Part shown: positions 1 through 64,000 of the stretch, one piece after another | How positions within the stretch are numbered: the first letter of the stretch is position 1 | How the letters are laid out: each line of letters begins with the position of its first letter | Program-made: the position numbers and the translations under genes | Origin: Sulfuriferula multivorans | Lineage (GTDB): Bacteria > Pseudomonadota > Gammaproteobacteria > Burkholderiales > Sulfuriferulaceae | Length of the DNA stretch: 64,000 bases | Direction of reading: 5' to 3' | Assembly (NCBI RefSeq): GCF_003851125.1 | Contig: NZ_BGOW01000015.1 | Span: 1 to 64,000, forward strand | Notes under the pieces: generated by a model | The model's input: only the letters and a program-made list of their open reading frames with translations | What the model was told of the DNA's origin: nothing | Database searches by the model: none

Positions 1-193
1 CAGTGAGTTTGAACAGGCGCCCGTAGGGGGTAAGTTCGGGAAATTGTCCCCCGGCATGGCAGGCGACGCAGTTTTGGCCGGTCTGTCGTGCGAAGCTTGG
101 AACTGCACTGGCCGGGTTAGAAAAGCTCATCAGCGCCATTAACAATGTTGGTACCAAGAGCAGCCAGTATTTAATGTTCAATTTCGAGCTCAT
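1..193 (-). CDS. secreted c-type cytochrome (3' part cut by window edge)
   Basis: Only the first 64 codons are present; the gene runs off the left edge. The ATG at 193 follows a GGGTGAGG ribosome site. The N-terminus is a signal peptide (hydrophobic core WLLLVPTLLMALMSF, cleavage near PASA-V), followed by QTGQNCVACHAG, a CxxCH haem-binding motif, and then FPELTPYGRLFKLT. A haem motif right after the signal followed by an FPELTP-like stretch is what I recall from periplasmic cytochromes of unknown role in sulfur and nitrogen oxidisers; that recall is not a database result. It diverges from the FNR gene, with an FNR-like box between them, so oxygen-dependent expression is plausible. Function beyond electron transfer cannot be given. 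Confidence 0.75.
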   Translation of the reverse strand, partial: MSSKLNIKYWLLLVPTLLMALMSFSNPASAVPSFARQTGQNCVACHAGGQFPELTPYGRLFKLT

Positions 194-279
194 CGACCTC
201 ACCCTTTCAAGACATACATCACTAAAGAAATATATTCTTAACTGTTTATGATGCTAGGCTATCTAGAAGGGGGATAATC

Positions 280-293
280 ATGATCTGGATCAA
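280..293. promoter_or_regulatory. FNR/Anr-type box
   Basis: ATGAT-CTGG-ATCAA matches the FNR consensus TTGAT-N4-ATCAA at nine of ten defined bases. It lies between the divergent cytochrome gene (start 193) and the FNR gene (start about 554), about 87 bp and 260 bp from their start codons. It could control either gene; autoregulation of the FNR gene is an inference. Confidence 0.6.
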
Positions 294-553
294 CAAAAAG
301 TGCGAAAACGTACTTTAAGTCGTCAATATTTTCGGAGGAACTTACCCGCAGTCAGAGCGCGTTGAACGGAAGTACCACCAAGATGCAGCATGGGAACCCG
401 TTACGGCCGATTGTCGAGAGACCAACTGACACCAATGCAGTAAGTTTGTCAGAGGCATGCAGCACATTTTGAATCATGTATCACCCTGCCAACATGCTCA
501 CCCACAATGGGCTGGCAAAATGCTGGATATACCCACCCGAGCTGGAGCAGCTT

Positions 554-1300
554 ATGTCAAAACCATATAACAGGACCCCCTCACCACCGACTTTGGAATT
601 CATGTCATGTAAAGACTGTGACATGTATGGAATGTGCAGGCTGGCGAGTAATGGTGAAGATGCAAACGTTACCAATACACTGGTCAAGCGGCGATTTGTA
701 TTGAGACGCGGGGAATATCTCTATCGGAGCGGCGATACATTCCACGAAATCTACGCAGTTCGCCACGGATCGATAAAAACATATATTTACAGCAATGATG
801 GCAGGACCCAAATTACCGGATTTCACGGACGCGGCGAGATAATCGGGCTGGACGCCCTCAATGGCATGCGCTTTGCCAGCGAAGCCATCGTGCTTGAAAC
901 AACGAATATCTGCGAGATATCGTTTCCGCATTTCCTAGGCTTGAGCAGAAATATTCCCGACTTGCAGGATCATATGCTCGCTATCATGAGCCATGCCATA
1001 CTCCGCGGCCAGCAGATGATGCTGCTACTTGGAAAAAAGAACGCCACCGAGCGGCTGGCAACATATTTGATGAGTCTCAGTCGGCATATTGATAAGAATA
1101 AATCATCCCATCCCGCCTATAAGCTCACCATGTCGCGCAGGGATATCGCCAATTATCTTGGGCTGACTCAAGAAACGGTTTGCCGTATTCTGGCGCGCTT
1201 TCAGGAGGATGGCATTATCAAGATTGAGGGCAAATACATATATTTTGTCGATATGGATCGACTCGCCAACCTGACATCGGAAAGCCCGACAGAGCAGTAA
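554..1300 (+). CDS. fnr: FNR-family oxygen-sensing transcriptional regulator
   Basis: Crp/Fnr regulator of 248 aa counted from the ATG at 554. That start has GGAG 6 nt upstream and places the first cluster cysteine at residue 19; the frame is open back to an ATG at 476. CKDCDMYGMC gives Cys19, Cys22 and Cys28, and TTNICEISF gives Cys120. These match E. coli FNR Cys20/23/29/122, so a [4Fe-4S] oxygen sensor is well supported. The cyclic-nucleotide-type beta roll covers about residues 45-130, followed by a dimerisation helix and a helix-turn-helix near residues 193-222 with recognition helix LTQETVCRILARF. Glu and Arg of the FNR ExxSR reading motif are kept, but the serine is replaced by cysteine. 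It likely recognises TTGAT half-sites and controls anaerobic respiration. Confidence 0.85.
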   Translation: MSKPYNRTPSPPTLEFMSCKDCDMYGMCRLASNGEDANVTNTLVKRRFVLRRGEYLYRSGDTFHEIYAVRHGSIKTYIYSNDGRTQITGFHGRGEIIGLDALNGMRFASEAIVLETTNICEISFPHFLGLSRNIPDLQDHMLAIMSHAILRGQQMMLLLGKKNATERLATYLMSLSRHIDKNKSSHPAYKLTMSRRDIANYLGLTQETVCRILARFQEDGIIKIEGKYIYFVDMDRLANLTSESPTEQ

Positions 1301-1470
1301 CGAACTGCATTTGTGCCAAGTCCGCAATGTTTAACTTAAATCACCTGCGCAATTCGATGGTGTGTGCCGGGACAGCGCATATAGAGCTATGGCGCCATGG
1401 GTCTATGTCAGTCGCTCGCACGCCGTGTGATCTGCGATACGTGCACGCCAGTGTTGTAGCGTTGCATTGC

Positions 1471-1854
1471 TTAATGCGCACGCTTGGCGACATAGGTTTT
1501 GCGAGTGCGACGCGAGCCTGGACGCTGTTTCTGGATAATGACGCCCTTCACTACGGACAGATCCGATATGAGCGCATCCTCGTAGTTGGTATTGAGTGGA
1601 TGCAGGTACCAGTCACCCTCCCGCCGCAGCAGTTGACGGAAGATGTATTCTTCGTTGTGAAAGGCCAGCACAAAGGAACCCTCTGTCGTCAGGCCTTCCG
1701 GCTCGATGATAATGATTTCGCCCTCCTCGAATTCCGGCATCATGCTGTCACCCAGCACCATCAGGGCAAAGGGTTCGGCGCCCGCGCAAGTGCTTAGACT
1801 GGCATCGGCGGATTCCTGGGACACAAGCGGGATGATTTTCCTGATCGAAGTCAT
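1471..1854 (-). CDS. S24/LexA-fold protein, probably non-autocleaving
   Basis: 127 aa from the ATG at 1854, which follows GGGAGGG; the frame stays open further upstream without a comparable ribosome site. The core GDSMMPEFEEGE is the nucleophile-Ser region of the LexA/UmuD (peptidase S24) fold, and the following strands (FVLAFHNEEYIFRQLLR, WYLHPLN) fit the same domain. There is no helix-turn-helix, so this is a stand-alone S24-like domain. Where LexA has the catalytic Lys (VKRL) this protein has FRQL, an arginine, so self-cleavage may be lost. Function unknown. It lies convergent with the FNR gene and divergent from the sensor kinase. Confidence 0.6.
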   Translation of the reverse strand: MTSIRKIIPLVSQESADASLSTCAGAEPFALMVLGDSMMPEFEEGEIIIIEPEGLTTEGSFVLAFHNEEYIFRQLLRREGDWYLHPLNTNYEDALISDLSVVKGVIIQKQRPGSRRTRKTYVAKRAH

Positions 1855-2232
1855 TTTGCCGTGCCCTCCCCATAACTGGATAAAAACGCTACCCGCGTGA
1901 CGACTGCAAACCACACCTGCAATCGATGCTGTCCGAAAATAGAGTTCATGCGAATGCTCCGTTGTGCCTGGATAGTCCAATGATGCCTGTTTATGCAGGC
2001 AGCGCCTACCTGTTTCATCCCTGCAAATCGACGCAAAATTTAGCATGGAAGGTGGTTTACGCAAGTGGTACTAGCGATAAAATTTCTTCTGCAACGGAGT
2101 TTGGATTTATAGTGTTAGCAATTTCAATGCTTTGTTGCAGATCGCAGAGCGAAAACAGCATGACCAGAAGTTGGCCGGCGTACGCTTGGTACAAAAATTT
2201 ATCCATCAAGGCGGGCTTCAGGAGAGGAAATC
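1855..2232. other. intergenic region between S24-like gene and sensor kinase
   Basis: 378 bp between divergent genes. It must hold both promoters, but I could not place convincing -35/-10 boxes. The kinase gene is preceded by a strong AGGAGAGGAAATC ribosome site. No RNA gene or convincing small ORF was seen. Confidence 0.3.
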
Positions 2233-3444
2233 ATGCAGGATATTAGCGGTCCTTCCGCCGGATTTTCCGAATCGGTTACCGACCAGGGCTTATACAAGCT
2301 GCCTGCATTGCGGGTGCTATCAGAAATCGCCACCTCGCTCAGCACCAATGTCGATATCGAACGGCTGCTGGAGCGCTTCCTGTCAACCATGGTGCGACTG
2401 GCCGGCGCGGGCGCCGGTGCAGTGCGCGTGCTCACCGCCGACGGTACCGGGCTACGCCTGATTGGCTCCATCGGCCTGCCAGAGGAAATGCTGGAGCAGG
2501 AGCGCATCGTACCCCTGGGCTGCGGCGTCTGCGGCCAGGCAGTGCATGATTCCGCGGCCCGTAGCACCGAGGCGGTGCATCTATGCAAGAACAACTCGGG
2601 CCTGGAATTTTTCGGCGACCACTGCGTGAGCTTTGTGGCAGTACCCTTGCAGCACAAGGGCCATGTGCTGGGGGTTTATAACTTGTTCATGTTCGCCGAC
2701 GCCCCTCCCATTCCGGAAGAAGTACGGCTGCTGTTCTCCTCCATCAGCGAGCATCTGGGGATGGCCCTGGAGAACGTGCGCCTGACTCAGGAAAACATGC
2801 GCATCAGCCTGATGAACGAACGGCAAATGCTGTCCAACGAAATTCACGATTCACTCGCCCAAACCCTGGCCTACATGAACATTCGCCTGGAGATGCTCAA
2901 GGAGTCCGTGCACACAGGGGATAAGCAATTTACCGAAAAATATCTTGGCGATATGGAAGATGCCCTGGAGTCTGCCTATTCCGGTCTGCGCGAACTGCTC
3001 ACCCAGTTCCATCACCGCATGGATCCGCGCGGCCTGGTGCCGGCCCTGCAGGATCTACTGGCCGGGGCGTGCAAGAAAACTGAAGCCAGAGTAGATTTCA
3101 CCAACCACACCCATGGGCTGAATCTCACCCCGGACCAGGAAGTCCAGGTATTCCATATTGTGCAGGAGGCGCTCGCCAATATCTGCAAGCATTCCCGTGC
3201 CCACAACATTCACCTGAACATCGAGCAGGTCGACGATGCCTACCGGTTTACCATTACCGATGACGGCATCGGCCTCTGCGCCGCCGGCCACCCCGGCCCT
3301 GGCATGCATTTCGGCATCAACATCATGCACGGGCGGGCGAAGCAACTGGGCGGCAGCGTGGAGATCACCAGTCAGGCGGGCGCCGGCACGCGGCTGACAT
3401 TGATGTTTCCGTCCCAGCCTCCGCGCAAGAGGGATAACACATGA
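2233..3444 (+). CDS. NarX-like GAF sensor histidine kinase (HisKA_3)
   Basis: 403 aa, start fixed by AGGAGAGG upstream. No transmembrane segment is visible, so it should be cytoplasmic. Residues about 30-190 form a GAF domain, with Cys residues in LGCGVCGQAVHDS that could serve a cofactor or redox role (inference). A dimerisation/phosphoacceptor segment follows with NEIHDSLAQTL, the H-box of the HisKA_3 family that pairs with NarL-type regulators, and then an HATPase_c domain (EALANICKHS, ITDDGIGL). It overlaps the downstream regulator gene by 4 bp (ATGA), so the two form one translationally coupled two-component system. The signal is unknown; nitrate, NO or redox are guesses from the family. 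Confidence 0.85.
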   Translation: MQDISGPSAGFSESVTDQGLYKLPALRVLSEIATSLSTNVDIERLLERFLSTMVRLAGAGAGAVRVLTADGTGLRLIGSIGLPEEMLEQERIVPLGCGVCGQAVHDSAARSTEAVHLCKNNSGLEFFGDHCVSFVAVPLQHKGHVLGVYNLFMFADAPPIPEEVRLLFSSISEHLGMALENVRLTQENMRISLMNERQMLSNEIHDSLAQTLAYMNIRLEMLKESVHTGDKQFTEKYLGDMEDALESAYSGLRELLTQFHHRMDPRGLVPALQDLLAGACKKTEARVDFTNHTHGLNLTPDQEVQVFHIVQEALANICKHSRAHNIHLNIEQVDDAYRFTITDDGIGLCAAGHPGPGMHFGINIMHGRAKQLGGSVEITSQAGAGTRLTLMFPSQPPRKRDNT

Positions 3445-4112
3445 CGGTCAAGATCAAAGTCGTGCTGGTGGATGACCACACACTGTTCCGCAAGGGCCTG
3501 GCCGAACTGTTGGAACACTCGGGCACCATCAGCGTGGCCGGCATTACCGGCGACGTCGAGGAAGCACGTCGTATGCTGAGAGAAATACACCCCGACGTGG
3601 TGATCATGGATTTGCACATGCCGGCGGTGGACGGCATTACCCTGCTGAGCCAATTCCACCAGGAAGGGCTGCTATTCCCGACGCTGATTCTGACGGTGAG
3701 CGACGACCAGGGCGACATGGCCAATGCCCTGCGCGCAGGCGCCCGCGGTTATCTGCTCAAGAATATGGAGCCGGCCGAGGTGGTGGACGCCATCCAGCGC
3801 GCGGCCCGGGGCGAAACTGTGGTGGCACCGACGATGACCGCCAAACTGGTGAATCTGCTGGATGCCAAACAGGGCAAGAAAGACTCGCTCATCGAACAAC
3901 TGACCCAGCGCGAGCAACAGATACTTGGCTGCCTGGCCAAGGGGGAAAGCAACAAGGTCATCGCCCGTAATCTGGGAATCAGTCACGATACTGTCAAGCT
4001 GCATGTGCACAACATTTTTTCCAAGCTCAACCTCACTTCCCGGGTGGCCGCAGCGGTATTTGCCGTGGAGCAACGGCTCGGCCAGTCCGGCACCGGCGCC
4101 TCCAAATCGTAA
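3441..4112 (+). CDS. NarL/FixJ-family response regulator
   Basis: 223 aa. The receiver domain carries the acidic pair in LVDDHTLF, the phosphoacceptor Asp in VVIMDLHMP (about residue 56) and the conserved Lys in YLLKNMEP. The C-terminal LuxR-type helix-turn-helix is LTQREQQILGCLAKGESNKVIARNLGISHDTVKLHVHNIFSKL. It overlaps the upstream kinase gene by 4 bp. It is closest in form to NarL, and targets are not evident from the sequence. A NarL-like palindrome lies in the dsrA upstream region at 24334-24349, but linking the two is speculation. Confidence 0.87.
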   Translation: MTVKIKVVLVDDHTLFRKGLAELLEHSGTISVAGITGDVEEARRMLREIHPDVVIMDLHMPAVDGITLLSQFHQEGLLFPTLILTVSDDQGDMANALRAGARGYLLKNMEPAEVVDAIQRAARGETVVAPTMTAKLVNLLDAKQGKKDSLIEQLTQREQQILGCLAKGESNKVIARNLGISHDTVKLHVHNIFSKLNLTSRVAAAVFAVEQRLGQSGTGASKS

Positions 4113-4180
4113 TGCACGGTAAAAACCCGGTCCTGAAAAAGGCATTTTAACCACGGGGAACACGGAGGAGAATCAATGCA

Positions 4181-4352
4181 TTGCGTAGTTTTACCCTGTT
4201 TAGCGCATAGCAGAAATGTCCGTTGGTGATTACATAGTGGGGCAGGACAAACGGAATTTTATGGAGTGCAGCGCGCCGGGCGCGCGTATCGCGGAGATCA
4301 ATAATTTGTCAGCAGAATATTGCAATGCCGGACGCGACCCTTTGGCCCCTAT
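4181..4352 (+). repeat. direct repeat copy 1 (~170 bp, mate at 4919-5090)
   Basis: Aligned without any gap to 4919-5090 (offset exactly 738 bp), with 32 mismatches in 170 positions by hand count, about 81% identity. The most conserved block encodes APGARI..INNLSAEYCNA in one frame. In this copy that frame is open from an ATG at 4261 to a stop at 4387-4389 (42 aa), and upstream to an ATG at 4216. It is preceded at 4150-4170 by a single arm of the CCACAGAG-type repeat seen elsewhere. It may be a decayed duplicated gene or an old mobile-element remnant; no transposase was recognised. Confidence 0.7.
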
Positions 4353-4502
4353 TCGATTCGTCGAACGAGCAGCAATTATCTCAAAATGAAACGCCCCGAG
4401 AGATTCTTGAGGAAACTTTTGAATACGCGGGTAGCATTTCACGGTCAAACGAGGACGGTTGGTTTTACGACGACGACCCGTCAAAATGAATGGGAGAAAG
4501 AC

Positions 4503-4802
4503 ATGCCGAAGGTTTTTTTCGTGAAGGACGGCAGCGGTGACAGCCATACAAGTCGCGGATACCATGCAAAATTCGAGGACATCGCAAATATGGTCGCCGG
4601 ATTTGAATTGCGCTTCTCAGCCACCGGACCAACTATCAACCCCGAAACGAAAGTGGCGCCATTTTCCCCATACCGATACGTCGTCGTTGAGGTAGAGGAC
4701 GGAGAATTAGCTGCTCGCTTTTCTCGCGCAGGCTTCTATCTTGTCGTCGGCCTAGATGCGGAACAGGCGGGGACCATGCTCGGCATTTCGAATCCGCAAT
4801 GA
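4503..4802 (+). CDS. hypothetical protein between two direct repeats
   Basis: 99 aa from the ATG at 4503, which has GGGAGA 6 nt upstream; the frame is open further upstream to 4320 but lacks a ribosome site there. The protein starts MPKVFFVKDGSGDSHTSRGY, has a GFELRFSATGP segment and ends in LDAEQAGTMLGISNPQ. No signal peptide, membrane helix or known motif was seen. It is enclosed by the two copies of the ~170-bp repeat, suggesting that it arrived or was duplicated with them. Function unknown. Confidence 0.5.
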   Translation: MPKVFFVKDGSGDSHTSRGYHAKFEDIANMVAGFELRFSATGPTINPETKVAPFSPYRYVVVEVEDGELAARFSRAGFYLVVGLDAEQAGTMLGISNPQ

Positions 4803-4918
4803 ACGGTTGGGGAGATAGGTAACAAAATAGTCTGGGACATGGATAACACCCTATTTGCATTTTAGTCTGCCATATTCATCCTCAATTCGGAAAGAAGAAA
4901 ATAATCGGACCCATTTTC

Positions 4919-5090
4919 TTGCGTAGTTTGACTCTGTTTAGAGCAAAATAGAAATGTCTGTTGGTGATTAAATAGCGGGGCATGGCAAGTGAGATTTTAT
5001 GAAATGCGGCGCGCCGGGCGCACGCATCGTGGCAATCAATAATTTGTCAGCAGAATATTGCAATGCAAGATGCGATCCCGCGGCTCTTAT
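4919..5090 (+). repeat. direct repeat copy 2 (mate at 4181-4352)
   Basis: Second copy of the ~170-bp repeat, ungapped relative to copy 1. The ATG at 4216 of copy 1 corresponds here to a short frame closed by TAA after five codons. A frame from the ATG at 4999 stays open for 55 codons to 5164-5166 and contains the same INNLSAEYCNA block. Over 27 aligned codons I count about five silent and six amino-acid-changing differences, which does not settle whether the block is coding. The copy runs into the start region of the DUF2726-like gene. Confidence 0.65.
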
Positions 5091-5134
5091 TGCATGCACC
5101 AGATTCGACTATAACTCGGACGGCCCGCGAATTT

Positions 5135-6406
5135 ATGACAATAAACACTTCTCCATTTACCCTTAAGCCAGTTGCTGACAAGGAGTTAACGAAGGTAGCT
5201 ATTTCGATTCTGGAATGGCTAAATAAACAATCCAATAGATATGATCTAGCTATTCATTTCCCTTTGTCTCAGGCGATCGATCCAAAGTCACACGAGGCTT
5301 CTAAATCCCTCATGGGTTTGCAATATACTGGCACTATTCCGCTTGCAATTCTTACCCCATTCCCTAATGGGAAACTTCTAGCAACAGTGTTTGATATAAA
5401 GTCGGAAGACCCTCTGATTACTGAGATACTCTTGAAGACGGGCGTTAAAGTTATCACCAAGGATGCTTTTTCTAATCTGACCCCAAGAGATATTATGGAT
5501 GCGCTAAATGGTGAGAGAAAATCCAAACTTTATGAGCGTAACTCAGTTGGTTTTCAGCAGTTTCAGGCATACAAGATTATTGCTGATCGGGCTGGTCCCC
5601 TCGAGCAATACAATCCATTTGTTCTTTTGCATGAGGTTAGGGCGTCCTCCATCGCAACCATCAAGCGGGAAGCCATCCACTCAAACAGTTCTTCATGGGG
5701 ATATATTTGGGACCATGCACAAAAAACATCTTTTGATTGTTTGGTAGTAGAAAAAAACTCCATGTATCCATTACTTGCTGTCGAATTTGATGGAGGACAT
5801 CACCAAGACGATAAACAAAAGCGCAAGGACGAACTCAAGAATGAATATTGCAATAAATTGTCGCTCCCTTTAATTCGGATAAACGAATGCTACTTAAATA
5901 ATGATTTGACTCCGGCATTTCTTGAATATCAAAAGTCATATTTCTTACAAGGGCTGATATTTGAAGTGCTAGGACACGCATATTTAAAACGTATCGATCA
6001 ATTAAAATCCAGAAAGAAAATCTCTGATTTCACCGATAAGCAGCGCGACATTAATCCTGATATTACATCGGAAAGCATCGTATTTAAGTACTTTGCCGAT
6101 GAAGAAGTGAGGATAGATGAACAAGTTAGCCAGCAAGCGGAAGAATGGGAAAAAGAACGTCTTTGTAATGAATACAAATCAATATATAACGCTGATCCAG
6201 AGATTCAATTTTCAACCGATAGGTTCGAAAGAATTTTTGCTAGCTTAGCTGTACCGGTAGTTGTCTCCAGAAAAACATTAATTTTTAATTGCCCAACTGC
6301 AATAAAGGCTGAAATCTTTGGGATTGATAATCGTGATCTCGAATCTCTAATTAAAAATTACATGAGTAGATTTTTGCTAGAACTTGCAATTTCAGCTGGA
6401 AATTAA
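5135..6406 (+). CDS. DUF2726-like / PD-(D/E)XK nuclease-fold candidate
   Basis: 423 aa from the ATG at 5135 (MTINTSPF); an in-frame ATG at 5063 would add 24 residues that overlap the repeat. AT-rich coding unlike the flanking core genes, consistent with transfer. Central block: FDCLVV, then LLAVEFDGGHHQDDKQKRKDE and LSLPLIRIN. This matches the layout of DUF2726-type proteins (Asp, then Glu-x-Asp-Gly, a basic helix, then PLIRI), a restriction-endonuclease-like fold. The N-terminal ~120 residues include a repeat of the same flavour (IPLAILTPFPNGKLLATVFDIKS with KVITKDAF). The C-terminus is a charged helix (QAEEWEKERLCNEYKSIY) and an unassigned tail. DNA cleavage and a defence role are inferences. 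Confidence 0.6.
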   Translation: MTINTSPFTLKPVADKELTKVAISILEWLNKQSNRYDLAIHFPLSQAIDPKSHEASKSLMGLQYTGTIPLAILTPFPNGKLLATVFDIKSEDPLITEILLKTGVKVITKDAFSNLTPRDIMDALNGERKSKLYERNSVGFQQFQAYKIIADRAGPLEQYNPFVLLHEVRASSIATIKREAIHSNSSSWGYIWDHAQKTSFDCLVVEKNSMYPLLAVEFDGGHHQDDKQKRKDELKNEYCNKLSLPLIRINECYLNNDLTPAFLEYQKSYFLQGLIFEVLGHAYLKRIDQLKSRKKISDFTDKQRDINPDITSESIVFKYFADEEVRIDEQVSQQAEEWEKERLCNEYKSIYNADPEIQFSTDRFERIFASLAVPVVVSRKTLIFNCPTAIKAEIFGIDNRDLESLIKNYMSRFLLELAISAGN

Positions 6407-6453
6407 CTGGGTCGCACTCGATATTCATACTTACCCTTTAACATAAAAGCTGG

Positions 6454-7194
6454 TTAATTACCCGCATTTAATTCAAAACGCTCTTTGTGCCGCGTCAAAA
6501 TGTCGACATGCTTTTCGGCACCGAGAGCTTTGGCCACCAAAATATGAGAGAGAAAACTGCGATACATGTAGTTCCAAAGATCACGCGTGTGTTCGTCAAT
6601 CCTTGGCGTTCCGAGCATCCCTTGTGTATGAAAATGAGGCGGGTTTCCACCATAGCTATCCATAATGTGTGGTGAAGCGCCGTGAATAAAACCAGAATAT
6701 GCCTTGCTTAAGGTTCTGCTTAATTCGATTCTGCAGCTCGGGTTTAGGGGTGCTCCTTCGACGCTCGCAATATATGCCCTAATTTTTTTGCGGGACACCA
6801 TTTCTCTCTTTTGCTCTGATTTTACTGGGTTTCCGGATTCATCAAATTCTTCCTCCCAGAAAGACGCTAAATACCGTTCGTGCAGAGGTGTAATTTTGTC
6901 ATTTGTAACCGCATAAACTAAGAAGAGGACATCCTCGTTGGTTTCATCAATTACTCGATGGAGCATTGCTTGCTCTTGGACATGCCCATGCATCAGAAGT
7001 AAGCGGGCCGCTCTTATCGTGCTTTGCACGCGCGCGAGTTTTTGAACTAGTGCTTGATATATATCTTGTTCTTCAAATCGATACACCCAACCATAGGTCT
7101 TTGCTACCAACTTGGGTTTGTTCGGCATTGCCGCTTCAAAGTCACGAAATGTAAGCTCCATCAATTCGAGCATTTTGCCAAAATCGGCATCCAT
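6454..7194 (-). CDS. hypothetical protein, alpha-helical, unknown function
   Basis: 246 aa from the ATG at 7194. The composition is mostly helical and soluble, with no signal or membrane segment. Recognisable stretches are MHGHVQEQAMLHRVIDETNEDVLFL and SGFIHGASPHIMDSYGGNPPHFH. The layout resembles uncharacterised DUF5677-type or HEPN-like helical proteins, but I cannot support a family call. It is convergent with the DUF2726-like gene and has similar AT-rich coding, so it probably belongs to the same accessory patch. Confidence 0.55.
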   Translation of the reverse strand: MDADFGKMLELMELTFRDFEAAMPNKPKLVAKTYGWVYRFEEQDIYQALVQKLARVQSTIRAARLLLMHGHVQEQAMLHRVIDETNEDVLFLVYAVTNDKITPLHERYLASFWEEEFDESGNPVKSEQKREMVSRKKIRAYIASVEGAPLNPSCRIELSRTLSKAYSGFIHGASPHIMDSYGGNPPHFHTQGMLGTPRIDEHTRDLWNYMYRSFLSHILVAKALGAEKHVDILTRHKERFELNAGN

Positions 7195-7468
7195 GATTTA
7201 ACACCTAATGTCGGATATATGGACTCCCCCCTTTTTGCAAGGATGAAGCAATTTCGAGAAACAAGAATCTAACTGCAAGCAATATATCCGGCCTGTTGTT
7301 GAGCATAGTGCTCTGGCCCTGATGACATTCGCTCGCATAAAGGGGGACATCTTGTCTTATGATATTTTAGCCCAGCAACAGCAAGACAAACGCGGTCAAA
7401 TCTTGCCCTAAAGAATTCGAGCTCAAAAGCTTCTGGTTTCCCCCGCACTCCCCGTGATTCAAATGCCT

Positions 7469-8869
7469 TTAGGTTTTATTGCACGCCTCGGTGCGGAACC
7501 AGGCCAGTTTCTCGTGCAGCTTCACCACATTGCCCACGATGATGAGCGTGGGCGGCTTGAACTCGGCCTCAGTGGCGAGCGCCGGCAGCGTTTCCAGGGT
7601 GCCCACCAATACCCGCTGGCGCACCGTGGTGCCCTGCTGCACGATGGCGACGGGCGTGGCCGCGGGCAAACCATGTGAAATGAGTTCCTTGCACAGGATG
7701 GGCAGGCCCAGCAGTCCCATGTAAATCACCACAGTCTGATTGGGCCGGGCCAGCGCATCCCAGTCCAGGTTGATGCTGTCGTCCTTGAGGTGCCCGGTGA
7801 CGAACACGCAGGACTGTGCGTAATCCCGGTGGGTGAGCGGAATGCCCGCATAGGACGCCACGCCCGACGCCGCAGTGATGCCCGGTACCACCTGGAACGG
7901 GATGCCGTTTTCCGACAGGGTTTCGATTTCTTCTCCGCCACGGCCGAAAATGAACGGGTCGCCGCCCTTGAGGCGCAGCACCCGTTTGCCTTGCTGGGCA
8001 TAACGCACCAGCAACTGGTTGATGCCCTCCTGTTGCATGGTATGGTTGGCGCGCTCCTTGCCCACATAAACGCGCTCCGCATCGCGTCGGCACATGTCGA
8101 GTACCGCATCGGCAACGAGATGGTCATAGATTACCACGTCGGCCTGCTGCATCAGCCGCAGCGCCCGGAAGGTCAGCAGGTCCGGGTTGCCGGGGCCGCC
8201 GCCCACCAGGTAAACCTCGCCTTGCGGCAAGTCATCGGTTTCCTCGTCCAGTTGCTGCTTGAGCGCTGCTTCAGCCGCCGCTTCATTGCCGGCGTAAACC
8301 AGCTCGGCAATCGGTCCCTGGAGAACTTTTTCCCAGAACATGCGGCGTTTGGCTGACAGGGAAAATTTCTTTTTCACCTCGTCGCGGAAGCTGGCGGCAA
8401 GCAACGCCAACCGGCCATAGCTGGAGGGAATCAGGGTTTCCAACCGCGCGCGCAACAGCCGTGCCAGCACCGGCGCGGCGCCACCGCTGGACACCGCCAC
8501 CAGCAGCGGCGAACGGTCGATGATGGCAGGCAGCACGAAGCTGCACAGCTCGGGCCTGTCCGCCACGTTCACCGGCAGATGACGGTCGCGCGCAGCCTGG
8601 GATACCATGCGGTCGAGGTCGTCGTCCCCGCTGGCGCAAATCACCAATGCAACCTCGTCGAGCAGCGCCAGCTCGAATCCGATCTTGCGATGGGCAAGCC
8701 GGTCCTGGTCCTTGAGTTCGGTAAAAGCGGGCACGAGTTCTGGCGCCACGACAGTTACCTGCGCACCGCACTGAAGCAGCAGCGCCGCCTTGCGCGCGGC
8801 GGTTTCGCCACCGCCCACCACAAGGCAGCGCTGGCCGCGAATATCCATAAATACAGGAAGAAAATTCAT
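7469..8869 (-). CDS. cysG: sirohaem synthase (trifunctional CysG)
   Basis: 466 aa. The N-terminal precorrin-2 dehydrogenase/sirohydrochlorin ferrochelatase half starts [21 protein letters not shown] (NAD-binding GGGxxA) and carries [23 protein letters not shown]. The C-terminal half is uroporphyrinogen-III C-methyltransferase, with [20 protein letters not shown] and [16 protein letters not shown]. Length is usual for trifunctional CysG. It makes the sirohaem needed by DsrAB and by assimilatory sulfite and nitrite reductases. It is the last gene of the dsr run, 18 bp after the LpdA-like gene, so co-expression with dsrAB is likely. Confidence 0.93.
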
Positions 8870-8887
8870 GATTCGGTCTGGGCCGGG

Positions 8888-10363
8888 TTATTCAGTCCCG
8901 GCAAGAATGCCGGGGCGGAAAATGATTTTGTCGGACTTGGAAAAAGCCGAGGTGCAGGAGTCAATGGTCGTTTCCAGCTCTTCGCACCAGGACGGGTGGC
9001 TGTAACTCATGTCCTTGAAGAACCACAGCCCCAGCTTCGATTGCAGCGCGGCGGACAGCATGTGGATCTGCTCGCCGGCTTCCGGGCCCACGATGCAGCC
9101 GCCCAGCAACTGGCCGGTTTCCGCATCGTGCACCACCTCGGTGAAACCTTCGAAGTCATGACATGCGCGCGCCTTGCCGGAACCACCCAGGCTGGAACGC
9201 GCCACTTCCTCCGCGAAACCGGCATCCTCGGCCTGGTCTTCGGACAGTCCGACGCTGGCCATTTCCAGCGCCGAGTGGATCACGAACGGCACCTTGAAAT
9301 AATTGGCATGCAATTCGTTGCCCCGGATGGCATTGGTCGCTGCCACCTTGCCATCGTACAGGGCGGCGTTGGCGGTCATCGGGCTGGACATGGGGCTGTG
9401 TTTGACATCGCCTACTGCATAGATGCCCGCCACACTGGTTTCCAGGTATTCGGAAGTGACAATGAAACCTTCGGCATTAACATCCACGCCTATCTCTTCC
9501 AGGCCCAGACCCTGGGTTTGGGGCTGTCGACCCACGGCTACCAGCACGTAGTCATAGCGTGCACGTTCGCAGTTGCTGAACTCGACTTCTATACCGTTTT
9601 CTTCAACCTTGGTGGAAATAACGTTGAGATTGTTGCACACCTCGATGCCCAGGCGGCTCAGTTTTCTTTCCAGAGCGCTGCAGGCCCGATCAGGCATGCT
9701 CGATCGATACAGCAGGCGATCACCCTGTTCCACGATGCGCACTTTGGCGCCGAACTGATGCAGCAGAAAACCGAATTCCACGCCTATGGCCCCGCCACCC
9801 ACGCACAGCACCGAGCGCGGCAGATAATCCAGCTTGAACAGAAAATCCCTGGAATTCACCACGACACGGCCATCGGTAGGGCAGGCGGGCAGTTCTCTGG
9901 GAGTGGAGCCCGTGGCAATGATGATGCGCGGTGCCTGCAGTTCAAGCGTAGCTACAGTGGTATCCGCCAGCGGCTCCGTCAGGCTGATGCGCACCCGCTG
10001 ACGGTCGACGAAGCGGGCTTCGCCACGAAAAATACGTACGCCCAGGCGCTTCAGCCAGATCGGAAAGCTGTCGCGAATACCCTTGACGACGGCATCCTTC
10101 TGCACCATCGCGGCCTTGAAATCACCGCTGACATGCCCCACCAGTCCGCGTCCTTCCAGTTCGTTCACGCTGGCGATGAGGCTGGCCATATGCAGCAGGG
10201 TTTTTTTCGGGATGCATCCCTGGTTGAGACAGGTACCACCGGGCAGATCGCGTTCAATCAAGGCAACCTTTGCGCCCAGATGTGCGGCGTTGATGGCAGC
10301 CTTATAACCGCCCGGCCCGCTGCCGATGACGATAAGGTCGAATTGCATCGCTTGAGTATCCAT
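8888..10363 (-). CDS. dihydrolipoamide dehydrogenase-like flavoprotein disulfide reductase
   Basis: 491 aa. FAD-binding GSGPGGYKAA at residues 14-23, redox disulfide in GGTCLNQGCIPKKT (Cys45, Cys50), NAD(P)-binding CVGGGAIGVEFGF, and the C-terminal interface His-Pro in SYSHPSWCEELE. The last ~25 residues (SKSDKIIFRPGILAGTE) are not standard LpdA sequence. It starts 3 bp after the dsrR stop codon and precedes cysG, so it is part of the dsr transcript. No lipoate-binding protein or E1/E2 genes are nearby, so the substrate is probably not the usual 2-oxoacid dehydrogenase complex. A role in sulfur-linked thiol/disulfide electron transfer is inferred from context. Confidence 0.8.
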   Translation of the reverse strand: MDTQAMQFDLIVIGSGPGGYKAAINAAHLGAKVALIERDLPGGTCLNQGCIPKKTLLHMASLIASVNELEGRGLVGHVSGDFKAAMVQKDAVVKGIRDSFPIWLKRLGVRIFRGEARFVDRQRVRISLTEPLADTTVATLELQAPRIIIATGSTPRELPACPTDGRVVVNSRDFLFKLDYLPRSVLCVGGGAIGVEFGFLLHQFGAKVRIVEQGDRLLYRSSMPDRACSALERKLSRLGIEVCNNLNVISTKVEENGIEVEFSNCERARYDYVLVAVGRQPQTQGLGLEEIGVDVNAEGFIVTSEYLETSVAGIYAVGDVKHSPMSSPMTANAALYDGKVAATNAIRGNELHANYFKVPFVIHSALEMASVGLSEDQAEDAGFAEEVARSSLGGSGKARACHDFEGFTEVVHDAETGQLLGGCIVGPEAGEQIHMLSAALQSKLGLWFFKDMSYSHPSWCEELETTIDSCTSAFSKSDKIIFRPGILAGTE

Positions 10364-10366
10364 GGG

Positions 10367-10738
10367 TCAGGCGCAGCCGCCGCTGCTGCCACTGCCACAG
10401 CCCCCACTACCGCCCCCACCACCGCAACTGCCACCACCGCAGGCGGAATGTGGCGCATTGGGGTTGCGGAATACAAATCCTGACTGGCCCGTAGAGACTT
10501 CCGCAAAATCCAGGGTTGCGCCATTCAGCAGCGCCTGGTGGCTTTCATGAATCAGCAAATCCACACCTTCAACGCTCACCAGTGCGTCATCGGCGCTACG
10601 CTCATCGAAGCCCATGGCGTACTCGATGGATCCATCCTCGGTGATGCGGGCCGCCAGCCGCAACGCCATGCCTTCCATATCGCCGCGTTCGGCGGACTCC
10701 TGAATTTGTTGAGCGGCAAGGGGGGTCACGGTAATCAT
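10367..10738 (-). CDS. dsrR: DsrR, A-type (IscA-like) scaffold protein with Gly/Cys-rich tail
   Basis: 123 aa. HesB/IscA fold: MITVTPLAAQQIQ, ALRLAARITEDGSIEYAMGFDE, LLNGATLDF and GFVFRNPN. The first IscA iron-sulfur cysteine is absent (LRLAAR), as known for DsrR. After NPNAPHSAC the usual CGCG end is replaced by a tail of Gly, Ser and Cys (GGGSCGGGGGSGGCGSG and so on), four Cys in all. DsrR of Allochromatium has been linked to post-transcriptional control of dsr genes rather than cluster assembly; whether this tail changes that is unknown. It lies between dsrN and the LpdA-like gene. Confidence 0.85.
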   Translation of the reverse strand: MITVTPLAAQQIQESAERGDMEGMALRLAARITEDGSIEYAMGFDERSADDALVSVEGVDLLIHESHQALLNGATLDFAEVSTGQSGFVFRNPNAPHSACGGGSCGGGGGSGGCGSGSSGGCA

Positions 10739-10817
10739 GCGAGTGCTCCTGTTCAGGACTGGTTAAAGTTGATTCGGCTAATTAAGAGCTTGTCCATGAA
10801 TAATTCACGGATAAGCC

Positions 10818-12215
10818 CTAAGCCACGGCCTGCTTGGCAGCCACTCTGGAGGACGCATGCCGGGCTACCAGGGCAAGAAAGCGTTGCACCCAGTTAAAAT
10901 TCCGGGTGGAGCGCAAATGGGTATAGGACGCGAGCAGGTTGCGATAAACGATGCCGTCGTGGCAGCCATCGAGTCCGTGACCGCGCACCATTTCGTAAGC
11001 GAACTGCACATCCGGCGCCAGATTTTCCAGGCTGGAGTAGTGGAATTCGTGCGCACAGATTTCCTGCGCCGGCGCTGCGCCTCCGGGCCAGGGAGACAGC
11101 CCGGTTTCGCGCAGGCGCACGTAACCGCGCCCCACGGGTTTGTCGTGCATCACCACGTCGCCTGGTATCACGCCCACCATCTGGTGAGCGCGTCCCTTCC
11201 AGCGCATGCTGCGGGACAAGTACATAAGACCGCCGCATTCCGCGTAAACCGGCAGTCCGTCTTCTACTGCCTGGTGGATATCGCGGCGCAGCGAGGCATT
11301 GGCTTCCAGTTCCTGCAGGAACAATTCCGGGAAACCACCGCCGATGACGAGGCCGTCCAGCGCCGGCAAATGCGCATCATCCAGGGCATTGATCGGGACG
11401 ATTTCCGCGCCGCCCGCAGCCAGGGCTTCCAGATCGTCGGCATAATAAAAACCGAACGCCCGGTCGCGCACCAGACCGATGCGAAAACGTTGCAGCGGCC
11501 GGATTGGTGCCGCTGGCGCAACAGCTTCGTGGTGCGGAGAAACGGTCACTTGCAGCAGCCGTTCCAGGTCCACTTGCGCGGCGATGCTTTCGGCGATGGC
11601 ACGGGTTTGCCGGGTGGCGGAGGCGGATTCGTTGCTCGGCATCAGCCCGAGATGGCGCTCGACGATCTGTAGCGCGGGATCGTGCTGCACCGCGCCCAGC
11701 ACCGGCACATCGGTATAATGCTCGATCACCGCGCGCAGCTTGCTCTCGTGGCGGGAGCCTCCCAACTGGTTGAGAATCACGCCATGGATGCGGATATTGC
11801 GGTCGAAAGCCTGGTAGCCCAGGATGAGCGGCGCCACCCCACGTGTCATGCCGCGCGCATCAATCACCAGGATGACCGGGAGGTCCAGCAACTGCGCCAG
11901 CGCCGCATTGCTGTTGCCGCCGTCCAGGTCCAGGCCGTCGTAGAGTCCCTTGTTGCCTTCCACCAGACAGACATCCGCGCTGGCGCTGTGTTGCTGGTAC
12001 AGGTTGCTGATTTCCTCCCGGCCCATCTGGTAAAAATCCAGGTTGTAGCAGGGGCGGCCTGCAGCCAGCGTCAGCCACATGGGATCAATATAGTCCGGCC
12101 CCTTTTTGTACGGCTGTACGAGCAAGCCGCGGGCACGCAAAGCCGCGCACAAGCCGATGCTCAGCGTGGTTTTTCCAGACGACTTGTGTGCTGCGGAGAT
12201 GAGAAAGCGCGACAT
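10818..12215 (-). CDS. dsrN: DsrN, cobyrinic acid a,c-diamide synthase-like sirohaem amidase
   Basis: 465 aa from the ATG at 12215 (MSRFLISAAHKSSGKTT), 11 bp after the upstream stop codon; an earlier in-frame ATG at 12266 would overlap the neighbour. The P-loop AAHKSSGKTT and the DxD region (KKGPDYIDPMW) belong to the CobB/CbiA ATP-dependent amidase family. The C-terminal class-I glutamine amidotransferase domain has VIGGGFPELF and the catalytic Cys in YAECGGLMYLS. In dsr clusters this protein is held to amidate sirohaem to the form bound by DsrAB. No cobalamin genes are around, which supports the sirohaem assignment. Confidence 0.9.
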   Translation of the reverse strand: MSRFLISAAHKSSGKTTLSIGLCAALRARGLLVQPYKKGPDYIDPMWLTLAAGRPCYNLDFYQMGREEISNLYQQHSASADVCLVEGNKGLYDGLDLDGGNSNAALAQLLDLPVILVIDARGMTRGVAPLILGYQAFDRNIRIHGVILNQLGGSRHESKLRAVIEHYTDVPVLGAVQHDPALQIVERHLGLMPSNESASATRQTRAIAESIAAQVDLERLLQVTVSPHHEAVAPAAPIRPLQRFRIGLVRDRAFGFYYADDLEALAAGGAEIVPINALDDAHLPALDGLVIGGGFPELFLQELEANASLRRDIHQAVEDGLPVYAECGGLMYLSRSMRWKGRAHQMVGVIPGDVVMHDKPVGRGYVRLRETGLSPWPGGAAPAQEICAHEFHYSSLENLAPDVQFAYEMVRGHGLDGCHDGIVYRNLLASYTHLRSTRNFNWVQRFLALVARHASSRVAAKQAVA

Positions 12216-12226
12216 GTCTATTCCGC

Positions 12227-13225
12227 TCAGGCCGCCTTGAGCCAGGTGGAGGGACGCCGCTTCCACAGTTCCACAGCCATGGTCTGCGCTGCTTCCTGGG
12301 TGTCCGCCATGCCCATAGTTTTGAGTGCTATCGCAGTGGTGCCGGTAATGGCCGCGAGCCCGTATTCATCTTCGATATCGCCGTTCCACAGAGCGGGCAG
12401 ACGCCGGGTGTCCATGCTCTCGTCTTTCATGTGGCGATTACGGAACAGCGCAGGCCATTCTTCCTCCGACAACACACCGTTGTGCACGCTTTTGACCAGG
12501 CAGGGCGAGTCGGGATTGCGCTCGATCTCGCCGCCCTCCCCTTTGAGCACGGCCAGGTGCGGCTGCTGGAGCAGCTGCGCAGCCAACTGGTGCATATCGC
12601 GGTAAGCCGGATGAAAAATACCCTGTATCGCCACGGGCGCCCGCAGCGGGTTCAGCATGCGCGCCATGGTGTTGACGGGCGAGCGCAGGCCCAGCATCGG
12701 CCGCAGTTCCATGATCTGGTATAGCGCCGGACTCAATGCCTCGAGCGGCATGAAAGCGAAGTGACGAGTGCGGATCTGGGCCGCCGCTTCCGGCAAGGAG
12801 TTGCTCGGGCTGATGCCCAGTAGCGCCAGCGTCTCCGGGGTGTACACACGGTTGTCCTTGCGCCCGCCGGCGGCGTGCATGAACACGTTGACGCCATGGC
12901 TTGCGAGCAGCAGCGCGGACAGCAAAAACCACGGCAATTGGCGCCGCTTGCCGGCATAGGACGACCAGTCCAGTTGCACCGTTGGCGCGTTATCAGGGAG
13001 CGGCATGGTTTCGCGTGCGGCGAGCACGAAACCGGCCAGTTCCTCGGGGGATTCTTCCTTCACCCGCAGGAGCATGAGAAAGGCGCCCAGTTGCACGGGC
13101 TCGACCTCCCCGGCCAGGATCATGCGCATGGCCTGACAGGCCTCGTCCTGGGTGAGCGAGCGCGACCCGCTTCTGCCCTTTCCCAGGATACGGATATAGG
13201 GAGCAAACGGATGTTCTTCACTCAT
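12227..13225 (-). CDS. TrpD2/YbiB-like protein (glycosyltransferase family 3 fold) inside dsr operon
   Basis: 332 aa. Similar in layout to anthranilate phosphoribosyltransferase: N-terminal helical domain (LTQDEACQAMRMILAGEVEPVQLGAFLMLLRVKEES) and a C-terminal alpha/beta domain with NPLRAP and KGEGGEIERNPDS. This is the TrpD2/YbiB class. The PRPP-binding GTGGD loop is replaced by HAAGGRKDNRVYTPETL, so ordinary TrpD catalysis is unlikely. YbiB-type proteins bind nucleic acid in E. coli. It sits between dsrP and dsrN with short spacers (41 bp and 11 bp), so it is expressed with dsr. Role unknown. Confidence 0.8.
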   Translation of the reverse strand: MSEEHPFAPYIRILGKGRSGSRSLTQDEACQAMRMILAGEVEPVQLGAFLMLLRVKEESPEELAGFVLAARETMPLPDNAPTVQLDWSSYAGKRRQLPWFLLSALLLASHGVNVFMHAAGGRKDNRVYTPETLALLGISPSNSLPEAAAQIRTRHFAFMPLEALSPALYQIMELRPMLGLRSPVNTMARMLNPLRAPVAIQGIFHPAYRDMHQLAAQLLQQPHLAVLKGEGGEIERNPDSPCLVKSVHNGVLSEEEWPALFRNRHMKDESMDTRRLPALWNGDIEDEYGLAAITGTTAIALKTMGMADTQEAAQTMAVELWKRRPSTWLKAA

Positions 13226-13266
13226 GTTGGTATCCTTGAAAACAAACGCCTGTTTGCCGGACGGTG

Positions 13267-14475
13267 TCAGTCAGCCTTGTGGGAGAGTGTCACCGCCGGG
13301 TCATCCAGGCTTTCCGGTAGAAAACGCAAAATCTTGATTGCGAACACGACCATCGCACCGGCCACCGCCACGCCGCCCAGCCCCAGCAGCGTTTCCGGCA
13401 AACTGGGTACATAGGGATGAATCACGCCATCGAAAAAGCTGCTGGACTCGATCATGCCGGGGAACATTTGCAGCGGAAAAGCCTGGCCGCCGATAATGGT
13501 GACATACATCTGCGCCAGCCCTCCCAGCACCACCAGCAGGCAGGCGCTGGCAATGGCGCTGCGCGACTGGCGGGTAGCGGGTGCGTACAACAGAATCAAC
13601 GGTACCACACCGCCCAGCAATATCTGACCGATCCAGAACAGCAGGGTATAGATGCCGCCGTCGAGCAGGATGAAGCGCTCGAACTCGTGCTGCCTGGTGA
13701 AATAAAAATTGGTCAGGTGATAGACCGCGACGAAATACAGCACAGCGGCGATGAACACGCCCAGCAGATTTTTCAGACGTCTGATGACCAAATCGCCGAG
13801 TGGACGTTTGCTCCAGCTGTAGGCGGCCATCAGCACCAGCAGGTAGACGGCCAGTCCGTAGCAGAACGACATGATGATGAACATCGGTGCCAGCAAGGCG
13901 GTGTCATAGGCCTGGCGCGCCACCAGGAAGCCGAAAATGGAGCCGGTACCGGTAGTGAGCGACAGGCGCCAGAAGAAGGCGGCAAAACCCACCGGTTTGT
14001 TGAAAGCAGCCACCTTGCGATCCATCATGGTCCAGATGTAAATCGCGCTGAGGGTGAAGAAGCCGGTATAAAGGAACACGTTCCAGGCAAACACCGACTT
14101 GAAGTTGTAATGGGTCATGGCGACGATGAGGCGATCGGCGCGGCCCAGGTCCAGCATCAGCACCATCAGGCCGCCTGCCAGCAGGGCGATGGCGAGCAGC
14201 GCCGACAGCGGCGCCAGCGGCTTGTAGAACTGCTTGCCGAATACCGTTGCGATGGACGCCACGTTGAGCACACCGGAGGCAGCCACGATCAGGAACACCG
14301 CAAATACGTGCGGTATCCCCCACACCACCTGATTGGTCATACCGGTGATGATATGACCGTGATGCTCCATCTGATAGGCGGCAAACAGACCAAGCAGCGC
14401 CAGCAGGCCCAGTCCGCCCAGCAGGCCGTAATAGGTACTGCTCTTTCCTTCCAGTTCGCGAAATACGGTTTGCAT
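13267..14475 (-). CDS. dsrP: DsrP, NrfD-family integral membrane subunit
   Basis: 402 aa, about ten hydrophobic helices with a short cytoplasmic N-terminus (MQTVFRELEGKSSTYYG). NrfD/PsrC family: the quinone-binding membrane subunit of DsrMKJOP. Typical helices are LGLLALLGLFAAYQM, IPHVFAVFLIVAASG and VFLYTGFFTLSAIYIW. It exchanges electrons between quinone and the periplasmic DsrO/DsrJ side. It follows dsrO with 3 bp between stop and start. Confidence 0.93.
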   Translation of the reverse strand: MQTVFRELEGKSSTYYGLLGGLGLLALLGLFAAYQMEHHGHIITGMTNQVVWGIPHVFAVFLIVAASGVLNVASIATVFGKQFYKPLAPLSALLAIALLAGGLMVLMLDLGRADRLIVAMTHYNFKSVFAWNVFLYTGFFTLSAIYIWTMMDRKVAAFNKPVGFAAFFWRLSLTTGTGSIFGFLVARQAYDTALLAPMFIIMSFCYGLAVYLLVLMAAYSWSKRPLGDLVIRRLKNLLGVFIAAVLYFVAVYHLTNFYFTRQHEFERFILLDGGIYTLLFWIGQILLGGVVPLILLYAPATRQSRSAIASACLLVVLGGLAQMYVTIIGGQAFPLQMFPGMIESSSFFDGVIHPYVPSLPETLLGLGGVAVAGAMVVFAIKILRFLPESLDDPAVTLSHKAD

Positions 14476-14478
14476 GGT

Positions 14479-15219
14479 TCAAATACCTTCGTAGCGTACA
14501 CCGGTGTGCAGGTTGAGGCTCGCCAGAACTTCCTGACTGCGGTAGCTGGCAAGTCGTCTGGAAATTTCGCTGTCAGGATCTTTCAGATTGCCGAAATAAA
14601 TGGCCTGGTGGCCTTCGGCATTGCAGGCATCCTGGCAGGCCGTAGTCTGCTTGCCCGCGTCGATACGCTGCACACAGAAAGTGCATGACTCCACGCAGCC
14701 GATGCCGCGCGGCACTTCCGCCAACTGATCGGTGACTGGCTGATGGATGAAGGAGCGCGCCTTGTAGGGGCAGGCCATCATGCAATAGCGGCAGCCGATG
14801 CAGAGGTGGCGATCCACCAGCACAATGCCGTCGGCACGCTTGAACGAAGCGCCGGTGGGGCACACGTCCACGCAGGGTGGCTCCTCGCAATGCTGGCACA
14901 TCATGGGCAGGGAAAAGCTGTAGCCGGTGCGCGGGTTGCTCACCTGCACTTTGCGTATCCACTGCGGGCTGGTAGGCGAGGTATCGCCGGACAGTCCGTT
15001 TTCCTGATCGCACCCGCGCACGCAGGCATCGCAACCGGTGCCGCATTTTGTGGTATCCACCAGCATGCCCCAGCGTACCTTGTCGGAAGCGGGAGGGCCG
15101 TCTTTCACCTCGCCCTGGGCGGTTTGCCAGAACAGCACTCCAGCCGGCAGCGCAGCAGTGGCGGCCACGCCCAGCACTCCTCCCATGAAGCGGCGGCGGT
15201 AAGTGTCAAAATCGCTCAT
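14479..15219 (-). CDS. dsrO: DsrO, periplasmic Tat-exported ferredoxin subunit
   Basis: 246 aa. N-terminus RRRFMGGVLGVAATAALPAG is a twin-arginine signal. Four cysteine groups for [4Fe-4S] clusters: CGTGCDACVRGCDQ, CQHCEEPPCVDVCP, CIGCRYCMMACP and CVESCTFCVQRI...ACQDAC. It is the iron-sulfur partner of DsrP and DsrJ in the membrane complex. Its start overlaps the dsrJ stop by 4 bp (ATGA), so translation is coupled. Confidence 0.94.
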   Translation of the reverse strand: MSDFDTYRRRFMGGVLGVAATAALPAGVLFWQTAQGEVKDGPPASDKVRWGMLVDTTKCGTGCDACVRGCDQENGLSGDTSPTSPQWIRKVQVSNPRTGYSFSLPMMCQHCEEPPCVDVCPTGASFKRADGIVLVDRHLCIGCRYCMMACPYKARSFIHQPVTDQLAEVPRGIGCVESCTFCVQRIDAGKQTTACQDACNAEGHQAIYFGNLKDPDSEISRRLASYRSQEVLASLNLHTGVRYEGI

Positions 15220-15761
15220 CGAATCACTCCAGCCACATCCTTGGCGTTGAACCCGGCATCCAGATTCGGCAGACGCCCATGGTAAGCCTGATAGCGCATC
15301 ATGGTGGCACGGGTCGTTTTATTCAGCGGTCCCTGCGACACTGCCGGATGGAATGCCGGCGGCGATCCGGAAGGCTTGCTGGAATGACACTCGAAGCAAG
15401 TGATCTTCACTGCAGCGTAGGCATGGCAGCTTTGACAGAAATCGCCCGGTCCGGTCACGCTGTTGTCCTTGGCACTGGCATGGCAGTTCACGCAGTTAAC
15501 GATGCTGTACTTGTCGGTTTTTTGGTTATCCCCTTCGTGCACGGCCGTAATGCGGTGATGCCGCAGCAACTTCATGTGATTTTTGCGCATATACTCGGTG
15601 TCTTCCACGCACTTTTCGCCTTTTGCCGTCGTCACATTGGGCTTCGGTACCCGTGACGATTCCTGAGTGCCGCTCCCCGCGTAGGCCAGCGTCAGCGCGC
15701 AAGCCAGCAGAAAGGCGCCCAATGCAGCCGGTTTAACCCATCCCTTGGCCAGCCTTCTCAT
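15216..15761 (-). CDS. dsrJ: DsrJ, periplasmic triheme cytochrome c
   Basis: 181 aa from the ATG at 15761 (MRRLAKGW), 8 bp after the dsrL stop. N-terminal hydrophobic segment (ALGAFLLACALTLAYAG) acts as a signal or anchor. Three haem sites: CVNCH, CQSCH and CFECH. The conserved GEKCVEDTEYMRKNHMKLLRHHR carries the Cys proposed in Allochromatium DsrJ as an unusual distal haem ligand, plus Met and His candidates. Part of DsrMKJOP; it overlaps dsrO by 4 bp. Confidence 0.94.
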   Translation of the reverse strand: MRRLAKGWVKPAALGAFLLACALTLAYAGSGTQESSRVPKPNVTTAKGEKCVEDTEYMRKNHMKLLRHHRITAVHEGDNQKTDKYSIVNCVNCHASAKDNSVTGPGDFCQSCHAYAAVKITCFECHSSKPSGSPPAFHPAVSQGPLNKTTRATMMRYQAYHGRLPNLDAGFNAKDVAGVIR

Positions 15762-15769
15762 ATCGAGCC

Positions 15770-17719
15770 CTACTCGCCCATGCCCATCTGGATGTAGCCG
15801 GTCGGGCACACGTCGGCGCAGATATGGCAGCCGATGCACTTGCTGTAGTCGGTGTCCACATAACGGCCAAGTGTCGACTTGTCGCGTTTAACCTTGAATA
15901 CGGCGGCCTGCGGGCAGTACACCACGCAGTTGTCGCATTCGAAGCACAAACCGCAGCTCATGCAGCGCTTGGCTTCCGCCACAACCTGTGGCTCGTTCAG
16001 AGCCGCCAGACGCTCTTCGAAATTACCCAGCGCCTGTTCGGCATTGAGTGTGATCGTTTCGCGCTTGTGGCGCTCGGCGAACAGAAAATGGCCGAGGAAA
16101 AGCTCGGTGGACGGGATTACGTATTTTGCGGAGCGATCCTCGAAGTTGTGCACGGCAAAAGCACTGGTGTCCGAGCCATGCATTTGCTGGTGGTTGTACT
16201 CTTCGATTTTCATGCCTTTTTCCACCAGCTTGCGCAGCAGATCGAAGCGGTGCGCGTCCACCTTGGGGCGCTTGTCGAGTTCCTCATGTCCGTCCAGGAA
16301 GGCATGGATGCCTTCGGCGGCGATGGAGGCGTGACCGATGGCAGTGGTGAGCAGGTGCGGCTTGATTACGTCGCCGCCGACAAAGATATGTTTCTTGCCG
16401 GGGAAGCGATAGTGGCTGTCCGGCTTGATCAGGCCTTTGTTGTTGTTGAACTCTTCCAGGCCGGTGAAATCCACCGCCTGGCCGATGGCGGACACCACCA
16501 GGTCGGCGGGCAGATCGCGTTCGGTGCCTTCCCTGATGACGGATTCGCCCTTCACCATGTCGAATTCGGCTACGCGCAGGGCTGTGGCACGGCCATCCGC
16601 GCCCAGGATTACCGCTATCGGCATTACGCCGCCGAGGATATCGATACCTTCGGCCAGCGCCTGCTCGATTTCATGCTTGTTGGCGTGCATCTTGTCGATG
16701 CTGGCCCGGGACACCAGCACCACTTCCGCGCCTTCGCGCACGGAAGCCTCGGCGACATCGTGCGCCACGTTGCCGGCAATGATGTGCTCGGGGCGTTCAG
16801 TCTCGGTATCGTGGGTGATTTTGCCCAGACGGCGGGCTACGGTTGCCACGTCGATCGAGGTGTCGCCGCCGCCGATCACCACCACGCGCTTGCCCACGTA
16901 TTGCAAACGGCCGTCGTTGAAGGCGCGCAGAAAGGCCATGGCGGTCACGCAGTTGGGTGCTTCGGCGCCTGGCACCGGCAGCGGACGGCCGCTCTGTGCC
17001 CCCATCGCCATGAAAATGGCATCGTATTCCTGCTCCAGCTGCGCCATCGCAATGTCACTGCCGACACGCGTTTTCATGCGGGTTTGCACGCCCAAATCCA
17101 GAATGCGCTGAATCTCGCCGTCCAGCACTTCGCGCGGCGTACGGAAACCGGGGATGCCGTAGCGCATCATCCCGCCGAGCAGTTCGTGCTCGTCGAAGAT
17201 GGTGATGGAATGTCCCTTCAGAGCGAGTTGGTAGGCGCAGGCCAGGCCGGCAGGGCCGCCGCCGAGCACGGCGATTTTCTTGCCGGTGGGCTCGGCCTTG
17301 TTCACATAGGCCATCTTGTTGGTCAGCGCCCAGTCGCCCACGAAGTGTTCGACGGAGTTGATGCCCACGAAGTCTTCGACCTGATTGCGGTTGCAACCGG
17401 ACTCGCACGGCGCCGGGCACACGCGGCCCATCACCGAGGGGAAGGGATTGGCTTCGGTGATGCGGCGGAATGCATATTCCTGCCAGGTCACGCCTGCCGG
17501 CGGTTTTTCGATGCCGCGCGCGATGTTCAGATAGCCGCGGATGTCCTCACCTGCCGGACAACTGGCCTGGCAGGGCGGAGAGGACAGCACGTACTCCGGG
17601 CACAGGTGGGAGTGGTCGGCATCGAAAATCTTGTCCTGCCACTGCTTCCAGTCCTGATCATCTTCCTTGTACCGACGAAAGGTCAGTTTTTTTTCCATGT
17701 CCTCGGATGTGCTTGACAT
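15770..17719 (-). CDS. dsrL: DsrL, iron-sulfur flavoprotein NAD(P)H:acceptor oxidoreductase
   Basis: 649 aa from the ATG at 17719 (MSSTSEDMEKK), preceded by AGGAGAG; the frame is open further upstream but would overlap dsrK. N-terminal glutamate-synthase-beta-type cysteine domain (PPCQASCPAGEDI, CPAPCESGC), FAD site AVLGGGPAGLACAYQLALKG, NAD(P) site VVVIGGGDTSIDVATVARRL, and a C-terminal ferredoxin part (CMSCGLCFECDNCVVYCP, CIGCHICADVCP). DsrL is required for sulfur oxidation in Allochromatium and interacts with DsrAB. Its presence together with dsrEFH is diagnostic for the oxidative direction. It lies between dsrK and dsrJ as usual. Confidence 0.95.
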   Translation of the reverse strand: MSSTSEDMEKKLTFRRYKEDDQDWKQWQDKIFDADHSHLCPEYVLSSPPCQASCPAGEDIRGYLNIARGIEKPPAGVTWQEYAFRRITEANPFPSVMGRVCPAPCESGCNRNQVEDFVGINSVEHFVGDWALTNKMAYVNKAEPTGKKIAVLGGGPAGLACAYQLALKGHSITIFDEHELLGGMMRYGIPGFRTPREVLDGEIQRILDLGVQTRMKTRVGSDIAMAQLEQEYDAIFMAMGAQSGRPLPVPGAEAPNCVTAMAFLRAFNDGRLQYVGKRVVVIGGGDTSIDVATVARRLGKITHDTETERPEHIIAGNVAHDVAEASVREGAEVVLVSRASIDKMHANKHEIEQALAEGIDILGGVMPIAVILGADGRATALRVAEFDMVKGESVIREGTERDLPADLVVSAIGQAVDFTGLEEFNNNKGLIKPDSHYRFPGKKHIFVGGDVIKPHLLTTAIGHASIAAEGIHAFLDGHEELDKRPKVDAHRFDLLRKLVEKGMKIEEYNHQQMHGSDTSAFAVHNFEDRSAKYVIPSTELFLGHFLFAERHKRETITLNAEQALGNFEERLAALNEPQVVAEAKRCMSCGLCFECDNCVVYCPQAAVFKVKRDKSTLGRYVDTDYSKCIGCHICADVCPTGYIQMGMGE

Positions 17720-17748
17720 CGCTGCTCTCCTGAAGTGAATTCCGTAAG

Positions 17749-19287
17749 CTACTGTTTTGCGTCCAGCCGAATGGCCGTACTTACCAATTGATGGACACCA
17801 CCCACCATGCTCATGTCGAAGCCGTAATACGGGAGCACCTTGGTGAACTGTGCCTTGCAGATCGCACAGATGGTGGCCATGAAGTTGACGCCATGGTTGT
17901 CCACAACATCCTTGAATGCATCCATGCGCGGCTGCGCACCCTTGACCCGCAGTTCCATCAGGTCGTCGGTCAACAGGCCACCGCCGCCGCCGCAACAGAA
18001 GGTGCCCTCAAGTATGGTTTCCGGAGCCATGTCGTGGAAACGGTTGGCTACCGACTTGATGATTTCCCGCGGGATAAGGAACTGCCCGCCCGGCATGTCG
18101 CCCATGCGCGAGCCCCGCGCCACGTTGCAGGAATCATGGAAAGTGATGATGCGGTGATCGTTGGCTTCCTTGTCCATCGTGATCGCACCCTGCTGCAGCA
18201 GGTCGTAAGTCACTTCGCAGATATGCGCGGGTTGCGGATAGTTGGGATCCAGCTGTTGTTGCAGCATCCTGCCGTATTTGTCGTCAGCGCCTGCGCCGAG
18301 ACCAACACCGATCAACGTATTCCAGAAACTGTAGGCGACGCGCCAGGCATGGCCGCACTCGCCCACTACAATGCGTTTGACACCCAGTTCCAGCGCCGCT
18401 TCGCGGATGCGTAGCGCCACCTTTTGCATCTGCTCGTAGTTGCCGATAAACATGCCGAAGTTGCCGGCCTCGGAGGCAAGTGAGGACAGCGTCCAGCTAA
18501 TTCCGGCAGCATGGAACACCTTGGCGTAACCGATCAGGCTTTCCACGTGCGGCTCGGAGAAGAAATCCGCGGAGGGCGTGATCAGCAGCACTTCCGCGCC
18601 CTTGACGTCGATGGGTAGTTTCACCGCAAAGCCGGTATCCTCCTCGATGTCTTCTTCCAGGCCTGTCAGGGTGTCCAATAGAGCTGGGCCGGGCAGCCCC
18701 AGATTGTTGCCGATGCGATGCACCTTGCCCAGGATCTCGTTGGTGTATTTCTGGCCGATGCCCACGCAGTCCAGTATCTCGCGGCCCGCCATGGTGATTT
18801 CGGCGGTATCGATACCATAGGGGCAGTACACCGAGCAACGGCGGCATTCGGAACACTGGTAGTAATAACGGTACCAGTCATCCAGCACTTCCCTGGTCAG
18901 ATCCTTGGCCCCTACCAGCTTGGGAAAATATTTCCCGGCAAAGGTGAAATAACGGCGATAAACCTGGCGCATCAGATCCTGGCGCGCCACCGGCATGTTC
19001 TTGGGATCACTGGTGCCGAGATAATAATGGCACTTGTCGGTGCACGCCCCGCAGTGCACGCACGCATCCATAAAAACCTGCAGCGAGCGATATTTGCCAA
19101 GCAGTTCGCCCATCCTGCCGATGGCAGTTTCCTGCCAGTTTTCCGCCAGTTCGCCCGGGAAGCCCAGTGCTTCCTGTATCTGCGCGTTCGCCGGGAAGGA
19201 TTTGACCTCCGCTGCCGCACCTTCGCGCAGCAGCGGAATGTCCGTGTAACCCTTCAGTTCAGGAACTTCGAATTTGGGTGCGGCCAC
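17749..19287 (-). CDS. dsrK: DsrK, HdrD-like iron-sulfur subunit
   Basis: 512 aa, GTG start at 19287 after ACAGGGGATCCAG. Two [4Fe-4S] motifs (CVHCGACTDKCHYY and CSECRRCSVYCPYG) are followed by CCG domains (VGECGHAW, FHDSCNVAR, GTFCCGGGGG, AICKAQ) that hold the catalytic non-cubane-type cluster in heterodisulfide-reductase relatives. It is the cytoplasmic, DsrC-oxidising/reducing subunit of DsrMKJOP. It follows dsrM by 15 bp. Confidence 0.95.
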   Translation of the reverse strand: MAAPKFEVPELKGYTDIPLLREGAAAEVKSFPANAQIQEALGFPGELAENWQETAIGRMGELLGKYRSLQVFMDACVHCGACTDKCHYYLGTSDPKNMPVARQDLMRQVYRRYFTFAGKYFPKLVGAKDLTREVLDDWYRYYYQCSECRRCSVYCPYGIDTAEITMAGREILDCVGIGQKYTNEILGKVHRIGNNLGLPGPALLDTLTGLEEDIEEDTGFAVKLPIDVKGAEVLLITPSADFFSEPHVESLIGYAKVFHAAGISWTLSSLASEAGNFGMFIGNYEQMQKVALRIREAALELGVKRIVVGECGHAWRVAYSFWNTLIGVGLGAGADDKYGRMLQQQLDPNYPQPAHICEVTYDLLQQGAITMDKEANDHRIITFHDSCNVARGSRMGDMPGGQFLIPREIIKSVANRFHDMAPETILEGTFCCGGGGGLLTDDLMELRVKGAQPRMDAFKDVVDNHGVNFMATICAICKAQFTKVLPYYGFDMSMVGGVHQLVSTAIRLDAKQ

Positions 19288-19302
19288 CTGGATCCCCTGT
19301 TC

Positions 19303-20031
19303 TTATTTCTCAAGCCGTGCAGCCCAGGAGGCCACATGGCGCGTATCCCTGGAGTTGTCGGCCTGGTTGCGAGTTGGGCTGAAAAATATGCCGGGTGCAT
19401 GCAGCAGTTTGCTGATGGGAAAAATGATCATGAGTAGTGCGACCAGGGACAGATGCGCCAGCAAGATTGGGTCGGCTGGCAGGGGTTGCCAGTCAAACAC
19501 CATGAGGCCGAGCATGAACTCCTTGAGCCCGACGATATTGGTATGCACGACAAAGCTCATGGCCATGCCGGTCAAACCGATGCCGACCAGCAGGGCGAGC
19601 ATCAGGTGGTCGGAGGGGGTGGAAATGTAACGCACCCGATCCACCAGAAAGCGCCGCGCCCACAGGCCAAGCAGGCCTGCGATCATGGCGAATGCGGCGT
19701 ATTTGCCGAAGGGCTGAATCAACACCACCCAGCCCCATACCGGCTCGGTGAAATAACGCAGGTGGCGCAGCAGCACCAGCAGCAGGCCAAAATGGAACAT
19801 CCAGCCGAAAATCCAGATCCACTTGTTGGATTTGAACAGGCTTTCGAACAACACGACTTCACGCCCCATGCGCATCACAACGCCGGTCGTGGTAGTGGGC
19901 GCGGGCATGGTGGGAATCTTCAGCGGCGCCGGGGTGCGGCTATAGATATAAATCTTATAAGCCAGTCCGCTGACCAGCAGCGCTGTCGCCAGATAAAACA
20001 GAAGCGCAAAAAAAATTGTGAGCGATGACAT
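19303..20031 (-). CDS. dsrM: DsrM, cytochrome b membrane subunit (NarI-like)
   Basis: 242 aa with about six hydrophobic helices (FFALLFYLATALLVSGLAY, WMFHFGLLLVLLRHL, LMLALLVGIGLTGMAMSF, ILLAHLSLVALLMIIF). Histidines such as FHFG, LRHL, AHLS and LLHAPG are candidates for the two b haems of the NarI family. It anchors DsrK and links it to the quinone pool. It is the first gene of the MKLJOP block, 89 bp after dsrC. Confidence 0.93.
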   Translation of the reverse strand: MSSLTIFFALLFYLATALLVSGLAYKIYIYSRTPAPLKIPTMPAPTTTTGVVMRMGREVVLFESLFKSNKWIWIFGWMFHFGLLLVLLRHLRYFTEPVWGWVVLIQPFGKYAAFAMIAGLLGLWARRFLVDRVRYISTPSDHLMLALLVGIGLTGMAMSFVVHTNIVGLKEFMLGLMVFDWQPLPADPILLAHLSLVALLMIIFPISKLLHAPGIFFSPTRNQADNSRDTRHVASWAARLEK

Positions 20032-20120
20032 GCTAGCGCTTGCCTTCCGGTCTCAAATAAACTGCAGTGCAACGGCCTCGTGAGACCGTTGCCGCTTTAC
20101 GCTGCATCAGCCGCCGTAGA

Positions 20121-20453
20121 TCAGATGCAGCCGGTGGGTTTGGGCAGGCCGGCAATCTTGCATGCCTGCTTGGCCGGACCGTACGGAAACAGCTCGTACA
20201 AGTATTTGCTGTTGCCCTTCTCCGCGCCCAACTTCTTGCCGATCGCCTTGGTCAGCACGCGCACCGCAGGAGCAATCTGGTAGTCGTTGTAGTACTCGCG
20301 CAGGAAATTGACCACTTCCCAGTGATTTTCGGTCATATCCACTTTCTCGCCCTCGGCCAGCACTTTGGCGATATCTTCGTCCCATTCGCTCAGGTTGAGC
20401 AGGTAGCCCTCTTCATCGGTCTCGTAGGTCTTGCCGTTAACTTCCAAAGCCAT
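20121..20453 (-). CDS. dsrC: DsrC, sulfur-carrying protein with both redox cysteines
   Basis: 110 aa. DsrC/TusE fold starting MALEVNGKTYETDEEGYL. The flexible C-terminal arm QACKIAGLPKPTGCI has both conserved cysteines, Cys98 and the penultimate Cys109, with ten residues between them as in true DsrC. It carries sulfur from DsrEFH and forms the trisulfide/disulfide exchanged between DsrAB and DsrK. Compare the cysteine-free paralogue at 25438-25770. Confidence 0.96.
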   Translation of the reverse strand: MALEVNGKTYETDEEGYLLNLSEWDEDIAKVLAEGEKVDMTENHWEVVNFLREYYNDYQIAPAVRVLTKAIGKKLGAEKGNSKYLYELFPYGPAKQACKIAGLPKPTGCI

Positions 20454-20483
20454 GATATGTAACCTCTCTAATTTAAAATCCGT

Positions 20484-20789
20484 TTACAACCAGGATTGCA
20501 CGTTGCTGTGCTCAACCACCAAATCGACGAAACCGCCATAGTCCACCATTTTCACGCCTTCCAGCACCCGGTCCTGGATGCCGCGAGCCTCCACGTCAGG
20601 CCATAGCGCATACACCTGGATGTCGCCCATGACATCGTGGACGGCATTCCCCGCAACGCTGTTTTTTGTTGCCGCATAAACCCCATCTTCGATCAACAGC
20701 AGCGCGCCACCACCGCCCTTGCACACAACGCGCAGGCAACTGGCGAGCGTGGTGTTTTCGAATGGAGATTTGTTCACGATGTGCAGCAT
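20484..20789 (-). CDS. dsrH: DsrH, sulfur relay subunit
   Basis: 101 aa, TusB/DsrH family: MLHIVNKSPFENTTLASCLRV, with Cys18 at the family position, GGGALLLIEDGVYAA, and the terminal VQSW. It forms the DsrE2F2H2 hexamer with DsrE and DsrF, which passes sulfur to DsrC. It is 11 bp after dsrF. Confidence 0.94.
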   Translation of the reverse strand: MLHIVNKSPFENTTLASCLRVVCKGGGGALLLIEDGVYAATKNSVAGNAVHDVMGDIQVYALWPDVEARGIQDRVLEGVKMVDYGGFVDLVVEHSNVQSWL

Positions 20790-20800
20790 TCGTTTTCCCC

Positions 20801-21205
20801 TTAAAAACCAATAACCACGTCCTGAGTTTTCATCAGGTCGCCCATTGCGGCAGAGGACAGCACTTCCACCGGTACCAGCAGGTCGTCCGCGTTCAAGCCA
20901 CGCATCTCCAGCGACTCGCGTTCCACATACAGCTTCTCGATGTCGTAACCTTCCAGCGCCCGGTAGGTGGGTGAGAAGTTTTTCACAGCGAGGGCTTTGG
21001 TATGCTGCCCCTTGACCAGCTGGTACACACCGTCATCCAGAAAAGCCATGCTCACGTCCTGATCGAAAGCCGCGCTGATCAGCACCACTTCCAGCCCTTC
21101 CAGCGCGTAAATCGTTCCGTAAGGCGCCTTGCGGTTGACGAACATGAATTTCTTTACGATGCCGGAGCCCTCGTCATCCTCGATACCGCCTGTTGTCTCG
21201 TTCAT
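20801..21205 (-). CDS. dsrF: DsrF, sulfur relay subunit
   Basis: 134 aa from the ATG at 21205 (MNETTGGIEDDEG), preceded by GAGGAGGGTG; the frame is open upstream but overlaps dsrE. TusC/DsrF family: KKFMFVNRKAPYG, ALEGLEVVLISAAFDQDVSMAFLDDGVYQL and the TQDVVIGF end. It contains no cysteine, in line with DsrF being a structural partner in the hexamer. Confidence 0.93.
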   Translation of the reverse strand: MNETTGGIEDDEGSGIVKKFMFVNRKAPYGTIYALEGLEVVLISAAFDQDVSMAFLDDGVYQLVKGQHTKALAVKNFSPTYRALEGYDIEKLYVERESLEMRGLNADDLLVPVEVLSSAAMGDLMKTQDVVIGF

Positions 21206-21221
21206 CACACCCTCCTCTTGC

Positions 21222-21581
21222 TCAATCACCAAATACCACCAGCCGATCGGCCTGGATGCCGGCCTCGACCAGTTGACCCAGACCGGAAATGCGAAAACCG
21301 GGCGCCAGATTCTCGTCGCAGATACCGCGACGCAGGGCAGCGGCAACGCACACCACCAGATCGATGCCGTGCTCTTCCGCCAGCTTGGACCAGCGCGCAA
21401 CAACGTTACGATCATCCTGCGGCGGCTCGGTCAGCCGGGTGGCATTGTTGACGCCGTCGTGATAGAAAAAAACCCGGTAGATTTGATGACCCTTTTCCAA
21501 TGTCGCCTTGGCAAACTGATATGCGCTATCCGTGGCCTGGTGGGTGTAGGGGCCTTCGTTGACCATGATTCCGAATTTCAT
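21222..21581 (-). CDS. dsrE: DsrE, sulfur-transferring subunit
   Basis: 119 aa. MKFGIMVNEGPYTHQ and GHQIYRVFFYHDGVNNA are typical, and the catalytic cysteine in IDLVVCVAAALRRG is residue 78, exactly the number known for Allochromatium DsrE. It receives persulfide sulfur (from rhodanese/TusA-type donors) and passes it to DsrC. First of the dsrEFH trio, 69 bp after dsrB. Confidence 0.95.
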   Translation of the reverse strand: MKFGIMVNEGPYTHQATDSAYQFAKATLEKGHQIYRVFFYHDGVNNATRLTEPPQDDRNVVARWSKLAEEHGIDLVVCVAAALRRGICDENLAPGFRISGLGQLVEAGIQADRLVVFGD

Positions 21582-21650
21582 ACCTTCAATCCCTTTTTTA
21601 TGGCACGGTCACAGCCGGCCTTGCGCACTGCAGGAACGGCTCAAAAGCAA

Positions 21651-22721
21651 CTAAAAACGGATATGCGCAGAGGCGTTCAGCGTCGACCGCGAGCCACGCC
21701 AATCGTCAATGTGGTACTTGGTGAAAGGCAGACCGGTTTTCTCAAAGAAGCGCGGCCAGCCGATGCGCTCGATCCAGTCCGCCATACGCTCCCAGGGCTG
21801 CGCATCCGCCTTGTACACGGACAGAATGTTCTTGACCACAGCGGCCACTTCCGGCCAGCGCGGCGCGTTGTTGGGCAAGCCGGAAGCCACCAGCTTGTGG
21901 AAAGTGGGGCGAGAACGCGCGTTGGAGTTCTTGCCGCCGACCCAGATCGCAATCTTGGAATGCTCCGGATCGTTGATCTGCATCGGTGGGCAGGGAGGGT
22001 AGCAGGCGCCGCAGCAAACACATTTTTTCTCGTCCACTTCCAGGGAAGGTTTGCCGTTCACCAGCGCCGGACGAATCGCCGCCACCGGGCAACGCGCCAC
22101 CACGGTAGGGCGCTCGCACACGTTCGCAACCAGATCATGGTTGATCTTGGGCGGCTTGGTGTGCTGCATGATAATCGCGATGTCGGCCTGGCCGCCGCAG
22201 TTGATCTCGCAGCAGGAGGTGGACATCTTGACCCGGTTGGGCATCTCGCATTTGATGAACTCGTCGTAGAGTTCGTCCATCAATGCCTTTACCACGCCGG
22301 AAGCATCGGTGCCGGGGATGTCGCAGTGCAGGAAACCCTGGGTGTGGGCAATCATGGAAACCGAGTTGGCGGTACCGCCGATCGGAAAACCATGATCATT
22401 CAGCGCCTTGATCAGGGGTTCCACTTTGCTCTCGTCGGCAACCATGTATTCGATGTTGCTGCGCGCGGTAAAGCGTACGTGTCCGTCGGCGAATTGGTCG
22501 GCAATGTCACACAACGTGCGGATGGTGTAGACATCCATCTGGCGCTGGGTGCCCGCCTTGACTGTCCAGATTTCATCGCCGCTTTCAGCGCGGTGGCGCA
22601 GGACACCGGGTTTCGGATGATCATGGTAAGCCCACTTGCCATAGTTTTTGACCATGACCGGGTGCATGTAGGGCATCGGATCCGGAACGCCGCTCTCAAT
22701 GGGTGAACGCATTTCAGCCAT
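21651..22721 (-). CDS. dsrB: reverse dissimilatory sulfite reductase, beta subunit
   Basis: 356 aa. Sirohaem/[4Fe-4S] region TSCCEINCGGQADIAI and an inserted ferredoxin domain (KKCVCCGACYPPCPPM together with RCPVAAIRP). The ferredoxin domain joins DsrAB to its electron partner. It follows dsrA by 50 bp after a GGAGAT ribosome site. Confidence 0.96.
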   Translation of the reverse strand: MAEMRSPIESGVPDPMPYMHPVMVKNYGKWAYHDHPKPGVLRHRAESGDEIWTVKAGTQRQMDVYTIRTLCDIADQFADGHVRFTARSNIEYMVADESKVEPLIKALNDHGFPIGGTANSVSMIAHTQGFLHCDIPGTDASGVVKALMDELYDEFIKCEMPNRVKMSTSCCEINCGGQADIAIIMQHTKPPKINHDLVANVCERPTVVARCPVAAIRPALVNGKPSLEVDEKKCVCCGACYPPCPPMQINDPEHSKIAIWVGGKNSNARSRPTFHKLVASGLPNNAPRWPEVAAVVKNILSVYKADAQPWERMADWIERIGWPRFFEKTGLPFTKYHIDDWRGSRSTLNASAHIRF

Positions 22722-22771
22722 AATTTCTTATCTCCAGATAGAAAACTTGTTCAGCGCTTAATGAAGCGGCA

Positions 22772-24073
22772 TTAACCGGCAATTTTTCTCTTGTGTTCTG
22801 CCGCCTTCTCGACTTCTTCGTCCCAGCCATCCGTGCGTACATAGGGATTGCTGCGCGGCTCCAGAACCATGTTCGCGTCAATATCAATACCGACGCCTTC
22901 CAGGAAGTTGACCAGGCCGATGCGATCGATCATCTCGCCGGTGCGTTCATGCTCCAGCGCGTTTTCGGCAAAGAAGTCGATAATGCTGCGCGACAGAGTG
23001 GCCAGCGCTTCAAAGTCTTCATCGGATTCCAGCTTCATGAACGGAACCACCATCGTGCCCATGGTGGCGCCGATCTTCAGCACGCTCTTGCCGCCCACCA
23101 GGATGCTCACACCTTTATCGGTGCCGGGAAGCAGCGCACCCGGCATGACGTTCAGGCAATGCATGCAGCGCACGCAATTGTGGTTGTCGATTTGCAGGGA
23201 CTGGGTGTCGGTGACGGCCACGCTGGAGATACCGTCGGCCCGGGAAACGTTGGCGGTATTTTTCAGGGACAAGGCCTTGGTCGGACAACGGCTGATCACG
23301 TCGTTAACCAGTTTTTCCATGCCGTGTTTGGCCATGTAATCCTTGGCCAGCGCCTCGTTGACACGGATGCTGTCGCGCCAGGTACCGATTACCGCCATGT
23401 CGGAACGCTGAATGGCGTTCACGCAATCATTGCCGCAGCCCGAGAATTTGAATTTGAATTTATACGGCAACGCGGGACGATGCATGTCATCAATATTGTC
23501 ATTGATGATGGTCCGCAATGCTTTTGCCTCGTCGAAGTTGGACATTTCACAACGGGCTGCACCCACACAGGACATGGAGGTGCGCAGGGCAGGACCGGCG
23601 CCGCCCATGTCGAAGCCCATTTCGTTCAGCTCGTCGAAGGCGGGCTGGACGTTTGCAGTGGAGACACCCTGGAACATAATGTCGCCGCTTTGGCCATGCA
23701 GGGCAATCAGCCCGGAACCATGTTTTTCCCACAGATCGCAGAGCTTGCGCAGGATCTCGGTGTTGTAGTGCATGCCGGCCGGCGGCTGGATACGCAGGGT
23801 GTGAAATTCAGCGGCAGCTGGATAGATGGGCTTTCCTTGATCGTCCTTCAACTCGCTAAAACGCGGGATCACACCACCACCGTAGCCGAACACACCCACG
23901 GTACCGCCCTTCCAGTAACCTTTCCTGGTCTGGTAGGAGGTTTCCAGCTGACCCATCAGGTCAACCATCATGTCGTTGTCCTTGGCCAGACGCTTCAGCC
24001 CGGTTACAAAGCTGGGCCACGGTCCGCTCTCGAGTTGGTCAAGCATCGGCGTGTCGTACATCTTCTTGGTCAT
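22772..24073 (-). CDS. dsrA: reverse dissimilatory sulfite reductase, alpha subunit
   Basis: 433 aa from the ATG at 24073 (MTKKMYDTPMLDQLES), preceded by AAGGGAGTGG; an in-frame ATG at 24088 is less likely. Catalytic sirohaem-[4Fe-4S] ligands are in CVGAARC (Cx5C) and CGNDC (Cx3C). Ferredoxin insertion: ISRCPTKAL and NHNCVRCMHCLNVMPGA. It catalyses oxidation of DsrC-bound or sirohaem-bound sulfide sulfur to sulfite in the cytoplasm. First gene of the operon; divergent from the Cas6-like operon. Confidence 0.97.
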   Translation of the reverse strand: MTKKMYDTPMLDQLESGPWPSFVTGLKRLAKDNDMMVDLMGQLETSYQTRKGYWKGGTVGVFGYGGGVIPRFSELKDDQGKPIYPAAAEFHTLRIQPPAGMHYNTEILRKLCDLWEKHGSGLIALHGQSGDIMFQGVSTANVQPAFDELNEMGFDMGGAGPALRTSMSCVGAARCEMSNFDEAKALRTIINDNIDDMHRPALPYKFKFKFSGCGNDCVNAIQRSDMAVIGTWRDSIRVNEALAKDYMAKHGMEKLVNDVISRCPTKALSLKNTANVSRADGISSVAVTDTQSLQIDNHNCVRCMHCLNVMPGALLPGTDKGVSILVGGKSVLKIGATMGTMVVPFMKLESDEDFEALATLSRSIIDFFAENALEHERTGEMIDRIGLVNFLEGVGIDIDANMVLEPRSNPYVRTDGWDEEVEKAAEHKRKIAG

Positions 24074-24333
24074 AGCCACTCCCTTCATTCCACCAGTAAG
24101 TAGTTGCCGGTTTGTCCAAATTCCATGGTTGAACTTATGATCAACCGATCAATCTATTCAACCAGACTGCACTAGTCGTTAACCTGACCCTTCCTGCCGT
24201 GCTCAAAGGCCACGTAGTCCATGACCGCTGATGCGGTCGCCGGAAACTGATACTCGGCGCAATGTCACTGAAAGTTCATGTATGTTCCTCCTTCAAAAAC
24301 GCCAATTCCATAAACTTGATTGGTAGTACACAC

Positions 24334-24349
24334 CTAACCATTCGGGTAG
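24334..24349. promoter_or_regulatory. NarL-like palindrome in the dsr divergent regulatory region
   Basis: The 435-bp space 24074-24508 separates dsrA from the divergent Cas6-like operon and must hold both promoters. CTAACC-ATTC-GGGTAG at 24334-24349 is an imperfect inverted repeat of the size and type bound by NarL/FixJ regulators. The flanks share a short direct repeat, GGTAGTACAC at 24322 and GGTAGTGCAC at 24345. Near 24139-24152, GATCAACCGATCAA is a tandem of FNR half-site-like hexamers, but not a proper FNR box. Assignments are by eye. Confidence 0.35.
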
Positions 24350-24508
24350 TGCACCCCCCCCTTTTGGGCTAGTTTCTTGTGCTGGCGACAATGAGAGACT
24401 TTGCTCAGGATGAAGCAATGAGGCCGATTACAATCCTGTCGAGCCCGGGTAGCCCAGGTGCCTTTAAGAAATGCGGCTTTCCTGCTCCACGCTCATTGGG
24501 GACAAAAA

Positions 24509-24754
24509 TTGGACGCGATTGAAATCAGAACGCTGCATACATTGCTGGCCTCGCCCTACCGGCAGCAAATCGAGCTTCAGCACGTACTGCACCAGGCCGA
24601 TTACGTGACGCTGCGGGTAAGGATTCGCGAGCAGAAACGTTTTACCATTTTCGATATAGACGAACCCACCGCCAGGGCGTGGGGGTTGGCCATGCTGGAA
24701 TGGGCGGACACCCTTGCCCAGTCCGGGCAGGTCAAAGCAGGAGAAGGAAAATAG
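24509..24754 (+). CDS. small conserved-looking protein, unknown function
   Basis: 81 aa from a TTG at 24509 with TTGGGGA upstream; a GTG at 24458 would add 17 residues. Sequence features: IEIRTLHTLLASPYRQQIELQHVLHQADYVTLRVRIREQKRFTIFDID, a small alpha/beta-looking domain without signal or membrane helix. It is the first gene of the operon divergent from dsrA and ends 26 bp before the Cas6-like gene. I do not recognise a family with certainty. Confidence 0.6.
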   Translation: MDAIEIRTLHTLLASPYRQQIELQHVLHQADYVTLRVRIREQKRFTIFDIDEPTARAWGLAMLEWADTLAQSGQVKAGEGK

Positions 24755-24780
24755 GCTGGCTCAACGACGATCACGCGGAG

Positions 24781-25407
24781 ATGTCGGAAATCGGCATCGC
24801 CGCGATGTCCGATGCGCATCTGGAATTGCGCGGCCCGCACATACCGGCGGATCACGGCTATCTGCTGTTTCGGGAACTGCTGCGCTGGTTGCCCTGGATC
24901 GAGGATGAGCCCTTGCTGGGCATTCATCCTGTGCATGGCGCCGACAGCGGCGCCGGCGAACTGATGCTGAACCGGCGTACCAAACTGGTGGTGCGCTGCC
25001 CGGCCGGCCGTCTGGATGAATTAACAAAACTTAACGGGCGCACCATCCACCTGGAGCAACAGGAACTGGTCATTGGCGCCTGCAAGATCAAGCCGCTGAG
25101 CAGGTACACGCCCTTGTATGCCCATTGCGTGGTCACCGGCAGCACAGATGAAAAAGAATTCACGCTCGACATCATGCGCATGCTGAGCCAGATGGGCATT
25201 GACAGCCGTTTCATTTGCGGCAGACGCCAGCAGGTTTTTGACGGCCGCGATACCGTTTCCGGCTATAGCCTGCTGCTGCACAACCTGCCATTGAAACATG
25301 CCATCCATATGCAGCAGCAGGGTCTGGGAGCGCACCGCAAGCTCGGGTGCGGCATCTTTATCCCGCATAAATCCATTGCCGCCGTCGGCGCAATAGGCTC
25401 GGTTTAA
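24781..25407 (+). CDS. Cas6/Cmx6-like RAMP-fold protein without CRISPR array
   Basis: 208 aa from the ATG at 24781 (MSEIGIAAMSDAHLELRG); the ribosome site CGCGGAG is close to the start, and the ATG at 24805 is an alternative. It follows the Cas6/Cmx6 plan known from type I-MYXAN systems: an N-terminal strand with IPADHGYLLFRELLRWLP (His25, Tyr27), LGIHPVHG, LVVRCPAGRLDELTKLNGRTI, FTLDIMRMLSQMGID, and the C-terminal glycine-rich RAMP loop GLGAHRKLGCGIFIPHKS (residues 181-198). Cas6 proteins cut CRISPR precursor RNA, but no repeat array, cas1/2 or effector genes are in the window. It sits in an operon with sulfur genes, so it has probably been recruited to a different RNA-binding or RNA-cutting task. 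The family call rests on motif comparison from memory. Confidence 0.78.
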   Translation: MSEIGIAAMSDAHLELRGPHIPADHGYLLFRELLRWLPWIEDEPLLGIHPVHGADSGAGELMLNRRTKLVVRCPAGRLDELTKLNGRTIHLEQQELVIGACKIKPLSRYTPLYAHCVVTGSTDEKEFTLDIMRMLSQMGIDSRFICGRRQQVFDGRDTVSGYSLLLHNLPLKHAIHMQQQGLGAHRKLGCGIFIPHKSIAAVGAIGSV

Positions 25408-25437
25408 TCGCCAATCCGTTAACGACAGGAGGAAAAA

Positions 25438-25770
25438 ATGAGCTACACCTACAACGGCCAGGAACTGGAAGTCGATGATGAAAAATTCCTGCTGGAACCG
25501 GTTTATGACGATGAAATCGTGCCCGTCATCGCCGGCGCGGAAAATATCGACCTGACCGACGAACACTGGTTCGTGGTGCGTTACCTGCGCGAGAAATTCC
25601 GTGAGGACGGCCATACGCCGAATTTCCGCAACATGGTCAAGGATCTCGAGGAAAACCATCCCGGTCCGGACTGGAAAAAGCATCTGTACACCCTGTTTCC
25701 CAACCAGCCTGCCCGCCAGGCGGCGCGGGTAGCCGGCCTGACCAAGCCGTTCGGGAAAGGCGGCTACTGA
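25438..25770 (+). CDS. DsrC-family paralogue lacking both redox cysteines (RspA type)
   Basis: 110 aa, preceded by ACAGGAGGAAAAA. Clear DsrC/TusE fold (MSYTYNGQELEVDDEKFLLEP, LTDEHWFVVRYLREKF), but the C-terminal arm reads QAARVAGLTKPFGKGGY: Ala replaces the first cysteine and the second is gone. It therefore cannot carry sulfur by the known mechanism. Cysteine-free members of the family have been called RspA and are suspected to be regulatory. It lies 30 bp after the Cas6-like gene and 55 bp before the sulfurtransferase. Confidence 0.88.
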   Translation: MSYTYNGQELEVDDEKFLLEPVYDDEIVPVIAGAENIDLTDEHWFVVRYLREKFREDGHTPNFRNMVKDLEENHPGPDWKKHLYTLFPNQPARQAARVAGLTKPFGKGGY

Positions 25771-25825
25771 TAGCGCCCAATATGAACATGGCCGACCGAT
25801 TCCGTTACCATCCCGCCCTGCGGCC

Positions 25826-26671
25826 ATGAGGTCCGCCACGCTGGTCAGCACCGAACAACTCGCTCGGCGTCTCGACGACCCGGACTGGATCCTGTTCGAC
25901 TGCCGCTTTACCCTGACCCGGCCCGAAGCCGGACGCCAAGCCTACACCACCGCGCACATCCCGGGCGCCCGCTATGCCCACCTGGACGCCGACCTGTCCG
26001 CGCCGGTTCTGCCCGCCAGCGGCCGCCACCCGCTGCCCGATCCCGCCATACTGGGTGAAAAACTCGGCCGCTGGGGAGTAAGCCAGGACGTCCAGGTCGT
26101 GGTGTACGACGACAGCTTCGGCTCCATGGCGGTGAGACTGTGGTGGTTGCTGCGCTGGCTGGGGCATGAAAACGTGGGCCTGCTGGACGGCGGCTTGCAC
26201 AAATGGCAGCGGGAAAAGCGTCTGCTCACGGCAGATGCGCCGACGATCGTGCCAGCACGCTTCGAAGCCCGGCCCAATGCCGATCTGTGCGCAGACGCCG
26301 CCGAGGTGAGCGCCGCCATCCGCCGCGGCGAAGCAGTGCTCGATGCCCGCCCGGAGGAGCGTTTCATCGGCTTCGTGGAACCCCTCGACAAAGTGGCCGG
26401 CCATATCCCCGGCGCGATGAACCGGCCGTTCGAGGACAACCTGGACCTGGACGGCACTTTACTCGGCGCCGACGCGTTGCGCGCCGCCTATCTGGAGGCG
26501 CTGGGCGCGACCCCGCCGCAGCGCAGCATTCATATGTGCGGATCCGGTGTCAGCGCCTGCCACAACCTGCTGGCCATGGAGATTGCCGGATTGTCCGGCG
26601 CCCGGCTCTACCCCGGCTCCTGGAGCGAATGGATCACCGATCCGTCGCGCCCAACCATCAAGGAGGATTAA
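25826..26671 (+). CDS. sseA: thiosulfate / 3-mercaptopyruvate sulfurtransferase (two-domain rhodanese)
   Basis: 281 aa, two rhodanese domains. N-terminal inactive domain: WILFDCRFTLTRPEAGRQAYTTAHIPGARYAHLDADLS. C-terminal catalytic domain: VLDARPEERFIG and HIPGAMNRPF. The active-site loop is Cys238-Gly-Ser-Gly-Val-Ser, the CGSGV(S/T) form typical of 3-mercaptopyruvate sulfurtransferases; thiosulfate as donor is also possible. In this context it could supply persulfide sulfur to DsrE/DsrC. No signal peptide, so cytoplasmic. It is 6 bp before the next gene. Confidence 0.88.
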   Translation: MRSATLVSTEQLARRLDDPDWILFDCRFTLTRPEAGRQAYTTAHIPGARYAHLDADLSAPVLPASGRHPLPDPAILGEKLGRWGVSQDVQVVVYDDSFGSMAVRLWWLLRWLGHENVGLLDGGLHKWQREKRLLTADAPTIVPARFEARPNADLCADAAEVSAAIRRGEAVLDARPEERFIGFVEPLDKVAGHIPGAMNRPFEDNLDLDGTLLGADALRAAYLEALGATPPQRSIHMCGSGVSACHNLLAMEIAGLSGARLYPGSWSEWITDPSRPTIKED

Positions 26672-26677
26672 ACCAAA

Positions 26678-27265
26678 ATGGCTATCCGCGTTAAAACCAT
26701 CTGGTTCAAGCAGGAGGACGGCCCCAAGGGACCGGAGCAACAGGCCGGTGTGATCGCACTTACCATATGGAAGCTGGCAGACAAAACGGTCATCGACCTT
26801 TCCAAGTCCGATTACGACATCATCACTCCCCAACGCGGCTTTACCCTGCTGGCGGAACTGGCAGCCTTCATGCTGCATCTCGCCGACCGCATGGTGTACC
26901 GCCGCATCGCGGACGCTGAACGGCAAGTCCTGGTGCAGGCCCTGGCAAAGCGCCTGGCGGAAATCCTGGAAGAAAATATCCACGAGGTGATGAACGACCA
27001 CGGCCACCCCTACCAGGCCGACTTCATCAACCTGGTCAACCGGCGCGGCCAGGATTACGCCAGCTTCGATTTTCCGCCGGAGCAACCCAGTTTTTCAGCG
27101 CTGCGCTACCTGGGCAACTGCATCCGCGACATCATGGAAGGCCGCGACCAGCCCTGGGTGATCGACCAGATCATGGAACTGGAAGCGCCAGAGATGGTAG
27201 CAACCGTCAAGAAAGCGGTGGATGGCCTGTTTCCGCAAACATCAGGCGTTCCCCTGCCCGCATGA
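26678..27265 (+). CDS. conserved-looking hypothetical protein in dsr-divergent operon
   Basis: 195 aa, preceded by AAGGAGGATTAAACCAAA. It starts MAIRVKTIWFKQEDGPKGPEQQAG, and the rest is mostly helical (FTLLAELAAFMLHLADRMVYRR, LVQALAKRLAEILEENIHEVM, NRRGQDYASFDF). No cofactor motif, signal or membrane helix. It overlaps the next gene by 4 bp, so translational coupling with the TauD-like enzyme suggests a joint function. Family not recognised. Confidence 0.7.
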   Translation: MAIRVKTIWFKQEDGPKGPEQQAGVIALTIWKLADKTVIDLSKSDYDIITPQRGFTLLAELAAFMLHLADRMVYRRIADAERQVLVQALAKRLAEILEENIHEVMNDHGHPYQADFINLVNRRGQDYASFDFPPEQPSFSALRYLGNCIRDIMEGRDQPWVIDQIMELEAPEMVATVKKAVDGLFPQTSGVPLPA

Positions 27266-28149
27266 CAAGCACACGCAGCCCTTTCCATCTGGACGCCGAC
27301 GCCGCTTATCAGGCCTGGCGCGAAGCCAAGCTGAGCAATTACCCCAGGCGCGCCGAAGACATGGTGGTGGAGGTAGGCGACCCGCGTGCGCTCACCCCGG
27401 CGGAGCATGACGCGATCCTGATACGTTGCCGCAAGACCAACCTGGCCATCTACGCCAGCCACTGCGGCGCCACGCCGGGCAAGGACATCCCGCGCATGTT
27501 GGGGCTGCAATTCGGCCTGAAACAACTGGACCACAACCTGCTGGCGGACGAGGATGCCATCACCTCTCTCACCGTCGCCGCAGGCGGCGGCCAACGCGGC
27601 GACTTCATTCCCTATACCGACCGCCCCATCCGCTGGCACACGGACGGTTACTACAACCCCCCGGAACGGCGCATCCTGGGGCTGATGCTGCACTGCGTAA
27701 CGCCTGCCGTCAGCGGCGGGGAGAATACCCTGCTCGACCACGAAATCGCCTACCTGCTGATGCGCGATGCGAGCCCCGAGCACATCCGCGCGCTCATGGC
27801 GCCCGATGCCATGACCATTCCGGCGCGCATGGACGAGAACGGTGTGGCGCGGCCCGCTGAAACCGGCCCGGTGTTTTCCGTGTTGGACAGCGGCCAACTC
27901 CACATGCGCTACACCGCTCGCACCCGCAGTATCGAATGGAATCCGTCTCCGGCCACCCTGGCCGCCGTGGCCTTCCTGGAACAGCTGCTGGCGAGCGACC
28001 TGTCCTATATCTTCCGCGCCCGGTTGGAGTCCGGCATGGGCCTGGTCTGCAACAACGTGCTGCATGACCGCAGCGGTTTCAGTGACAATGAAACGCAACG
28101 GCGCCTGCTCTACCGCGCACGTTATTACGAGCGCATGGCAAACACCTGA
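27262..28149 (+). CDS. TauD/TfdA-family Fe(II)/2-oxoglutarate dioxygenase-like protein
   Basis: 295 aa. Jelly-roll dioxygenase: HxD iron ligands in IRWHTDGYYN, distal His in NVLHDRSGF, and the 2-oxoglutarate-binding Arg in RLLYRARYYER. The spacing fits the TauD family (TauD releases sulfite from taurine). The N-terminal half is GDPRALTPAEHDAILIRCRKTNLAIY and LGLQFGLKQLDHNL. The substrate is unknown; a sulfonate would fit the sulfur context, but that is inference. It starts inside the last codons of the upstream gene (4-bp overlap). Confidence 0.82.
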   Translation: MTSTRSPFHLDADAAYQAWREAKLSNYPRRAEDMVVEVGDPRALTPAEHDAILIRCRKTNLAIYASHCGATPGKDIPRMLGLQFGLKQLDHNLLADEDAITSLTVAAGGGQRGDFIPYTDRPIRWHTDGYYNPPERRILGLMLHCVTPAVSGGENTLLDHEIAYLLMRDASPEHIRALMAPDAMTIPARMDENGVARPAETGPVFSVLDSGQLHMRYTARTRSIEWNPSPATLAAVAFLEQLLASDLSYIFRARLESGMGLVCNNVLHDRSGFSDNETQRRLLYRARYYERMANT

Positions 28150-28218
28150 GCCTGCACTGGGCAACCACCCTTATACAACTCTGTTGGGGTGTAATTTGAT
28201 CACTCCGGAAAGGCATGG

Positions 28219-28515
28219 ATGATGAGCGACGAACTCAAGGAGCCCTCAATGGAGCGACGCATCCTCCGCGTCATGCGCAAGACGCTGGCGAATGTCGTCA
28301 AGGACGCCACACCGCGCGCCAACATGCCTAGTTGCCTGTCGGATCAGACCGTAGAGGACATCCGCCACTGTTTCGAACTGATCTCAATCAGGGAAAAAGA
28401 ACTGGCCGAAACGCTGAACCTGGATCAGGCACATCCCCTGTACCCGGACCAGGAAAGAACAGCCAAGCGCATCATCATCAGCAAACCCGTCAAACCGGAT
28501 CCGGAAAAATATTGA
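28219..28515 (+). CDS. small hypothetical protein at end of dsr-divergent operon
   Basis: 98 aa; GGAAAGGC upstream supports the ATG at 28219 or 28222. Sequence: ERRILRVMRKTLANVVKDATP, LSDQTVEDIRHCFELISIREKELAE, and a basic tail (KRIIISKPVKPDPEKY). Soluble, helical, charged. I have a weak memory of similar proteins annotated as ScpA-like in related bacteria, but see no convincing motif for that. It is 69 bp after the dioxygenase gene. Confidence 0.6.
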   Translation: MMSDELKEPSMERRILRVMRKTLANVVKDATPRANMPSCLSDQTVEDIRHCFELISIREKELAETLNLDQAHPLYPDQERTAKRIIISKPVKPDPEKY

Positions 28516-28531
28516 GGACACCACCATAAAT

Positions 28532-28560
28532 CCAGGCATCCAGGCATCCAGGCATCCAGG
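28532..28560 (+). repeat. 8-bp tandem repeat
   Basis: CCAGGCAT repeated three times followed by CCAGG, directly after the stop codon of the small gene and at the head of the response-regulator fragment. Too short for a CRISPR array; likely slippage in non-coding DNA. Confidence 0.8.
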
Positions 28561-28771
28561 ATTTTAAATCGGATCGCCAGGACGATCTGATCGCCGCATT
28601 GCACGCCCCCTGCGGCAAGAGGCACGTCCCAGCACGCCGCAGGAAGCCGGGCTTACCGAAGGCACGGTCAAGGTCCACATCAAGCACCTGCTGAAAAAGC
28701 TCAATCTGCGCTGCCGTGTAGGCTGCCGAAAGAGCGGAGCGCAGCTGAGCGCGGCTGCACCTGCCCCCTAA
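28560..28771 (+). pseudogene. remnant of a NarL/FixJ response regulator
   Basis: One frame from 28560 reads SDRQDDLIAALHAPCG, like the receiver-to-DNA-binding linker of NarL regulators. A second frame reads GLTEGTVKVHIKHLLKKLNLRC, the core of a LuxR-type helix-turn-helix, and ends in TAA at 28769-28771. The frames are out of register and the intervening receiver and helix 1 are missing, so this is a frameshifted, internally deleted fragment. No start codon. It overlaps the last bases of the DUF2249 gene on the other strand. Confidence 0.7.
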
Positions 28772-29022
28772 CGACGCGTGAAACGGATGACGATGTTGCC
28801 GGGTTGGCGTTCGACATATTTCACTTCGACCGTCCCACCATAGCGCTGGTGCATTTGGTCGATTAACGGCAATGGATCGTGATCATTGACGAATTGCATG
28901 GTCTCCCCCGGGTGCAAGGCATCCAGGGCGCCGAATATAGCCGCATGGCGGAAGCGCTTGGCGACACCGCGGGCATCGAAAAGATGGGGTTGCCCATCAA
29001 GAATCTGCAAGTTCGGAAGCAT
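28768..29022 (-). CDS. DUF2249-domain protein
   Basis: 84 aa from the ATG at 29022 (MLPNLQILDGQPHLFDARG), with AGAAGGA upstream. LHPGETMQFVNDHDPLPL is the typical DUF2249 core (a SirA-like fold with an HDP motif), followed by a C-terminal strand RQPGNIVIRFTRR. DUF2249 proteins are often found with NO/nitrite metabolism and haemerythrin-like genes; the exact role is unknown. Downstream of, and in the same direction as, the HdrB-like gene, 168 bp away. Confidence 0.75.
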   Translation of the reverse strand: MLPNLQILDGQPHLFDARGVAKRFRHAAIFGALDALHPGETMQFVNDHDPLPLIDQMHQRYGGTVEVKYVERQPGNIVIRFTRR

Positions 29023-29190
29023 GTTTATCCTTCTCAATTAGTTTGGTCAAGCTGGCATTTATCCTGAAAAAAGCATGCGGGCCGGGCGACAAGTCACCCA
29101 TCCTTGCGAAGCCTGTTTCCTCCGTGCTCCTGTGGCTTCAACTGCTTTTCCCAGGTTTACGCCAAGCCGGGACGCCTATCATTTCCCTGT

Positions 29191-30552
29191 TTAACTCTTC
29201 AGCCTCGGCGCAGTACCCAGCGCAAGTTCCGGGTTGTAGAGATATTCGATGTTGCCCGCCTCGACTTCCTTGAGGTAGGCCTCGAATGTCTTTTTGGCTT
29301 CGGTCCAGGATATGCCCATTTTCTCCACCAGTTCTTCGCAGGGAGAAGCATGCCATTGCAACTGCACGATTTTTAATGGGTCCGCACCGCAAGCCAGCGC
29401 CGCGAACTGAATATCAGCCATGACCGGCACCGAAAAGTTGTTGTCGTGCGCCTTGCCGATCCACTGGTTCTTGTCCATGGTGGTGATGCAACCGGTATCA
29501 ATCCCGATCAGCACGTCCGCATTGGCTTCTTCGCGCACCACACGAATCTTGCGATCCATGGTGAAGGAACGGACAAATTCCCGCTCGGAGATAATGTGAC
29601 GGAAACCGAAGCCGCAGCAGTCGTACCAGGTGGAGTAGTCGATCAGCTGCGCACCCAGGGCCAGCGCCACGGAACTGCCCACGGCGGTGCGGTTGCCGCC
29701 CAGGATGGTTGGGTCATAGATGGCATCTTCATGCACCATCTTGTAATAGTGGCAAGCCGGGTGCATGGTGACGCGGATATTCGACACATCGACGGTCTGC
29801 AGCTCGGAGGCAACGCGGTTGCGCATCACGTGCAGCCATTCGGAGTAGTGAATGATCTCTTCCGGGATCACCAGCTTGCCGTCTACCAGACGTCCCAGCT
29901 TGCCGAGTATCTTGGTAACGCGCCCGCGCAGTTCGGCAGATTCCACCAGGTACTTGCGGATTTCCTTGTAGTTGCCGAAGGAGGTGCCGCAATGCACCAG
30001 CGGGAAGAAATGGCCCGCCTCGAAACCATGCTGTTTGCCAGAGATATAGGCCTGGTGAAAGTTGCGCAGGAACACCGCAGCCAGCGATTCGACGTTGCCG
30101 ATGCCGGAGCCGTGGTAATTCCATGCGGTGCATGAAGTCTGGTCGGTTTCGTCGAGGTAGTCCCTGCCCGGCTCAAAACCGAACTTGTTCATGAACCACA
30201 TCAGGGAAGTCGGATAGCCGGGGATATTGCCGCACTGCCCGCAGGATTTGTGGTGCCAGAGCTGGATGGTGGGAATGCGCTTGTTCCATCCGAACAGGGT
30301 CTGGACGTCGATGGGCTTGTGTGCGTCGGTAATGCGATGCACGATGATCTGGCCATCCTTCTCCAGCTCCCACATGTGATCGCGAATGTCGTCCATGCGC
30401 TCGCCCAGATCAACGGTGCGCTTGTCGACGTGCTTGCGTACCCACTCGGTGGCCTTCTCGGCATCCGCACTGGATAAACCCGCGTCCTGGAAAAACGAGC
30501 CGTGACCGGCAATGCCTTGATTTACCCCCGTTACATCCTTACCTGTTTCCAT
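29191..30552 (-). CDS. HdrB-like iron-sulfur protein (CCG-domain heterodisulfide reductase subunit)
   Basis: 453 aa with an AAGGAGGTC ribosome site. HdrB/CCG-type cysteine groups: KSCGQCGNIPGYP near residue 105, VHCGTSFGNYKE, MHPACHYYKM, YDCCGFGFRH and DTGCIT. No membrane segment. It is longer than methanogen HdrB because of an N-terminal extension of about 95 residues. HdrB-like proteins serve in sulfur oxidation (sHdr) and in DsrK-type complexes, but no HdrA, HdrC or lipoate-binding protein gene is present here. Divergent from the GAF gene, with a perfect NsrR-type operator 147 bp upstream of its start codon, so expression is probably NO-responsive (inference). Confidence 0.8.
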   Translation of the reverse strand: METGKDVTGVNQGIAGHGSFFQDAGLSSADAEKATEWVRKHVDKRTVDLGERMDDIRDHMWELEKDGQIIVHRITDAHKPIDVQTLFGWNKRIPTIQLWHHKSCGQCGNIPGYPTSLMWFMNKFGFEPGRDYLDETDQTSCTAWNYHGSGIGNVESLAAVFLRNFHQAYISGKQHGFEAGHFFPLVHCGTSFGNYKEIRKYLVESAELRGRVTKILGKLGRLVDGKLVIPEEIIHYSEWLHVMRNRVASELQTVDVSNIRVTMHPACHYYKMVHEDAIYDPTILGGNRTAVGSSVALALGAQLIDYSTWYDCCGFGFRHIISEREFVRSFTMDRKIRVVREEANADVLIGIDTGCITTMDKNQWIGKAHDNNFSVPVMADIQFAALACGADPLKIVQLQWHASPCEELVEKMGISWTEAKKTFEAYLKEVEAGNIEYLYNPELALGTAPRLKS

Positions 30553-30698
30553 GGATTGACCTCCTTGAGATAAAGGCCACGCCGCTCAAGCACGGTCAGC
30601 GATTTGACCTGTTTCATCCCCTATTGGGAGCATTTCTGACATTGCCTGCCGAATCCGACCGCACTATCTATTCTGCAGCATACCGCCGCCAGAAATAT

Positions 30699-30721
30699 AA
30701 GATGTACTATAGATACATCTT
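30699..30721. promoter_or_regulatory. NsrR-type operator (nitric oxide-responsive), perfect inverted repeat
   Basis: Half-sites AAGATGTA (30699-30706) and TACATCTT (30714-30721) are separated by 7 bp, the exact 23-bp layout of the NsrR consensus (AAGATGYA-N7-TRCATCTT). The perfect dyad extends outwards to 15 bp per arm (30692-30706 with 30714-30728). It lies in the 354-bp divergent space 30553-30906 between the HdrB-like and GAF genes, and could repress either or both. nsrR itself is not in the window. Confidence 0.8.
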
Positions 30722-30906
30722 ATATTTCAGTCAAGATATTACCCATAACTGAAAATGGAATCCAACCGCGGGTTTGATGCAAAAGATTTGGATTAACCTA
30801 TCGAAAATACACCTATACTGGATTGAGAAAATATAATGAATCGTCGCGTTTTTTGCGACCACCGCGCGAGGGCCGTATTCACTTATTTATAAGAGAGACG
30901 CCCGCC

Positions 30907-31845
30907 ATGAAAACTTTCATCCAGGTAAGCGAGATCTGGGTACCCTCCAGGAATCGCACCGTTCTCGAATTCCAGGGCGGTTTGTACGGCCCCTACAAAC
31001 AGTTGCGCATGGCCAGCGAGCGCATGTGCTTCGGCTACGACGAGGGCCTGCCGGGCAAGGCCTGGGCCGCGCGTCACCCCATCCTTCTCAAGGACTGGCA
31101 GCAACCCTATTTCAGACGCGCCGAGGCCGTGCGGGAAGCGGGACTCACCTGCGGCGTGGCACTGCCCATCTTCGCCGGGGACTATCTGCTGGCGGTGGTG
31201 GTGATGTTCTGTGGCAACGACGCGGACAGCGTGGGCGCCATCGAGCTATGGCACAACGATCCGGCCCTGTCCTACGACATGAGCCTGGAAGATGGCTACT
31301 ACGGCAACGCCGTAAACTTCGAGTATGTCTCGCGCCGCACCCAGTTCCGCCCCGGCTTCGGACTGCCGGGCATGGTCTGGGAAAGCGGCATGCCGGTCAT
31401 CGTGGACAACCTGTGGAATGCGGAACGCTTTCTGCGCAAGGATGACGCGCGCAAGGCCGGGCTCAGCAATGGCCTGGGCATCCCTGTGTCCGGCGAAGCC
31501 GGCCAGAATTATGTCATGACCTTCCTGTCCGCCATGGGAACGCCCATCGCCCGGCGCTTTGAGGTTTGGATACCCGAGGAGAACTGCGAGGCCCTGATCT
31601 TCAACGTCGGCCATTGCGACAACGTACCCGAGTTCGCCCTCGATTACGCCTCCACCCGGCTCTATCCCGGAGATAGTCCCATCAGCCGCGCCTGGATGCT
31701 GGGCATACCGGAGATCTGCGAATCCGTGGCGGAGGACAGCTCGGCCATCGGCGCCTCCGCCCGCAAGGCGCGGCTGGAGACCATGCTGGCCCTGCCCGTG
31801 CTGGAGAACGGACGCCTCAAGGCAGTCGTGGCATTTTATTTCTGA
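30907..31845 (+). CDS. GAF-domain protein (two GAF-like repeats)
   Basis: 312 aa from the ATG at 30907 (MKTFIQVSEIWVPSRNRT). Two similar halves: each has a conserved EIWVP/EVWIPE opening, a segment ending in GxxGKAW or GLPGMVW, then an LxxxxxARxAGL stretch and a GIPV or ALPI strand. A third, partial GAF-like unit is at the C-terminus (RAWMLGIPEICES, LPVLENGRLKAVVAFYF). No output domain (kinase, cyclase, HTH) is attached, so it may be a ligand or NO/redox-sensing partner. Divergent from the HdrB-like gene across the NsrR-type operator. Confidence 0.72.
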   Translation: MKTFIQVSEIWVPSRNRTVLEFQGGLYGPYKQLRMASERMCFGYDEGLPGKAWAARHPILLKDWQQPYFRRAEAVREAGLTCGVALPIFAGDYLLAVVVMFCGNDADSVGAIELWHNDPALSYDMSLEDGYYGNAVNFEYVSRRTQFRPGFGLPGMVWESGMPVIVDNLWNAERFLRKDDARKAGLSNGLGIPVSGEAGQNYVMTFLSAMGTPIARRFEVWIPEENCEALIFNVGHCDNVPEFALDYASTRLYPGDSPISRAWMLGIPEICESVAEDSSAIGASARKARLETMLALPVLENGRLKAVVAFYF

Positions 31846-31903
31846 CAGGCGAGATTGGAGGCGGCCCCTGTGGCGCTGATGCGCTGGGGCACCCGTTACA
31901 CGC

Positions 31904-32740
31904 TTACTCGATGACCTCGGTCAAATGATCGTTCACCAGCCAGTCGCCAATGCTGTTCATCACCACCCGCTCCCGGCCGACAAATCCGTGCGCCGTGAAG
32001 GCCTGGCAGTCAGCGCCATGCGGATTGTCCTGACCCTTGACCCGCATGATCGGGATGACGCCTTCGTACTTCTTCAGCGGTGCAAACGGCGTGAGGTCGC
32101 AAGGATCGTCCTGGTGATGCACCAGGAGTTGCCGCATCGTGGCCTTGCTCAGGTCGATCCCATTCAAAACCAGGCCCCTTTCCCGGCGCGGCATCGTGAT
32201 AGAGGAGGTATGAATGACAGCGTCCACCTTGCCGCCGAGCTTGAGCGCGAGTATCTCGGTCGAGACGGTACCGTAGCTCGTGCCGATCAAGGCCACCTTG
32301 ACTTGTGGACCGACGATGGCCTTGAGCGCCTCTATCTGCGCTTCAACATCACGCACCTGTTTGTCGCTGGCCCGGTAGGCGTCGCCGCAGTCCGCGAGCT
32401 GGTCCGAAGGACAATCGAGGGTCGCCACCGCGATGTCGTTTGACACCAGGTGACGCCGGGCCCGAACCAGGAAATTCCCTTTCAGCTCATACTCGATCAC
32501 GCCGTTTTTCTGGGCCAATCGAAGTATGCCGGGGTAACCGGGAAAGGACACCACCAGCCACTTTTCACCTTGGGTTGCTTTGCGGCTCAGCAGGGAACGC
32601 TGATAGACGCCTTCTCGAGGAGTGGTTTCGACGATTTGCTCGGTGAGTCCTTCCGCCTGAGGATTCCCCGCGGCAAAGGAAGGCGCCATCTGCACCACGA
32701 TAAGCGCAAGGGTTGCGGCTGCATAGGCTATCATTCGCAT
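31904..32740 (-). CDS. secreted alpha/beta-hydrolase-like protein
   Basis: 278 aa with AAAGGAACAG upstream. Signal peptide at residues 1-24 (AYAAATLALIVVQMAPSFAA). Nucleophile elbow GTSYGTVS gives a GxSxG serine in an alpha/beta-hydrolase fold, with preceding strand KVALI; later Asp and His candidates are DDPCDL and TAHGFVG. The substrate is unknown (esterase-like). Convergent with the GAF gene. Confidence 0.72.
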   Translation of the reverse strand: MRMIAYAAATLALIVVQMAPSFAAGNPQAEGLTEQIVETTPREGVYQRSLLSRKATQGEKWLVVSFPGYPGILRLAQKNGVIEYELKGNFLVRARRHLVSNDIAVATLDCPSDQLADCGDAYRASDKQVRDVEAQIEALKAIVGPQVKVALIGTSYGTVSTEILALKLGGKVDAVIHTSSITMPRRERGLVLNGIDLSKATMRQLLVHHQDDPCDLTPFAPLKKYEGVIPIMRVKGQDNPHGADCQAFTAHGFVGRERVVMNSIGDWLVNDHLTEVIE

Positions 32741-32911
32741 CGCTGTTCCTTTGTCTGAGTTATACGCAAAGGCGGCCAGAAACTGGTTTCACGAATTAAT
32801 ACTAGATGAATATCGACGCGGGAGAAAAATATTTTTGGCCGTTGATGGGCACGGTTCCCAAGGCATCATCCACGCTGGTTTCTCAGCATTTCCACCACTA
32901 AATGCTGCCTA

Positions 32912-34222
32912 CTATGTACTACGCATCGTCCAGAACATCGCACCCACTGCCAGGGCCATCATCAGCGTAGCGAGCCAGCCGAGTATCCTGAGTCTTGGGG
33001 ATAAAACGAAACGCCCCATGATTTCCGGCCGAACGGCCATCAGCATCATCACCACCATGATGGGCACCGAGATCACGCCATTGATGACAGCGCTCCAATA
33101 CAGCGCCTTGATCGGGTTGATCGAGATGAAACCCAGCGCCACGCCAATCACGGTAGAAAGAATGATGATTCCATAAAATCCTTTCGCCCTCAGCGGTGTG
33201 TACTCAAGGCTGTTTTTCCATTTAAAAGCACCGGACATGGCGTAGGCGGAAGAACCGGCCAGTACAGGAATCGCCAGCAAACCGGTACCGATGATGCCGG
33301 CGCTGAACAGCAAAAAAGCAAAATCCCCGGCAATCGGACGTAACGCAGAGGCCGCCTGCGCGGAAGTCTGAATATCCGTTATCCCATGCAGGTTAAGCGT
33401 CACCGCCGTGGTAAGAATAATAAAGAAAGCGACTAAATTGGAAAAACCCATGCCAATAAAAGTATCGATTTTGATGTCTCTAAGGCTTGCTTTCGCTTGA
33501 TCAGGCTGTTTTATCAAGGGCTGGGCTTGCGGATTGGCGCGCAGGTCCTCCACTTCTTCCGAAGCTTGCCAGAAAAACAAATAAGGACTGATGGTGGTGC
33601 CGAATACGGCGACCACGGTGGTGATGTATTCAGGCTTCCAGGATAAATGCGGTGCCAACGTTCTGGTCAAAGCCTCCGTCCAGGGAACGTGGATGACAAA
33701 CACCGTAGCCACGTAAGCCAGCAATGCGAGCGTGAGCCATTTAAGAATGCGCACATAGCGTTTATAAGGAATGAACACCTGAAGCAATAAGGACACGGCT
33801 CCAAAACCGACTGCGTACCATTGTGCACGTCCGCCAATAATCAATTTCAGTGCGGCGCCCATGGCAGAGATATCGGCAGCAATATTAATCGTATTGGCAA
33901 TCAGCAATAGACCGACAATGCTGTACAGCAGCCAGGGCGGATAGTGGCGCCGCATGTTGCCGGCCAACCCTCGGCCGCTTACGCGCCCGATTCTGGCGCT
34001 GATCAACTGGATCCCCACCATTAATGGATAGGTAAAAAAAACCGTCCACAGCATGCTGAAACCGAATTGCGCGCCAGCCTGCGAGTAGGTCGCAATCCCG
34101 CTGGGGTCGTCATCCGCCGCGCCGGTAATCAAACCCGGCCCGAGTTTTTTAAACCACGGTTTTTTACCGTCTTCAGCGTCCTCAGGAACAGCGGCCAATT
34201 TTGACGATGCGCGGTGCGGCAT
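32912..34222 (-). CDS. NRAMP-family divalent metal transporter
   Basis: 436 aa with about eleven hydrophobic helices. TM1 reads GPGLITGAADDDPSGIATYSQAGAQFG. In classical NRAMP/MntH this is DPGN, so the metal-binding signature is altered to DDPSG, as in NRAMP-related subfamilies. Other family stretches: ANTINIAADISAMGAAL and GTTISPYLFFWQASEEVED. It probably takes up Mn, Fe or Mg; the ion cannot be decided. Monocistronic, before phnA. Confidence 0.8.
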   Translation of the reverse strand: MPHRASSKLAAVPEDAEDGKKPWFKKLGPGLITGAADDDPSGIATYSQAGAQFGFSMLWTVFFTYPLMVGIQLISARIGRVSGRGLAGNMRRHYPPWLLYSIVGLLLIANTINIAADISAMGAALKLIIGGRAQWYAVGFGAVSLLLQVFIPYKRYVRILKWLTLALLAYVATVFVIHVPWTEALTRTLAPHLSWKPEYITTVVAVFGTTISPYLFFWQASEEVEDLRANPQAQPLIKQPDQAKASLRDIKIDTFIGMGFSNLVAFFIILTTAVTLNLHGITDIQTSAQAASALRPIAGDFAFLLFSAGIIGTGLLAIPVLAGSSAYAMSGAFKWKNSLEYTPLRAKGFYGIIILSTVIGVALGFISINPIKALYWSAVINGVISVPIMVVMMLMAVRPEIMGRFVLSPRLRILGWLATLMMALAVGAMFWTMRST

Positions 34223-34289
34223 AGGATTTTTTTAAAAGTGTTGTTAGCAATCACGCCACTGAGGTTCTGGCTCTGTAGTGTGCGTCGGG

Positions 34290-34631
34290 CTATGCCTTCT
34301 TGACAAATTCCGATTTCAACTGCATGGCGCCAATGCCATCAATTTTGCAGTCGATATCATGGTCGCCTTCAACCAGACGGATACTTTTTACTTTGGTGCC
34401 CACCTTAACCACCGATGACGAACCCTTGACCTTCAGGTCCTTGATCACGGTCACCGCGTCACCGTCCTGCAGCACATTCCCATAGGCGTCATGCACGACG
34501 CGCTTCTCGTCGGCACTCTCGGCGACCGCATCTTTCGACCATTCATGCGCGCATTCCGGGCAAACATACATCGTGCCGTCTTCGTAGGTGAATTCTGAAT
34601 TGCATTTTGGACATTTCGGTAATGAGGGCAT
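34290..34631 (-). CDS. phnA: PhnA-family zinc-ribbon protein
   Basis: 113 aa from the ATG at 34631 ([19 protein letters not shown]). N-terminal zinc ribbon CPKC...CPEC, then [25 protein letters not shown], the PhnA/YjdM family C-terminal domain, ending [15 protein letters not shown]. Despite its name the family is widespread and has no proven phosphonate role. No other phn genes are present. Confidence 0.88.
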
Positions 34632-34717
34632 GGGCGTCACTTTTTCTGATTCGTTAAGAGATTGGAGCCTGGTCTTGTAATGATGCATCCATGCAAAACC
34701 GGGCTCCAATTTTTCAC

Positions 34718-35107
34718 TTACTGCGCAATCATCCGATCCTTGGCTACGAAATATTTTCGGGCGAAGGTGACGATCTGGGCATCGCTCGGATGATCCACCG
34801 TTTCCAGCCCAACGACGCGATTTTCCACGTCATGGTCGTGCGCATGCATGTGCTTGATCAGGTTGAGTTTGGCCTGACCGGGCCCGACTACGAGAATCTC
34901 TTTGGCCTCACTCAGTGCTTCGACGACCTCGTGGTAGAAATGCTGATCTTCGGGTTCGCGGCTACCGCTGACTGAACCCCGTTTGTGATGCAGGTGCAGG
35001 TGAGGCTCGGCGGGGTGGACGATGGATTTTTCCACGTCTTCCGGGCTGATATGCATGATGCGCGCTTCGGCATGGTCGATCCAGACGACGGCATGAGAAT
35101 GTGACAT
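34718..35107 (-). CDS. eRF1-fold 'translational machinery' type protein
   Basis: 129 aa, preceded by GGAAAGGAACACC. Starts [21 protein letters not shown] and continues with a His-rich loop ([14 protein letters not shown]), [31 protein letters not shown] and [22 protein letters not shown]. The layout fits small bacterial proteins with an eRF1/pelota domain-1 or host-attachment-like fold, often labelled translational machinery protein. Function unknown; possibly ribosome or stress linked. Confidence 0.65.
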
Positions 35108-35321
35108 GGTGTTCCTTTCCTGGGTTATGGAATCAATTTCGGGAAAATCATTAAGCGGTGCTTCGCACCTGCGCGAGAGGATGGCGGAGTATTTGCGGCC
35201 ACTTCGGGTTCCAGCATGTTACATGGTGACGGCAGTACTCGATTAAAAGTAGGGCAAATTAAGTTGAGCGCTTCACGCGCGATGTTTGAATGCCCGACGA
35301 ATCATGTTCAAGCAATACACG

Positions 35322-35819
35322 TCATACGCCCATGAGTTTAAGCAAAGCGTCAATAGCTGCCTCATTTGTCCGGCCAGTCTGCAAACACGCCTCTGTGAAA
35401 TGTATTTTGTAGTGATCACACTGCGTCGCATCATGATTGACGAATGGGGCGAATTGCTTTTTCAGCGCTCTGGCATCGCCAACCGGGTTGATATCCAGCA
35501 GGCGCAGCATGAGAGCCTCAAAACAAGGCTCTGATTTGAGCACCTGAATTTTCTTTATCTTCGCCCGCTTGGCGATTGCCTCGGACCAATCCGTATCGGT
35601 ATCCAGTAGTGCGGCAACCATATCGTAGTCGGTGTTGGCAATCTGTCGAATAGTCCATTCGATCACACGTTGTGCACCTTTGCCGCGTGCATTTTTGATA
35701 GTTACCGACAAACCGCAGCCGCGCGGCGCATATAATTTTTTGACGTAACTCAAGAACGCCTCCTCGTGGTAACCCTCTCCCACGATTAACAGCGTGCGCT
35801 GTGCTTTCCAGATAGCCAT
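35322..35819 (-). CDS. RloB-like TOPRIM-domain protein (candidate nuclease)
   Basis: 165 aa from the ATG at 35819, 11 bp after the ATPase stop codon. TOPRIM-type acidic motifs: LLIVGEGYHEEAFL (Glu) and ALLDTDTDW (DxD); then SEPCFEALMLRLL, matching the PCFE motif of RloB-like proteins. It forms a two-gene unit with the AAA ATPase upstream. ATPase plus TOPRIM pairs (RloAB, PARIS AriA/AriB, OLD-type) act in phage defence; activity here is inferred. Accessory region with mixed composition. Confidence 0.75.
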   Translation of the reverse strand: MAIWKAQRTLLIVGEGYHEEAFLSYVKKLYAPRGCGLSVTIKNARGKGAQRVIEWTIRQIANTDYDMVAALLDTDTDWSEAIAKRAKIKKIQVLKSEPCFEALMLRLLDINPVGDARALKKQFAPFVNHDATQCDHYKIHFTEACLQTGRTNEAAIDALLKLMGV

Positions 35820-35830
35820 CAATTGACCGA

Positions 35831-37012
35831 TCAGAAATGCGGCACAGCGCCGTAAGCGCCCGCCATGTATTTTGCGTAGAAATTATCGTCACTACGGATG
35901 CCGGCTACCGCATCCATGCGACTCGCCGTGCTTTCGCAATCGATATCCTTCTGCACCAGCATCACTTGCGACTTGTGGACGAGATTCAGTACTTCCATGG
36001 CGTGGCAGGTAAATAAAAGCTGCGCGTGGTGCGGGTTAGTCGTTGGGTTGGCGAACAGATCCAAGATGGGTTCCAGCATGTGCGGGTGCAGATCGTTCTC
36101 GAATTCATCAATAACCGCAAGACCACCCTTTTCCAAAGCTTCCAGTAGCCTCGCCAGGAGCACAAACGCACCCTGCGTACCACTCGACTCCAGCGCGAAA
36201 TGCAGACGATATTCAGTTGTTTGATTCCTGTGTTTTCCAAAAGGCATCCACACCTTCTGGCCAGGCTCTTGCGGATTGTTCACCGCAATTTCTTGCAATT
36301 CGACACCGGACAAACCCAAGTCCCACGCAGACAGCAGGCGATCCATGCGCTCACGCTGTTCAGGATGTTCCGAGAAATGCTGTGCAGCGGTCAACATAAC
36401 CTGCTCGCCCATGGGCATACGACCCAAGACATTCACGTTGGTGACGATGTACGGCGCAACCATCCGCATGGCCAAAGGCACACCAAACTGCGCCGCCCAG
36501 GAAATCAGCGAAACATTCGGGCGCACCTTGCGCGCCTCCTGCATTGCCAAGCCAAAATCCTGCTGCTTCACCACATAGGAATTGGTTGCAGCATCCCAAT
36601 CACGCACAAACACATAACCGAAGCGCTCGCGTTTTTGATAAAGCGCCTCATGCAATACGCGCTCAGGTGTACAACGCAGCACATAACGCCACAGCTTACC
36701 GTCTAAATCGACCGTGCACTCGAACTCCGTCGGCTCGTTCGCCACCGCGAAATGCGGCGTGACAGGGATGCCGGCATCCGGCTGGTTCTGGAACGACTGG
36801 CTGATGAACCAACTCAGAAAAGCCACCGGTTTCAATAGCGCCGTCTTACCGCTGCCATTGGGACCAATCACCGCCATTAATTTCGACACTCGATCACCCG
36901 TGGGCGTCTCAATCATCCAGTCCGTCAGCGCCACTTTTCGGCTGATGCTCAGGTCAACTTCAACTCGCTCACGGAATGACTGAAAGTTTGTAAATGCATA
37001 GCTATGAAGCAC
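35831..37012 (-). CDS. RloA-like AAA15/21-family ATPase
   Basis: 393 aa with a GTG start at 37012 after AAAGGTGA. N-terminal FTNFQSFRERVEVDLS and Walker A AVIGPNGSGKTALLK are SMC/ABC-like; Walker B is LAVIDEFENDLHPHMLEPIL, and the switch region HHAQLLFTCHAMEVLN follows. This is the AAA_15/AAA_21 ATPase type found in OLD, RloA and AriA proteins. Paired with the TOPRIM gene directly downstream. Likely a sensor/clamp ATPase in an abortive-infection type module (inference). Confidence 0.8.
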   Translation of the reverse strand: MLHSYAFTNFQSFRERVEVDLSISRKVALTDWMIETPTGDRVSKLMAVIGPNGSGKTALLKPVAFLSWFISQSFQNQPDAGIPVTPHFAVANEPTEFECTVDLDGKLWRYVLRCTPERVLHEALYQKRERFGYVFVRDWDAATNSYVVKQQDFGLAMQEARKVRPNVSLISWAAQFGVPLAMRMVAPYIVTNVNVLGRMPMGEQVMLTAAQHFSEHPEQRERMDRLLSAWDLGLSGVELQEIAVNNPQEPGQKVWMPFGKHRNQTTEYRLHFALESSGTQGAFVLLARLLEALEKGGLAVIDEFENDLHPHMLEPILDLFANPTTNPHHAQLLFTCHAMEVLNLVHKSQVMLVQKDIDCESTASRMDAVAGIRSDDNFYAKYMAGAYGAVPHF

Positions 37013-37272
37013 GTAATCACCTTTAACTTAATATATAAACAAATATTTGTTAATAATAATAGTTAATTTAAAATAACTCCATGTTTATAGCTAAAAAGAT
37101 TAACTGTTCTTACCGGACTCAACTGCTTTTAGCAAAAATCGCGGTCACCCATACTCTGGCATGTTCGCGCGGATGTTTGATTGCCGGGGCAGCCCGGCAA
37201 GCTTAAGTACAAGCAATGTACTTCAACAGATTGAAGGCAATGCCGTAGGCAAGAATTCGCTGCTGAGAGGAG

Positions 37273-37309
37273 GCCGGGCGGCCCTTCACTGGGGGATTGC
37301 CGCCCGGGC
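37273..37309 (-). terminator. GC-rich hairpin downstream of DsrE-family gene
   Basis: GCCGGGCGGC at 37273-37282 pairs with GCCGCCCGGGC at 37299-37309 (one bulge), with a 16-nt loop, 5 bp past the stop of the minus-strand gene. No T-run follows, so intrinsic termination is uncertain. The rest of the 302-bp gap 37013-37314 is AT-rich DNA before the ATPase start plus a perfect TTGCCGGG/CCCGGCAA hairpin at 37181-37200. Confidence 0.4.
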
Positions 37310-37314
37310 AAGCC

Positions 37315-37806
37315 TTAGTGGATAGGCATGTAGGCGTAGCCTTTGTTCTCCAGCACTATGGTGTTTTCCCATACGTTGTCCTCAATCACCGCGAAGGGCG
37401 CTACGTTGTCCTTGGCGATGTGGCCTCGATCCATGGCAATAGAGCACAGTTCGATTTTGGCCCCCGAATTTTTCAAGCTGTCCAGGGAGGACTGGGCCTT
37501 GGTGAGATCGTCCAGCTTTTCATTTTCGAACTTGGTTCCCACCAGGGTCTTGGTGGCAAACTTGGCCGCCGGCCCGTGGATGACCAGGACGAAGTCGGGT
37601 TTGATGCCCTTCTTCCGGAGGCCATCCGCCGTCTGGCGGATCAGGTCCATCCGGTCCAGGAACACTTTCTGGTCACCGGTGGTGATATCGAACACAGCCT
37701 TGGCCACCTTCACTCCCGCCAGCTCGTTGGCGCGAGCGCTGGAGACTGCGCCCCCCATTGCGGTCAGAATGGTCAATGCCAGAAGCGCCTTCTTATAGGT
37801 ATTCAT
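37315..37806 (-). CDS. periplasmic DsrE-family protein
   Basis: 163 aa from the ATG at 37806 after CGGAGGAAAG; the frame is open upstream but without support. Signal peptide MNTYKKALLALTILTAMGG with cleavage after SARA. The mature part has a DsrE/F-like fold: KAVFDITTGDQKVFLDRM, GIKPDFVLVIHGPAAKF and LKNSGAKIELCSIAM. The single cysteine in ELCSIAM is at a DsrE-like position. Exported DsrE-like proteins could bind sulfane sulfur in the periplasm; this is inference. Separate from the main dsr cluster. Confidence 0.78.
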   Translation of the reverse strand: MNTYKKALLALTILTAMGGAVSSARANELAGVKVAKAVFDITTGDQKVFLDRMDLIRQTADGLRKKGIKPDFVLVIHGPAAKFATKTLVGTKFENEKLDDLTKAQSSLDSLKNSGAKIELCSIAMDRGHIAKDNVAPFAVIEDNVWENTIVLENKGYAYMPIH

Positions 37807-38275
37807 GGTCTTTCCTCCGTTTGGTATATAGATGATTGTTTGTGGTGTGCTCAGGATAGGAAATTCACCCGCACGAGCTAAAGTATCCTCGGCGTAAATG
37901 CCGCCGTCAAACGCCCGTTTTCGTCTTCGAATTGTATTCAGGATATGACAAGATGCACCCTCTTTCCGAGCAGCAACCGGTTTGTCTGTTGCGACCCTTA
38001 CCGTTGCCTTCCATCCTTCGTGCCAATGTTTAATTGCCGGGGGAAACAAAAAAACACCACGCGCGGCGCAGCGGGGCGGCCTTCTATTGGGTTACCTTTT
38101 CTTGGCCGAGCAAGAAAATGTGACCAGATGCCGGGCTCCCCCCGGCAAAATATGTTCAAGAGATACACGTCGCATAGACGCGACAATTAGTTTTAGTATC
38201 TGTTAATGCAAAACCGGGCCCTGTCATCCGGTCGTATTTAACGTTGTATCGCTTTTCTTTGATCCGGGAAAACAC
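37807..38275. other. intergenic region with decayed repeat-like sequence
   Basis: 469 bp without a supported gene. It contains TTTAATTGCCGGGGG at 38028-38042 and a GCCGGG/CCCGGC hairpin at 38130-38146, related to the 37181-37200 hairpin. A degenerate stretch at 38080-38125 (reading LLGYLFLAEQENVT in one frame) is a pattern I have seen as intergenic noise in many genomes. ATGTTCAAG.GATACACGTC near 38152 resembles 35304-35324. Confidence 0.4.
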
Positions 38276-38632
38276 ATGATCCTTGCCACAATCGTTCTGT
38301 TTTTTCTGGCGGCCGTGCTTGGCCTGTGGCTCGTCGTTTTGGGCGTGCGCTATCGACGGGGCTCCCGGGCCTTGGCGGCGGGGCATGCCGGCGTCGCCCT
38401 ACTCGGCCTGATCCTGCTGGGAAGACATATCTTCAGCAGTCCCATTCGTGTGTTGTACAACGACGCGGCGCTGCTGTTTATTCTGGCGCTGTTCGGCGGG
38501 TTGGTTCTTCTGGCCCTGCGCATGGGCAATCACGAACATCGCTCGCCACCGCCGATGATAGGCGTCAGCCTCCACGCGGCCATGGCCCTATCGGCGCTGC
38601 TGCTGTTGGTGTTGGGGTACACGCACCCCTGA
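38276..38632 (+). CDS. small membrane protein, four helices, unknown function
   Basis: 118 aa. Four hydrophobic segments: ILATIVLFFLAAVLGLWLVVL, ALAAGHAGVALLGLILLG, AALLFILALFGGLVLLAL and HAAMALSALLLLVLGY. Short charged loops (RYRRGSR, RMGNHEHRSPPP). An upstream GGGAAAACAC is a possible ribosome site. No family recognised. Confidence 0.55.
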   Translation: MILATIVLFFLAAVLGLWLVVLGVRYRRGSRALAAGHAGVALLGLILLGRHIFSSPIRVLYNDAALLFILALFGGLVLLALRMGNHEHRSPPPMIGVSLHAAMALSALLLLVLGYTHP

Positions 38633-38762
38633 CCTGTTTAGCACTCCTCATGCAAAACCGTGGTCTGTCCCCTATTGTTCCTTCGTCGAACAGGTGCGTC
38701 AATTTGATAATTGGTATGTGTTAATGAAAGACTTGACCCCGAAGTTTTGCGAAGTTTTGAAT

Positions 38763-39041
38763 TCAATGTAACTCATTGCGAAAATGAAGATTTTTTATCC
38801 AAAATGAGTAACCCAAATTCCAAGCAGTCCATTTGAGTGGCCTCAGCCATTGCCCATAAGGATTTTTTGGTTGCCCACCATTATTAAAATTATGTTGGGC
38901 AGCATCACGCCCTTCATTTACTGCAGAGCCAGTATGTGCATACATCTGAATAAGAGATTGAAAGTTTTCTTCTGCACGACAGTCTATTTTACCTAACCCA
39001 ATAACTGTTAAATATGGCGTTTCATAATCAAAATTATTCAT
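38763..39041 (-). CDS. hypothetical protein in AT-rich island
   Basis: 92 aa from the ATG at 39041, with AAGGAATTC upstream. Sequence: MNNFDYETPYLTVIGLGKIDCRAEENF, NEGRDAAQHNFNNGGQPKNPYGQW, end WNLGYSFWIKNLHFRNELH. No signal or membrane helix, Asn- and aromatic-rich, strongly AT-rich coding unlike core genes. Function unknown. Confidence 0.5.
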   Translation of the reverse strand: MNNFDYETPYLTVIGLGKIDCRAEENFQSLIQMYAHTGSAVNEGRDAAQHNFNNGGQPKNPYGQWLRPLKWTAWNLGYSFWIKNLHFRNELH

Positions 39042-39104
39042 TGTGAATTCCTTCACATTTTTGTGTGCAGTAAATTAGAATATAAAATCAACACTACGAT
39101 ACTA

Positions 39105-39482
39105 TTAAAATGTGAGTTCCCATGATTCTCCTATTATCTGTGGTCGGATTAAGTCTTTTCGAGCGAGTCGATATTCAGAAAGAGCATTTCGAAGTTCGTT
39201 TTTTGCTGTCTCATATCCCTCTTCGTTAGCAAACATTAATAAAAACATTAATTTATAGAATGCCACTTCATCTACATTTAATGGCGTATTACTACATTTG
39301 TAATAGTAGTCATATTTTTCGCTAACAACCGCATTAACGACCGCATACATTCTGGAGTGATATCCCCTTGGATTAATTCCAGTTACTTCATTTATTATGG
39401 AATCTGCCTTTATTAAAGACGATATTTCGCCGCCATTTTTTATTCCAATAGCCTTAATTGCATCCCAAAAAAAACCCATATA
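39105..39482 (-). CDS. hypothetical protein in AT-rich island, downstream of zinc-ribbon gene
   Basis: 125 aa from the ATG at 39482 (MGFFWDAIKAIGIKNGGE) with GGGGGAT upstream. Helical, charged: VVSEKYDYYYKCSNTPLNVDEVAFYKLMFLLMF, KNELRNALSEYRLARKDLI. No motif recognised. It follows the zinc-ribbon gene by 34 bp in the same direction, an arrangement mirrored by the 41083/40001 pair. Confidence 0.5.
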   Translation of the reverse strand, partial: YMGFFWDAIKAIGIKNGGEISSLIKADSIINEVTGINPRGYHSRMYAVVNAVVSEKYDYYYKCSNTPLNVDEVAFYKLMFLLMFANEEGYETAKNELRNALSEYRLARKDLIRPQIIGESWELTF

Positions 39483-39516
39483 TCCCCCAATAATATGTAT
39501 GGTTCTAATGTCGATA

Positions 39517-39711
39517 CTACAAGTAGTTTTGCTCCACCCTGCTCTCGTCCACAATTTTTTTATTTGCTAACAAATCTGAAATATTCGTGACATGACCACA
39601 TTTGTCGCATTCATTTGCGGCTAGCGATTTGTATGATGTATTCAAGGGAAGAATGGCTGGCTTCATTATGTCATTCCCACATTTTCCGCAAACATACTTT
39701 AATTTATTCAT
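39517..39711 (-). CDS. small zinc-ribbon protein, paralogue 1
   Basis: 64 aa from the ATG at 39711 (MNKLKYVCGKCGND); an in-frame ATG at 39747 is possible. Two CxxC pairs: YVCGKCGN and AANECDKCGHVTNISDL, a zinc-ribbon layout. It aligns along its length with the protein at 41083-41265 (shared (K/C)xCGN, PLxPL-like middle, AANEC..CG...I..L). Small zinc-ribbon proteins often accompany toxin, defence or transcription partners; function unknown. Confidence 0.55.
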   Translation of the reverse strand: MNKLKYVCGKCGNDIMKPAILPLNTSYKSLAANECDKCGHVTNISDLLANKKIVDESRVEQNYL

Positions 39712-39764
39712 TGGATAACTTTCTAAATATTTTTTCTCACAGGCCATGCAAGAAGCGGGGTCGA

Positions 39765-39864
39765 GTCTCAATACTGTTCGGTTAAGCAACAATTTAGTGC
39801 AAAATCAGAACATAACAAATTGATTTATATACAACATTAATAACTAACCGAACAGTATTGAGAC
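39765..39864. repeat. 20-bp perfect inverted repeat around a 60-bp spacer
   Basis: GTCTCAATACTGTTCGGTTA at 39765-39784 is the exact reverse complement of 39845-39864. Just beyond the right arm is CCTGACCCCGAAGTTTTGCG, and nearly the same string (CTTGACCCCGAAGTTTTGCG) recurs at about 38731-38751, at the other side of the AT-rich genes. These look like ends of a non-autonomous mobile or REP-type element; no transposase is present. Confidence 0.7.
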
Positions 39865-40000
39865 CTGACCCCGAAGTTTTGCGGAGCTATCGCCATTAAC
39901 ACCGAAGCCCTCCAACCCTTTCTGATCACCAAATCGGTAAATCAACTCGCTGGAAGGAAAGAAACGTTCCTGCAATGCCCTGCTCGATGCTTCGCACTCG

Positions 40001-41053
40001 CTAATAATGCTCATGACAACTGGCCGCATAAAGAGCTTCTGAGCTGCTAATTTTGGCTCGGACTTCCCATGCAAAATCTTCCGCTTCTTGAACCACTTTT
40101 GGGAGTCCATCGAAGTTTTTCGAGAAATGAATCTTGCGAAGCCACATGCCAACCAGCCAAATTGGTTTGACTAAATCAGTCAATGGCCTTGCAAAGATCG
40201 TCTCCACATCCGCCAGATCATCGTTCAAAAAAAGATTCACCGGGGCATGTCCACCAGGTTCATTTTTTGTACGCGACCCCTCAAACAGAATCCTCAATGT
40301 CTCTGGATGATTTTTTCTCGAAGACAAATTTCTAGTTAATCTGTCGAGAGCATCTTTTGATCCAAATTTCTCAAAGTAATCAACAATATTTATTACTGAA
40401 AGTTGAGGCCCGTGCTTAATCTTGTTGTAAACCGAACCCATACATTTCGTTGTATTACATGTCAATATCGCAATGGCTGCATCTATTGCAGCAGGGAGCT
40501 TTCCCCAAAAATCTAGCTCGCTCTCGGTTCTGGCTATTTTTACAGATGGGATAGGTTTCCACTTTAGTCCCATCATCCATAAGGTATTCACGGCTCCTGT
40601 CAGTTTTAATGATTCTGCGAAAACATTCGTGTCAATTTTTTGTCTTTTCTCGTCATGAATTTGGCTAATTAAATTTTCAATGTACTCAACAGACGGCTTT
40701 GCTCTTGAGTCTCTGCCAAATGAAGTCAAATACAGGATATCCGCCAAGCGCATTTCTGGATATCGATTCCAACACATCCATGAAAGCATGGTGGAAGCGA
40801 TGTCCTCAATAGCAGCACCATAAACAGAATAAAAACCGGATGTTGCAATAAGCCTTTCAAAGCTGTCTTCAGTCTGCGCACGCATTTGAACGTATTGATA
40901 TGCCTGTACGTACCTCATCCATGCGCCAAACCTGACAAAACCATCAAGAAATTCAGCATTGCTAATTGGGACATTTTCGTCCGGCTCAATATAGAACGCA
41001 AAACTTGGGGATTTTTGATAAGCGAGCGGCGGTAAATTGATGTTGTTCTTCAT
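40001..41053 (-). CDS. hypothetical protein in AT-rich island
   Basis: 350 aa, soluble, mostly helical. Segments: FGAWMRYVQAYQYVQMRAQTEDSFERLI, FYSVYGAAIEDIASTMLSWMCWNRYP and MGSVYNKIKHGPQLS. The last has a KIKHG motif like that in HEPN-type or DUF-type RNA/DNA-linked helical proteins, but the family call is not secure. Directly downstream of the zinc-ribbon paralogue 2 (29 bp). AT-rich coding suggests horizontal acquisition. Confidence 0.55.
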   Translation of the reverse strand: MKNNINLPPLAYQKSPSFAFYIEPDENVPISNAEFLDGFVRFGAWMRYVQAYQYVQMRAQTEDSFERLIATSGFYSVYGAAIEDIASTMLSWMCWNRYPEMRLADILYLTSFGRDSRAKPSVEYIENLISQIHDEKRQKIDTNVFAESLKLTGAVNTLWMMGLKWKPIPSVKIARTESELDFWGKLPAAIDAAIAILTCNTTKCMGSVYNKIKHGPQLSVINIVDYFEKFGSKDALDRLTRNLSSRKNHPETLRILFEGSRTKNEPGGHAPVNLFLNDDLADVETIFARPLTDLVKPIWLVGMWLRKIHFSKNFDGLPKVVQEAEDFAWEVRAKISSSEALYAASCHEHY

Positions 41054-41082
41054 TAATATGCCCCGCTAGCTGCAATCCCAGA

Positions 41083-41265
41083 CTACAAGATGGAAGTAGT
41101 TTTCGTGTCAATTTTATGGCGGTTAAGTTCAAAAATGGAAGTGTGATAACCACATCTTCTGCACTCGTTTGCAGCCCTAGTTTTGATCATGGGATCAAGA
41201 GGAGCTAGCGGCAATTCCAAAAACTCATTCCCACATTTTTTGCAGGTGTGTTTGTAGTGTTTCAT
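41083..41265 (-). CDS. small zinc-ribbon protein, paralogue 2
   Basis: 60 aa from the ATG at 41265 (MKHYKHTCKKCGNEF), chosen to match the start of paralogue 1; a TTG at 41313 is upstream in frame. Two CxxC pairs (HTCKKCGN, AANECRRCGYHT). Paralogue of 39517-39711. It precedes the 350-aa gene with 29 bp between, forming a zinc-ribbon plus unknown-partner pair. Confidence 0.55.
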   Translation of the reverse strand: MKHYKHTCKKCGNEFLELPLAPLDPMIKTRAANECRRCGYHTSIFELNRHKIDTKTTSIL

Positions 41266-41309
41266 GGTACTGAGATCTGTTATCGAACAAGAAACTTGAT
41301 TTTCACACT

Positions 41310-42425
41310 TCAATCCCAGCTCAACGCCCCGCCTGTCTGATACTCCGTCACCCGCGTCTCAAAGAAGTTCTTTTCCTTCTTCAAATCGATCATCTCGCTC
41401 ATCCACGGGAATGGATTGCTCGCGTTCGGATACAGCTCGTCCAGCCCGATCTGCTGGCAGCGCCGGTTGGCGATGAAGCGCAGGTATTCCTTGAACATGC
41501 TGGCGTTCAAACCCAGCACGCCGCGCGGCATGGTGTCCTCGGCGTAGCGGTATTCCAGCTCCACGCCTTTTTGCATCAGCACGCGGATTTCCTCGCGGAA
41601 TTCCGGCGTCCACAGGTGCGGATTTTCCAGCTTGATGGTGTTGATCAGGTCGATGCCGAAATTGCAGTGCATCGATTCATCGCGCAGGATGTACTGGTAC
41701 TGCTCGGCGGCGCCGGTCATTTTGTTCTGGCGGCCCAGCGCGAGGATCTGCGCGAAGCCGACATAGAAGAACAGGCCTTCCATGATGCAGGCGAACACGA
41801 TCAGGCTTTTCAGCAGTTTCTGGTCGTTTTCCGGCGTGCCGGTGGTGAAGTTGGGGTCGGTCAGCGTCTCGATGAACGGGATCAGGAAATCGTCCTTGTC
41901 GCGGATGCTTTGCACCTCGTGATAGGCATTGAAGATTTCGCCTTCGTCCAGGCCCAGCGACTCCACGATGTACTGGTAGGCGTGGGTGTGGATGGCTTCT
42001 TCGAACGCCTGGCGCAGCAGGTACTGGCGGCACTCGGGCGCGGTGATGTGGCGGTAGGTGCCGAGCACGATGTTGTTCGCGGCAAGGCTGTCGGCGGTGA
42101 CGAAAAAGCCCAGGTTGCGCTTGACCACGCGGCGCTCGTCCTCGGTCAGTGCGTTGGGGTCCTTCCACTGCGCGATGTCGCGGCTCATGTTGATTTCCTG
42201 CGGCATCCAGTGGTTGGCGCAGCCGGACAGGTATTTGTCCCAGGCCCATTTGTATTTGAACGGCACCAGCTGGTTGACGTCGGCGGTGCCGTTGATGATG
42301 CGCTTGTCTTCGGCGCGCACGCGGCGCGTGGCGGCAGTCGGCTCGACCGGCGCGGCGGCGGACTTCATGCCGGGCATGACGGGTTGCAGTGCAGGGCTGG
42401 AAAAGGTGTCTTCAAAGCTCAGCAT
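41310..42425 (-). CDS. nrdB: class Ia ribonucleotide reductase, beta (radical) subunit
   Basis: 371 aa. Ferritin-like R2 protein: iron ligand regions [27 protein letters not shown] and [13 protein letters not shown], and a C-terminus with the [12 protein letters not shown] interaction tail for NrdA. It supplies the tyrosyl radical for dNTP synthesis. Downstream of nrdA across a 164-bp gap that holds a palindromic repeat. Confidence 0.94.
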
Positions 42426-42502
42426 GGTGATGGTTCTCCTTCATTTGTTAGACCCGCGCGGGAATGCAGGTTCCGGGCAGCGGATAGTGTTTAAAACCTT
42501 TA

Positions 42503-42573
42503 GCCACAGAGTTCACAGAGAAATCGAAAACCCGAAATCCGGCATTTCTCCGTGCCTCGGTGTTCTCTGTGGC
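42503..42573. repeat. CCACAGAG-type palindromic repeat, copy A
   Basis: GCCACAGAGTTCACAGAG at 42503-42520 pairs with the mirror stretch ending TGTTCTCTGTGGC at 42573. It lies between nrdA and nrdB. Same family as 49841-49997 and 50721-50809; each forms a long imperfect hairpin in intergenic DNA. Confidence 0.75.
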
Positions 42574-42589
42574 GGCTCGGCATTTTTGC

Positions 42590-45466
42590 TTACTGGCACG
42601 ACTCGCAAGTGGGATCGTCAATCGCGCAGAACTTGACCTCGGTGGCCGGTTCCGTGGCTGCGCCCTGATGGCTGCTGGCGCCCCCGCTCGCGCTCACCGC
42701 GTTGAGTTCGCCGCCCTTGCCGGTGGATTTCTCGGCGCTGGTGGCACCCAGCGTGCGCAGGTAGTAGGTGGTCTTGAGACCGCGCAGCCATGCCAGCTTG
42801 TAGGTTTCGTCGAGCTTCTTGCCGGACGCGCCGGCCATGTAGATGTTCAGGCTCTGCGCCTGGTCGATCCACTTCTGACGGCGCGAGGCGGCTTCCACCA
42901 GCCAGCTGGTTTCCATCTCGAACGCGGTAGCATACAGCGCGCGCAGGTCGGCCGGGATGCGGTCGATGCGGGCGAGCGAGCCGTCGAAGTACTTGATGTC
43001 GCCGACCATCACTTCATCCCACAGCTTCAGCGCCTTGAGGTCTTTCACCAGGTACTGGTTGGACATGGTGAATTCGCCCGACAGGTTGGATTTCACGTAG
43101 ATGTTCTGGTAGGTCGGCTCGATGCTGGCCGACACGCCGACGATATTGGCGATGGTCGCGGTCGGCGCAATCGCCACGCAGTTGGAATTGCGCATGCCGT
43201 GCTGTTTGATGCGCGCGCGCAGCGCGTCCCAGTCGAGCGTGCTGGAGTCGTCCACTTCCAGGTAGCCGCCGCGTTCCGCGCCCAGCAGCTTGAGCGAATC
43301 CTGCGGCAGGATGCCGCGGTCCCACAGGCTGCCGGTGAAGCTGGAATAGCGGCCGCGTTCGCCGGCCAGCTCGGTGGAGGCCCAGTAGGCGTAGTAGCAC
43401 ACCGCTTCCATCGAGCGGTCGGCGAATTCCACTGCGGTATCGCTGGCGTAGGGCACGCGCATTTCGTGCAGGCAATCCTGGAAGCCCATGATGCCCAGCC
43501 CGACCGGACGATGCTGCAGATTGGAATTGCGCGCCTTGCCGACCGCGTAGAAGTTCACGTCGACCACGTTGTCGAGCATGCGCATCGCGGTGTGGATGGT
43601 GCGCTGCATTTTTTCCAGGTCGAGGGTCTTGCCGCCCTGGCCGTCGTCTTTCAGGTGCGCGACCAGGTTGACCGAACCGAGGTTGCACACGGCGATTTCG
43701 GTGTCGGAGGTATTCAGCGTGATCTCGGTACACAGGTTGGAGCTGTGCACCACGCCGACGTGGCTTTGCGGGCTGCGGATGTTGCACGGGTCCTTGAAGG
43801 TGATCCACGGATGGCCGGTTTCGAACAGCATGGACAGCATCTTGCGCCACAGCTGGGTAGCAGGCACGCGCTTGAAATACTTGATATCGCCGCTGACGGT
43901 TCTGGCTTCGTGGCCGATGTAGGCCTCTTCGAACGCGCGGCCGTATTTGTCGTGCAGATCGGGCACGTCGGACGGGCTGAACAGGGTCCAATCGCCGTTT
44001 TCCATGACGCGCTTCATGAACAGGTCGGGAATCCAGTTAGCGGTGTTCATGTCGTGGGTGCGGCGGCGGTCGTCGCCGGTGTTCTTGCGCAGCTCGAGGA
44101 ATTCCTCGATGTCGAGGTGCCAGGTTTCCAGATAGGCGCACACCGCGCCCTTGCGCTTGCCGCCCTGATTGACTGCCACGGCGGTGTCGTTGACCACTTT
44201 CAGGAACGGCACCACGCCTTGCGATTTGCCGTTGGTGCCCTTGATGCGGCTGCCCAGCGCGCGCACCGGGGTCCAGTCGTTGCCGAGGCCGCCCGCATAC
44301 TTTTGCAGCATGGCGTTTTCCTTGATCGCTTGGTAGATGCCGTCGAGGTCGTCGGTCACGGTCGTCAGGTAGCAGGAAGACAGCTGGCTATGCTGGGTGC
44401 CGGCGTTGAACAGCGTGGGCGTGCTGGACATGAAGTCGAAATTGGACAGCACCTGGTAGAACTCGATGGCGCGCGCTTCGCGGTCGATCTCGTTCAGCGC
44501 CAGGCCCATCGCCACGCGCATGAAGAACGCCTGCGGCAGTTCGATGCGGCGCTCTTCGATATGCAGGAAGTAGCGGTCGTACAGGGTTTGCAGGCCGAGG
44601 TAGCCGAATTTCAGGTCGCGCGAGGCGTCCAGTGCCTGACCCAGGCGCGCCAGATCATACTGGGCAAGGCGCACATCCAGCAGCTCTGCGTCGATGCCAT
44701 TTTTGATATAGCTGGCGAAATATTCCGCATACACGCCGGCCATGTCTGCCTGCAACACGGTGCGTCCGAGCACCTCGTGGCGGATGGAATTGAGCAGCAG
44801 CCGCGCGCTGACGAAGGCGTAGCCGGGATCTTGCTCGATCCCGGCGCGTGCTGCCAGCACCAGGGCTTTTTCCACCTCGGCCATGGGCACGCCGTCGTAC
44901 AGGTCGCGCAACACGGTTTGCAGGATCGCGGTCGGATTGACTTCGGCGCCCAGGCCTTCGCAGGCGGTGGCGACCAGCGCGTTGAGTGCGGCCATGTCGA
45001 GCGGCTTGCGCACGCCGTCCTCGGTGACGCTCATGGTGGTCTCTTGCGCGTGTTCAGCGCGGTGCGCGGCGCGTTCCTGATTGCGTTTTTCGCGATACAG
45101 CACGTAGGCACGCGCCACTTCGTGCTCGCCTGAGCGCATCAGCGACAGCTCGACCTGATCCTGGATATCCTCGATATGGAAAGTGCCGCCGTGCGGCTGG
45201 CGCCGCATCAATGCCTGCACTACCGCATTGGTCAGGCCATCGACCATTTCGCGGATGCGCGCCGACGCCGCAGCCTGGCCGCCGTGCACGGCAATGAACG
45301 CCTTGGTCATCGCCACGGCGATCTTGGAAGGCTCAAAACTCACCACCGCACCATTGCGCCGAATGATTTTATAGTCGCCGTAGGCTGCGGGCTGCGCTGG
45401 CGCAGCGCCACCTTCAGAAGGTTTGCGCACCGGGCTATCGGAAGAAATGGGAGTGGCAAGTTGCAT
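42590..45466 (-). CDS. nrdA: class Ia ribonucleotide reductase, alpha (catalytic) subunit
   Basis: 958 aa. N-terminal ATP-cone (IIRRNGAVVSFEPSKIAVAMTKAF) after a Pro/Ala-rich leader; a second cone-like part is at about residues 145-235. Catalytic domain: GLGNDWTPVRALG, HSSNLCTEITLNTS (radical-site Cys), NLGSVNL and PTATIANIVGVS. The C-terminal redox tail ends CESCQ, the CxxC used for re-reduction. Reduces ribonucleoside diphosphates. Upstream region carries DnaA- and NrdR-like sites. Confidence 0.95.
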   Translation of the reverse strand: MQLATPISSDSPVRKPSEGGAAPAQPAAYGDYKIIRRNGAVVSFEPSKIAVAMTKAFIAVHGGQAAASARIREMVDGLTNAVVQALMRRQPHGGTFHIEDIQDQVELSLMRSGEHEVARAYVLYREKRNQERAAHRAEHAQETTMSVTEDGVRKPLDMAALNALVATACEGLGAEVNPTAILQTVLRDLYDGVPMAEVEKALVLAARAGIEQDPGYAFVSARLLLNSIRHEVLGRTVLQADMAGVYAEYFASYIKNGIDAELLDVRLAQYDLARLGQALDASRDLKFGYLGLQTLYDRYFLHIEERRIELPQAFFMRVAMGLALNEIDREARAIEFYQVLSNFDFMSSTPTLFNAGTQHSQLSSCYLTTVTDDLDGIYQAIKENAMLQKYAGGLGNDWTPVRALGSRIKGTNGKSQGVVPFLKVVNDTAVAVNQGGKRKGAVCAYLETWHLDIEEFLELRKNTGDDRRRTHDMNTANWIPDLFMKRVMENGDWTLFSPSDVPDLHDKYGRAFEEAYIGHEARTVSGDIKYFKRVPATQLWRKMLSMLFETGHPWITFKDPCNIRSPQSHVGVVHSSNLCTEITLNTSDTEIAVCNLGSVNLVAHLKDDGQGGKTLDLEKMQRTIHTAMRMLDNVVDVNFYAVGKARNSNLQHRPVGLGIMGFQDCLHEMRVPYASDTAVEFADRSMEAVCYYAYWASTELAGERGRYSSFTGSLWDRGILPQDSLKLLGAERGGYLEVDDSSTLDWDALRARIKQHGMRNSNCVAIAPTATIANIVGVSASIEPTYQNIYVKSNLSGEFTMSNQYLVKDLKALKLWDEVMVGDIKYFDGSLARIDRIPADLRALYATAFEMETSWLVEAASRRQKWIDQAQSLNIYMAGASGKKLDETYKLAWLRGLKTTYYLRTLGATSAEKSTGKGGELNAVSASGGASSHQGAATEPATEVKFCAIDDPTCESCQ

Positions 45467-45504
45467 TGGGCGTCTCCTTGGAATTAGTTTTAGTTACGAA
45501 CAGG

Positions 45505-45549
45505 TTATACACAGCTTCTGCAATGAGTTACCCACAACATATAGTGGGT
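45505..45549. promoter_or_regulatory. DnaA box and NrdR-like box upstream of nrdA
   Basis: TTATACACA at 45505-45513 is a perfect DnaA box (TTATNCACA). ACCCACAACATATAGTGGGT at 45530-45549 is an imperfect palindrome resembling the NrdR consensus (ACACWATATATWGTGT-like), with ACCCAC/GTGGGT arms, and it overlaps a second DnaA-like TTACCCACA at 45528-45536. Both regulators are known to act on nrd promoters in other proteobacteria. The region also serves purU on the other side. Confidence 0.5.
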
Positions 45550-45730
45550 CGCTGGCAATAACCCAACAAATTGTAGTAATCCTGAGCCTTTATCGCAAGG
45601 ACAAATTTCGTCTTTTTTTGTTGGTTTCAGGGGAATCGCTTTGGAATCAAGCAGCTTGGGCAACACTAATTTTTCTATCCGATTGCGGTGAGCTGTCGAG
45701 TCTGGCTATGATGCATAAAAGGGGCTCATC

Positions 45731-46591
45731 ATGACGACTAAAAATACTGCCATCCTGCTCATCAGTTGTCCCGACCAGAAAGGGCTGGTTGCGGGCATTG
45801 CGGATTTTCTATACCAGCACAACGCCAATATCCTGCACGCCGACCAGCACCAGGACGCGGAGCTGAAGCTGTTCCTGATGCGCGTGGAATGGGAACTGGC
45901 CGGATTCGACCTGGACCTGAATGATTTTGAGCAGCAATTTGCGCCGATTGCCGCACGCTTCCAGATGCAATGGCGCCTGGCACACTCGGCCTACCGCCCC
46001 AAACTGGCGATTTTCGTGTCGCGTTACGACCACTGCCTGGCCGACCTGCTGTACCGCTACCAGGCTGGCGAACTCAACTGCGACATCCCGCTGATCCTGA
46101 GCAACCACACCGACACGCAATGGCTGGCCGAGGCCTACCGGATACCGTTTCAGCACATTGTGGTAAGCCGCGAGGACAAGACGGATGCGGAGAAAACCCA
46201 GCTCGCCCTGTTACGCCACCACCATGTCGATTTCATCGTGCTGGCGCGCTACATGCAGGTGCTGTCGGCGGATTTCATCCGCCACTACCCGAGCCGCATC
46301 ATCAACATCCACCACTCGTTCCTGCCCGCGTTTCACGGCGCGCGGCCTTATCACCGGGCATTCGAGCGCGGCGTCAAGTTGATCGGCGCGACCAGCCATT
46401 ACGTCACAGAAGTGCTCGACGACGGCCCCATCATCGAGCAGGACGTGGCGCGCATTTCGCACCGCGATTCGCTCGATGACCTGATCCGGCGCGGCGCCGA
46501 TCTGGAAAAAATCGTGCTGTCGCGCGCGGTGCGCTGGCACATCGAAAACCGCGTGCTGCTGTATGCGAACAAGACGGTGGTGTTTGATTAA
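45731..46591 (+). CDS. purU: formyltetrahydrofolate deformylase
   Basis: 286 aa, preceded by AAAAGGGGCTCATC. N-terminal ACT domain (AILLISCPDQKGLVAGIADFLYQHNANI) and a C-terminal formyltransferase-like hydrolase domain (KLAIFVSRYDHCLADLLYR, IINIHHSFLPAFHGARPY with catalytic Asn/His, VLDDGPIIEQDVARI). It hydrolyses 10-formyl-THF to formate and THF, balancing one-carbon pools. Confidence 0.95.
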   Translation: MTTKNTAILLISCPDQKGLVAGIADFLYQHNANILHADQHQDAELKLFLMRVEWELAGFDLDLNDFEQQFAPIAARFQMQWRLAHSAYRPKLAIFVSRYDHCLADLLYRYQAGELNCDIPLILSNHTDTQWLAEAYRIPFQHIVVSREDKTDAEKTQLALLRHHHVDFIVLARYMQVLSADFIRHYPSRIINIHHSFLPAFHGARPYHRAFERGVKLIGATSHYVTEVLDDGPIIEQDVARISHRDSLDDLIRRGADLEKIVLSRAVRWHIENRVLLYANKTVVFD

Positions 46592-46848
46592 GTCAGGCAG
46601 GGAAATAGTGGTTATGAATCAAGCATTGTGCGGTTCGTTACGCCAGGATTCGATGCGCCACAGGCAAACGCGACAACAGGCCTGTATCTTCTTGTGGACG
46701 ATTTTAGACGGAAGGAATGCCTGCCATACTGCCACATAGCGGAAATTGACACGGTCTTCGGACGCGCCGTTCGCCGCCAACGCGAGGCGGGGTACACAAG
46801 CGCGTAAATTCGTATTTATTGCCTTCGCGGCGTGCTTTCCAGCCAATA

Positions 46849-48897
46849 GTGGACATTGCCAACTTTAATACTTTAATCGCCTGGATTGCCCGACACCCCG
46901 AGTGGGCCTATGCGACCGTTTTTTTCGCCGCGTTCACCGAATCTCTCGCGGTCATAGGGCTGTTCGTCCCCGGTGCGCTCATCATGTTCGGCGCAGGCGC
47001 CATCGTAGCGGTCGGCTCGCTAGACCTGTGGACCACATTAGCGTGGGCAGCCGCAGGCGCGATTGCCGGAGACGCCAGCAGCTACTGGCTGGGACGTCAC
47101 TACCGTGCCGAATTGCATAATCGCTGGCCTTTCAGCCGCTATCCGAAACTGCTGGCAAAGGGCACGACGTTTTTTCATCGGCACGGCAGCATGAGTATCT
47201 TCCTGGGGCGCTTCGTCGGACCGGTACGCCCCGTGATTCCGGCGGTGGCTGGCATGCTCGGCATGCCTCCGGCACGTTTCTACGCGGCCAACATCCTGTC
47301 AGCGTTCGGCTGGGCGCCGGTCTACATCCTGCCCGGTGTCGTCTTCGGCGCCTCGCTGGGTTTGGCAGGCGCGGTGGCAACGCGCCTCGCTTTGATCTTC
47401 GTGCTGCTATTGATCCTGATCTGGAGCGGCGTCTGGATTGTCAGCCGCAGCGTGATCTGGCTACAACCACGCGCCGAACAAGGCTTGCTACAACTTCAGA
47501 CCTGGGCGGATAGCGCGCTGCCAGTGAGAACCTGGTCGTTGCGTGGCATGGTCGCAGCGCTGCTCGATCCGGCGCGCGCCGAACCCCGCGCCTTGCTGGT
47601 GTTCGCGGCGGTATTGATCGCCGCTGCGTGGGTGTTTTTCGGGATTATCGAGGATGTGCTGACCGGCGATCCGCTGGTGCTGGTCGACAAGACGGTCTAT
47701 CACCTGCTGCAAGGGCTGCGCACGCCCTTTGGCGACAGCGTCATGATCGCGCTCACTCAATTGGGCGATGCCGCGGTGACGCTGCCGGTCATCGCGGCAG
47801 TGCTGCTATGGCTGGTGTGGAAACGCGCCTGGCGGCCGGCGGCCTACTGGCTCGCAGCAGCGAGTTTTGGTGGCGTGCTCACGGTAATTTTTAAAGCGGG
47901 ATTCGGTCTGCCGCGCCCGCTGCCCATGTACGACGGCAGCATCGCGTTCGGTTTCCCCAGCGGCCATGCGGCCATGAGCATCGTCATCTTCGGCTTTCTG
48001 GCGGTGCTCGCCGCGCGCGAACTGTCCTTGCGCGGGCAACTCGCGGTATTCAGCGCCATGGCCTTGCTCGCCGGCCTGATCGCTTTCTCGCGTATCTACC
48101 TGGGTGCGCACTGGCTGTCCGACGTGCTGGGCGGTTTGAGTTTCGGCGTGGCGTGGGTGGCGCTGCTGGGCATCGCCTACTTGCGCCGCCCGGCGCCTGC
48201 GCTAGCGGCGCGCGGCCTGCTGACTGTGGCGGCCAGCGCGCTCATCGTGGGTGCCGTCATTCATGCCGCGAACCAGCACAGCGCCGATACCGCGCGTTAC
48301 GCGGTTCAGCGGCCATCCAAAGTGATGGCGCAGCAGGACTGGTGGCGCCAGGGCTGGCAAACCCTGCCCGCTTGGCGCATCGATATCGAGGGCGAGTATG
48401 AGCAGCCGCTTACCGTTCAGTGGGCAGGGTCGCTCGACTTCCTGCGCGCCAGGCTGGCGGCGCAAGGGTGGCGCGAGGCATTGCCGGTGTCCGGCAAGCG
48501 ATTGTTGCTTTGGCTCGACACCCACCGCACTGCCATGCAATGGCCGCTGCTGCCGCATGTGCACGATGGTCGTTATGAAACGCTGGCTATGATCTACCCG
48601 CTCAAGGGCACGCCGGACCAGCGCCTGGTGTTGCGCTTGTGGTCATCAGAAATAATGTTGCAGACCTCGCGCGCACCGATATGGATCGGCACAGTGATAC
48701 AGGAAAGAATACATCGCCCGCTGGCCTGGTTTAACCTGCCGCAGGATGGCAAGGATTTCAATGCACCACGCCAAGTTTTGTTCGCGAGTCTTTCAGGTTT
48801 GCCGACACGTTTTGTCAGGCGTGACGGCGAGCCTCGATCGGCCAGCGGCGAAATCGTCTGGGATAAAAACGTGCTGCTGATCTATCAGCCGGAGTGA
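46849..48897 (+). CDS. DedA - PAP2 phosphatase - LssY C-terminal fusion membrane protein
   Basis: About 682 aa from a GTG at 46849; a TTG at 46819 is an alternative, and neither has a clear ribosome site. Domain order: DedA/SNARE-associated domain (residues ~10-190, with GRFVGPVRPVIPAVAGM), PAP2-type phosphatase (~240-450, with KAGFGLPRP, FPSGHAAMS and SRIYLGAHWLSD, the complete three-part acid phosphatase signature), and a soluble LssY-like C-terminus (~470-682, PSKVMAQQDWWRQGW, LLLWLDTHRTAMQWPL). Probably acts on undecaprenyl or phosphatidyl phosphates in the inner membrane. It overlaps dgkA by 4 bp, which supports a lipid-phosphate role. Confidence 0.85.
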   Translation: MDIANFNTLIAWIARHPEWAYATVFFAAFTESLAVIGLFVPGALIMFGAGAIVAVGSLDLWTTLAWAAAGAIAGDASSYWLGRHYRAELHNRWPFSRYPKLLAKGTTFFHRHGSMSIFLGRFVGPVRPVIPAVAGMLGMPPARFYAANILSAFGWAPVYILPGVVFGASLGLAGAVATRLALIFVLLLILIWSGVWIVSRSVIWLQPRAEQGLLQLQTWADSALPVRTWSLRGMVAALLDPARAEPRALLVFAAVLIAAAWVFFGIIEDVLTGDPLVLVDKTVYHLLQGLRTPFGDSVMIALTQLGDAAVTLPVIAAVLLWLVWKRAWRPAAYWLAAASFGGVLTVIFKAGFGLPRPLPMYDGSIAFGFPSGHAAMSIVIFGFLAVLAARELSLRGQLAVFSAMALLAGLIAFSRIYLGAHWLSDVLGGLSFGVAWVALLGIAYLRRPAPALAARGLLTVAASALIVGAVIHAANQHSADTARYAVQRPSKVMAQQDWWRQGWQTLPAWRIDIEGEYEQPLTVQWAGSLDFLRARLAAQGWREALPVSGKRLLLWLDTHRTAMQWPLLPHVHDGRYETLAMIYPLKGTPDQRLVLRLWSSEIMLQTSRAPIWIGTVIQERIHRPLAWFNLPQDGKDFNAPRQVLFASLSGLPTRFVRRDGEPRSASGEIVWDKNVLLIYQPE

Positions 48898-49265
48898 ATG
48901 ATATGAAGAACAAAGGAATGCGGCACCGGCTCGGCTTCGCTTGGGCAGGCATTACTGCAGCGTGGCGAAACGAGCGCAGTTTCCGCACCCAGGTCGGCTT
49001 CGCCATCGCCCTGCCGGTCGCGCTCCTGCTGTTGCAGGTATCTGCCGTATGGTGGGCGATATGCTTGACTATTGCCTTGCTGGTGCTGGCTGCAGAACTA
49101 TTCAACACGGCCCTGGAGTCGCTCATCGACCATTTGCATCCCGAGATGCATCCCACAATCAAAATCGCCAAAGACTGCGCGGCGGGTGCAGTTCTGTTGC
49201 TAAGCGGTGGGGCTGTCATTGTGGGCATCATTGTGGTGCTGGTCGCGCTGGGTGTGTTGTCTTGA
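48894..49265 (+). CDS. dgkA: diacylglycerol kinase, prokaryotic DgkA type
   Basis: 123 aa, three membrane helices. Family stretches: GFAWAGITAAWRNERSFRTQV, AELFNTALESLIDHL (catalytic Glu/Asn region) and KIAKDCAAGAVLL. Phosphorylates diacylglycerol or undecaprenol. The start overlaps the upstream phosphatase fusion by 4 bp; the ATG at 48903 is an alternative. The pair could form a phosphorylation/dephosphorylation unit for lipid carriers. Confidence 0.92.
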   Translation: MNDMKNKGMRHRLGFAWAGITAAWRNERSFRTQVGFAIALPVALLLLQVSAVWWAICLTIALLVLAAELFNTALESLIDHLHPEMHPTIKIAKDCAAGAVLLLSGGAVIVGIIVVLVALGVLS

Positions 49266-49402
49266 TAAAAGACAGGTAGTGGCAATCCTGTTTCATTGCC
49301 TGCGCCTCATAGGGCAGCATCTTGGTATGAGGGTGAACGACCGTTTGGGATCGATCTCAGCCATTCAAGCCAAAACATCGGACACCCGTTTTCACAACAC
49401 CC

Positions 49403-49747
49403 TCAACCCGTCCGCACACTCTCCCGCGCCATCATTTCCAGCGCATTGCCATCCGGATCATTGACATACACCGAGCGCGTGCCGTCACGATGCGTGGTGA
49501 GCGGGCCAAAGCGCGCTGCGTCGTCCACCTGAATGCCGATATGCGGCGGGTGCTGTGCAGGGATGACCAGCGCCATGCTGGTATTGGCAAATTTCAGCAG
49601 CGCCCAGGTCACATCCTGATACGCCACTGCACACTTGAAGTTGGCCTGATACCAGGCCACCGACGCCGCTACATCGCTCACAACGATAGCGAGGTGATGG
49701 ATGCTGTCGAGCGCTGGCTGTCCGGTGGTGTCGGTATTGTTGTCCAC
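49403..49747 (-). CDS. VOC/glyoxalase-superfamily protein
   Basis: 114 aa. Single VOC unit: LDSIHHLAIVVSDVAASVAWYQANF (metal His), IPAQHPPHIGIQVDD and SVYVNDPDGNALEMM (metal Glu). Probably dimerises to build the metal site. Substrate unknown (lyase, dioxygenase or resistance-type enzyme). Confidence 0.85.
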   Translation of the reverse strand: MDNNTDTTGQPALDSIHHLAIVVSDVAASVAWYQANFKCAVAYQDVTWALLKFANTSMALVIPAQHPPHIGIQVDDAARFGPLTTHRDGTRSVYVNDPDGNALEMMARESVRTG

Positions 49748-49840
49748 GATTCATGCTCCTTGCGTTGTTCACAATAGATATGGTGACTGTAGCAGATGGA
49801 TGCAAGCTTGCTTTGAAACTGAATTCGTTTTAAACCTTTA

Positions 49841-49997
49841 GCCACAGAGAACACAGAGGGCACAGAGAAAAGCGGAAAACCCGTTTCGTATACAGCTTTT
49901 TTAGTGCGCAATTCTGCGCATTGATTTTGCAGAATGACCTCGAACCACCCAAGCCAGTAAACCACATATGCTCTGTGATCTCTGTGTTCTCTGTGGC
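49841..49997. repeat. CCACAGAG-type palindromic repeat, copy B
   Basis: The 27-bp arm at 49841-49867 (GCCACAGAGAACACAGAG and on) pairs with the 27-bp arm at 49971-49997 with only two mismatches, around a 103-bp centre. It lies between the lrp-like stop codon and the VOC gene and could end or block read-through. Longest member of the family in the window. Confidence 0.85.
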
Positions 49998-50017
49998 TAG
50001 TTTTTAAATCACGTCCG

Positions 50018-50482
50018 TCAAGGAATCGGCAGCGCGCTTTTATCGACCACCCGGCGCATGACAAAGCTCGAATGCACGCCGCTCACGCCCTCGATGCGGG
50101 TGATCTGCTCAAGCAACAAGGCCTGATACGCATCCATGTCGCGCACGATGACCTTGAGCTGGTAGTCGGCGTCCTGGCCGGTGATCAGCAGGCATTCCAG
50201 CACCTCCGGCAAGGCACTCACGCGTGCCTCGAAATTGGCGAAACGCTCCGGCGTGTGGCGATCCATCGAGATGTGAATCAGCGCCAGCAGGGTAAGCCCC
50301 AGCTTTTTGGCGTCGAGCTCGGCGTGGTAGCCGGTAATCAGCCCGGCTTCCTCCAGCGCGCGCACGCGGCGCAGGCACGGCGAGGGCGACAGGCCGATGC
50401 GCTCGGCCAGCTCCTGATTGCTGATGCGTCCTTCCTGCTGCAGCAGCGCGAGCAGCTGACGGTCGTAACGGTCCAATTCCAT
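50018..50482 (-). CDS. Lrp/AsnC-family transcriptional regulator
   Basis: 154 aa from the ATG at 50482 (MELDRYDRQLLALLQQEG) with GGGGAGG upstream. Helix-turn-helix ISNQELAERIGLSPSPCLRRVRALEEAGLITGY and a C-terminal RAM effector domain (VLECLLITGQDADYQLKVIVRDMDAYQALL). Likely binds amino acids and controls metabolism. Divergent from leuA across 369 bp (50483-50851) that holds repeat copy C near leuA and AT-rich likely promoter DNA near 50500-50580. Confidence 0.92.
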   Translation of the reverse strand: MELDRYDRQLLALLQQEGRISNQELAERIGLSPSPCLRRVRALEEAGLITGYHAELDAKKLGLTLLALIHISMDRHTPERFANFEARVSALPEVLECLLITGQDADYQLKVIVRDMDAYQALLLEQITRIEGVSGVHSSFVMRRVVDKSALPIP

Positions 50483-50720
50483 GATTCGCCTCCCCATGCT
50501 TTATACAACAACATAATTCCTACAATATCATTTTTATCGCAATATTATTGCCATAATTCTGTTTATTACAACATAATACGCAAGCACATGCCGCTTACTT
50601 TGGCCTAATATTCTTCCTGTCCACTACCCGTGGGCACAATAGCGCCAGCCCAAAAAGCCAGCGCCGCGCACCCCCCACAACCGGCGATCGCGCCAGATTC
50701 AAACCAGGAAACAAGCATTA

Positions 50721-50809
50721 GCCACTGAGGACGCAGAGATCACAGAGAGAAGCCCGTTACGTTTGCCCTATCGGCAGATTTTCTCTGTGTTCTCTGTGGG
50801 CTCTGTGGC
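50721..50809. repeat. CCACAGAG-type palindromic repeat, copy C
   Basis: GCCACTGAGGACGCAGAGATCACAGAG at 50721-50747 pairs imperfectly with the arm at 50783-50809 that ends GGGCTCTGTGGC. It lies 42 bp before leuA, so it may be in the leuA leader transcript. Confidence 0.75.
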
Positions 50810-50851
50810 TGCAATTAGGTTTTCCGAGTTAACCCGACCAGGAGCCGCACC

Positions 50852-52546
50852 ATGAGCACGTTTGACCACCGCAAATACCGCCCCACCCCGGCACCGCAGA
50901 TGCGTGACCGCCAGTGGCCGAGCCGCACCATTACCGCTGCGCCGCGCTGGTGCAGCGTGGATCTGCGCGACGGTAATCAGGCACTGCTGGAGCCGATGAA
51001 CGTCGCGCAGAAACAGCGCATGTGGGCACTCCTGGTCAAGCTCGGGTTCAAGGAAATCGAAGTCGGTTTTCCGTCCGCCAGCCAGCCCGATTTCGACTTT
51101 GTACGCTGGCTGATCGAGGCGCACGCGATTCCCGAGGACGTCACCATCCAGGTGCTGGTGCAGGCGCGCGAGGCTTTGATCGTACGCACCTTCGAGGCGC
51201 TCAAAGGGGCAAAACGCGCGATTGTCCACGTTTACAATTCCACCTCGCCGGTGCAGCGCGAACGCGTGTTCGGGCTGGATCGCGCCGGTGTTACCGCGAT
51301 TGCGCGCCAGGGTGCCGAATGGGTGCAACGCGAGGCGCGAAAATATCCGGCCACCGCGTGGACGTTCCAGTATTCGCCCGAGAGCTTTTCCAATACCGAA
51401 ATGGATTACGCAGTGGAAGTGTGCGAGGCGGTACTGGACGTCTGGCAACCCACGCCCGCGCAGCCGTGCATCATCAACCTGCCGTCTACCGTGGAGAGCA
51501 GTACGCCGAACATATTCGCTGACCAGGTGGAATATTTCGCCACCCATATTAGCCGCCGCGACAGCATCATTCTCTCGCTGCATACCCATAACGATCGCGG
51601 CTGTGCGGTGGCGGCCGCCGAGCTGGGCGTGCTGGCCGGTGCCGATCGCGTCGAGGGCACCCTGCTCGGCAATGGCGAACGCACCGGCAACATGGACATC
51701 GTCACCATGGCGATGAACCTGTACAGCCAGGGCATCGACCCTGAACTCGACCTGTCCAATCCCGACGAGATCATCCAGGTTGCCGTCGAGTGCACCGCGT
51801 TGCCGGTACATCCGCGCCACCCGTGGGTGGGCGAACTGGTCTATACCGCGTTTTCCGGCAGCCATCAGGACGCCATCCGCAAATGCCTGCAACGCCAGCA
51901 AGCCGACGCGCCATGGCAAGTTGCTTATCTGCCCATCGACCCGCTCGACATCGGGCGCGATTATCAGGCGGTGATCCGCGTCAACAGCCAGTCCGGCAAG
52001 GGTGGCGTGGCGTTTGTGATGGAACGCGATTACGGCCTCAGCCTGCCGCGCTGGATGCAGGAGGAACTGGCGCAGGCGGTGCAGCGCACCAGCGAAGCCG
52101 ACGGCGGCGAAGTGGACAGCGCACGCATCCATGCCCTGTTCATGCAAACTTTCGTCAACGACCATGCCCGCGTCAGCCTGAAGGGCTACCGTCTGGATCG
52201 CACCGGCGGCCAGGACACGCTCGCGGCGCAAATCATGTTTGACCAGCAGATACAGTTAATACAGGGGCACGGAGAAGGTGCCATATCCGCCTTCGTACAA
52301 GGCTGGATGCGCCATAGCGGCCAGCGCATCAGCGTGGTGGATTACAGCGAACACGCCATCGGCAGCGGCACCGACGCAGAAGCCGTGGCCTATATCCAGC
52401 TCAACATCGATGGTCAGCGCGTAGCCGGCGCCGCGTTCGATCACGACACGGTAAGCGCGTCGCTCAAGGCGGTGTTGTCGGCGCTGAATCGCGTCAACGT
52501 GCGTGAGGCAATCCCTCCAGCGGCTCTATCCCCGGCAGCGTCATGA
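50852..52546 (+). CDS. leuA: 2-isopropylmalate synthase
   Basis: 564 aa, preceded by CCAGGAGCCGCACC. DRE-TIM metallolyase: WCSVDLRDGNQAL near the N-terminus, SLHTHNDRG (metal HxH) and NGERTGNMDIVTMAMNLY. C-terminal leucine-regulatory domain (about residues 430-560) for feedback. Length and N-terminal extension match the long LeuA form. First step of leucine synthesis. Its 3' end overlaps the convergent metR end by 53 bp. Confidence 0.94.
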   Translation: MSTFDHRKYRPTPAPQMRDRQWPSRTITAAPRWCSVDLRDGNQALLEPMNVAQKQRMWALLVKLGFKEIEVGFPSASQPDFDFVRWLIEAHAIPEDVTIQVLVQAREALIVRTFEALKGAKRAIVHVYNSTSPVQRERVFGLDRAGVTAIARQGAEWVQREARKYPATAWTFQYSPESFSNTEMDYAVEVCEAVLDVWQPTPAQPCIINLPSTVESSTPNIFADQVEYFATHISRRDSIILSLHTHNDRGCAVAAAELGVLAGADRVEGTLLGNGERTGNMDIVTMAMNLYSQGIDPELDLSNPDEIIQVAVECTALPVHPRHPWVGELVYTAFSGSHQDAIRKCLQRQQADAPWQVAYLPIDPLDIGRDYQAVIRVNSQSGKGGVAFVMERDYGLSLPRWMQEELAQAVQRTSEADGGEVDSARIHALFMQTFVNDHARVSLKGYRLDRTGGQDTLAAQIMFDQQIQLIQGHGEGAISAFVQGWMRHSGQRISVVDYSEHAIGSGTDAEAVAYIQLNIDGQRVAGAAFDHDTVSASLKAVLSALNRVNVREAIPPAALSPAAS

Positions 52547-53426
52547 ACGCCTGCTCGCGCAGGGTATCGACAAAATCGCGATGAAATGTCCGCTCCGCGT
52601 CGCTGTCGCGCGCGGCTGTGTAGAGCCCGCTCCACAAACCCTTCTTGCCGATGGGTCGCGCCACCACGTAGCCGCGTTCGAGAAACGGCTGCACCGCCCA
52701 GGCAGGCAGCGCGGCCAGTCCCTTGCGGCTGGCGACCAGTTGCACGATGGCGATGGTGAGTTCGGCCAGACGCCGCTCGGGATTCACCCCGGCCGGCTTC
52801 AATACGCGCCGCACCACGTCGAGCAGGCGATCCGGCGCCGGGTAGGTGATCAGCGGGTCTTGCGCAAAATCCTTCGCGGTTAAATACGCCTTGGCCGCCA
52901 GCGGGTGGCCGGTCGCCATCAGTGCCAGCATCTCGTAACGGAACAAGGGACTGAACGACACGCCTTTGTGGCGCGCCATTTCCGAAACGATCACCAGGTC
53001 GGCCCTGTCTTCGGCCAGCAACGCCAGCGGATCGGTATGAAAGCCTCCCACCAGATCCATCTCCACCTCAGGCCAGTGCGCGCGGTAGGCGTCCATGCCC
53101 GGCATCAGCCAGTCGTAGCAGGTATGGCACTCCACCGCGATGCGCAGCCGTCCCGGCTGGTTGTCCTCCGCCAGCCGCGCCAGGTCGCGCCGCGCGGCTT
53201 CCATTTTTGGTAATACCTCCTGGGCCAGGTGCAGCAAACGCATCCCCGCCGGGGTGGCGCGCAATGGCCGGCTACGCTCGAACAGCACCACGCCGTAATG
53301 GCCTTCCAGCGCGACGAGTTGGTGCGACAGTGCCGACTGGGTCAGGTGCAGACGGGTGGCAGCACGGGTCAAGCTGCCGGTTTCATTCAGCGCCTCGATT
53401 ACGCGCAGATGTTTAAGTGTCAGCAT
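52494..53426 (-). CDS. metR: LysR-family regulator MetR
   Basis: 310 aa. LysR helix-turn-helix MLTLKHLRVIEALNETGSLTRAATRLHLTQSALSHQL and a periplasmic-binding-protein-like effector domain (GRLRIAVECHTCYDWLMPGM, typical MetR). Activates metE with homocysteine as co-effector. Divergent from metE across 99 bp, as usual for MetR. Convergent overlap of 53 bp with leuA. Confidence 0.92.
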   Translation of the reverse strand: MLTLKHLRVIEALNETGSLTRAATRLHLTQSALSHQLVALEGHYGVVLFERSRPLRATPAGMRLLHLAQEVLPKMEAARRDLARLAEDNQPGRLRIAVECHTCYDWLMPGMDAYRAHWPEVEMDLVGGFHTDPLALLAEDRADLVIVSEMARHKGVSFSPLFRYEMLALMATGHPLAAKAYLTAKDFAQDPLITYPAPDRLLDVVRRVLKPAGVNPERRLAELTIAIVQLVASRKGLAALPAWAVQPFLERGYVVARPIGKKGLWSGLYTAARDSDAERTFHRDFVDTLREQAFMTLPGIEPLEGLPHAR

Positions 53427-53441
53427 GTATTAGTTTAATTC

Positions 53442-53471
53442 ATACAAATCAGGAAAATTACTCGTTTGTAT
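53442..53471. promoter_or_regulatory. inverted repeat in metR-metE intergenic region
   Basis: ATACAAA at 53442-53448 and TTTGTAT at 53465-53471 are perfect inverted arms 16 bp apart, in the divergent promoter space. The canonical MetR site TGAAN5TTCA was not found by eye. A candidate regulator or RNA structure site; the identity of the binding protein is inferred only from position. Confidence 0.35.
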
Positions 53472-53525
53472 CATAAACCAGCTTGTCGCATCATGCATGA
53501 CACTTTCAAATCCGGACCGACCATC

Positions 53526-55853
53526 ATGACCACCATCCATACTCTGGGCTTTCCCCGCATCGGCAAAAATCGCGAACTGAAGTTCGCACTGGAGAAATTC
53601 TGGCGCGGCGAGATCGATGCCGACACGCTGGAAGCCAGCGGCCGCGAACTGCGCGCGCGCCACTGGCAGCTGCAAGCCGGCGCCGGGCTGGACTTCGTTG
53701 CCGTGGGGGATTTCGCCTACTACGACCAGATGCTCAACCACATCCAAATGCTGGGCTGCGAACCGGCGCGTTTCGGCTTCAGCGGGCAGGAAACCGAGCT
53801 GGCGCGTTATTTCACCCAGGCGCGCGGCGTGGCGAGCGAAGCCAAATCCTGCTGCGGCGGCCATGCCGGAACCGATGATCAGGGCACCTGGGCACTGGAA
53901 ATGACCAAGTGGTTTGATACCAATTACCACTATCTGGTACCGGAATTCACTGCGGATACGATTTTCAGGCTGGCGTCCGAACGCCTGTTCGACGAAGTGA
54001 CTGAGGCGCAGACGCTGGGACACAAGGTCAAGGTTACGCTGGTCGGTCCGCTGACTTTCCTGTTCCTCGGCAAGGAAAAATCTGCCGGCTTCGAGCGTCT
54101 GGCGCTGCTCGACAGACTACTGTCGGTCTATGGTGAAATCCTGCTGCGTCTGAAAACTCTGGGTGTGGAATGGGTGCAGCTGGACGAGCCCATCCTGTGC
54201 CTGGACTTGCCGCTGGCCTGGAAACTGGCATTCGAACCCGCCTATAACCGGCTCAACGCCGCCGGGGTAAAAATCCTGCTCGCCACCTATTTCGGCGCGC
54301 TGGGCGACAACGCCGTGCTGGCCTGCACGCTGCCGGTGGCTGGCCTGCATATCGATGCGGTGCGCGCGCCGCACCAGCTGACCACCGTGCTTGATCGCCT
54401 GCCGCATTACAAGGTGCTGTCGCTGGGGGCAATTGACGGACGCAACATCTGGCGTGCCGATCTGGACCAGACACTGGAGCTGGTGGCAACGGCACACGCG
54501 AAACTGGGCGACCGGCTGTGGATCGCACCATCGTGCTCGCTGCAGCACGTACCGGTGGACCTGAGAGGGGAAGACAAGCTGGACGCCGAATTACGTTCAT
54601 GGCTGGCGTTTGCGGTACAAAAACTGAATGAACTCGGTGCATTGAAACTGGCGCTGAACAAGGACATCGGCGCCGCCGACCTGGCATATGCCAACGCATT
54701 TGGCGCATCGCGCAGTGCCGCCGCCACGCGCCGCGCCAGCCCGCGCGTACACAACCCGGCGGTGGCATCACGCCTGACTGCATTGCCGCAGGATGCAGAC
54801 CGGCGCGCCACACCGTTCAAGGCGCGTCAGGCCAGACAGCGCGCACGCTTCAACCTGCCCGCCTTCCCCACCACCACCATCGGTTCTTTTCCGCAAACCA
54901 AGGAAATCCGCGCTGCGCGTGCCACCTTTAAGCGCGGCGAGTTGTCCGCAGCGGATTACACCGCAGCGATGCAGCGCGAAATCAAGCTGGCGGTGGACAA
55001 GCAGGTCAGCCTCGGGCTGGACGTGCTGGTGCATGGCGAGGCCGAACGCAATGACATGGTGGAATATTTCGGCGAACAGCTGGCCGGGTTTGCCTTCACC
55101 CGGAACGGCTGGGTGCAGAGCTACGGTTCACGCTGCGTGAAGCCGCCGGTGATTTACGGCGATGTGTCGCGCCCCACGCCGATGACGGTGGAATGGACCG
55201 CCTACGCGCAGAGCCTGACCAGCCTGCCGATGAAGGGCATGCTCACCGGCCCGGTCACCATCCTGCAATGGTCGTTCGTGCGCGACGACCAGCCGCGCAG
55301 CGACACCGCGCTGCAAATCGCGCTGGCGATCCGCGATGAAGTGGTTGACCTGGAAGCCGCCGGCATCGGCATTATCCAGATCGACGAACCGGCCATCCGC
55401 GAAGGCCTGCCGCTGCGCCGCGGCGACTGGCCGGCGTACCTGGACTGGGCCGGGCGCGCATTCCGCATCTCCGCATCGGGCGTGCGCGACGAGACGCAGG
55501 TCCATACCCACATGTGCTATTCCGAGTTCAACGACATCCTGCCCGCCATCGCCGCACTGGATGCCGACGTCATCACCATCGAGACCTCGCGCTCGGACAT
55601 GGAACTGCTGCGCGGCTTCGGCGATTTCAAATACCCCAACGAAATCGGCCCCGGCGTGTACGACATCCACAGCCCGCGCGTGCCATCCACTGAGGAAATG
55701 ACACGCCTGCTGAAAAAAGCTGCCGAGGTAGTGCCCCCGGCAAATCTCTGGGTGAACCCGGATTGCGGCCTGAAAACCCGCGCCTGGCCGGAGACCGAAG
55801 CCGCGCTGGCCAACATGGTGCAAGCCGCGCGGCTAATGCGCGCTGCTGTTTAG
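53526..55853 (+). CDS. metE: cobalamin-independent methionine synthase
   Basis: 775 aa from the ATG at 53526 ([19 protein letters not shown]); the frame is open upstream to 53466. Two (beta/alpha)8 halves joined by a linker. Zinc ligands in [10 protein letters not shown] and NPDCGLKTR, plus [11 protein letters not shown]. Uses methyl-tetrahydrofolate-triglutamate to methylate homocysteine. No cobalamin riboswitch was noticed upstream. Confidence 0.95.
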
Positions 55854-56009
55854 CTGACGGCTGGCCTGCACCATCGTAGCCTGCGCGTTTACCTGCTGAC
55901 GGCGGGAATATCGGTACAAGCGGCAGCTTGAGGGGTTAAGGGGTCACATCTTGTATTGGAATCGAGCCTCCGCCGGGGCGTCCCGCTTGCGCGCTCATCC
56001 GGCGTTTTG

Positions 56010-56285
56010 CTAGGTTTGCTCCCGGCGGCGCGCTTCTTCCAGGAAGGCATTCTGTCCCGCCAGCAGCAGGTCGTGGATATCGGTGACGTTTACCGGCCGG
56101 TCACTCTTCAGTCCGTCGACCACCAGCCGCACCCATCCGTCGGGTTCGTGAACCGCCGATCTGTCGTCCCTCGTGGTGATTTCGTATTTCCGGTTGAACT
56201 CCTCCTGCTTAATGAACTGCAGCTTGAGCCCCCCGGTATGCGTCGCGGTCTTTCGGCTCCAATCAATCATCCATTCGCTGCCCAT
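56010..56285 (-). CDS. small hypothetical protein
   Basis: 91 aa from the ATG at 56285 (MGSEWMIDWSRKTATHTGG) with TGGAGAG upstream; the frame is open to 56393. Contains LKLQFIKQEEFNRKYEITTRDD and a C-terminal helix VTDIHDLLLAGQNAFLEEARRREQT. No signal or membrane segment. Function unknown. Confidence 0.5.
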   Translation of the reverse strand: MGSEWMIDWSRKTATHTGGLKLQFIKQEEFNRKYEITTRDDRSAVHEPDGWVRLVVDGLKSDRPVNVTDIHDLLLAGQNAFLEEARRREQT

Positions 56286-56894
56286 GAAGCTCTCCATTTG
56301 CCATTTGTTGTTTTGCTTCCAGGGGGAAAGCCCTGTTTGCGACAATATCGTCAGCCGAGTACGAGTGAAGCGACAAAGACCGCAGGCTGCCATGGGGCCG
56401 TATTTTATATCAGGATGCCTGTCCTTAATTCTTTTAATGAACGCATACCATCGTGGCTTTCATGGCTTCTCCCTGGATACGAGTTGAAAGTGGCGCTCTC
56501 TTTCCATCCGTTCAGCATGGGAACAAAAGACACTCCGGCCACAAATGATGCTATTCCAACTTCACAATAGCCGATGGTCCGCATTCCGCAATACCCAGTT
56601 TGACGCCGCGTGGCTATTTTTCCTCCAGGGGCTCGAGCCGTATCACCAGATACTCAAGCCCTGTGGTTGTCTTTGCATCAATTTCACAAAGCAACTCCCT
56701 GTCGGTATCAAGGTTCGTCGGCCCCCAATCCACTAGCGTGCGTCTCCGTACAGACCTGATTGCTCTGTGCGCTTAAGGTGCAGTAATACTTGGTACACCT
56801 TGCCGCAACCATGTAGCACTACCCAACATCCCGGCGCCACACACGTGAAGAGGCAATGGCCGGTAGACCGACATCACTTATCAGGAGATCGATC
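56286..56894. other. intergenic region before katE
   Basis: 609 bp. Besides the possible small frame at 56614-56733 (listed separately) I saw no gene, RNA or repeat. The katE ribosome site AGGAGATCGATC is at its right end. Possibly decayed coding DNA. Confidence 0.3.
56614..56733 (-). CDS. possible 39-aa small protein or gene remnant
   Basis: GTG at 56733 with CGGAGACG upstream; ends in TAG at 56614-56616. Reads VDWGPTNLDTDRELLCEIDA then a KTTTGLEYLVIRLEPLEEK end. The frame is open upstream only to a TAA, with a basic RSVRRRTL stretch. Amphipathic, protein-like composition, but no homologue recognised. It may be the tail of a broken gene. Confidence 0.25.
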   Translation of the reverse strand: MDWGPTNLDTDRELLCEIDAKTTTGLEYLVIRLEPLEEK

Positions 56895-59000
56895 ATGAGC
56901 AAAGAAAAGACCATGCGCAATTCAGGAAAGGCGAAGCATTCGGCCCCGAACGGCGACACAAAAATCGGTGCCGGAGGCGAACTGCACCAGATTGTCGGGG
57001 GGAAGCACTCCGCACTCACTACCAATCAGGGCGTCGCGCTTGCCGACAATCAGAACTCGCTCAAAGCCAATGCGCGCGGCCCTGCGCTGCTGGAAGATTT
57101 CATCCTGCGCGAAAAAATTACCCATTTCGATCACGAGCGTATTCCCGAGCGCATCGTGCACGCGCGTGCGACCGGGGTGCATGGGTACTTCGAGCTGACC
57201 GCTTCGTTGAAACGATATACCACCGCCAAAATACTCACCGAGGTAGGAGTGAAGACGCCCCTGTTTACGCGTATATCGACTGTTGCAGGCGGCGCTGGCT
57301 CGGTCGACACGCCGCGCGATGTGCGCGGGTTTGCCGTCAAGTTTTATACCAAGGAAGGCAACTGGGACCTGGTCGGCAACAACATTCCGGTTTTCTTCAT
57401 CCAGGATGCCATCAAATTTCCAGATCTGATTCATGCGGTAAAAATGGAACCCGACCGCGGTTTCCCGCAATCGGCAACCGCTCACGACACGTTCTGGGAT
57501 TACATGTCGCTGACGCCGGAAGCCATGCACATGGTGATGTGGATCATGTCTGACCGCACAATCCCGCGTTCGCTACGCATGATCGAAGGATTTGGCATAC
57601 ATAGCTTCCGGTTGATTAACGACGCCGGCGAATCCACTTTCGTAAAATTCCACTGGCGTCCCAAGCTCGGCCTGCAGTCCACCATCTGGGATGAGACAGT
57701 GAAGATTTCCGGTGCGGATCAGGACTACCAGCGCCGCGACATGTTCGAAGCCATCGAAGCCGGAAATTTTCCGGAATGGGAATTCGCGGTTCAGCTGTTC
57801 ACCCAGAAAGAAGCGGATAAATTTCCGTTCGATCATCTGGACGCAACCAAGCTGATCCCCGAAGAGCTGGTGCCATTGCAGGTAATCGGGCGCATGGTGC
57901 TGGACCGCTGGCCGAACAATTTTTTCGCCGAAACCGAACAGGTGGCCTACTGTCCAGCCAATATCGTGCCCGGCATCGATTTCTCCAATGATCCCCTGTT
58001 GCAGGGCCGTTTATTCTCCTATCTCGACACGCAGCTTTCGCGCCTGGGTTCGCCCAATTTCCACCAGATCCCGGTCAACGCGCCCCAGTGCCCGTTTGCG
58101 AACCAGCAACGCGACGGACACATGCAGATGGAGCAACCGGCAGGCCGTGTTGCGTATGAGCCCAACTCCTTGTCCAAAAACTCGCCGCGCGAAACACCGG
58201 TCGGGGGCTTTCATAGCGCGGCAGTCAATGAAAGCGGCGAGAAAGGCCGCGTTCGCCCCGAGAGTTTCGCTGACCACTACAGCCAGGCGCGCCAGTTCTA
58301 TCTGAGCCAGACCGCTTACGAGCAGGCGCATATCGCTTCAGCATTTGTGTTCGAACTGTCCAAAGTCGATCATTTGCACGTGCGTGAGGCCATGGTCGGT
58401 CACCTCCTGCATATTGAGAAAGACCTCGCCCAGCGCGTCGCCAACGGTCTTGGGTTTTCCAAATTACCTGAAGCGCCGGCAGCCGCTGCACCCGTGCAGA
58501 AACTGCCCGTTTCGCCGGCATTGCAGATCATCGGCAAAATGAAGGATACCTTGATGGGGCGCGCAATTGCCATCCTGATTGCAGACGGTTCGGACGGCGC
58601 CATCATTAAAAAAGTGCAAAAGGCCGCGATCGACGCCGGCGCCACTGTGAAGATCGTTGCACCCAGGGTGGGGGGCGCAAAGCTGGCCGATGGCTCAGTG
58701 CTGGCGGCGAACGGACAATTGGCGGGTTCACCCTCTATATTGTTTGACGCGGTAGCGGTCATTCTCTCCGCGGATGGTGCCAAAGCGCTCGCGAAGGAAA
58801 GCGCCGCAATCGATTTCGTGCGCGATGCATTCGGTCATCTCAAAGCCATCGCTGTGGACGCCGGTGGTCGTGCGCTTTTGAAAACAGCGAATGTGGGAAA
58901 TGATGCGGGAATAGTCGATGTCGCCGACCAAAAGGCATTTATTGCAGCAGCAAAAATGCGCCAGTGGGCCCGGGAGAAATCAGTGCGAACCTTGGCATAG
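56895..59000 (+). CDS. katE: catalase HPII (large-subunit monofunctional haem catalase)
   Basis: 701 aa from the ATG at 56895 ([16 protein letters not shown]), preceded by AGGAGATCGATC. Catalytic His in [15 protein letters not shown], Asn in [13 protein letters not shown], and haem-ligand Tyr in [14 protein letters not shown]-terminal flavodoxin/DJ-1-like domain from about residue 555 ([15 protein letters not shown]), typical of clade-2 catalases. Degrades hydrogen peroxide. Neighbour of iron-storage and cation-efflux genes. Confidence 0.94.
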
Positions 59001-59074
59001 ACGTCCGTTACGAACAGGCATTGATCGACCGCCCCGGCTCGCTGGTATTCCTTTCGCAGGGTAAAGCCTACGAT

Positions 59075-59686
59075 TCAGGTTGCCAGAAATTCGTGGCGGG
59101 CCTGCCTCACCACCCGCCATGCCGAGTGCAGGAACAGAGCGGCGATACCGAAGCCGACTACCCAGTCCGGCCATGGCTGGTGGATCGTGGCAATCAATCC
59201 GGCAGCAACGAGTACCGAGACATTCGCAACAATATCGTTGCGCGAGCACAGCCACACCGAGCGCATGTTGATATCCTCGTCGCGATGGCGGGTGAGCAGA
59301 CGCAGGCACACCAGGTTGGCAGCCAGCGCCAGCAAACCCACCGCGCCCATGGTGGCGGCCTCGGGTGGAACAGCATTGAACATCCGGTATGCCACCTGCC
59401 CCAGCACGAACAAGCCGAAACCTGCCATCACCAGGCCCTTGACCAGTGCAGCGCCCGCCTTCCAGCGCAGTCCGCGCGTCACCGCATACAGGCTCAGTGC
59501 ATACACCAGCGCGTCGCCCAGCATGTCCAGCGAATCCGCCATCAGTGCGACGGAACCGGCCGCCAGCCCGGCGCCGAACTCGACCCCGAACATGACGCTG
59601 TTGATCAGCAATACCCACTTCAGCGTGCGCGACTGGCGCGCCTGGAGCTGGCCGACCGCACAGGCGCTGTCTTCGCAGCATCCCAT
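59075..59686 (-). CDS. cation diffusion facilitator-type efflux protein
   Basis: 203 aa with about six hydrophobic helices and a Cys-containing N-terminus (MGCCEDSACAVGQLQARQ). CDF metal site signatures: SVALMADSLDMLGDALVYA (Asp pair) and WLCSRNDIVANVSVLVA (Asn-Asp). The C-terminal cytoplasmic domain of full CDF proteins is missing (ends ARHEFLAT), so it is a short form. Likely exports Zn, Co, Cd or Fe. It starts 6 bp after the bacterioferritin-like stop, same direction. Confidence 0.82.
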   Translation of the reverse strand: MGCCEDSACAVGQLQARQSRTLKWVLLINSVMFGVEFGAGLAAGSVALMADSLDMLGDALVYALSLYAVTRGLRWKAGAALVKGLVMAGFGLFVLGQVAYRMFNAVPPEAATMGAVGLLALAANLVCLRLLTRHRDEDINMRSVWLCSRNDIVANVSVLVAAGLIATIHQPWPDWVVGFGIAALFLHSAWRVVRQARHEFLAT

Positions 59687-59692
59687 GACAAA

Positions 59693-60148
59693 TTAACCGT
59701 CAAATTCGGCAATATCGCCGGGCTTGCGCAGCATCTTGTTGACTTCTCCGGCATGCAGCTCCTCCGCTGCGATGAGTTCGCGCGCGTATTCCTCCAGCAA
59801 TACCGATTTTCCCTGAGCCAGTTCGAGCAACTCGTAGTAAGTGGCCAACGCGGCCTGCTCATGTTCCAGCGATTCGCGCAGGATGGCGCCGATGTCGTGC
59901 TGGTGGGTCTCCAGCAGCGGGCCGATACCCAGCGATGGATGGCCGCCGAAATGGGTGATCAGCTCACCCGCGCGGCGCGCGTGCAGCAGGCCTTCATCGC
60001 CCTGTTCGGTCAACCAGCTCACAATCGGGATGCGGTTATAGCCGTAGATCATCAGCGCGTAATGGGTGTAGCGCACCACGCCGGCGAGCTCCAGTTCCAT
60101 GATGCGGTTCAACAGTGTAATGGCTTGCTGCTTGTCCTGGGTTTGCAT
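59693..60148 (-). CDS. bacterioferritin-like di-iron protein
   Basis: 151 aa four-helix bundle. Iron ligand motifs: ELELAGVVRYTHYA, LEHEQAALATYYELLE and AAEELHAGEVNKML. Bacterioferritin family, but the usual haem Met position is not certain. Stores iron or acts as a di-iron peroxidase. Likely operon with the downstream cation efflux gene. Confidence 0.82.
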   Translation of the reverse strand: MQTQDKQQAITLLNRIMELELAGVVRYTHYALMIYGYNRIPIVSWLTEQGDEGLLHARRAGELITHFGGHPSLGIGPLLETHQHDIGAILRESLEHEQAALATYYELLELAQGKSVLLEEYARELIAAEELHAGEVNKMLRKPGDIAEFDG

Positions 60149-60256
60149 GATTTTCTCCTTGGTGAAACGCCGGTCACCCGGCGGGACGGGAAGCCCTGAT
60201 TGGCCATGCCTGTGTACTAAAAATGGGCGCTGGCTTCCCGGACTTACACCATTACT

Positions 60257-61549
60257 CTAGAACATATAGCCCACACCAAGGTTGAAGCGGTCTTTCTTGT
60301 TGTCGGTTTTGTAGTTCTGCCAGTCGGCTTTCAGCACCACTTCACGGCTCAGGTTGAAGTTGGCGCCGGCTGTCACGACGGTCTCGTCATTCAGCGGATT
60401 GGCCGTATAGCCCGCATCCACGCTGTCCTGGGTATTGTAGCGCTCGTAGCGCACAAACGGACTCAGGCGCATGTCACCTTTTTTCCATACATGGTAGGCC
60501 GCCTGGCCGTACCAGCCATAGAAGGACTTGGGCGCAGCGCCACCGGAAGTGGGTACCACGCCGACGGCCTGATTGATCGCCAGGGTATCGCCCAGCGTGC
60601 CGCGTGCGTAGAGTGCTTGCAGTTCCAGATTACCCACACCGTATTTACCATGCACATCCCACAACGTCAGGCGCGCGTCTTTACCTTGCAAAAATGGACT
60701 GGGATTGTCGCCGTTGCCGTTTTGTGCGGTGTTACCGGTGAATAGCCCGGCCCCCAGCATCCAACCGGGTTGACGGTAATTCAACCCGGCATAGATTGCC
60801 AGATCATTGGCAGCCGCCTTGCTGGCTTCGCCATGCATGTCCTTAACAGCGTATGCCGCATTGCCTGCATACTTGCTGGCGTCAAAGCCGGTGGAAATAC
60901 CGATGTTGTATTCCAGGACGCTATCCAATACGCGGCCTTGCAGGCCAATCCCTGCCTCACGCCAGGTAGAAGGGATGATGCGGGTCTCCACCTCGTTGCG
61001 CAGCACACCATAGTAAGTCGGCGGCTCGTGGGTTTCATTGAGAATGCCCAGCGGCATCAGCATCAAACCGGCACGCAGATTCATCTGTGGCAGCAAGTTG
61101 TATTCGATGTAACCCTGCTCGACTTCGATTTCTCCTTTATCCCCCGCGCTGGATACGGCGTGTTCCAGTTCCAGTTCAGAATATAAACGCAGCCTGTCGT
61201 TAAAACGATGCCCGAGAAACATCACAAAACGGTTGAAGTCCACTTGATCCTTGACCGAGCCATCGCGATAATTGCTGTACGACAGCTCACCATAACCACC
61301 GATGCTGGTATCCGATGCAGCGGGTGGGTTATCTGCCTGATTACTCGCGACGGCTGCTTTGACAGCGCTGTCCACCTGCTTTTCACGCGCCGCTTTTTCT
61401 TCGGCCAGCTGCTGCTTGAGCGCCGTCATTTCCTGCTGCAGCTGATCGAGCTTTTGTTCCAGGGTGCTGGTGGACGATTCAGCGTGGGCGCTGAACGAGA
61501 GCGTGATCAGCGTCGCCAGGAGCGCCGGTTTCAACTTGGAGGGGTGCAT
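60257..61549 (-). CDS. outer-membrane porin with coiled-coil N-terminus
   Basis: 430 aa from the ATG at 61549 (MHPSKLKPALLATLITLSFSAHA), with AAAGGAAAAATC upstream. Signal peptide, then a coiled-coil LEQKLDQLQQEMTALKQQLA that anchors to peptidoglycan or trimerises, then a beta-barrel (YSELELEHAVSS, LELQALYARGTLG) ending in the aromatic GVGYMF. OprP/OprO-like or general porin; anion selectivity cannot be judged. It begins 71 bp inside the upstream membrane-protein gene. Confidence 0.82.
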   Translation of the reverse strand: MHPSKLKPALLATLITLSFSAHAESSTSTLEQKLDQLQQEMTALKQQLAEEKAAREKQVDSAVKAAVASNQADNPPAASDTSIGGYGELSYSNYRDGSVKDQVDFNRFVMFLGHRFNDRLRLYSELELEHAVSSAGDKGEIEVEQGYIEYNLLPQMNLRAGLMLMPLGILNETHEPPTYYGVLRNEVETRIIPSTWREAGIGLQGRVLDSVLEYNIGISTGFDASKYAGNAAYAVKDMHGEASKAAANDLAIYAGLNYRQPGWMLGAGLFTGNTAQNGNGDNPSPFLQGKDARLTLWDVHGKYGVGNLELQALYARGTLGDTLAINQAVGVVPTSGGAAPKSFYGWYGQAAYHVWKKGDMRLSPFVRYERYNTQDSVDAGYTANPLNDETVVTAGANFNLSREVVLKADWQNYKTDNKKDRFNLGVGYMF

Positions 61550-62108
61550 GATTTTTCCTTTCGGCAGAGCAAGCGGTGTTCGGCTGGCTGGCGACGCTGA
61601 AAGGCGTGGGGCTGGCTGGCTGGTTGAGATGGGTATCCAGAGCAGATACGGGTTTAAAAACAGTTTTCGAGCGGGCGCGGCCACGCTGGATGTGCAACAC
61701 CAGCATCAACGGCAACGCCAGCCCGACCACCCAGTGCAGCAGGGGCAGCCAGGCGGCGTTGGCATCGGTGGCGAAGTAATACAACGCGTAACCGGTCAGT
61801 GACAGCCACAGCAATACGCTTTGCATTAAAAAACCGGTACTGCGGTTTTTGTGCAAATGCCAGGCGCGGCGGGTGTGGATAGGCAGCACCGAGCCAACAA
61901 CAACGAGTATGGCGAACCCCATCAGCCCATGCAGGCGCAGCCACCAGATTTCCAATGGGTGCGCCGTTGCACCGAATTCACCCGGCACGCGCAGAAAATA
62001 ATGAAACCCCAGCCACAGTGCGCCGGACAACCACAACAACGCGAACACGCCATACAACACGCGCTTGTGCGGCTTGGCAAAGCGGATCGGCAGCGGCAAG
62101 TTATACAT
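61479..62108 (-). CDS. four-helix cytochrome-b-like membrane protein
   Basis: 209 aa from the ATG at 62108 (MYNLPLPIRFAKPHKRVLYG). Four membrane helices with in-helix or near-helix His: WWLRLHGLMGFAIL, PIHTRRAWHLHKNRSTG and LLHWVVGLALPLMLVLHI, a pattern consistent with b-haem binding. The C-terminal ~60 residues are polar, Pro/Ala-rich and overlap the porin start by 71 bp. The start overlaps the apbE stop by 8 bp. Probable quinol-linked electron donor to the flavin proteins upstream (inference). Confidence 0.65.
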   Translation of the reverse strand: MYNLPLPIRFAKPHKRVLYGVFALLWLSGALWLGFHYFLRVPGEFGATAHPLEIWWLRLHGLMGFAILVVVGSVLPIHTRRAWHLHKNRSTGFLMQSVLLWLSLTGYALYYFATDANAAWLPLLHWVVGLALPLMLVLHIQRGRARSKTVFKPVSALDTHLNQPASPTPFSVASQPNTACSAERKNHAPLQVETGAPGDADHALVQRPR

Positions 62109-63090
62109 CGCATGCCTGTTCGCTGTCATTGGCGATACCCCAGCGCGCGCGACAGCCGGGCTGACCAGTTGCGGCACTATCAAAGATACGGCAGCCGCCG
62201 CTCACCGGGTCGTGTTCCAGCATCAGTGCTCGTGCATTGAAACGTGCCAGCACAGCACCGGCCTGGGCGGGATCGGCGTGCACGACCTTGGTCAGCGCAT
62301 CGGCGGTCATGCAGTCTTGCGCCAAAACCGTCACGCTGCGCTCCACGCCGCATGCCGCGCGCGTGTGCGGGTGAATCAACGGCGTGATCATGCGCCCGCG
62401 ATGGCGGCGCTGGGTATAGTAACCGGCGGAGGTAGCGGCGGCACCTGCACGCAATTCAACCAGCGGCACGATGCTGGTGGGTGCGCCCGGGTGGCGTACA
62501 TGCAGGGTCTGCGTGGCATCACCGAACAGGCGCAAATCGCCGCCGGCGTTGACCCGCCCGGCGCTGATGCCTGAATCCATCAGCGCCTTGATGGCGAGGT
62601 CCACCGCATAACCCTTGGCGATACCGGATAAATCGATGCGCAGGCGCCGCATCAGCCGCACCCGGTTGTCCGGCAGCAGCGCCACATGGCGCCAGTTGCC
62701 CCGGCCGGAAATACGCGGGAAATCGGCGTGACGCGGCAGAAAACCCAGTTGCGTCAGCGTCTGCGCAATGCTGATGTCGAACAGCCCGCCACTCGCTTCA
62801 GCCATTTCCCGGGCCGCAGTCAGCACCCGCCAGGTGTGTTCATGCACCGGCAGCGGGCGCTCGAACGCGCAGCGATTGATGCGCGATACGTCCGAATCGG
62901 CAGCGTGATAACTCATCAGCGCGTGCACCATTTCCACCGCCTGGAAAGCACGCTCGATCCCGGCCTGCACCTGCTCAGCGCTCGCGCCGGTTGCCGCGAT
63001 TTCCACCAGGGTACCGAGCAGCGGCCGTGCGCGCAGATGTTCGACGCCGGGTTGCGATTGCAGCAGAGCTGCATCGAGCGGCGCATTCAC
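62101..63090 (-). CDS. apbE: FAD:protein FMN transferase
   Basis: 329 aa from a GTG at 63090 that overlaps the upstream stop (GTGA); an in-frame ATG at 63150 would overlap more. ApbE family: LLGTLVEIAATG, MSYHAADSDVSRIN, VNAGGDLRLFG, TPLIHPHTRAACG and the metal site CMTADALTKVV. It attaches FMN to Thr/Ser of target proteins in the periplasm; the neighbouring FMN-binding protein has the target motif. No obvious signal peptide in this start choice. Confidence 0.93.
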   Translation of the reverse strand: MNAPLDAALLQSQPGVEHLRARPLLGTLVEIAATGASAEQVQAGIERAFQAVEMVHALMSYHAADSDVSRINRCAFERPLPVHEHTWRVLTAAREMAEASGGLFDISIAQTLTQLGFLPRHADFPRISGRGNWRHVALLPDNRVRLMRRLRIDLSGIAKGYAVDLAIKALMDSGISAGRVNAGGDLRLFGDATQTLHVRHPGAPTSIVPLVELRAGAAATSAGYYTQRRHRGRMITPLIHPHTRAACGVERSVTVLAQDCMTADALTKVVHADPAQAGAVLARFNARALMLEHDPVSGGCRIFDSAATGQPGCRARWGIANDSEQACDV

Positions 63091-63638
63091 TTCAATGCCG
63101 CCTCGTAGGTCGCCAGCAGCCGCTTGACCCCGTCGGTCAGGTGTTTGCACGACAGCGTGGCGCCACTGATGTTCTTGATGTCCTCATCCAGCTTCAGCGT
63201 ATCGCCGGCCTTCTTGCCGGTGAACTGGGCGCGCCATTTCGGATTTTTCACCTCGCCGCCGTGGGTTTCGCGGTAATCGAGGATTTCCACACCCTTCACC
63301 GCGCCATCCAGACCGACGGCCACCGCGTAGGTAATGAATTCGTGCTTGCCGTAGACTTCATCCAGGATGAACCAGCCTGTCGCCTTGCCGCCCTGTTTGG
63401 CGTGCCAGGCAGCGACTTCCGCCGTGCGCACGCGCACACCCGAAGCGGATTCGATCGCACTACGCTGGGCGGCGCTGAGCGCGACAGGCCTGGCTTCAAA
63501 CTGGTCGGCGCCGGGAAACAATACCTTCTGGGCCTGCTCCACGCTCAGGTACTGCACCGCGAATGCGGGTGCAGACGCCGCAGCGGGCAGAATCAACGCC
63601 GGGATCATCAGCCAGCGGTCTAAATTGCTCATGCTCAT
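63087..63638 (-). CDS. secreted FMN-binding-domain protein (flavinylation target)
   Basis: 183 aa. Signal peptide WLMIPALILPAAASAPAFA. FMN_bind domain: GKATGWFILDEVYGKHEFITYAVAV, VKGVEILDYRETHGGEV and IKNISGATLSCKHLTDGV. SGAT(L)S is the covalent FMN attachment motif, with Thr161 the likely attachment residue. Directly before apbE, with coupled translation. Extracytoplasmic flavin electron carrier. Confidence 0.9.
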   Translation of the reverse strand: MSMSNLDRWLMIPALILPAAASAPAFAVQYLSVEQAQKVLFPGADQFEARPVALSAAQRSAIESASGVRVRTAEVAAWHAKQGGKATGWFILDEVYGKHEFITYAVAVGLDGAVKGVEILDYRETHGGEVKNPKWRAQFTGKKAGDTLKLDEDIKNISGATLSCKHLTDGVKRLLATYEAALK

Positions 63639-63641
63639 TCC

Positions 63642-64000
63642 TTAAAAATTGAAACCAAGCTTGACGCGGACTTCCTGTTTGGTCTTTTCTATCAGGTGCA
63701 GATTGGTGTCGTTCTGCGCCGCAAATTTTTCCCCGCCACCGCGCAACTGGGGCAGCCAGCTCAAGGTAAACCACCAGTTTTTGTCGCCGTAGTGAATATT
63801 CGGCCCAGCCTGTACAGACCAGCGCTCCTGTCCCACTTCGGTTTCAAATTCGGTATCGTAAAGCGCCTCAGCACCGATGAACCACCGCGGCGCGATGCGA
63901 TACGAGACGCCGGTTCCCGCCAGGACGCCGATTTCCATTTCCGGCCCGGTGGGCCAGTCGAAGCCGGCCGGCAGTCCATCGATCGGCTTGCGCTTGGCAT
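63642..64000 (-). CDS. outer-membrane beta-barrel protein (N-terminal part beyond window)
   Basis: The last 118 codons only; the frame is open to the window edge. Beta-barrel strands with aromatic borders (RWFIGAEALYDTEF, RWSVQAGPNIHY, NWWFTLSWLPQLRGGGEKF) and a C-terminal VRVKLGFNF ending in Phe. Similar in feel to DUF6662-type outer-membrane proteins seen with FMN-binding proteins. It ends 3 bp before the FMN-binding gene, so it is the upstream member of this operon. Confidence 0.65.
   Translation of the reverse strand, partial: AKRKPIDGLPAGFDWPTGPEMEIGVLAGTGVSYRIAPRWFIGAEALYDTEFETEVGQERWSVQAGPNIHYGDKNWWFTLSWLPQLRGGGEKFAAQNDTNLHLIEKTKQEVRVKLGFNF

Follow-up and report, generated by a model that had tools for sequence, protein, structure and literature searches.

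A Cas6 homologue coupled to dsr sulfur-oxidation genes in betaproteobacteria and gammaproteobacteria

Why should a protein of the Cas6 type, whose relatives serve CRISPR systems, be encoded among genes for sulfur oxidation? The stretch of DNA analysed here (the window, 64,000 nucleotides from Sulfuriferula multivorans) encodes a 208-residue Cas6-like protein (24781..25407, + strand) directly downstream of a gene for a small protein of 98 residues that belongs to the DUF6967 family (24458..24754, +; PF22295, 1.5e-24). On the same strand there follow a DsrC paralogue that has no cysteine and ends in KGGY where the redox tail would be (25438..25770, +; PF04358, 7.7e-29), a protein resembling rhodanese or 3-mercaptopyruvate sulfurtransferase (25826..26671, +; PF00581, in two stretches), an all-helical conserved protein (26678..27265, +; pLDDT 87.6, with neither Pfam nor NCBIfam giving a family above cut-off) and a homologue of TauD-like 2-oxoglutarate dioxygenases (27262..28149, +; PF02668, 3.4e-19). 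Divergent from this operon are dsrA (22772..24088, −; TIGR02064, 513 bits), dsrB (21651..22721, −; TIGR02066, 521 bits), dsrE, dsrF and dsrH (20484..21581, −; TIGR03012, TIGR03010 and TIGR03011) and a canonical dsrC with the tail TGCI (20121..20453, −; TIGR03342, 171.6 bits), all recognised by NCBIfam models above cut-off, together with a dsrM-like gene (19303..20031, −) whose best match, NF038037 at 165.5 bits, lies below the cut-off of 300. The gene order read in the preliminary description, with a cysteine-free DsrC paralogue and a sulfurtransferase encoded alongside and dsrA divergent, is therefore correct. The helical protein has no fold match in the PDB at E ≤ 0.001, and is also present in two genomes of roughly 1.1 Mb (L166, L179). 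An HdrB-like protein (29191-30552, −; below the NCBIfam cut-off) is encoded near the dsr locus as well.

The Cas6-type plan that had been proposed from the letters alone is borne out by matches over the whole length of the protein. Both PF09559 (Cas6, Pfam; E 4e-57, 193.7 bits against a cut-off of 26.7, profile positions 3-191 of 191) and TIGR02807 (cas6_cmx6, NCBIfam; 151.7 bits, cut-off 98.85) are significant and above their curated cut-offs, PADLOC returns Cas6 models only, and a PDB sequence search at E ≤ 0.001 gives a single match, the type I-B Cas6 chain 8fcj_B (E 7e-17). TIGR02807 is above cut-off in six other dsr-linked members too, and is matched at E ≤ 0.001 by 74 of 74 aligned members. 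The predicted model, built from 74 sequences (the protein's own and those from the loci), has a mean pLDDT of 91 and a pTM of 0.86, and contains the tandem RAMP (ferredoxin-like) fold when compared with solved Cas6. Its best Foldseek matches are 8fcu_B and 8fcj_B, the Cas6 chains of type I-B CAST Cascade (TM 0.85-0.86); Pyrococcus Cas6 and further proteins of the family come next. Profiles and predicted fold together confirm the 208-residue protein as a true full-length Cas6 homologue. Its start codon is uncertain, the frame being open from GTG 24679 so that an alternative start is possible; gammaproteobacterial homologues, as read from their loci, have about 15-20 additional N-terminal residues.

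Most of the residues expected of such a protein are kept. The glycine-rich loop GLGAHRKLGCGIFIPHKS lies near the C-terminus, as first described, and its glycines are near-invariant: in the dsr-linked alignment, G183, G189, C190 and G191 occur in 119 of 119 rows and G181 in 118 (this alignment counts six records twice; 113 rows remain without duplicates). Of the His25/Tyr27 pair that had been singled out, the active-site H25 is present in 98 of the 113 dsr-linked rows and in all seven CRISPR rows that cover it, but Y27 is Tyr in just 48 of the 113 and is therefore not a family feature. H25 is replaced in 15 rows, every one of them betaproteobacterial, by Asn in 11 and by other residues in 4; six of the 11 Asn rows come from records titled Thiobacillus or Thiobacillaceae, and the solved CAST chain 8fcj_B likewise has Asn at this position. 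Across the clade H25, K68, R72, Q178, R186 and the GCG loop are largely retained. Cys 190 is common to the dsr-linked clade and CRISPR Cas6. Cys 146 was considered as a conserved sulfur sensor and rejected, as the position is Cys in 87 of 113 rows and Pro in 19.

The gene keeps its company in relatives. It is present in 14 of the 61 nearest genomes (its own included), which are exactly those that match the DsrC paralogue of the window at E ≤ 1e-4, and in 13 of 13 fetched near relatives it is flanked by DUF6967 on one side and the DsrC paralogue on the other, with dsrA running the opposite way. A search of genome contigs with the single protein gave no match; the same search with an alignment gave 559 relatives, and the 80 best of them make up the betaproteobacterial loci described here (mostly from MAGs, some on short stretches). 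Record titles among these 80 include Sulfuricella, Thiobacillus, Sulfurimicrobium, Hydrogenophilus and Tepidiphilus. Within the best 80 of 559, dsrA is divergent in 78, the remaining two loci starting at contig ends, and the other neighbours recur at high frequency (DsrC paralogue 76/80, helical protein 76/80, DUF6967 72/80, rhodanese 71/80, TauD 56/80). Another 20 loci were taken from the remainder of the class: 17 have dsrA within the fetched stretch, and the usual order is TauD, Cas6, DsrC paralogue. As to those lacking dsrA, L154 adjoins dsrE to dsrM, and around L164 and L167 dsr genes are absent. In the case of L154, dsrA is matched on another contig, which points either to a dsr cluster that is divided or to a break in the assembly. 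In seven gammaproteobacterial loci (L203, L204, L208, L211, L216, L151, L157) a protein of 64-69 residues with a motif like MQ.KF...E is encoded after Cas6 or after the DsrC paralogue; the one copy searched, from L151, has no Pfam match.

Co-occurrence was scored in a class sample of 369 genomes, with thresholds of E ≤ 1e-5 for the Cas6-like profile and E ≤ 1e-40 for DsrA. Each is found in 118 genomes: 111 have both, seven have Cas6 only, seven have DsrA only and 244 have neither (odds ratio 553; Fisher p 5e-76, a value that presumes an independence which the genomes do not have). The survey of dsr-bearing genomes thus shows that the Cas6-like gene tracks dsrA (111/118), and that cas1 is not predictive of it. 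In the seven Cas6-only genomes the gene lies on short contigs or near contig ends. Among the seven with DsrA only, a contig ends close to dsrA or to the adjoining tauD in five; in a sixth, G271, a KGGY-ended DsrC begins at base 116 of its contig, and G414 (88% complete) is a real exception, with 1.7 kb beyond dsrA and no Cas6-like match. In the sampled beta- and gammaproteobacteria, then, this Cas6-like branch usually adjoins dsr genes and seldom occurs without dsr. Beyond the class, none of the 48 genomes of the phylum sample that bear DsrA (included in the PF09559-searched set, to judge from their numbering) has a PF09559 match, and therefore Dsr as such does not need Cas6. Six dsr loci fetched from outside the class have TauD near dsrA in four cases and DUF6967 in two; the Cas6-like gene and a second DsrC are absent from the fetched stretches.

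The coupling goes beyond physical linkage. In the 111 genomes with both genes, the two are within 6.5 kb of each other in 82, far apart on one contig in two and on different contigs in 27. Twenty-one of these 29 non-adjacent Cas6-like loci were fetched, one of which is L154, mentioned above. Fourteen of the other 20 have at least 5 kb on each side with no match there to dsrA, dsrB, dsrE or dsrM, dsrA being elsewhere in the genome; the remaining six lie nearer a contig end. The gene is also retained in genomes of roughly 1.1 Mb (G099, G202). Co-occurrence without linkage argues for function rather than hitchhiking. The clade is under purifying selection, with a median dN/dS of 0.112 and a maximum of 0.289 (103 pairs; protein identity 80-99.5%, dS 0.1-1.5). 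It is hardly credible, therefore, that the gene merely rides along with the dsr cassette and does nothing itself: its usual position close to dsrA is what a passenger would show, but its constraint and its retention both when unlinked and in small genomes are not. The case for the identity of the protein and for its coupling to dsr is strong. In three genomes of one family (1.4-1.6 Mb; L167, L181, L182) the Cas6-like gene stands alone, away from dsr genes; it is divergent from RNase III in L167 and L181 and adjoins it in L182, the assignment being model-confirmed for L167 and made by eye for the others.

Does the protein nevertheless work for CRISPR? The expectation that there is no CRISPR stands for the window, in which no CRISPR-like direct repeat family was found and where the neighbours of the gene are dsr genes rather than cas genes or an array. 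It fails for the genome, which carries a type I-C locus on another contig (C36, L029) with matches to Cas3c, Cas5c, Cas8c, Cas7c and Cas1c, and 41 array repeats in the stretch taken. In this locus, a WYL protein adjoins cas3. In type I-C systems, crRNA maturation is carried out by Cas5. An intact CRISPR-cas locus that makes use of this protein would speak against a recruited role; since type I-C is described as lacking cas6 in the passages available from PMC5944118, the resident locus is not such a case. The Cas6-like protein could still process crRNA in trans, as Cas6 does for type III systems according to the part of PMC12669027 that was available, and the genome does have an array for it to serve, but the resident system is of type I-C, and within the class sample 67 of the 118 Cas6-like carriers have no Cas1 match, the association being with dsrA instead. 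Here cas1 is present in 51 of the 118 carriers (43%) vs 85 of the 251 other genomes (34%; p = 0.08), and among the nearest genomes in 5 of 14 carriers. In view of the resident type I-C locus and of the cas1 counts, we consider use in trans very improbable. Viral contigs and phages yielded no confirmed Cas6-like copy. A Cas6/Cmx6 gene on a Gloeobacter plasmid (L030, 5968-6759), the only one annotated as cas within 12.6 kb (the gene table is incomplete), lies near a gene of the PAPS-reductase family, and is possibly another solo Cas6.

The dsr-linked proteins also form a branch of their own. A quick tree built on 62 thinned rows (midpoint root) splits seven CRISPR Cas6 proteins from 55 dsr-linked ones by a branch with an SH-aLRT of 98, and in it the gammaproteobacterial rows are a single group (support 99). 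The CRISPR comparison set is narrow (eight rows, seven of which enter the tree and the charge test, those in the tree all being from cyanobacterial plasmids) because plasmid searches yielded cyanobacteria only. Taken with the gene's distribution, the branch points to an undescribed role of a CRISPR protein in energy metabolism. Its members resemble Cas6/Cmx6 proteins such as 8fcj_B in the whole-length profile, the predicted fold (TM 0.86), the loop pattern GxG..R..GCG.F, R72, Q178 and, in most rows, the active-site His. They differ in their dsr-linked operon (in the window without linked cas genes or array), in their separate side of the tree, in having E124 where the CRISPR rows have Pro, in the PHK that follows the loop, and in charge: the median net charge of the core is 0 in betaproteobacterial and −3 in gammaproteobacterial members, vs +6 in the seven CRISPR proteins. 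The window protein has a net charge of +2 over its whole length. The K/R found at window positions 113, 120 and 185, kept in CRISPR Cas6, is gone from nearly all of the dsr-linked clade.

These charge data speak in part against an action of the clade on RNA, and they raise the alternative that the Cas6 fold no longer acts on RNA but has become a protein-binding scaffold or regulator, for example one that holds the KGGY-ended DsrC on or off DsrAB. Besides the lost positive charge and the three lost K/R columns, this reading would account for the 15 rows without H25, for the frequent pairing with the DsrC paralogue and for the residues that are new to the clade (R66 and E124 are invariant in all dsr-linked rows and not in CRISPR rows; W39, G147, H196 and K197 are near-invariant, and not fixed in CRISPR rows). 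It fits less well with the retention of H25 in all 29 gammaproteobacterial rows and of R72, Q178, R186 and the glycine loop in most, and no gene of the DsrC family lies within 1.5 kb in 10 of the 14 unlinked loci. We regard a scaffold as unlikely, though well worth keeping in mind.

The pairing with DsrC deserves description in its own right. The partner matches PF04358 and TIGR03342, as DsrC proteins do, and differs from them at its end: the conserved C-terminal Cys of redox-active DsrC gives way to a fixed KGGY, read in 75 of 76 betaproteobacterial and 27 of 27 gammaproteobacterial partners (102 of 103). Partners entirely free of cysteine number 54 of 76 and 24 of 27, respectively. No such partner is near by in 4 of the 80 betaproteobacterial loci (best 80 of 559) and 2 of the 29 gammaproteobacterial ones. 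The KGGY-ended paralogues (window 25438-25770, and partners in L032-L141) make up a distinct DsrC type. Non-redox DsrC paralogues are called RspA; a literature search on these returned nothing relevant. Linkage of DsrC-family genes to dsr is not universal, since Allochromatium vinosum has four further such genes outside its dsr cluster (PMC3368242, available in part). When Cas6 distances are compared with those of its neighbours given DsrAB (partial rank correlations, with no significance test), DUF6967 tracks Cas6 closest among ten genes compared (0.65), followed by the DsrC paralogue and TauD (0.47 each), canonical DsrC (0.33) and rhodanese (0.00).

The last value bears on a further alternative, a factor for tRNA or rRNA maturation or thiolation in Dsr cells that would link a TusE/DsrC-like protein and the rhodanese to RNA. 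In five of six scanned unlinked loci, an RNA-related gene lies first or second beside cas6, namely RlmB (L164), RNase III (L167), DusA (L203), ObgE one gene further (L212) and a Trm112-like gene below cut-off (L210); these neighbours were picked after the fact, from six loci only and with no control, and the sixth locus (L205) has GalU and a permease-like gene. The rhodanese is found in 71 of the best 80 of 559 loci and shows no co-variation with Cas6, and the dependence on dsr is left unexplained. We think this alternative improbable.

A substrate was sought among the transcripts of the loci themselves. On average, neither the gap before cas6 nor the one after it folds stably (mean z of 0.02 and 0.11), and Rfam finds nothing in positions 15000-35000 of the window and, across six loci, one tRNA and nothing relevant. 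Strong hairpins occur at fixed places in the dsr block, and are possibly mRNA stabilisers: mean z is −1.99 for dsrA-B (n=72), −3.15 for dsrB-E (n=71), −2.97 for dsrC-M (n=64) and −4.62 for the gap from the KGGY-ended DsrC to rhodanese (n=69), vs −0.37 for other same-strand gaps in the same loci (n=82, 52 loci). These scores are based on mononucleotide shuffles of gaps of 50-150 nt without N, with one or two loci doubled per set; in the example gaps printed, no sequence common to gaps or species is apparent by eye. Three of the six dsr loci from outside the class, which have no Cas6, also have at least one gap below −2, and the printed dsr gaps of two genomes of roughly 1.1 Mb that do have Cas6 (L166, L179) are without hairpins. 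The hairpins therefore look like a dsr feature and not evidence for Cas6, and we rejected them as its substrate.

The best reading of the sequences is an exapted Cas6, probably RNA-binding, that serves Dsr sulfur oxidation. We give about an even chance to the fuller statement that the dsr-linked clade has been untied from CRISPR and is a component of oxidative Dsr metabolism, binding and probably cutting a dedicated RNA. The step from the Cas6 fold to an action on RNA in this clade is one that we infer. The Cas6-like protein would bind a dedicated cellular RNA and, in most lineages, probably still cut it; in the simplest scheme it would govern how a transcript that Dsr requires is processed or how stable it is, and the KGGY-ended DsrC and DUF6967 would be protein partners that report on the pathway. 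More tentatively, and with rather more doubt than belief, we suggest that a single domestication among the ancestors of gammaproteobacterial sulfur oxidisers turned Cas6 into an RNA-processing enzyme dedicated to Dsr, the KGGY-ended DsrC signalling the state of the sulfur carrier.

Exaptation of CRISPR RAMP proteins has precedents in haloarchaeal HRAMP modules, with homologues of Cas5 and Cas7, and in a Streptomyces module of Cas5-6-7-8 with a STAND NTPase (PMC8730458). As far as the available part of that source goes, these resemble the present case in having RAMP-family proteins without adaptation module or array, and differ from it in being multi-gene, the Streptomyces one with a predicted defence role, as opposed to a single Cas6 in a metabolic locus. 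A 2023 study of mangrove MAGs (PMC10989796) names 'cas6' in a figure legend among the dissimilatory sulfur metabolism genes drawn; in the passages available this legend is the sole mention, with no interpretation, survey or statement on CRISPR. Literature naming Cas6 together with DsrC or dsrAB otherwise contains ordinary CRISPR mentions only, in a search that reached parts of papers and few subscription titles. The main texts of two papers on Dsr evolution do not contain the words CRISPR or Cas6, and the portions available of three papers on CRISPR evolution, classification and exaptation make no mention of a sulfur-linked Cas6. The NCBIfam naming model labels the protein CRISPR-associated, and counts of 'cas6' in dsr-bearing genomes would overstate their CRISPR content.

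Sulfur oxidation by Dsr drives purple sulfur bacteria, symbionts of vents and seeps, and many freshwater chemolithotrophs. A Cas6-like gene that accompanies dsrA in 111 of 118 genomes, and is kept even at roughly 1.1 Mb, is likely a working part of this pathway, and makes it possible to test whether the oxidation of sulfur is controlled by RNA processing. If our reading is true, a solo CRISPR endoribonuclease has been taken into central metabolism; on the more tentative reading, a major energy metabolism would be under RNA-level control by a CRISPR protein, hidden until now beneath an automatic 'CRISPR-associated' label.
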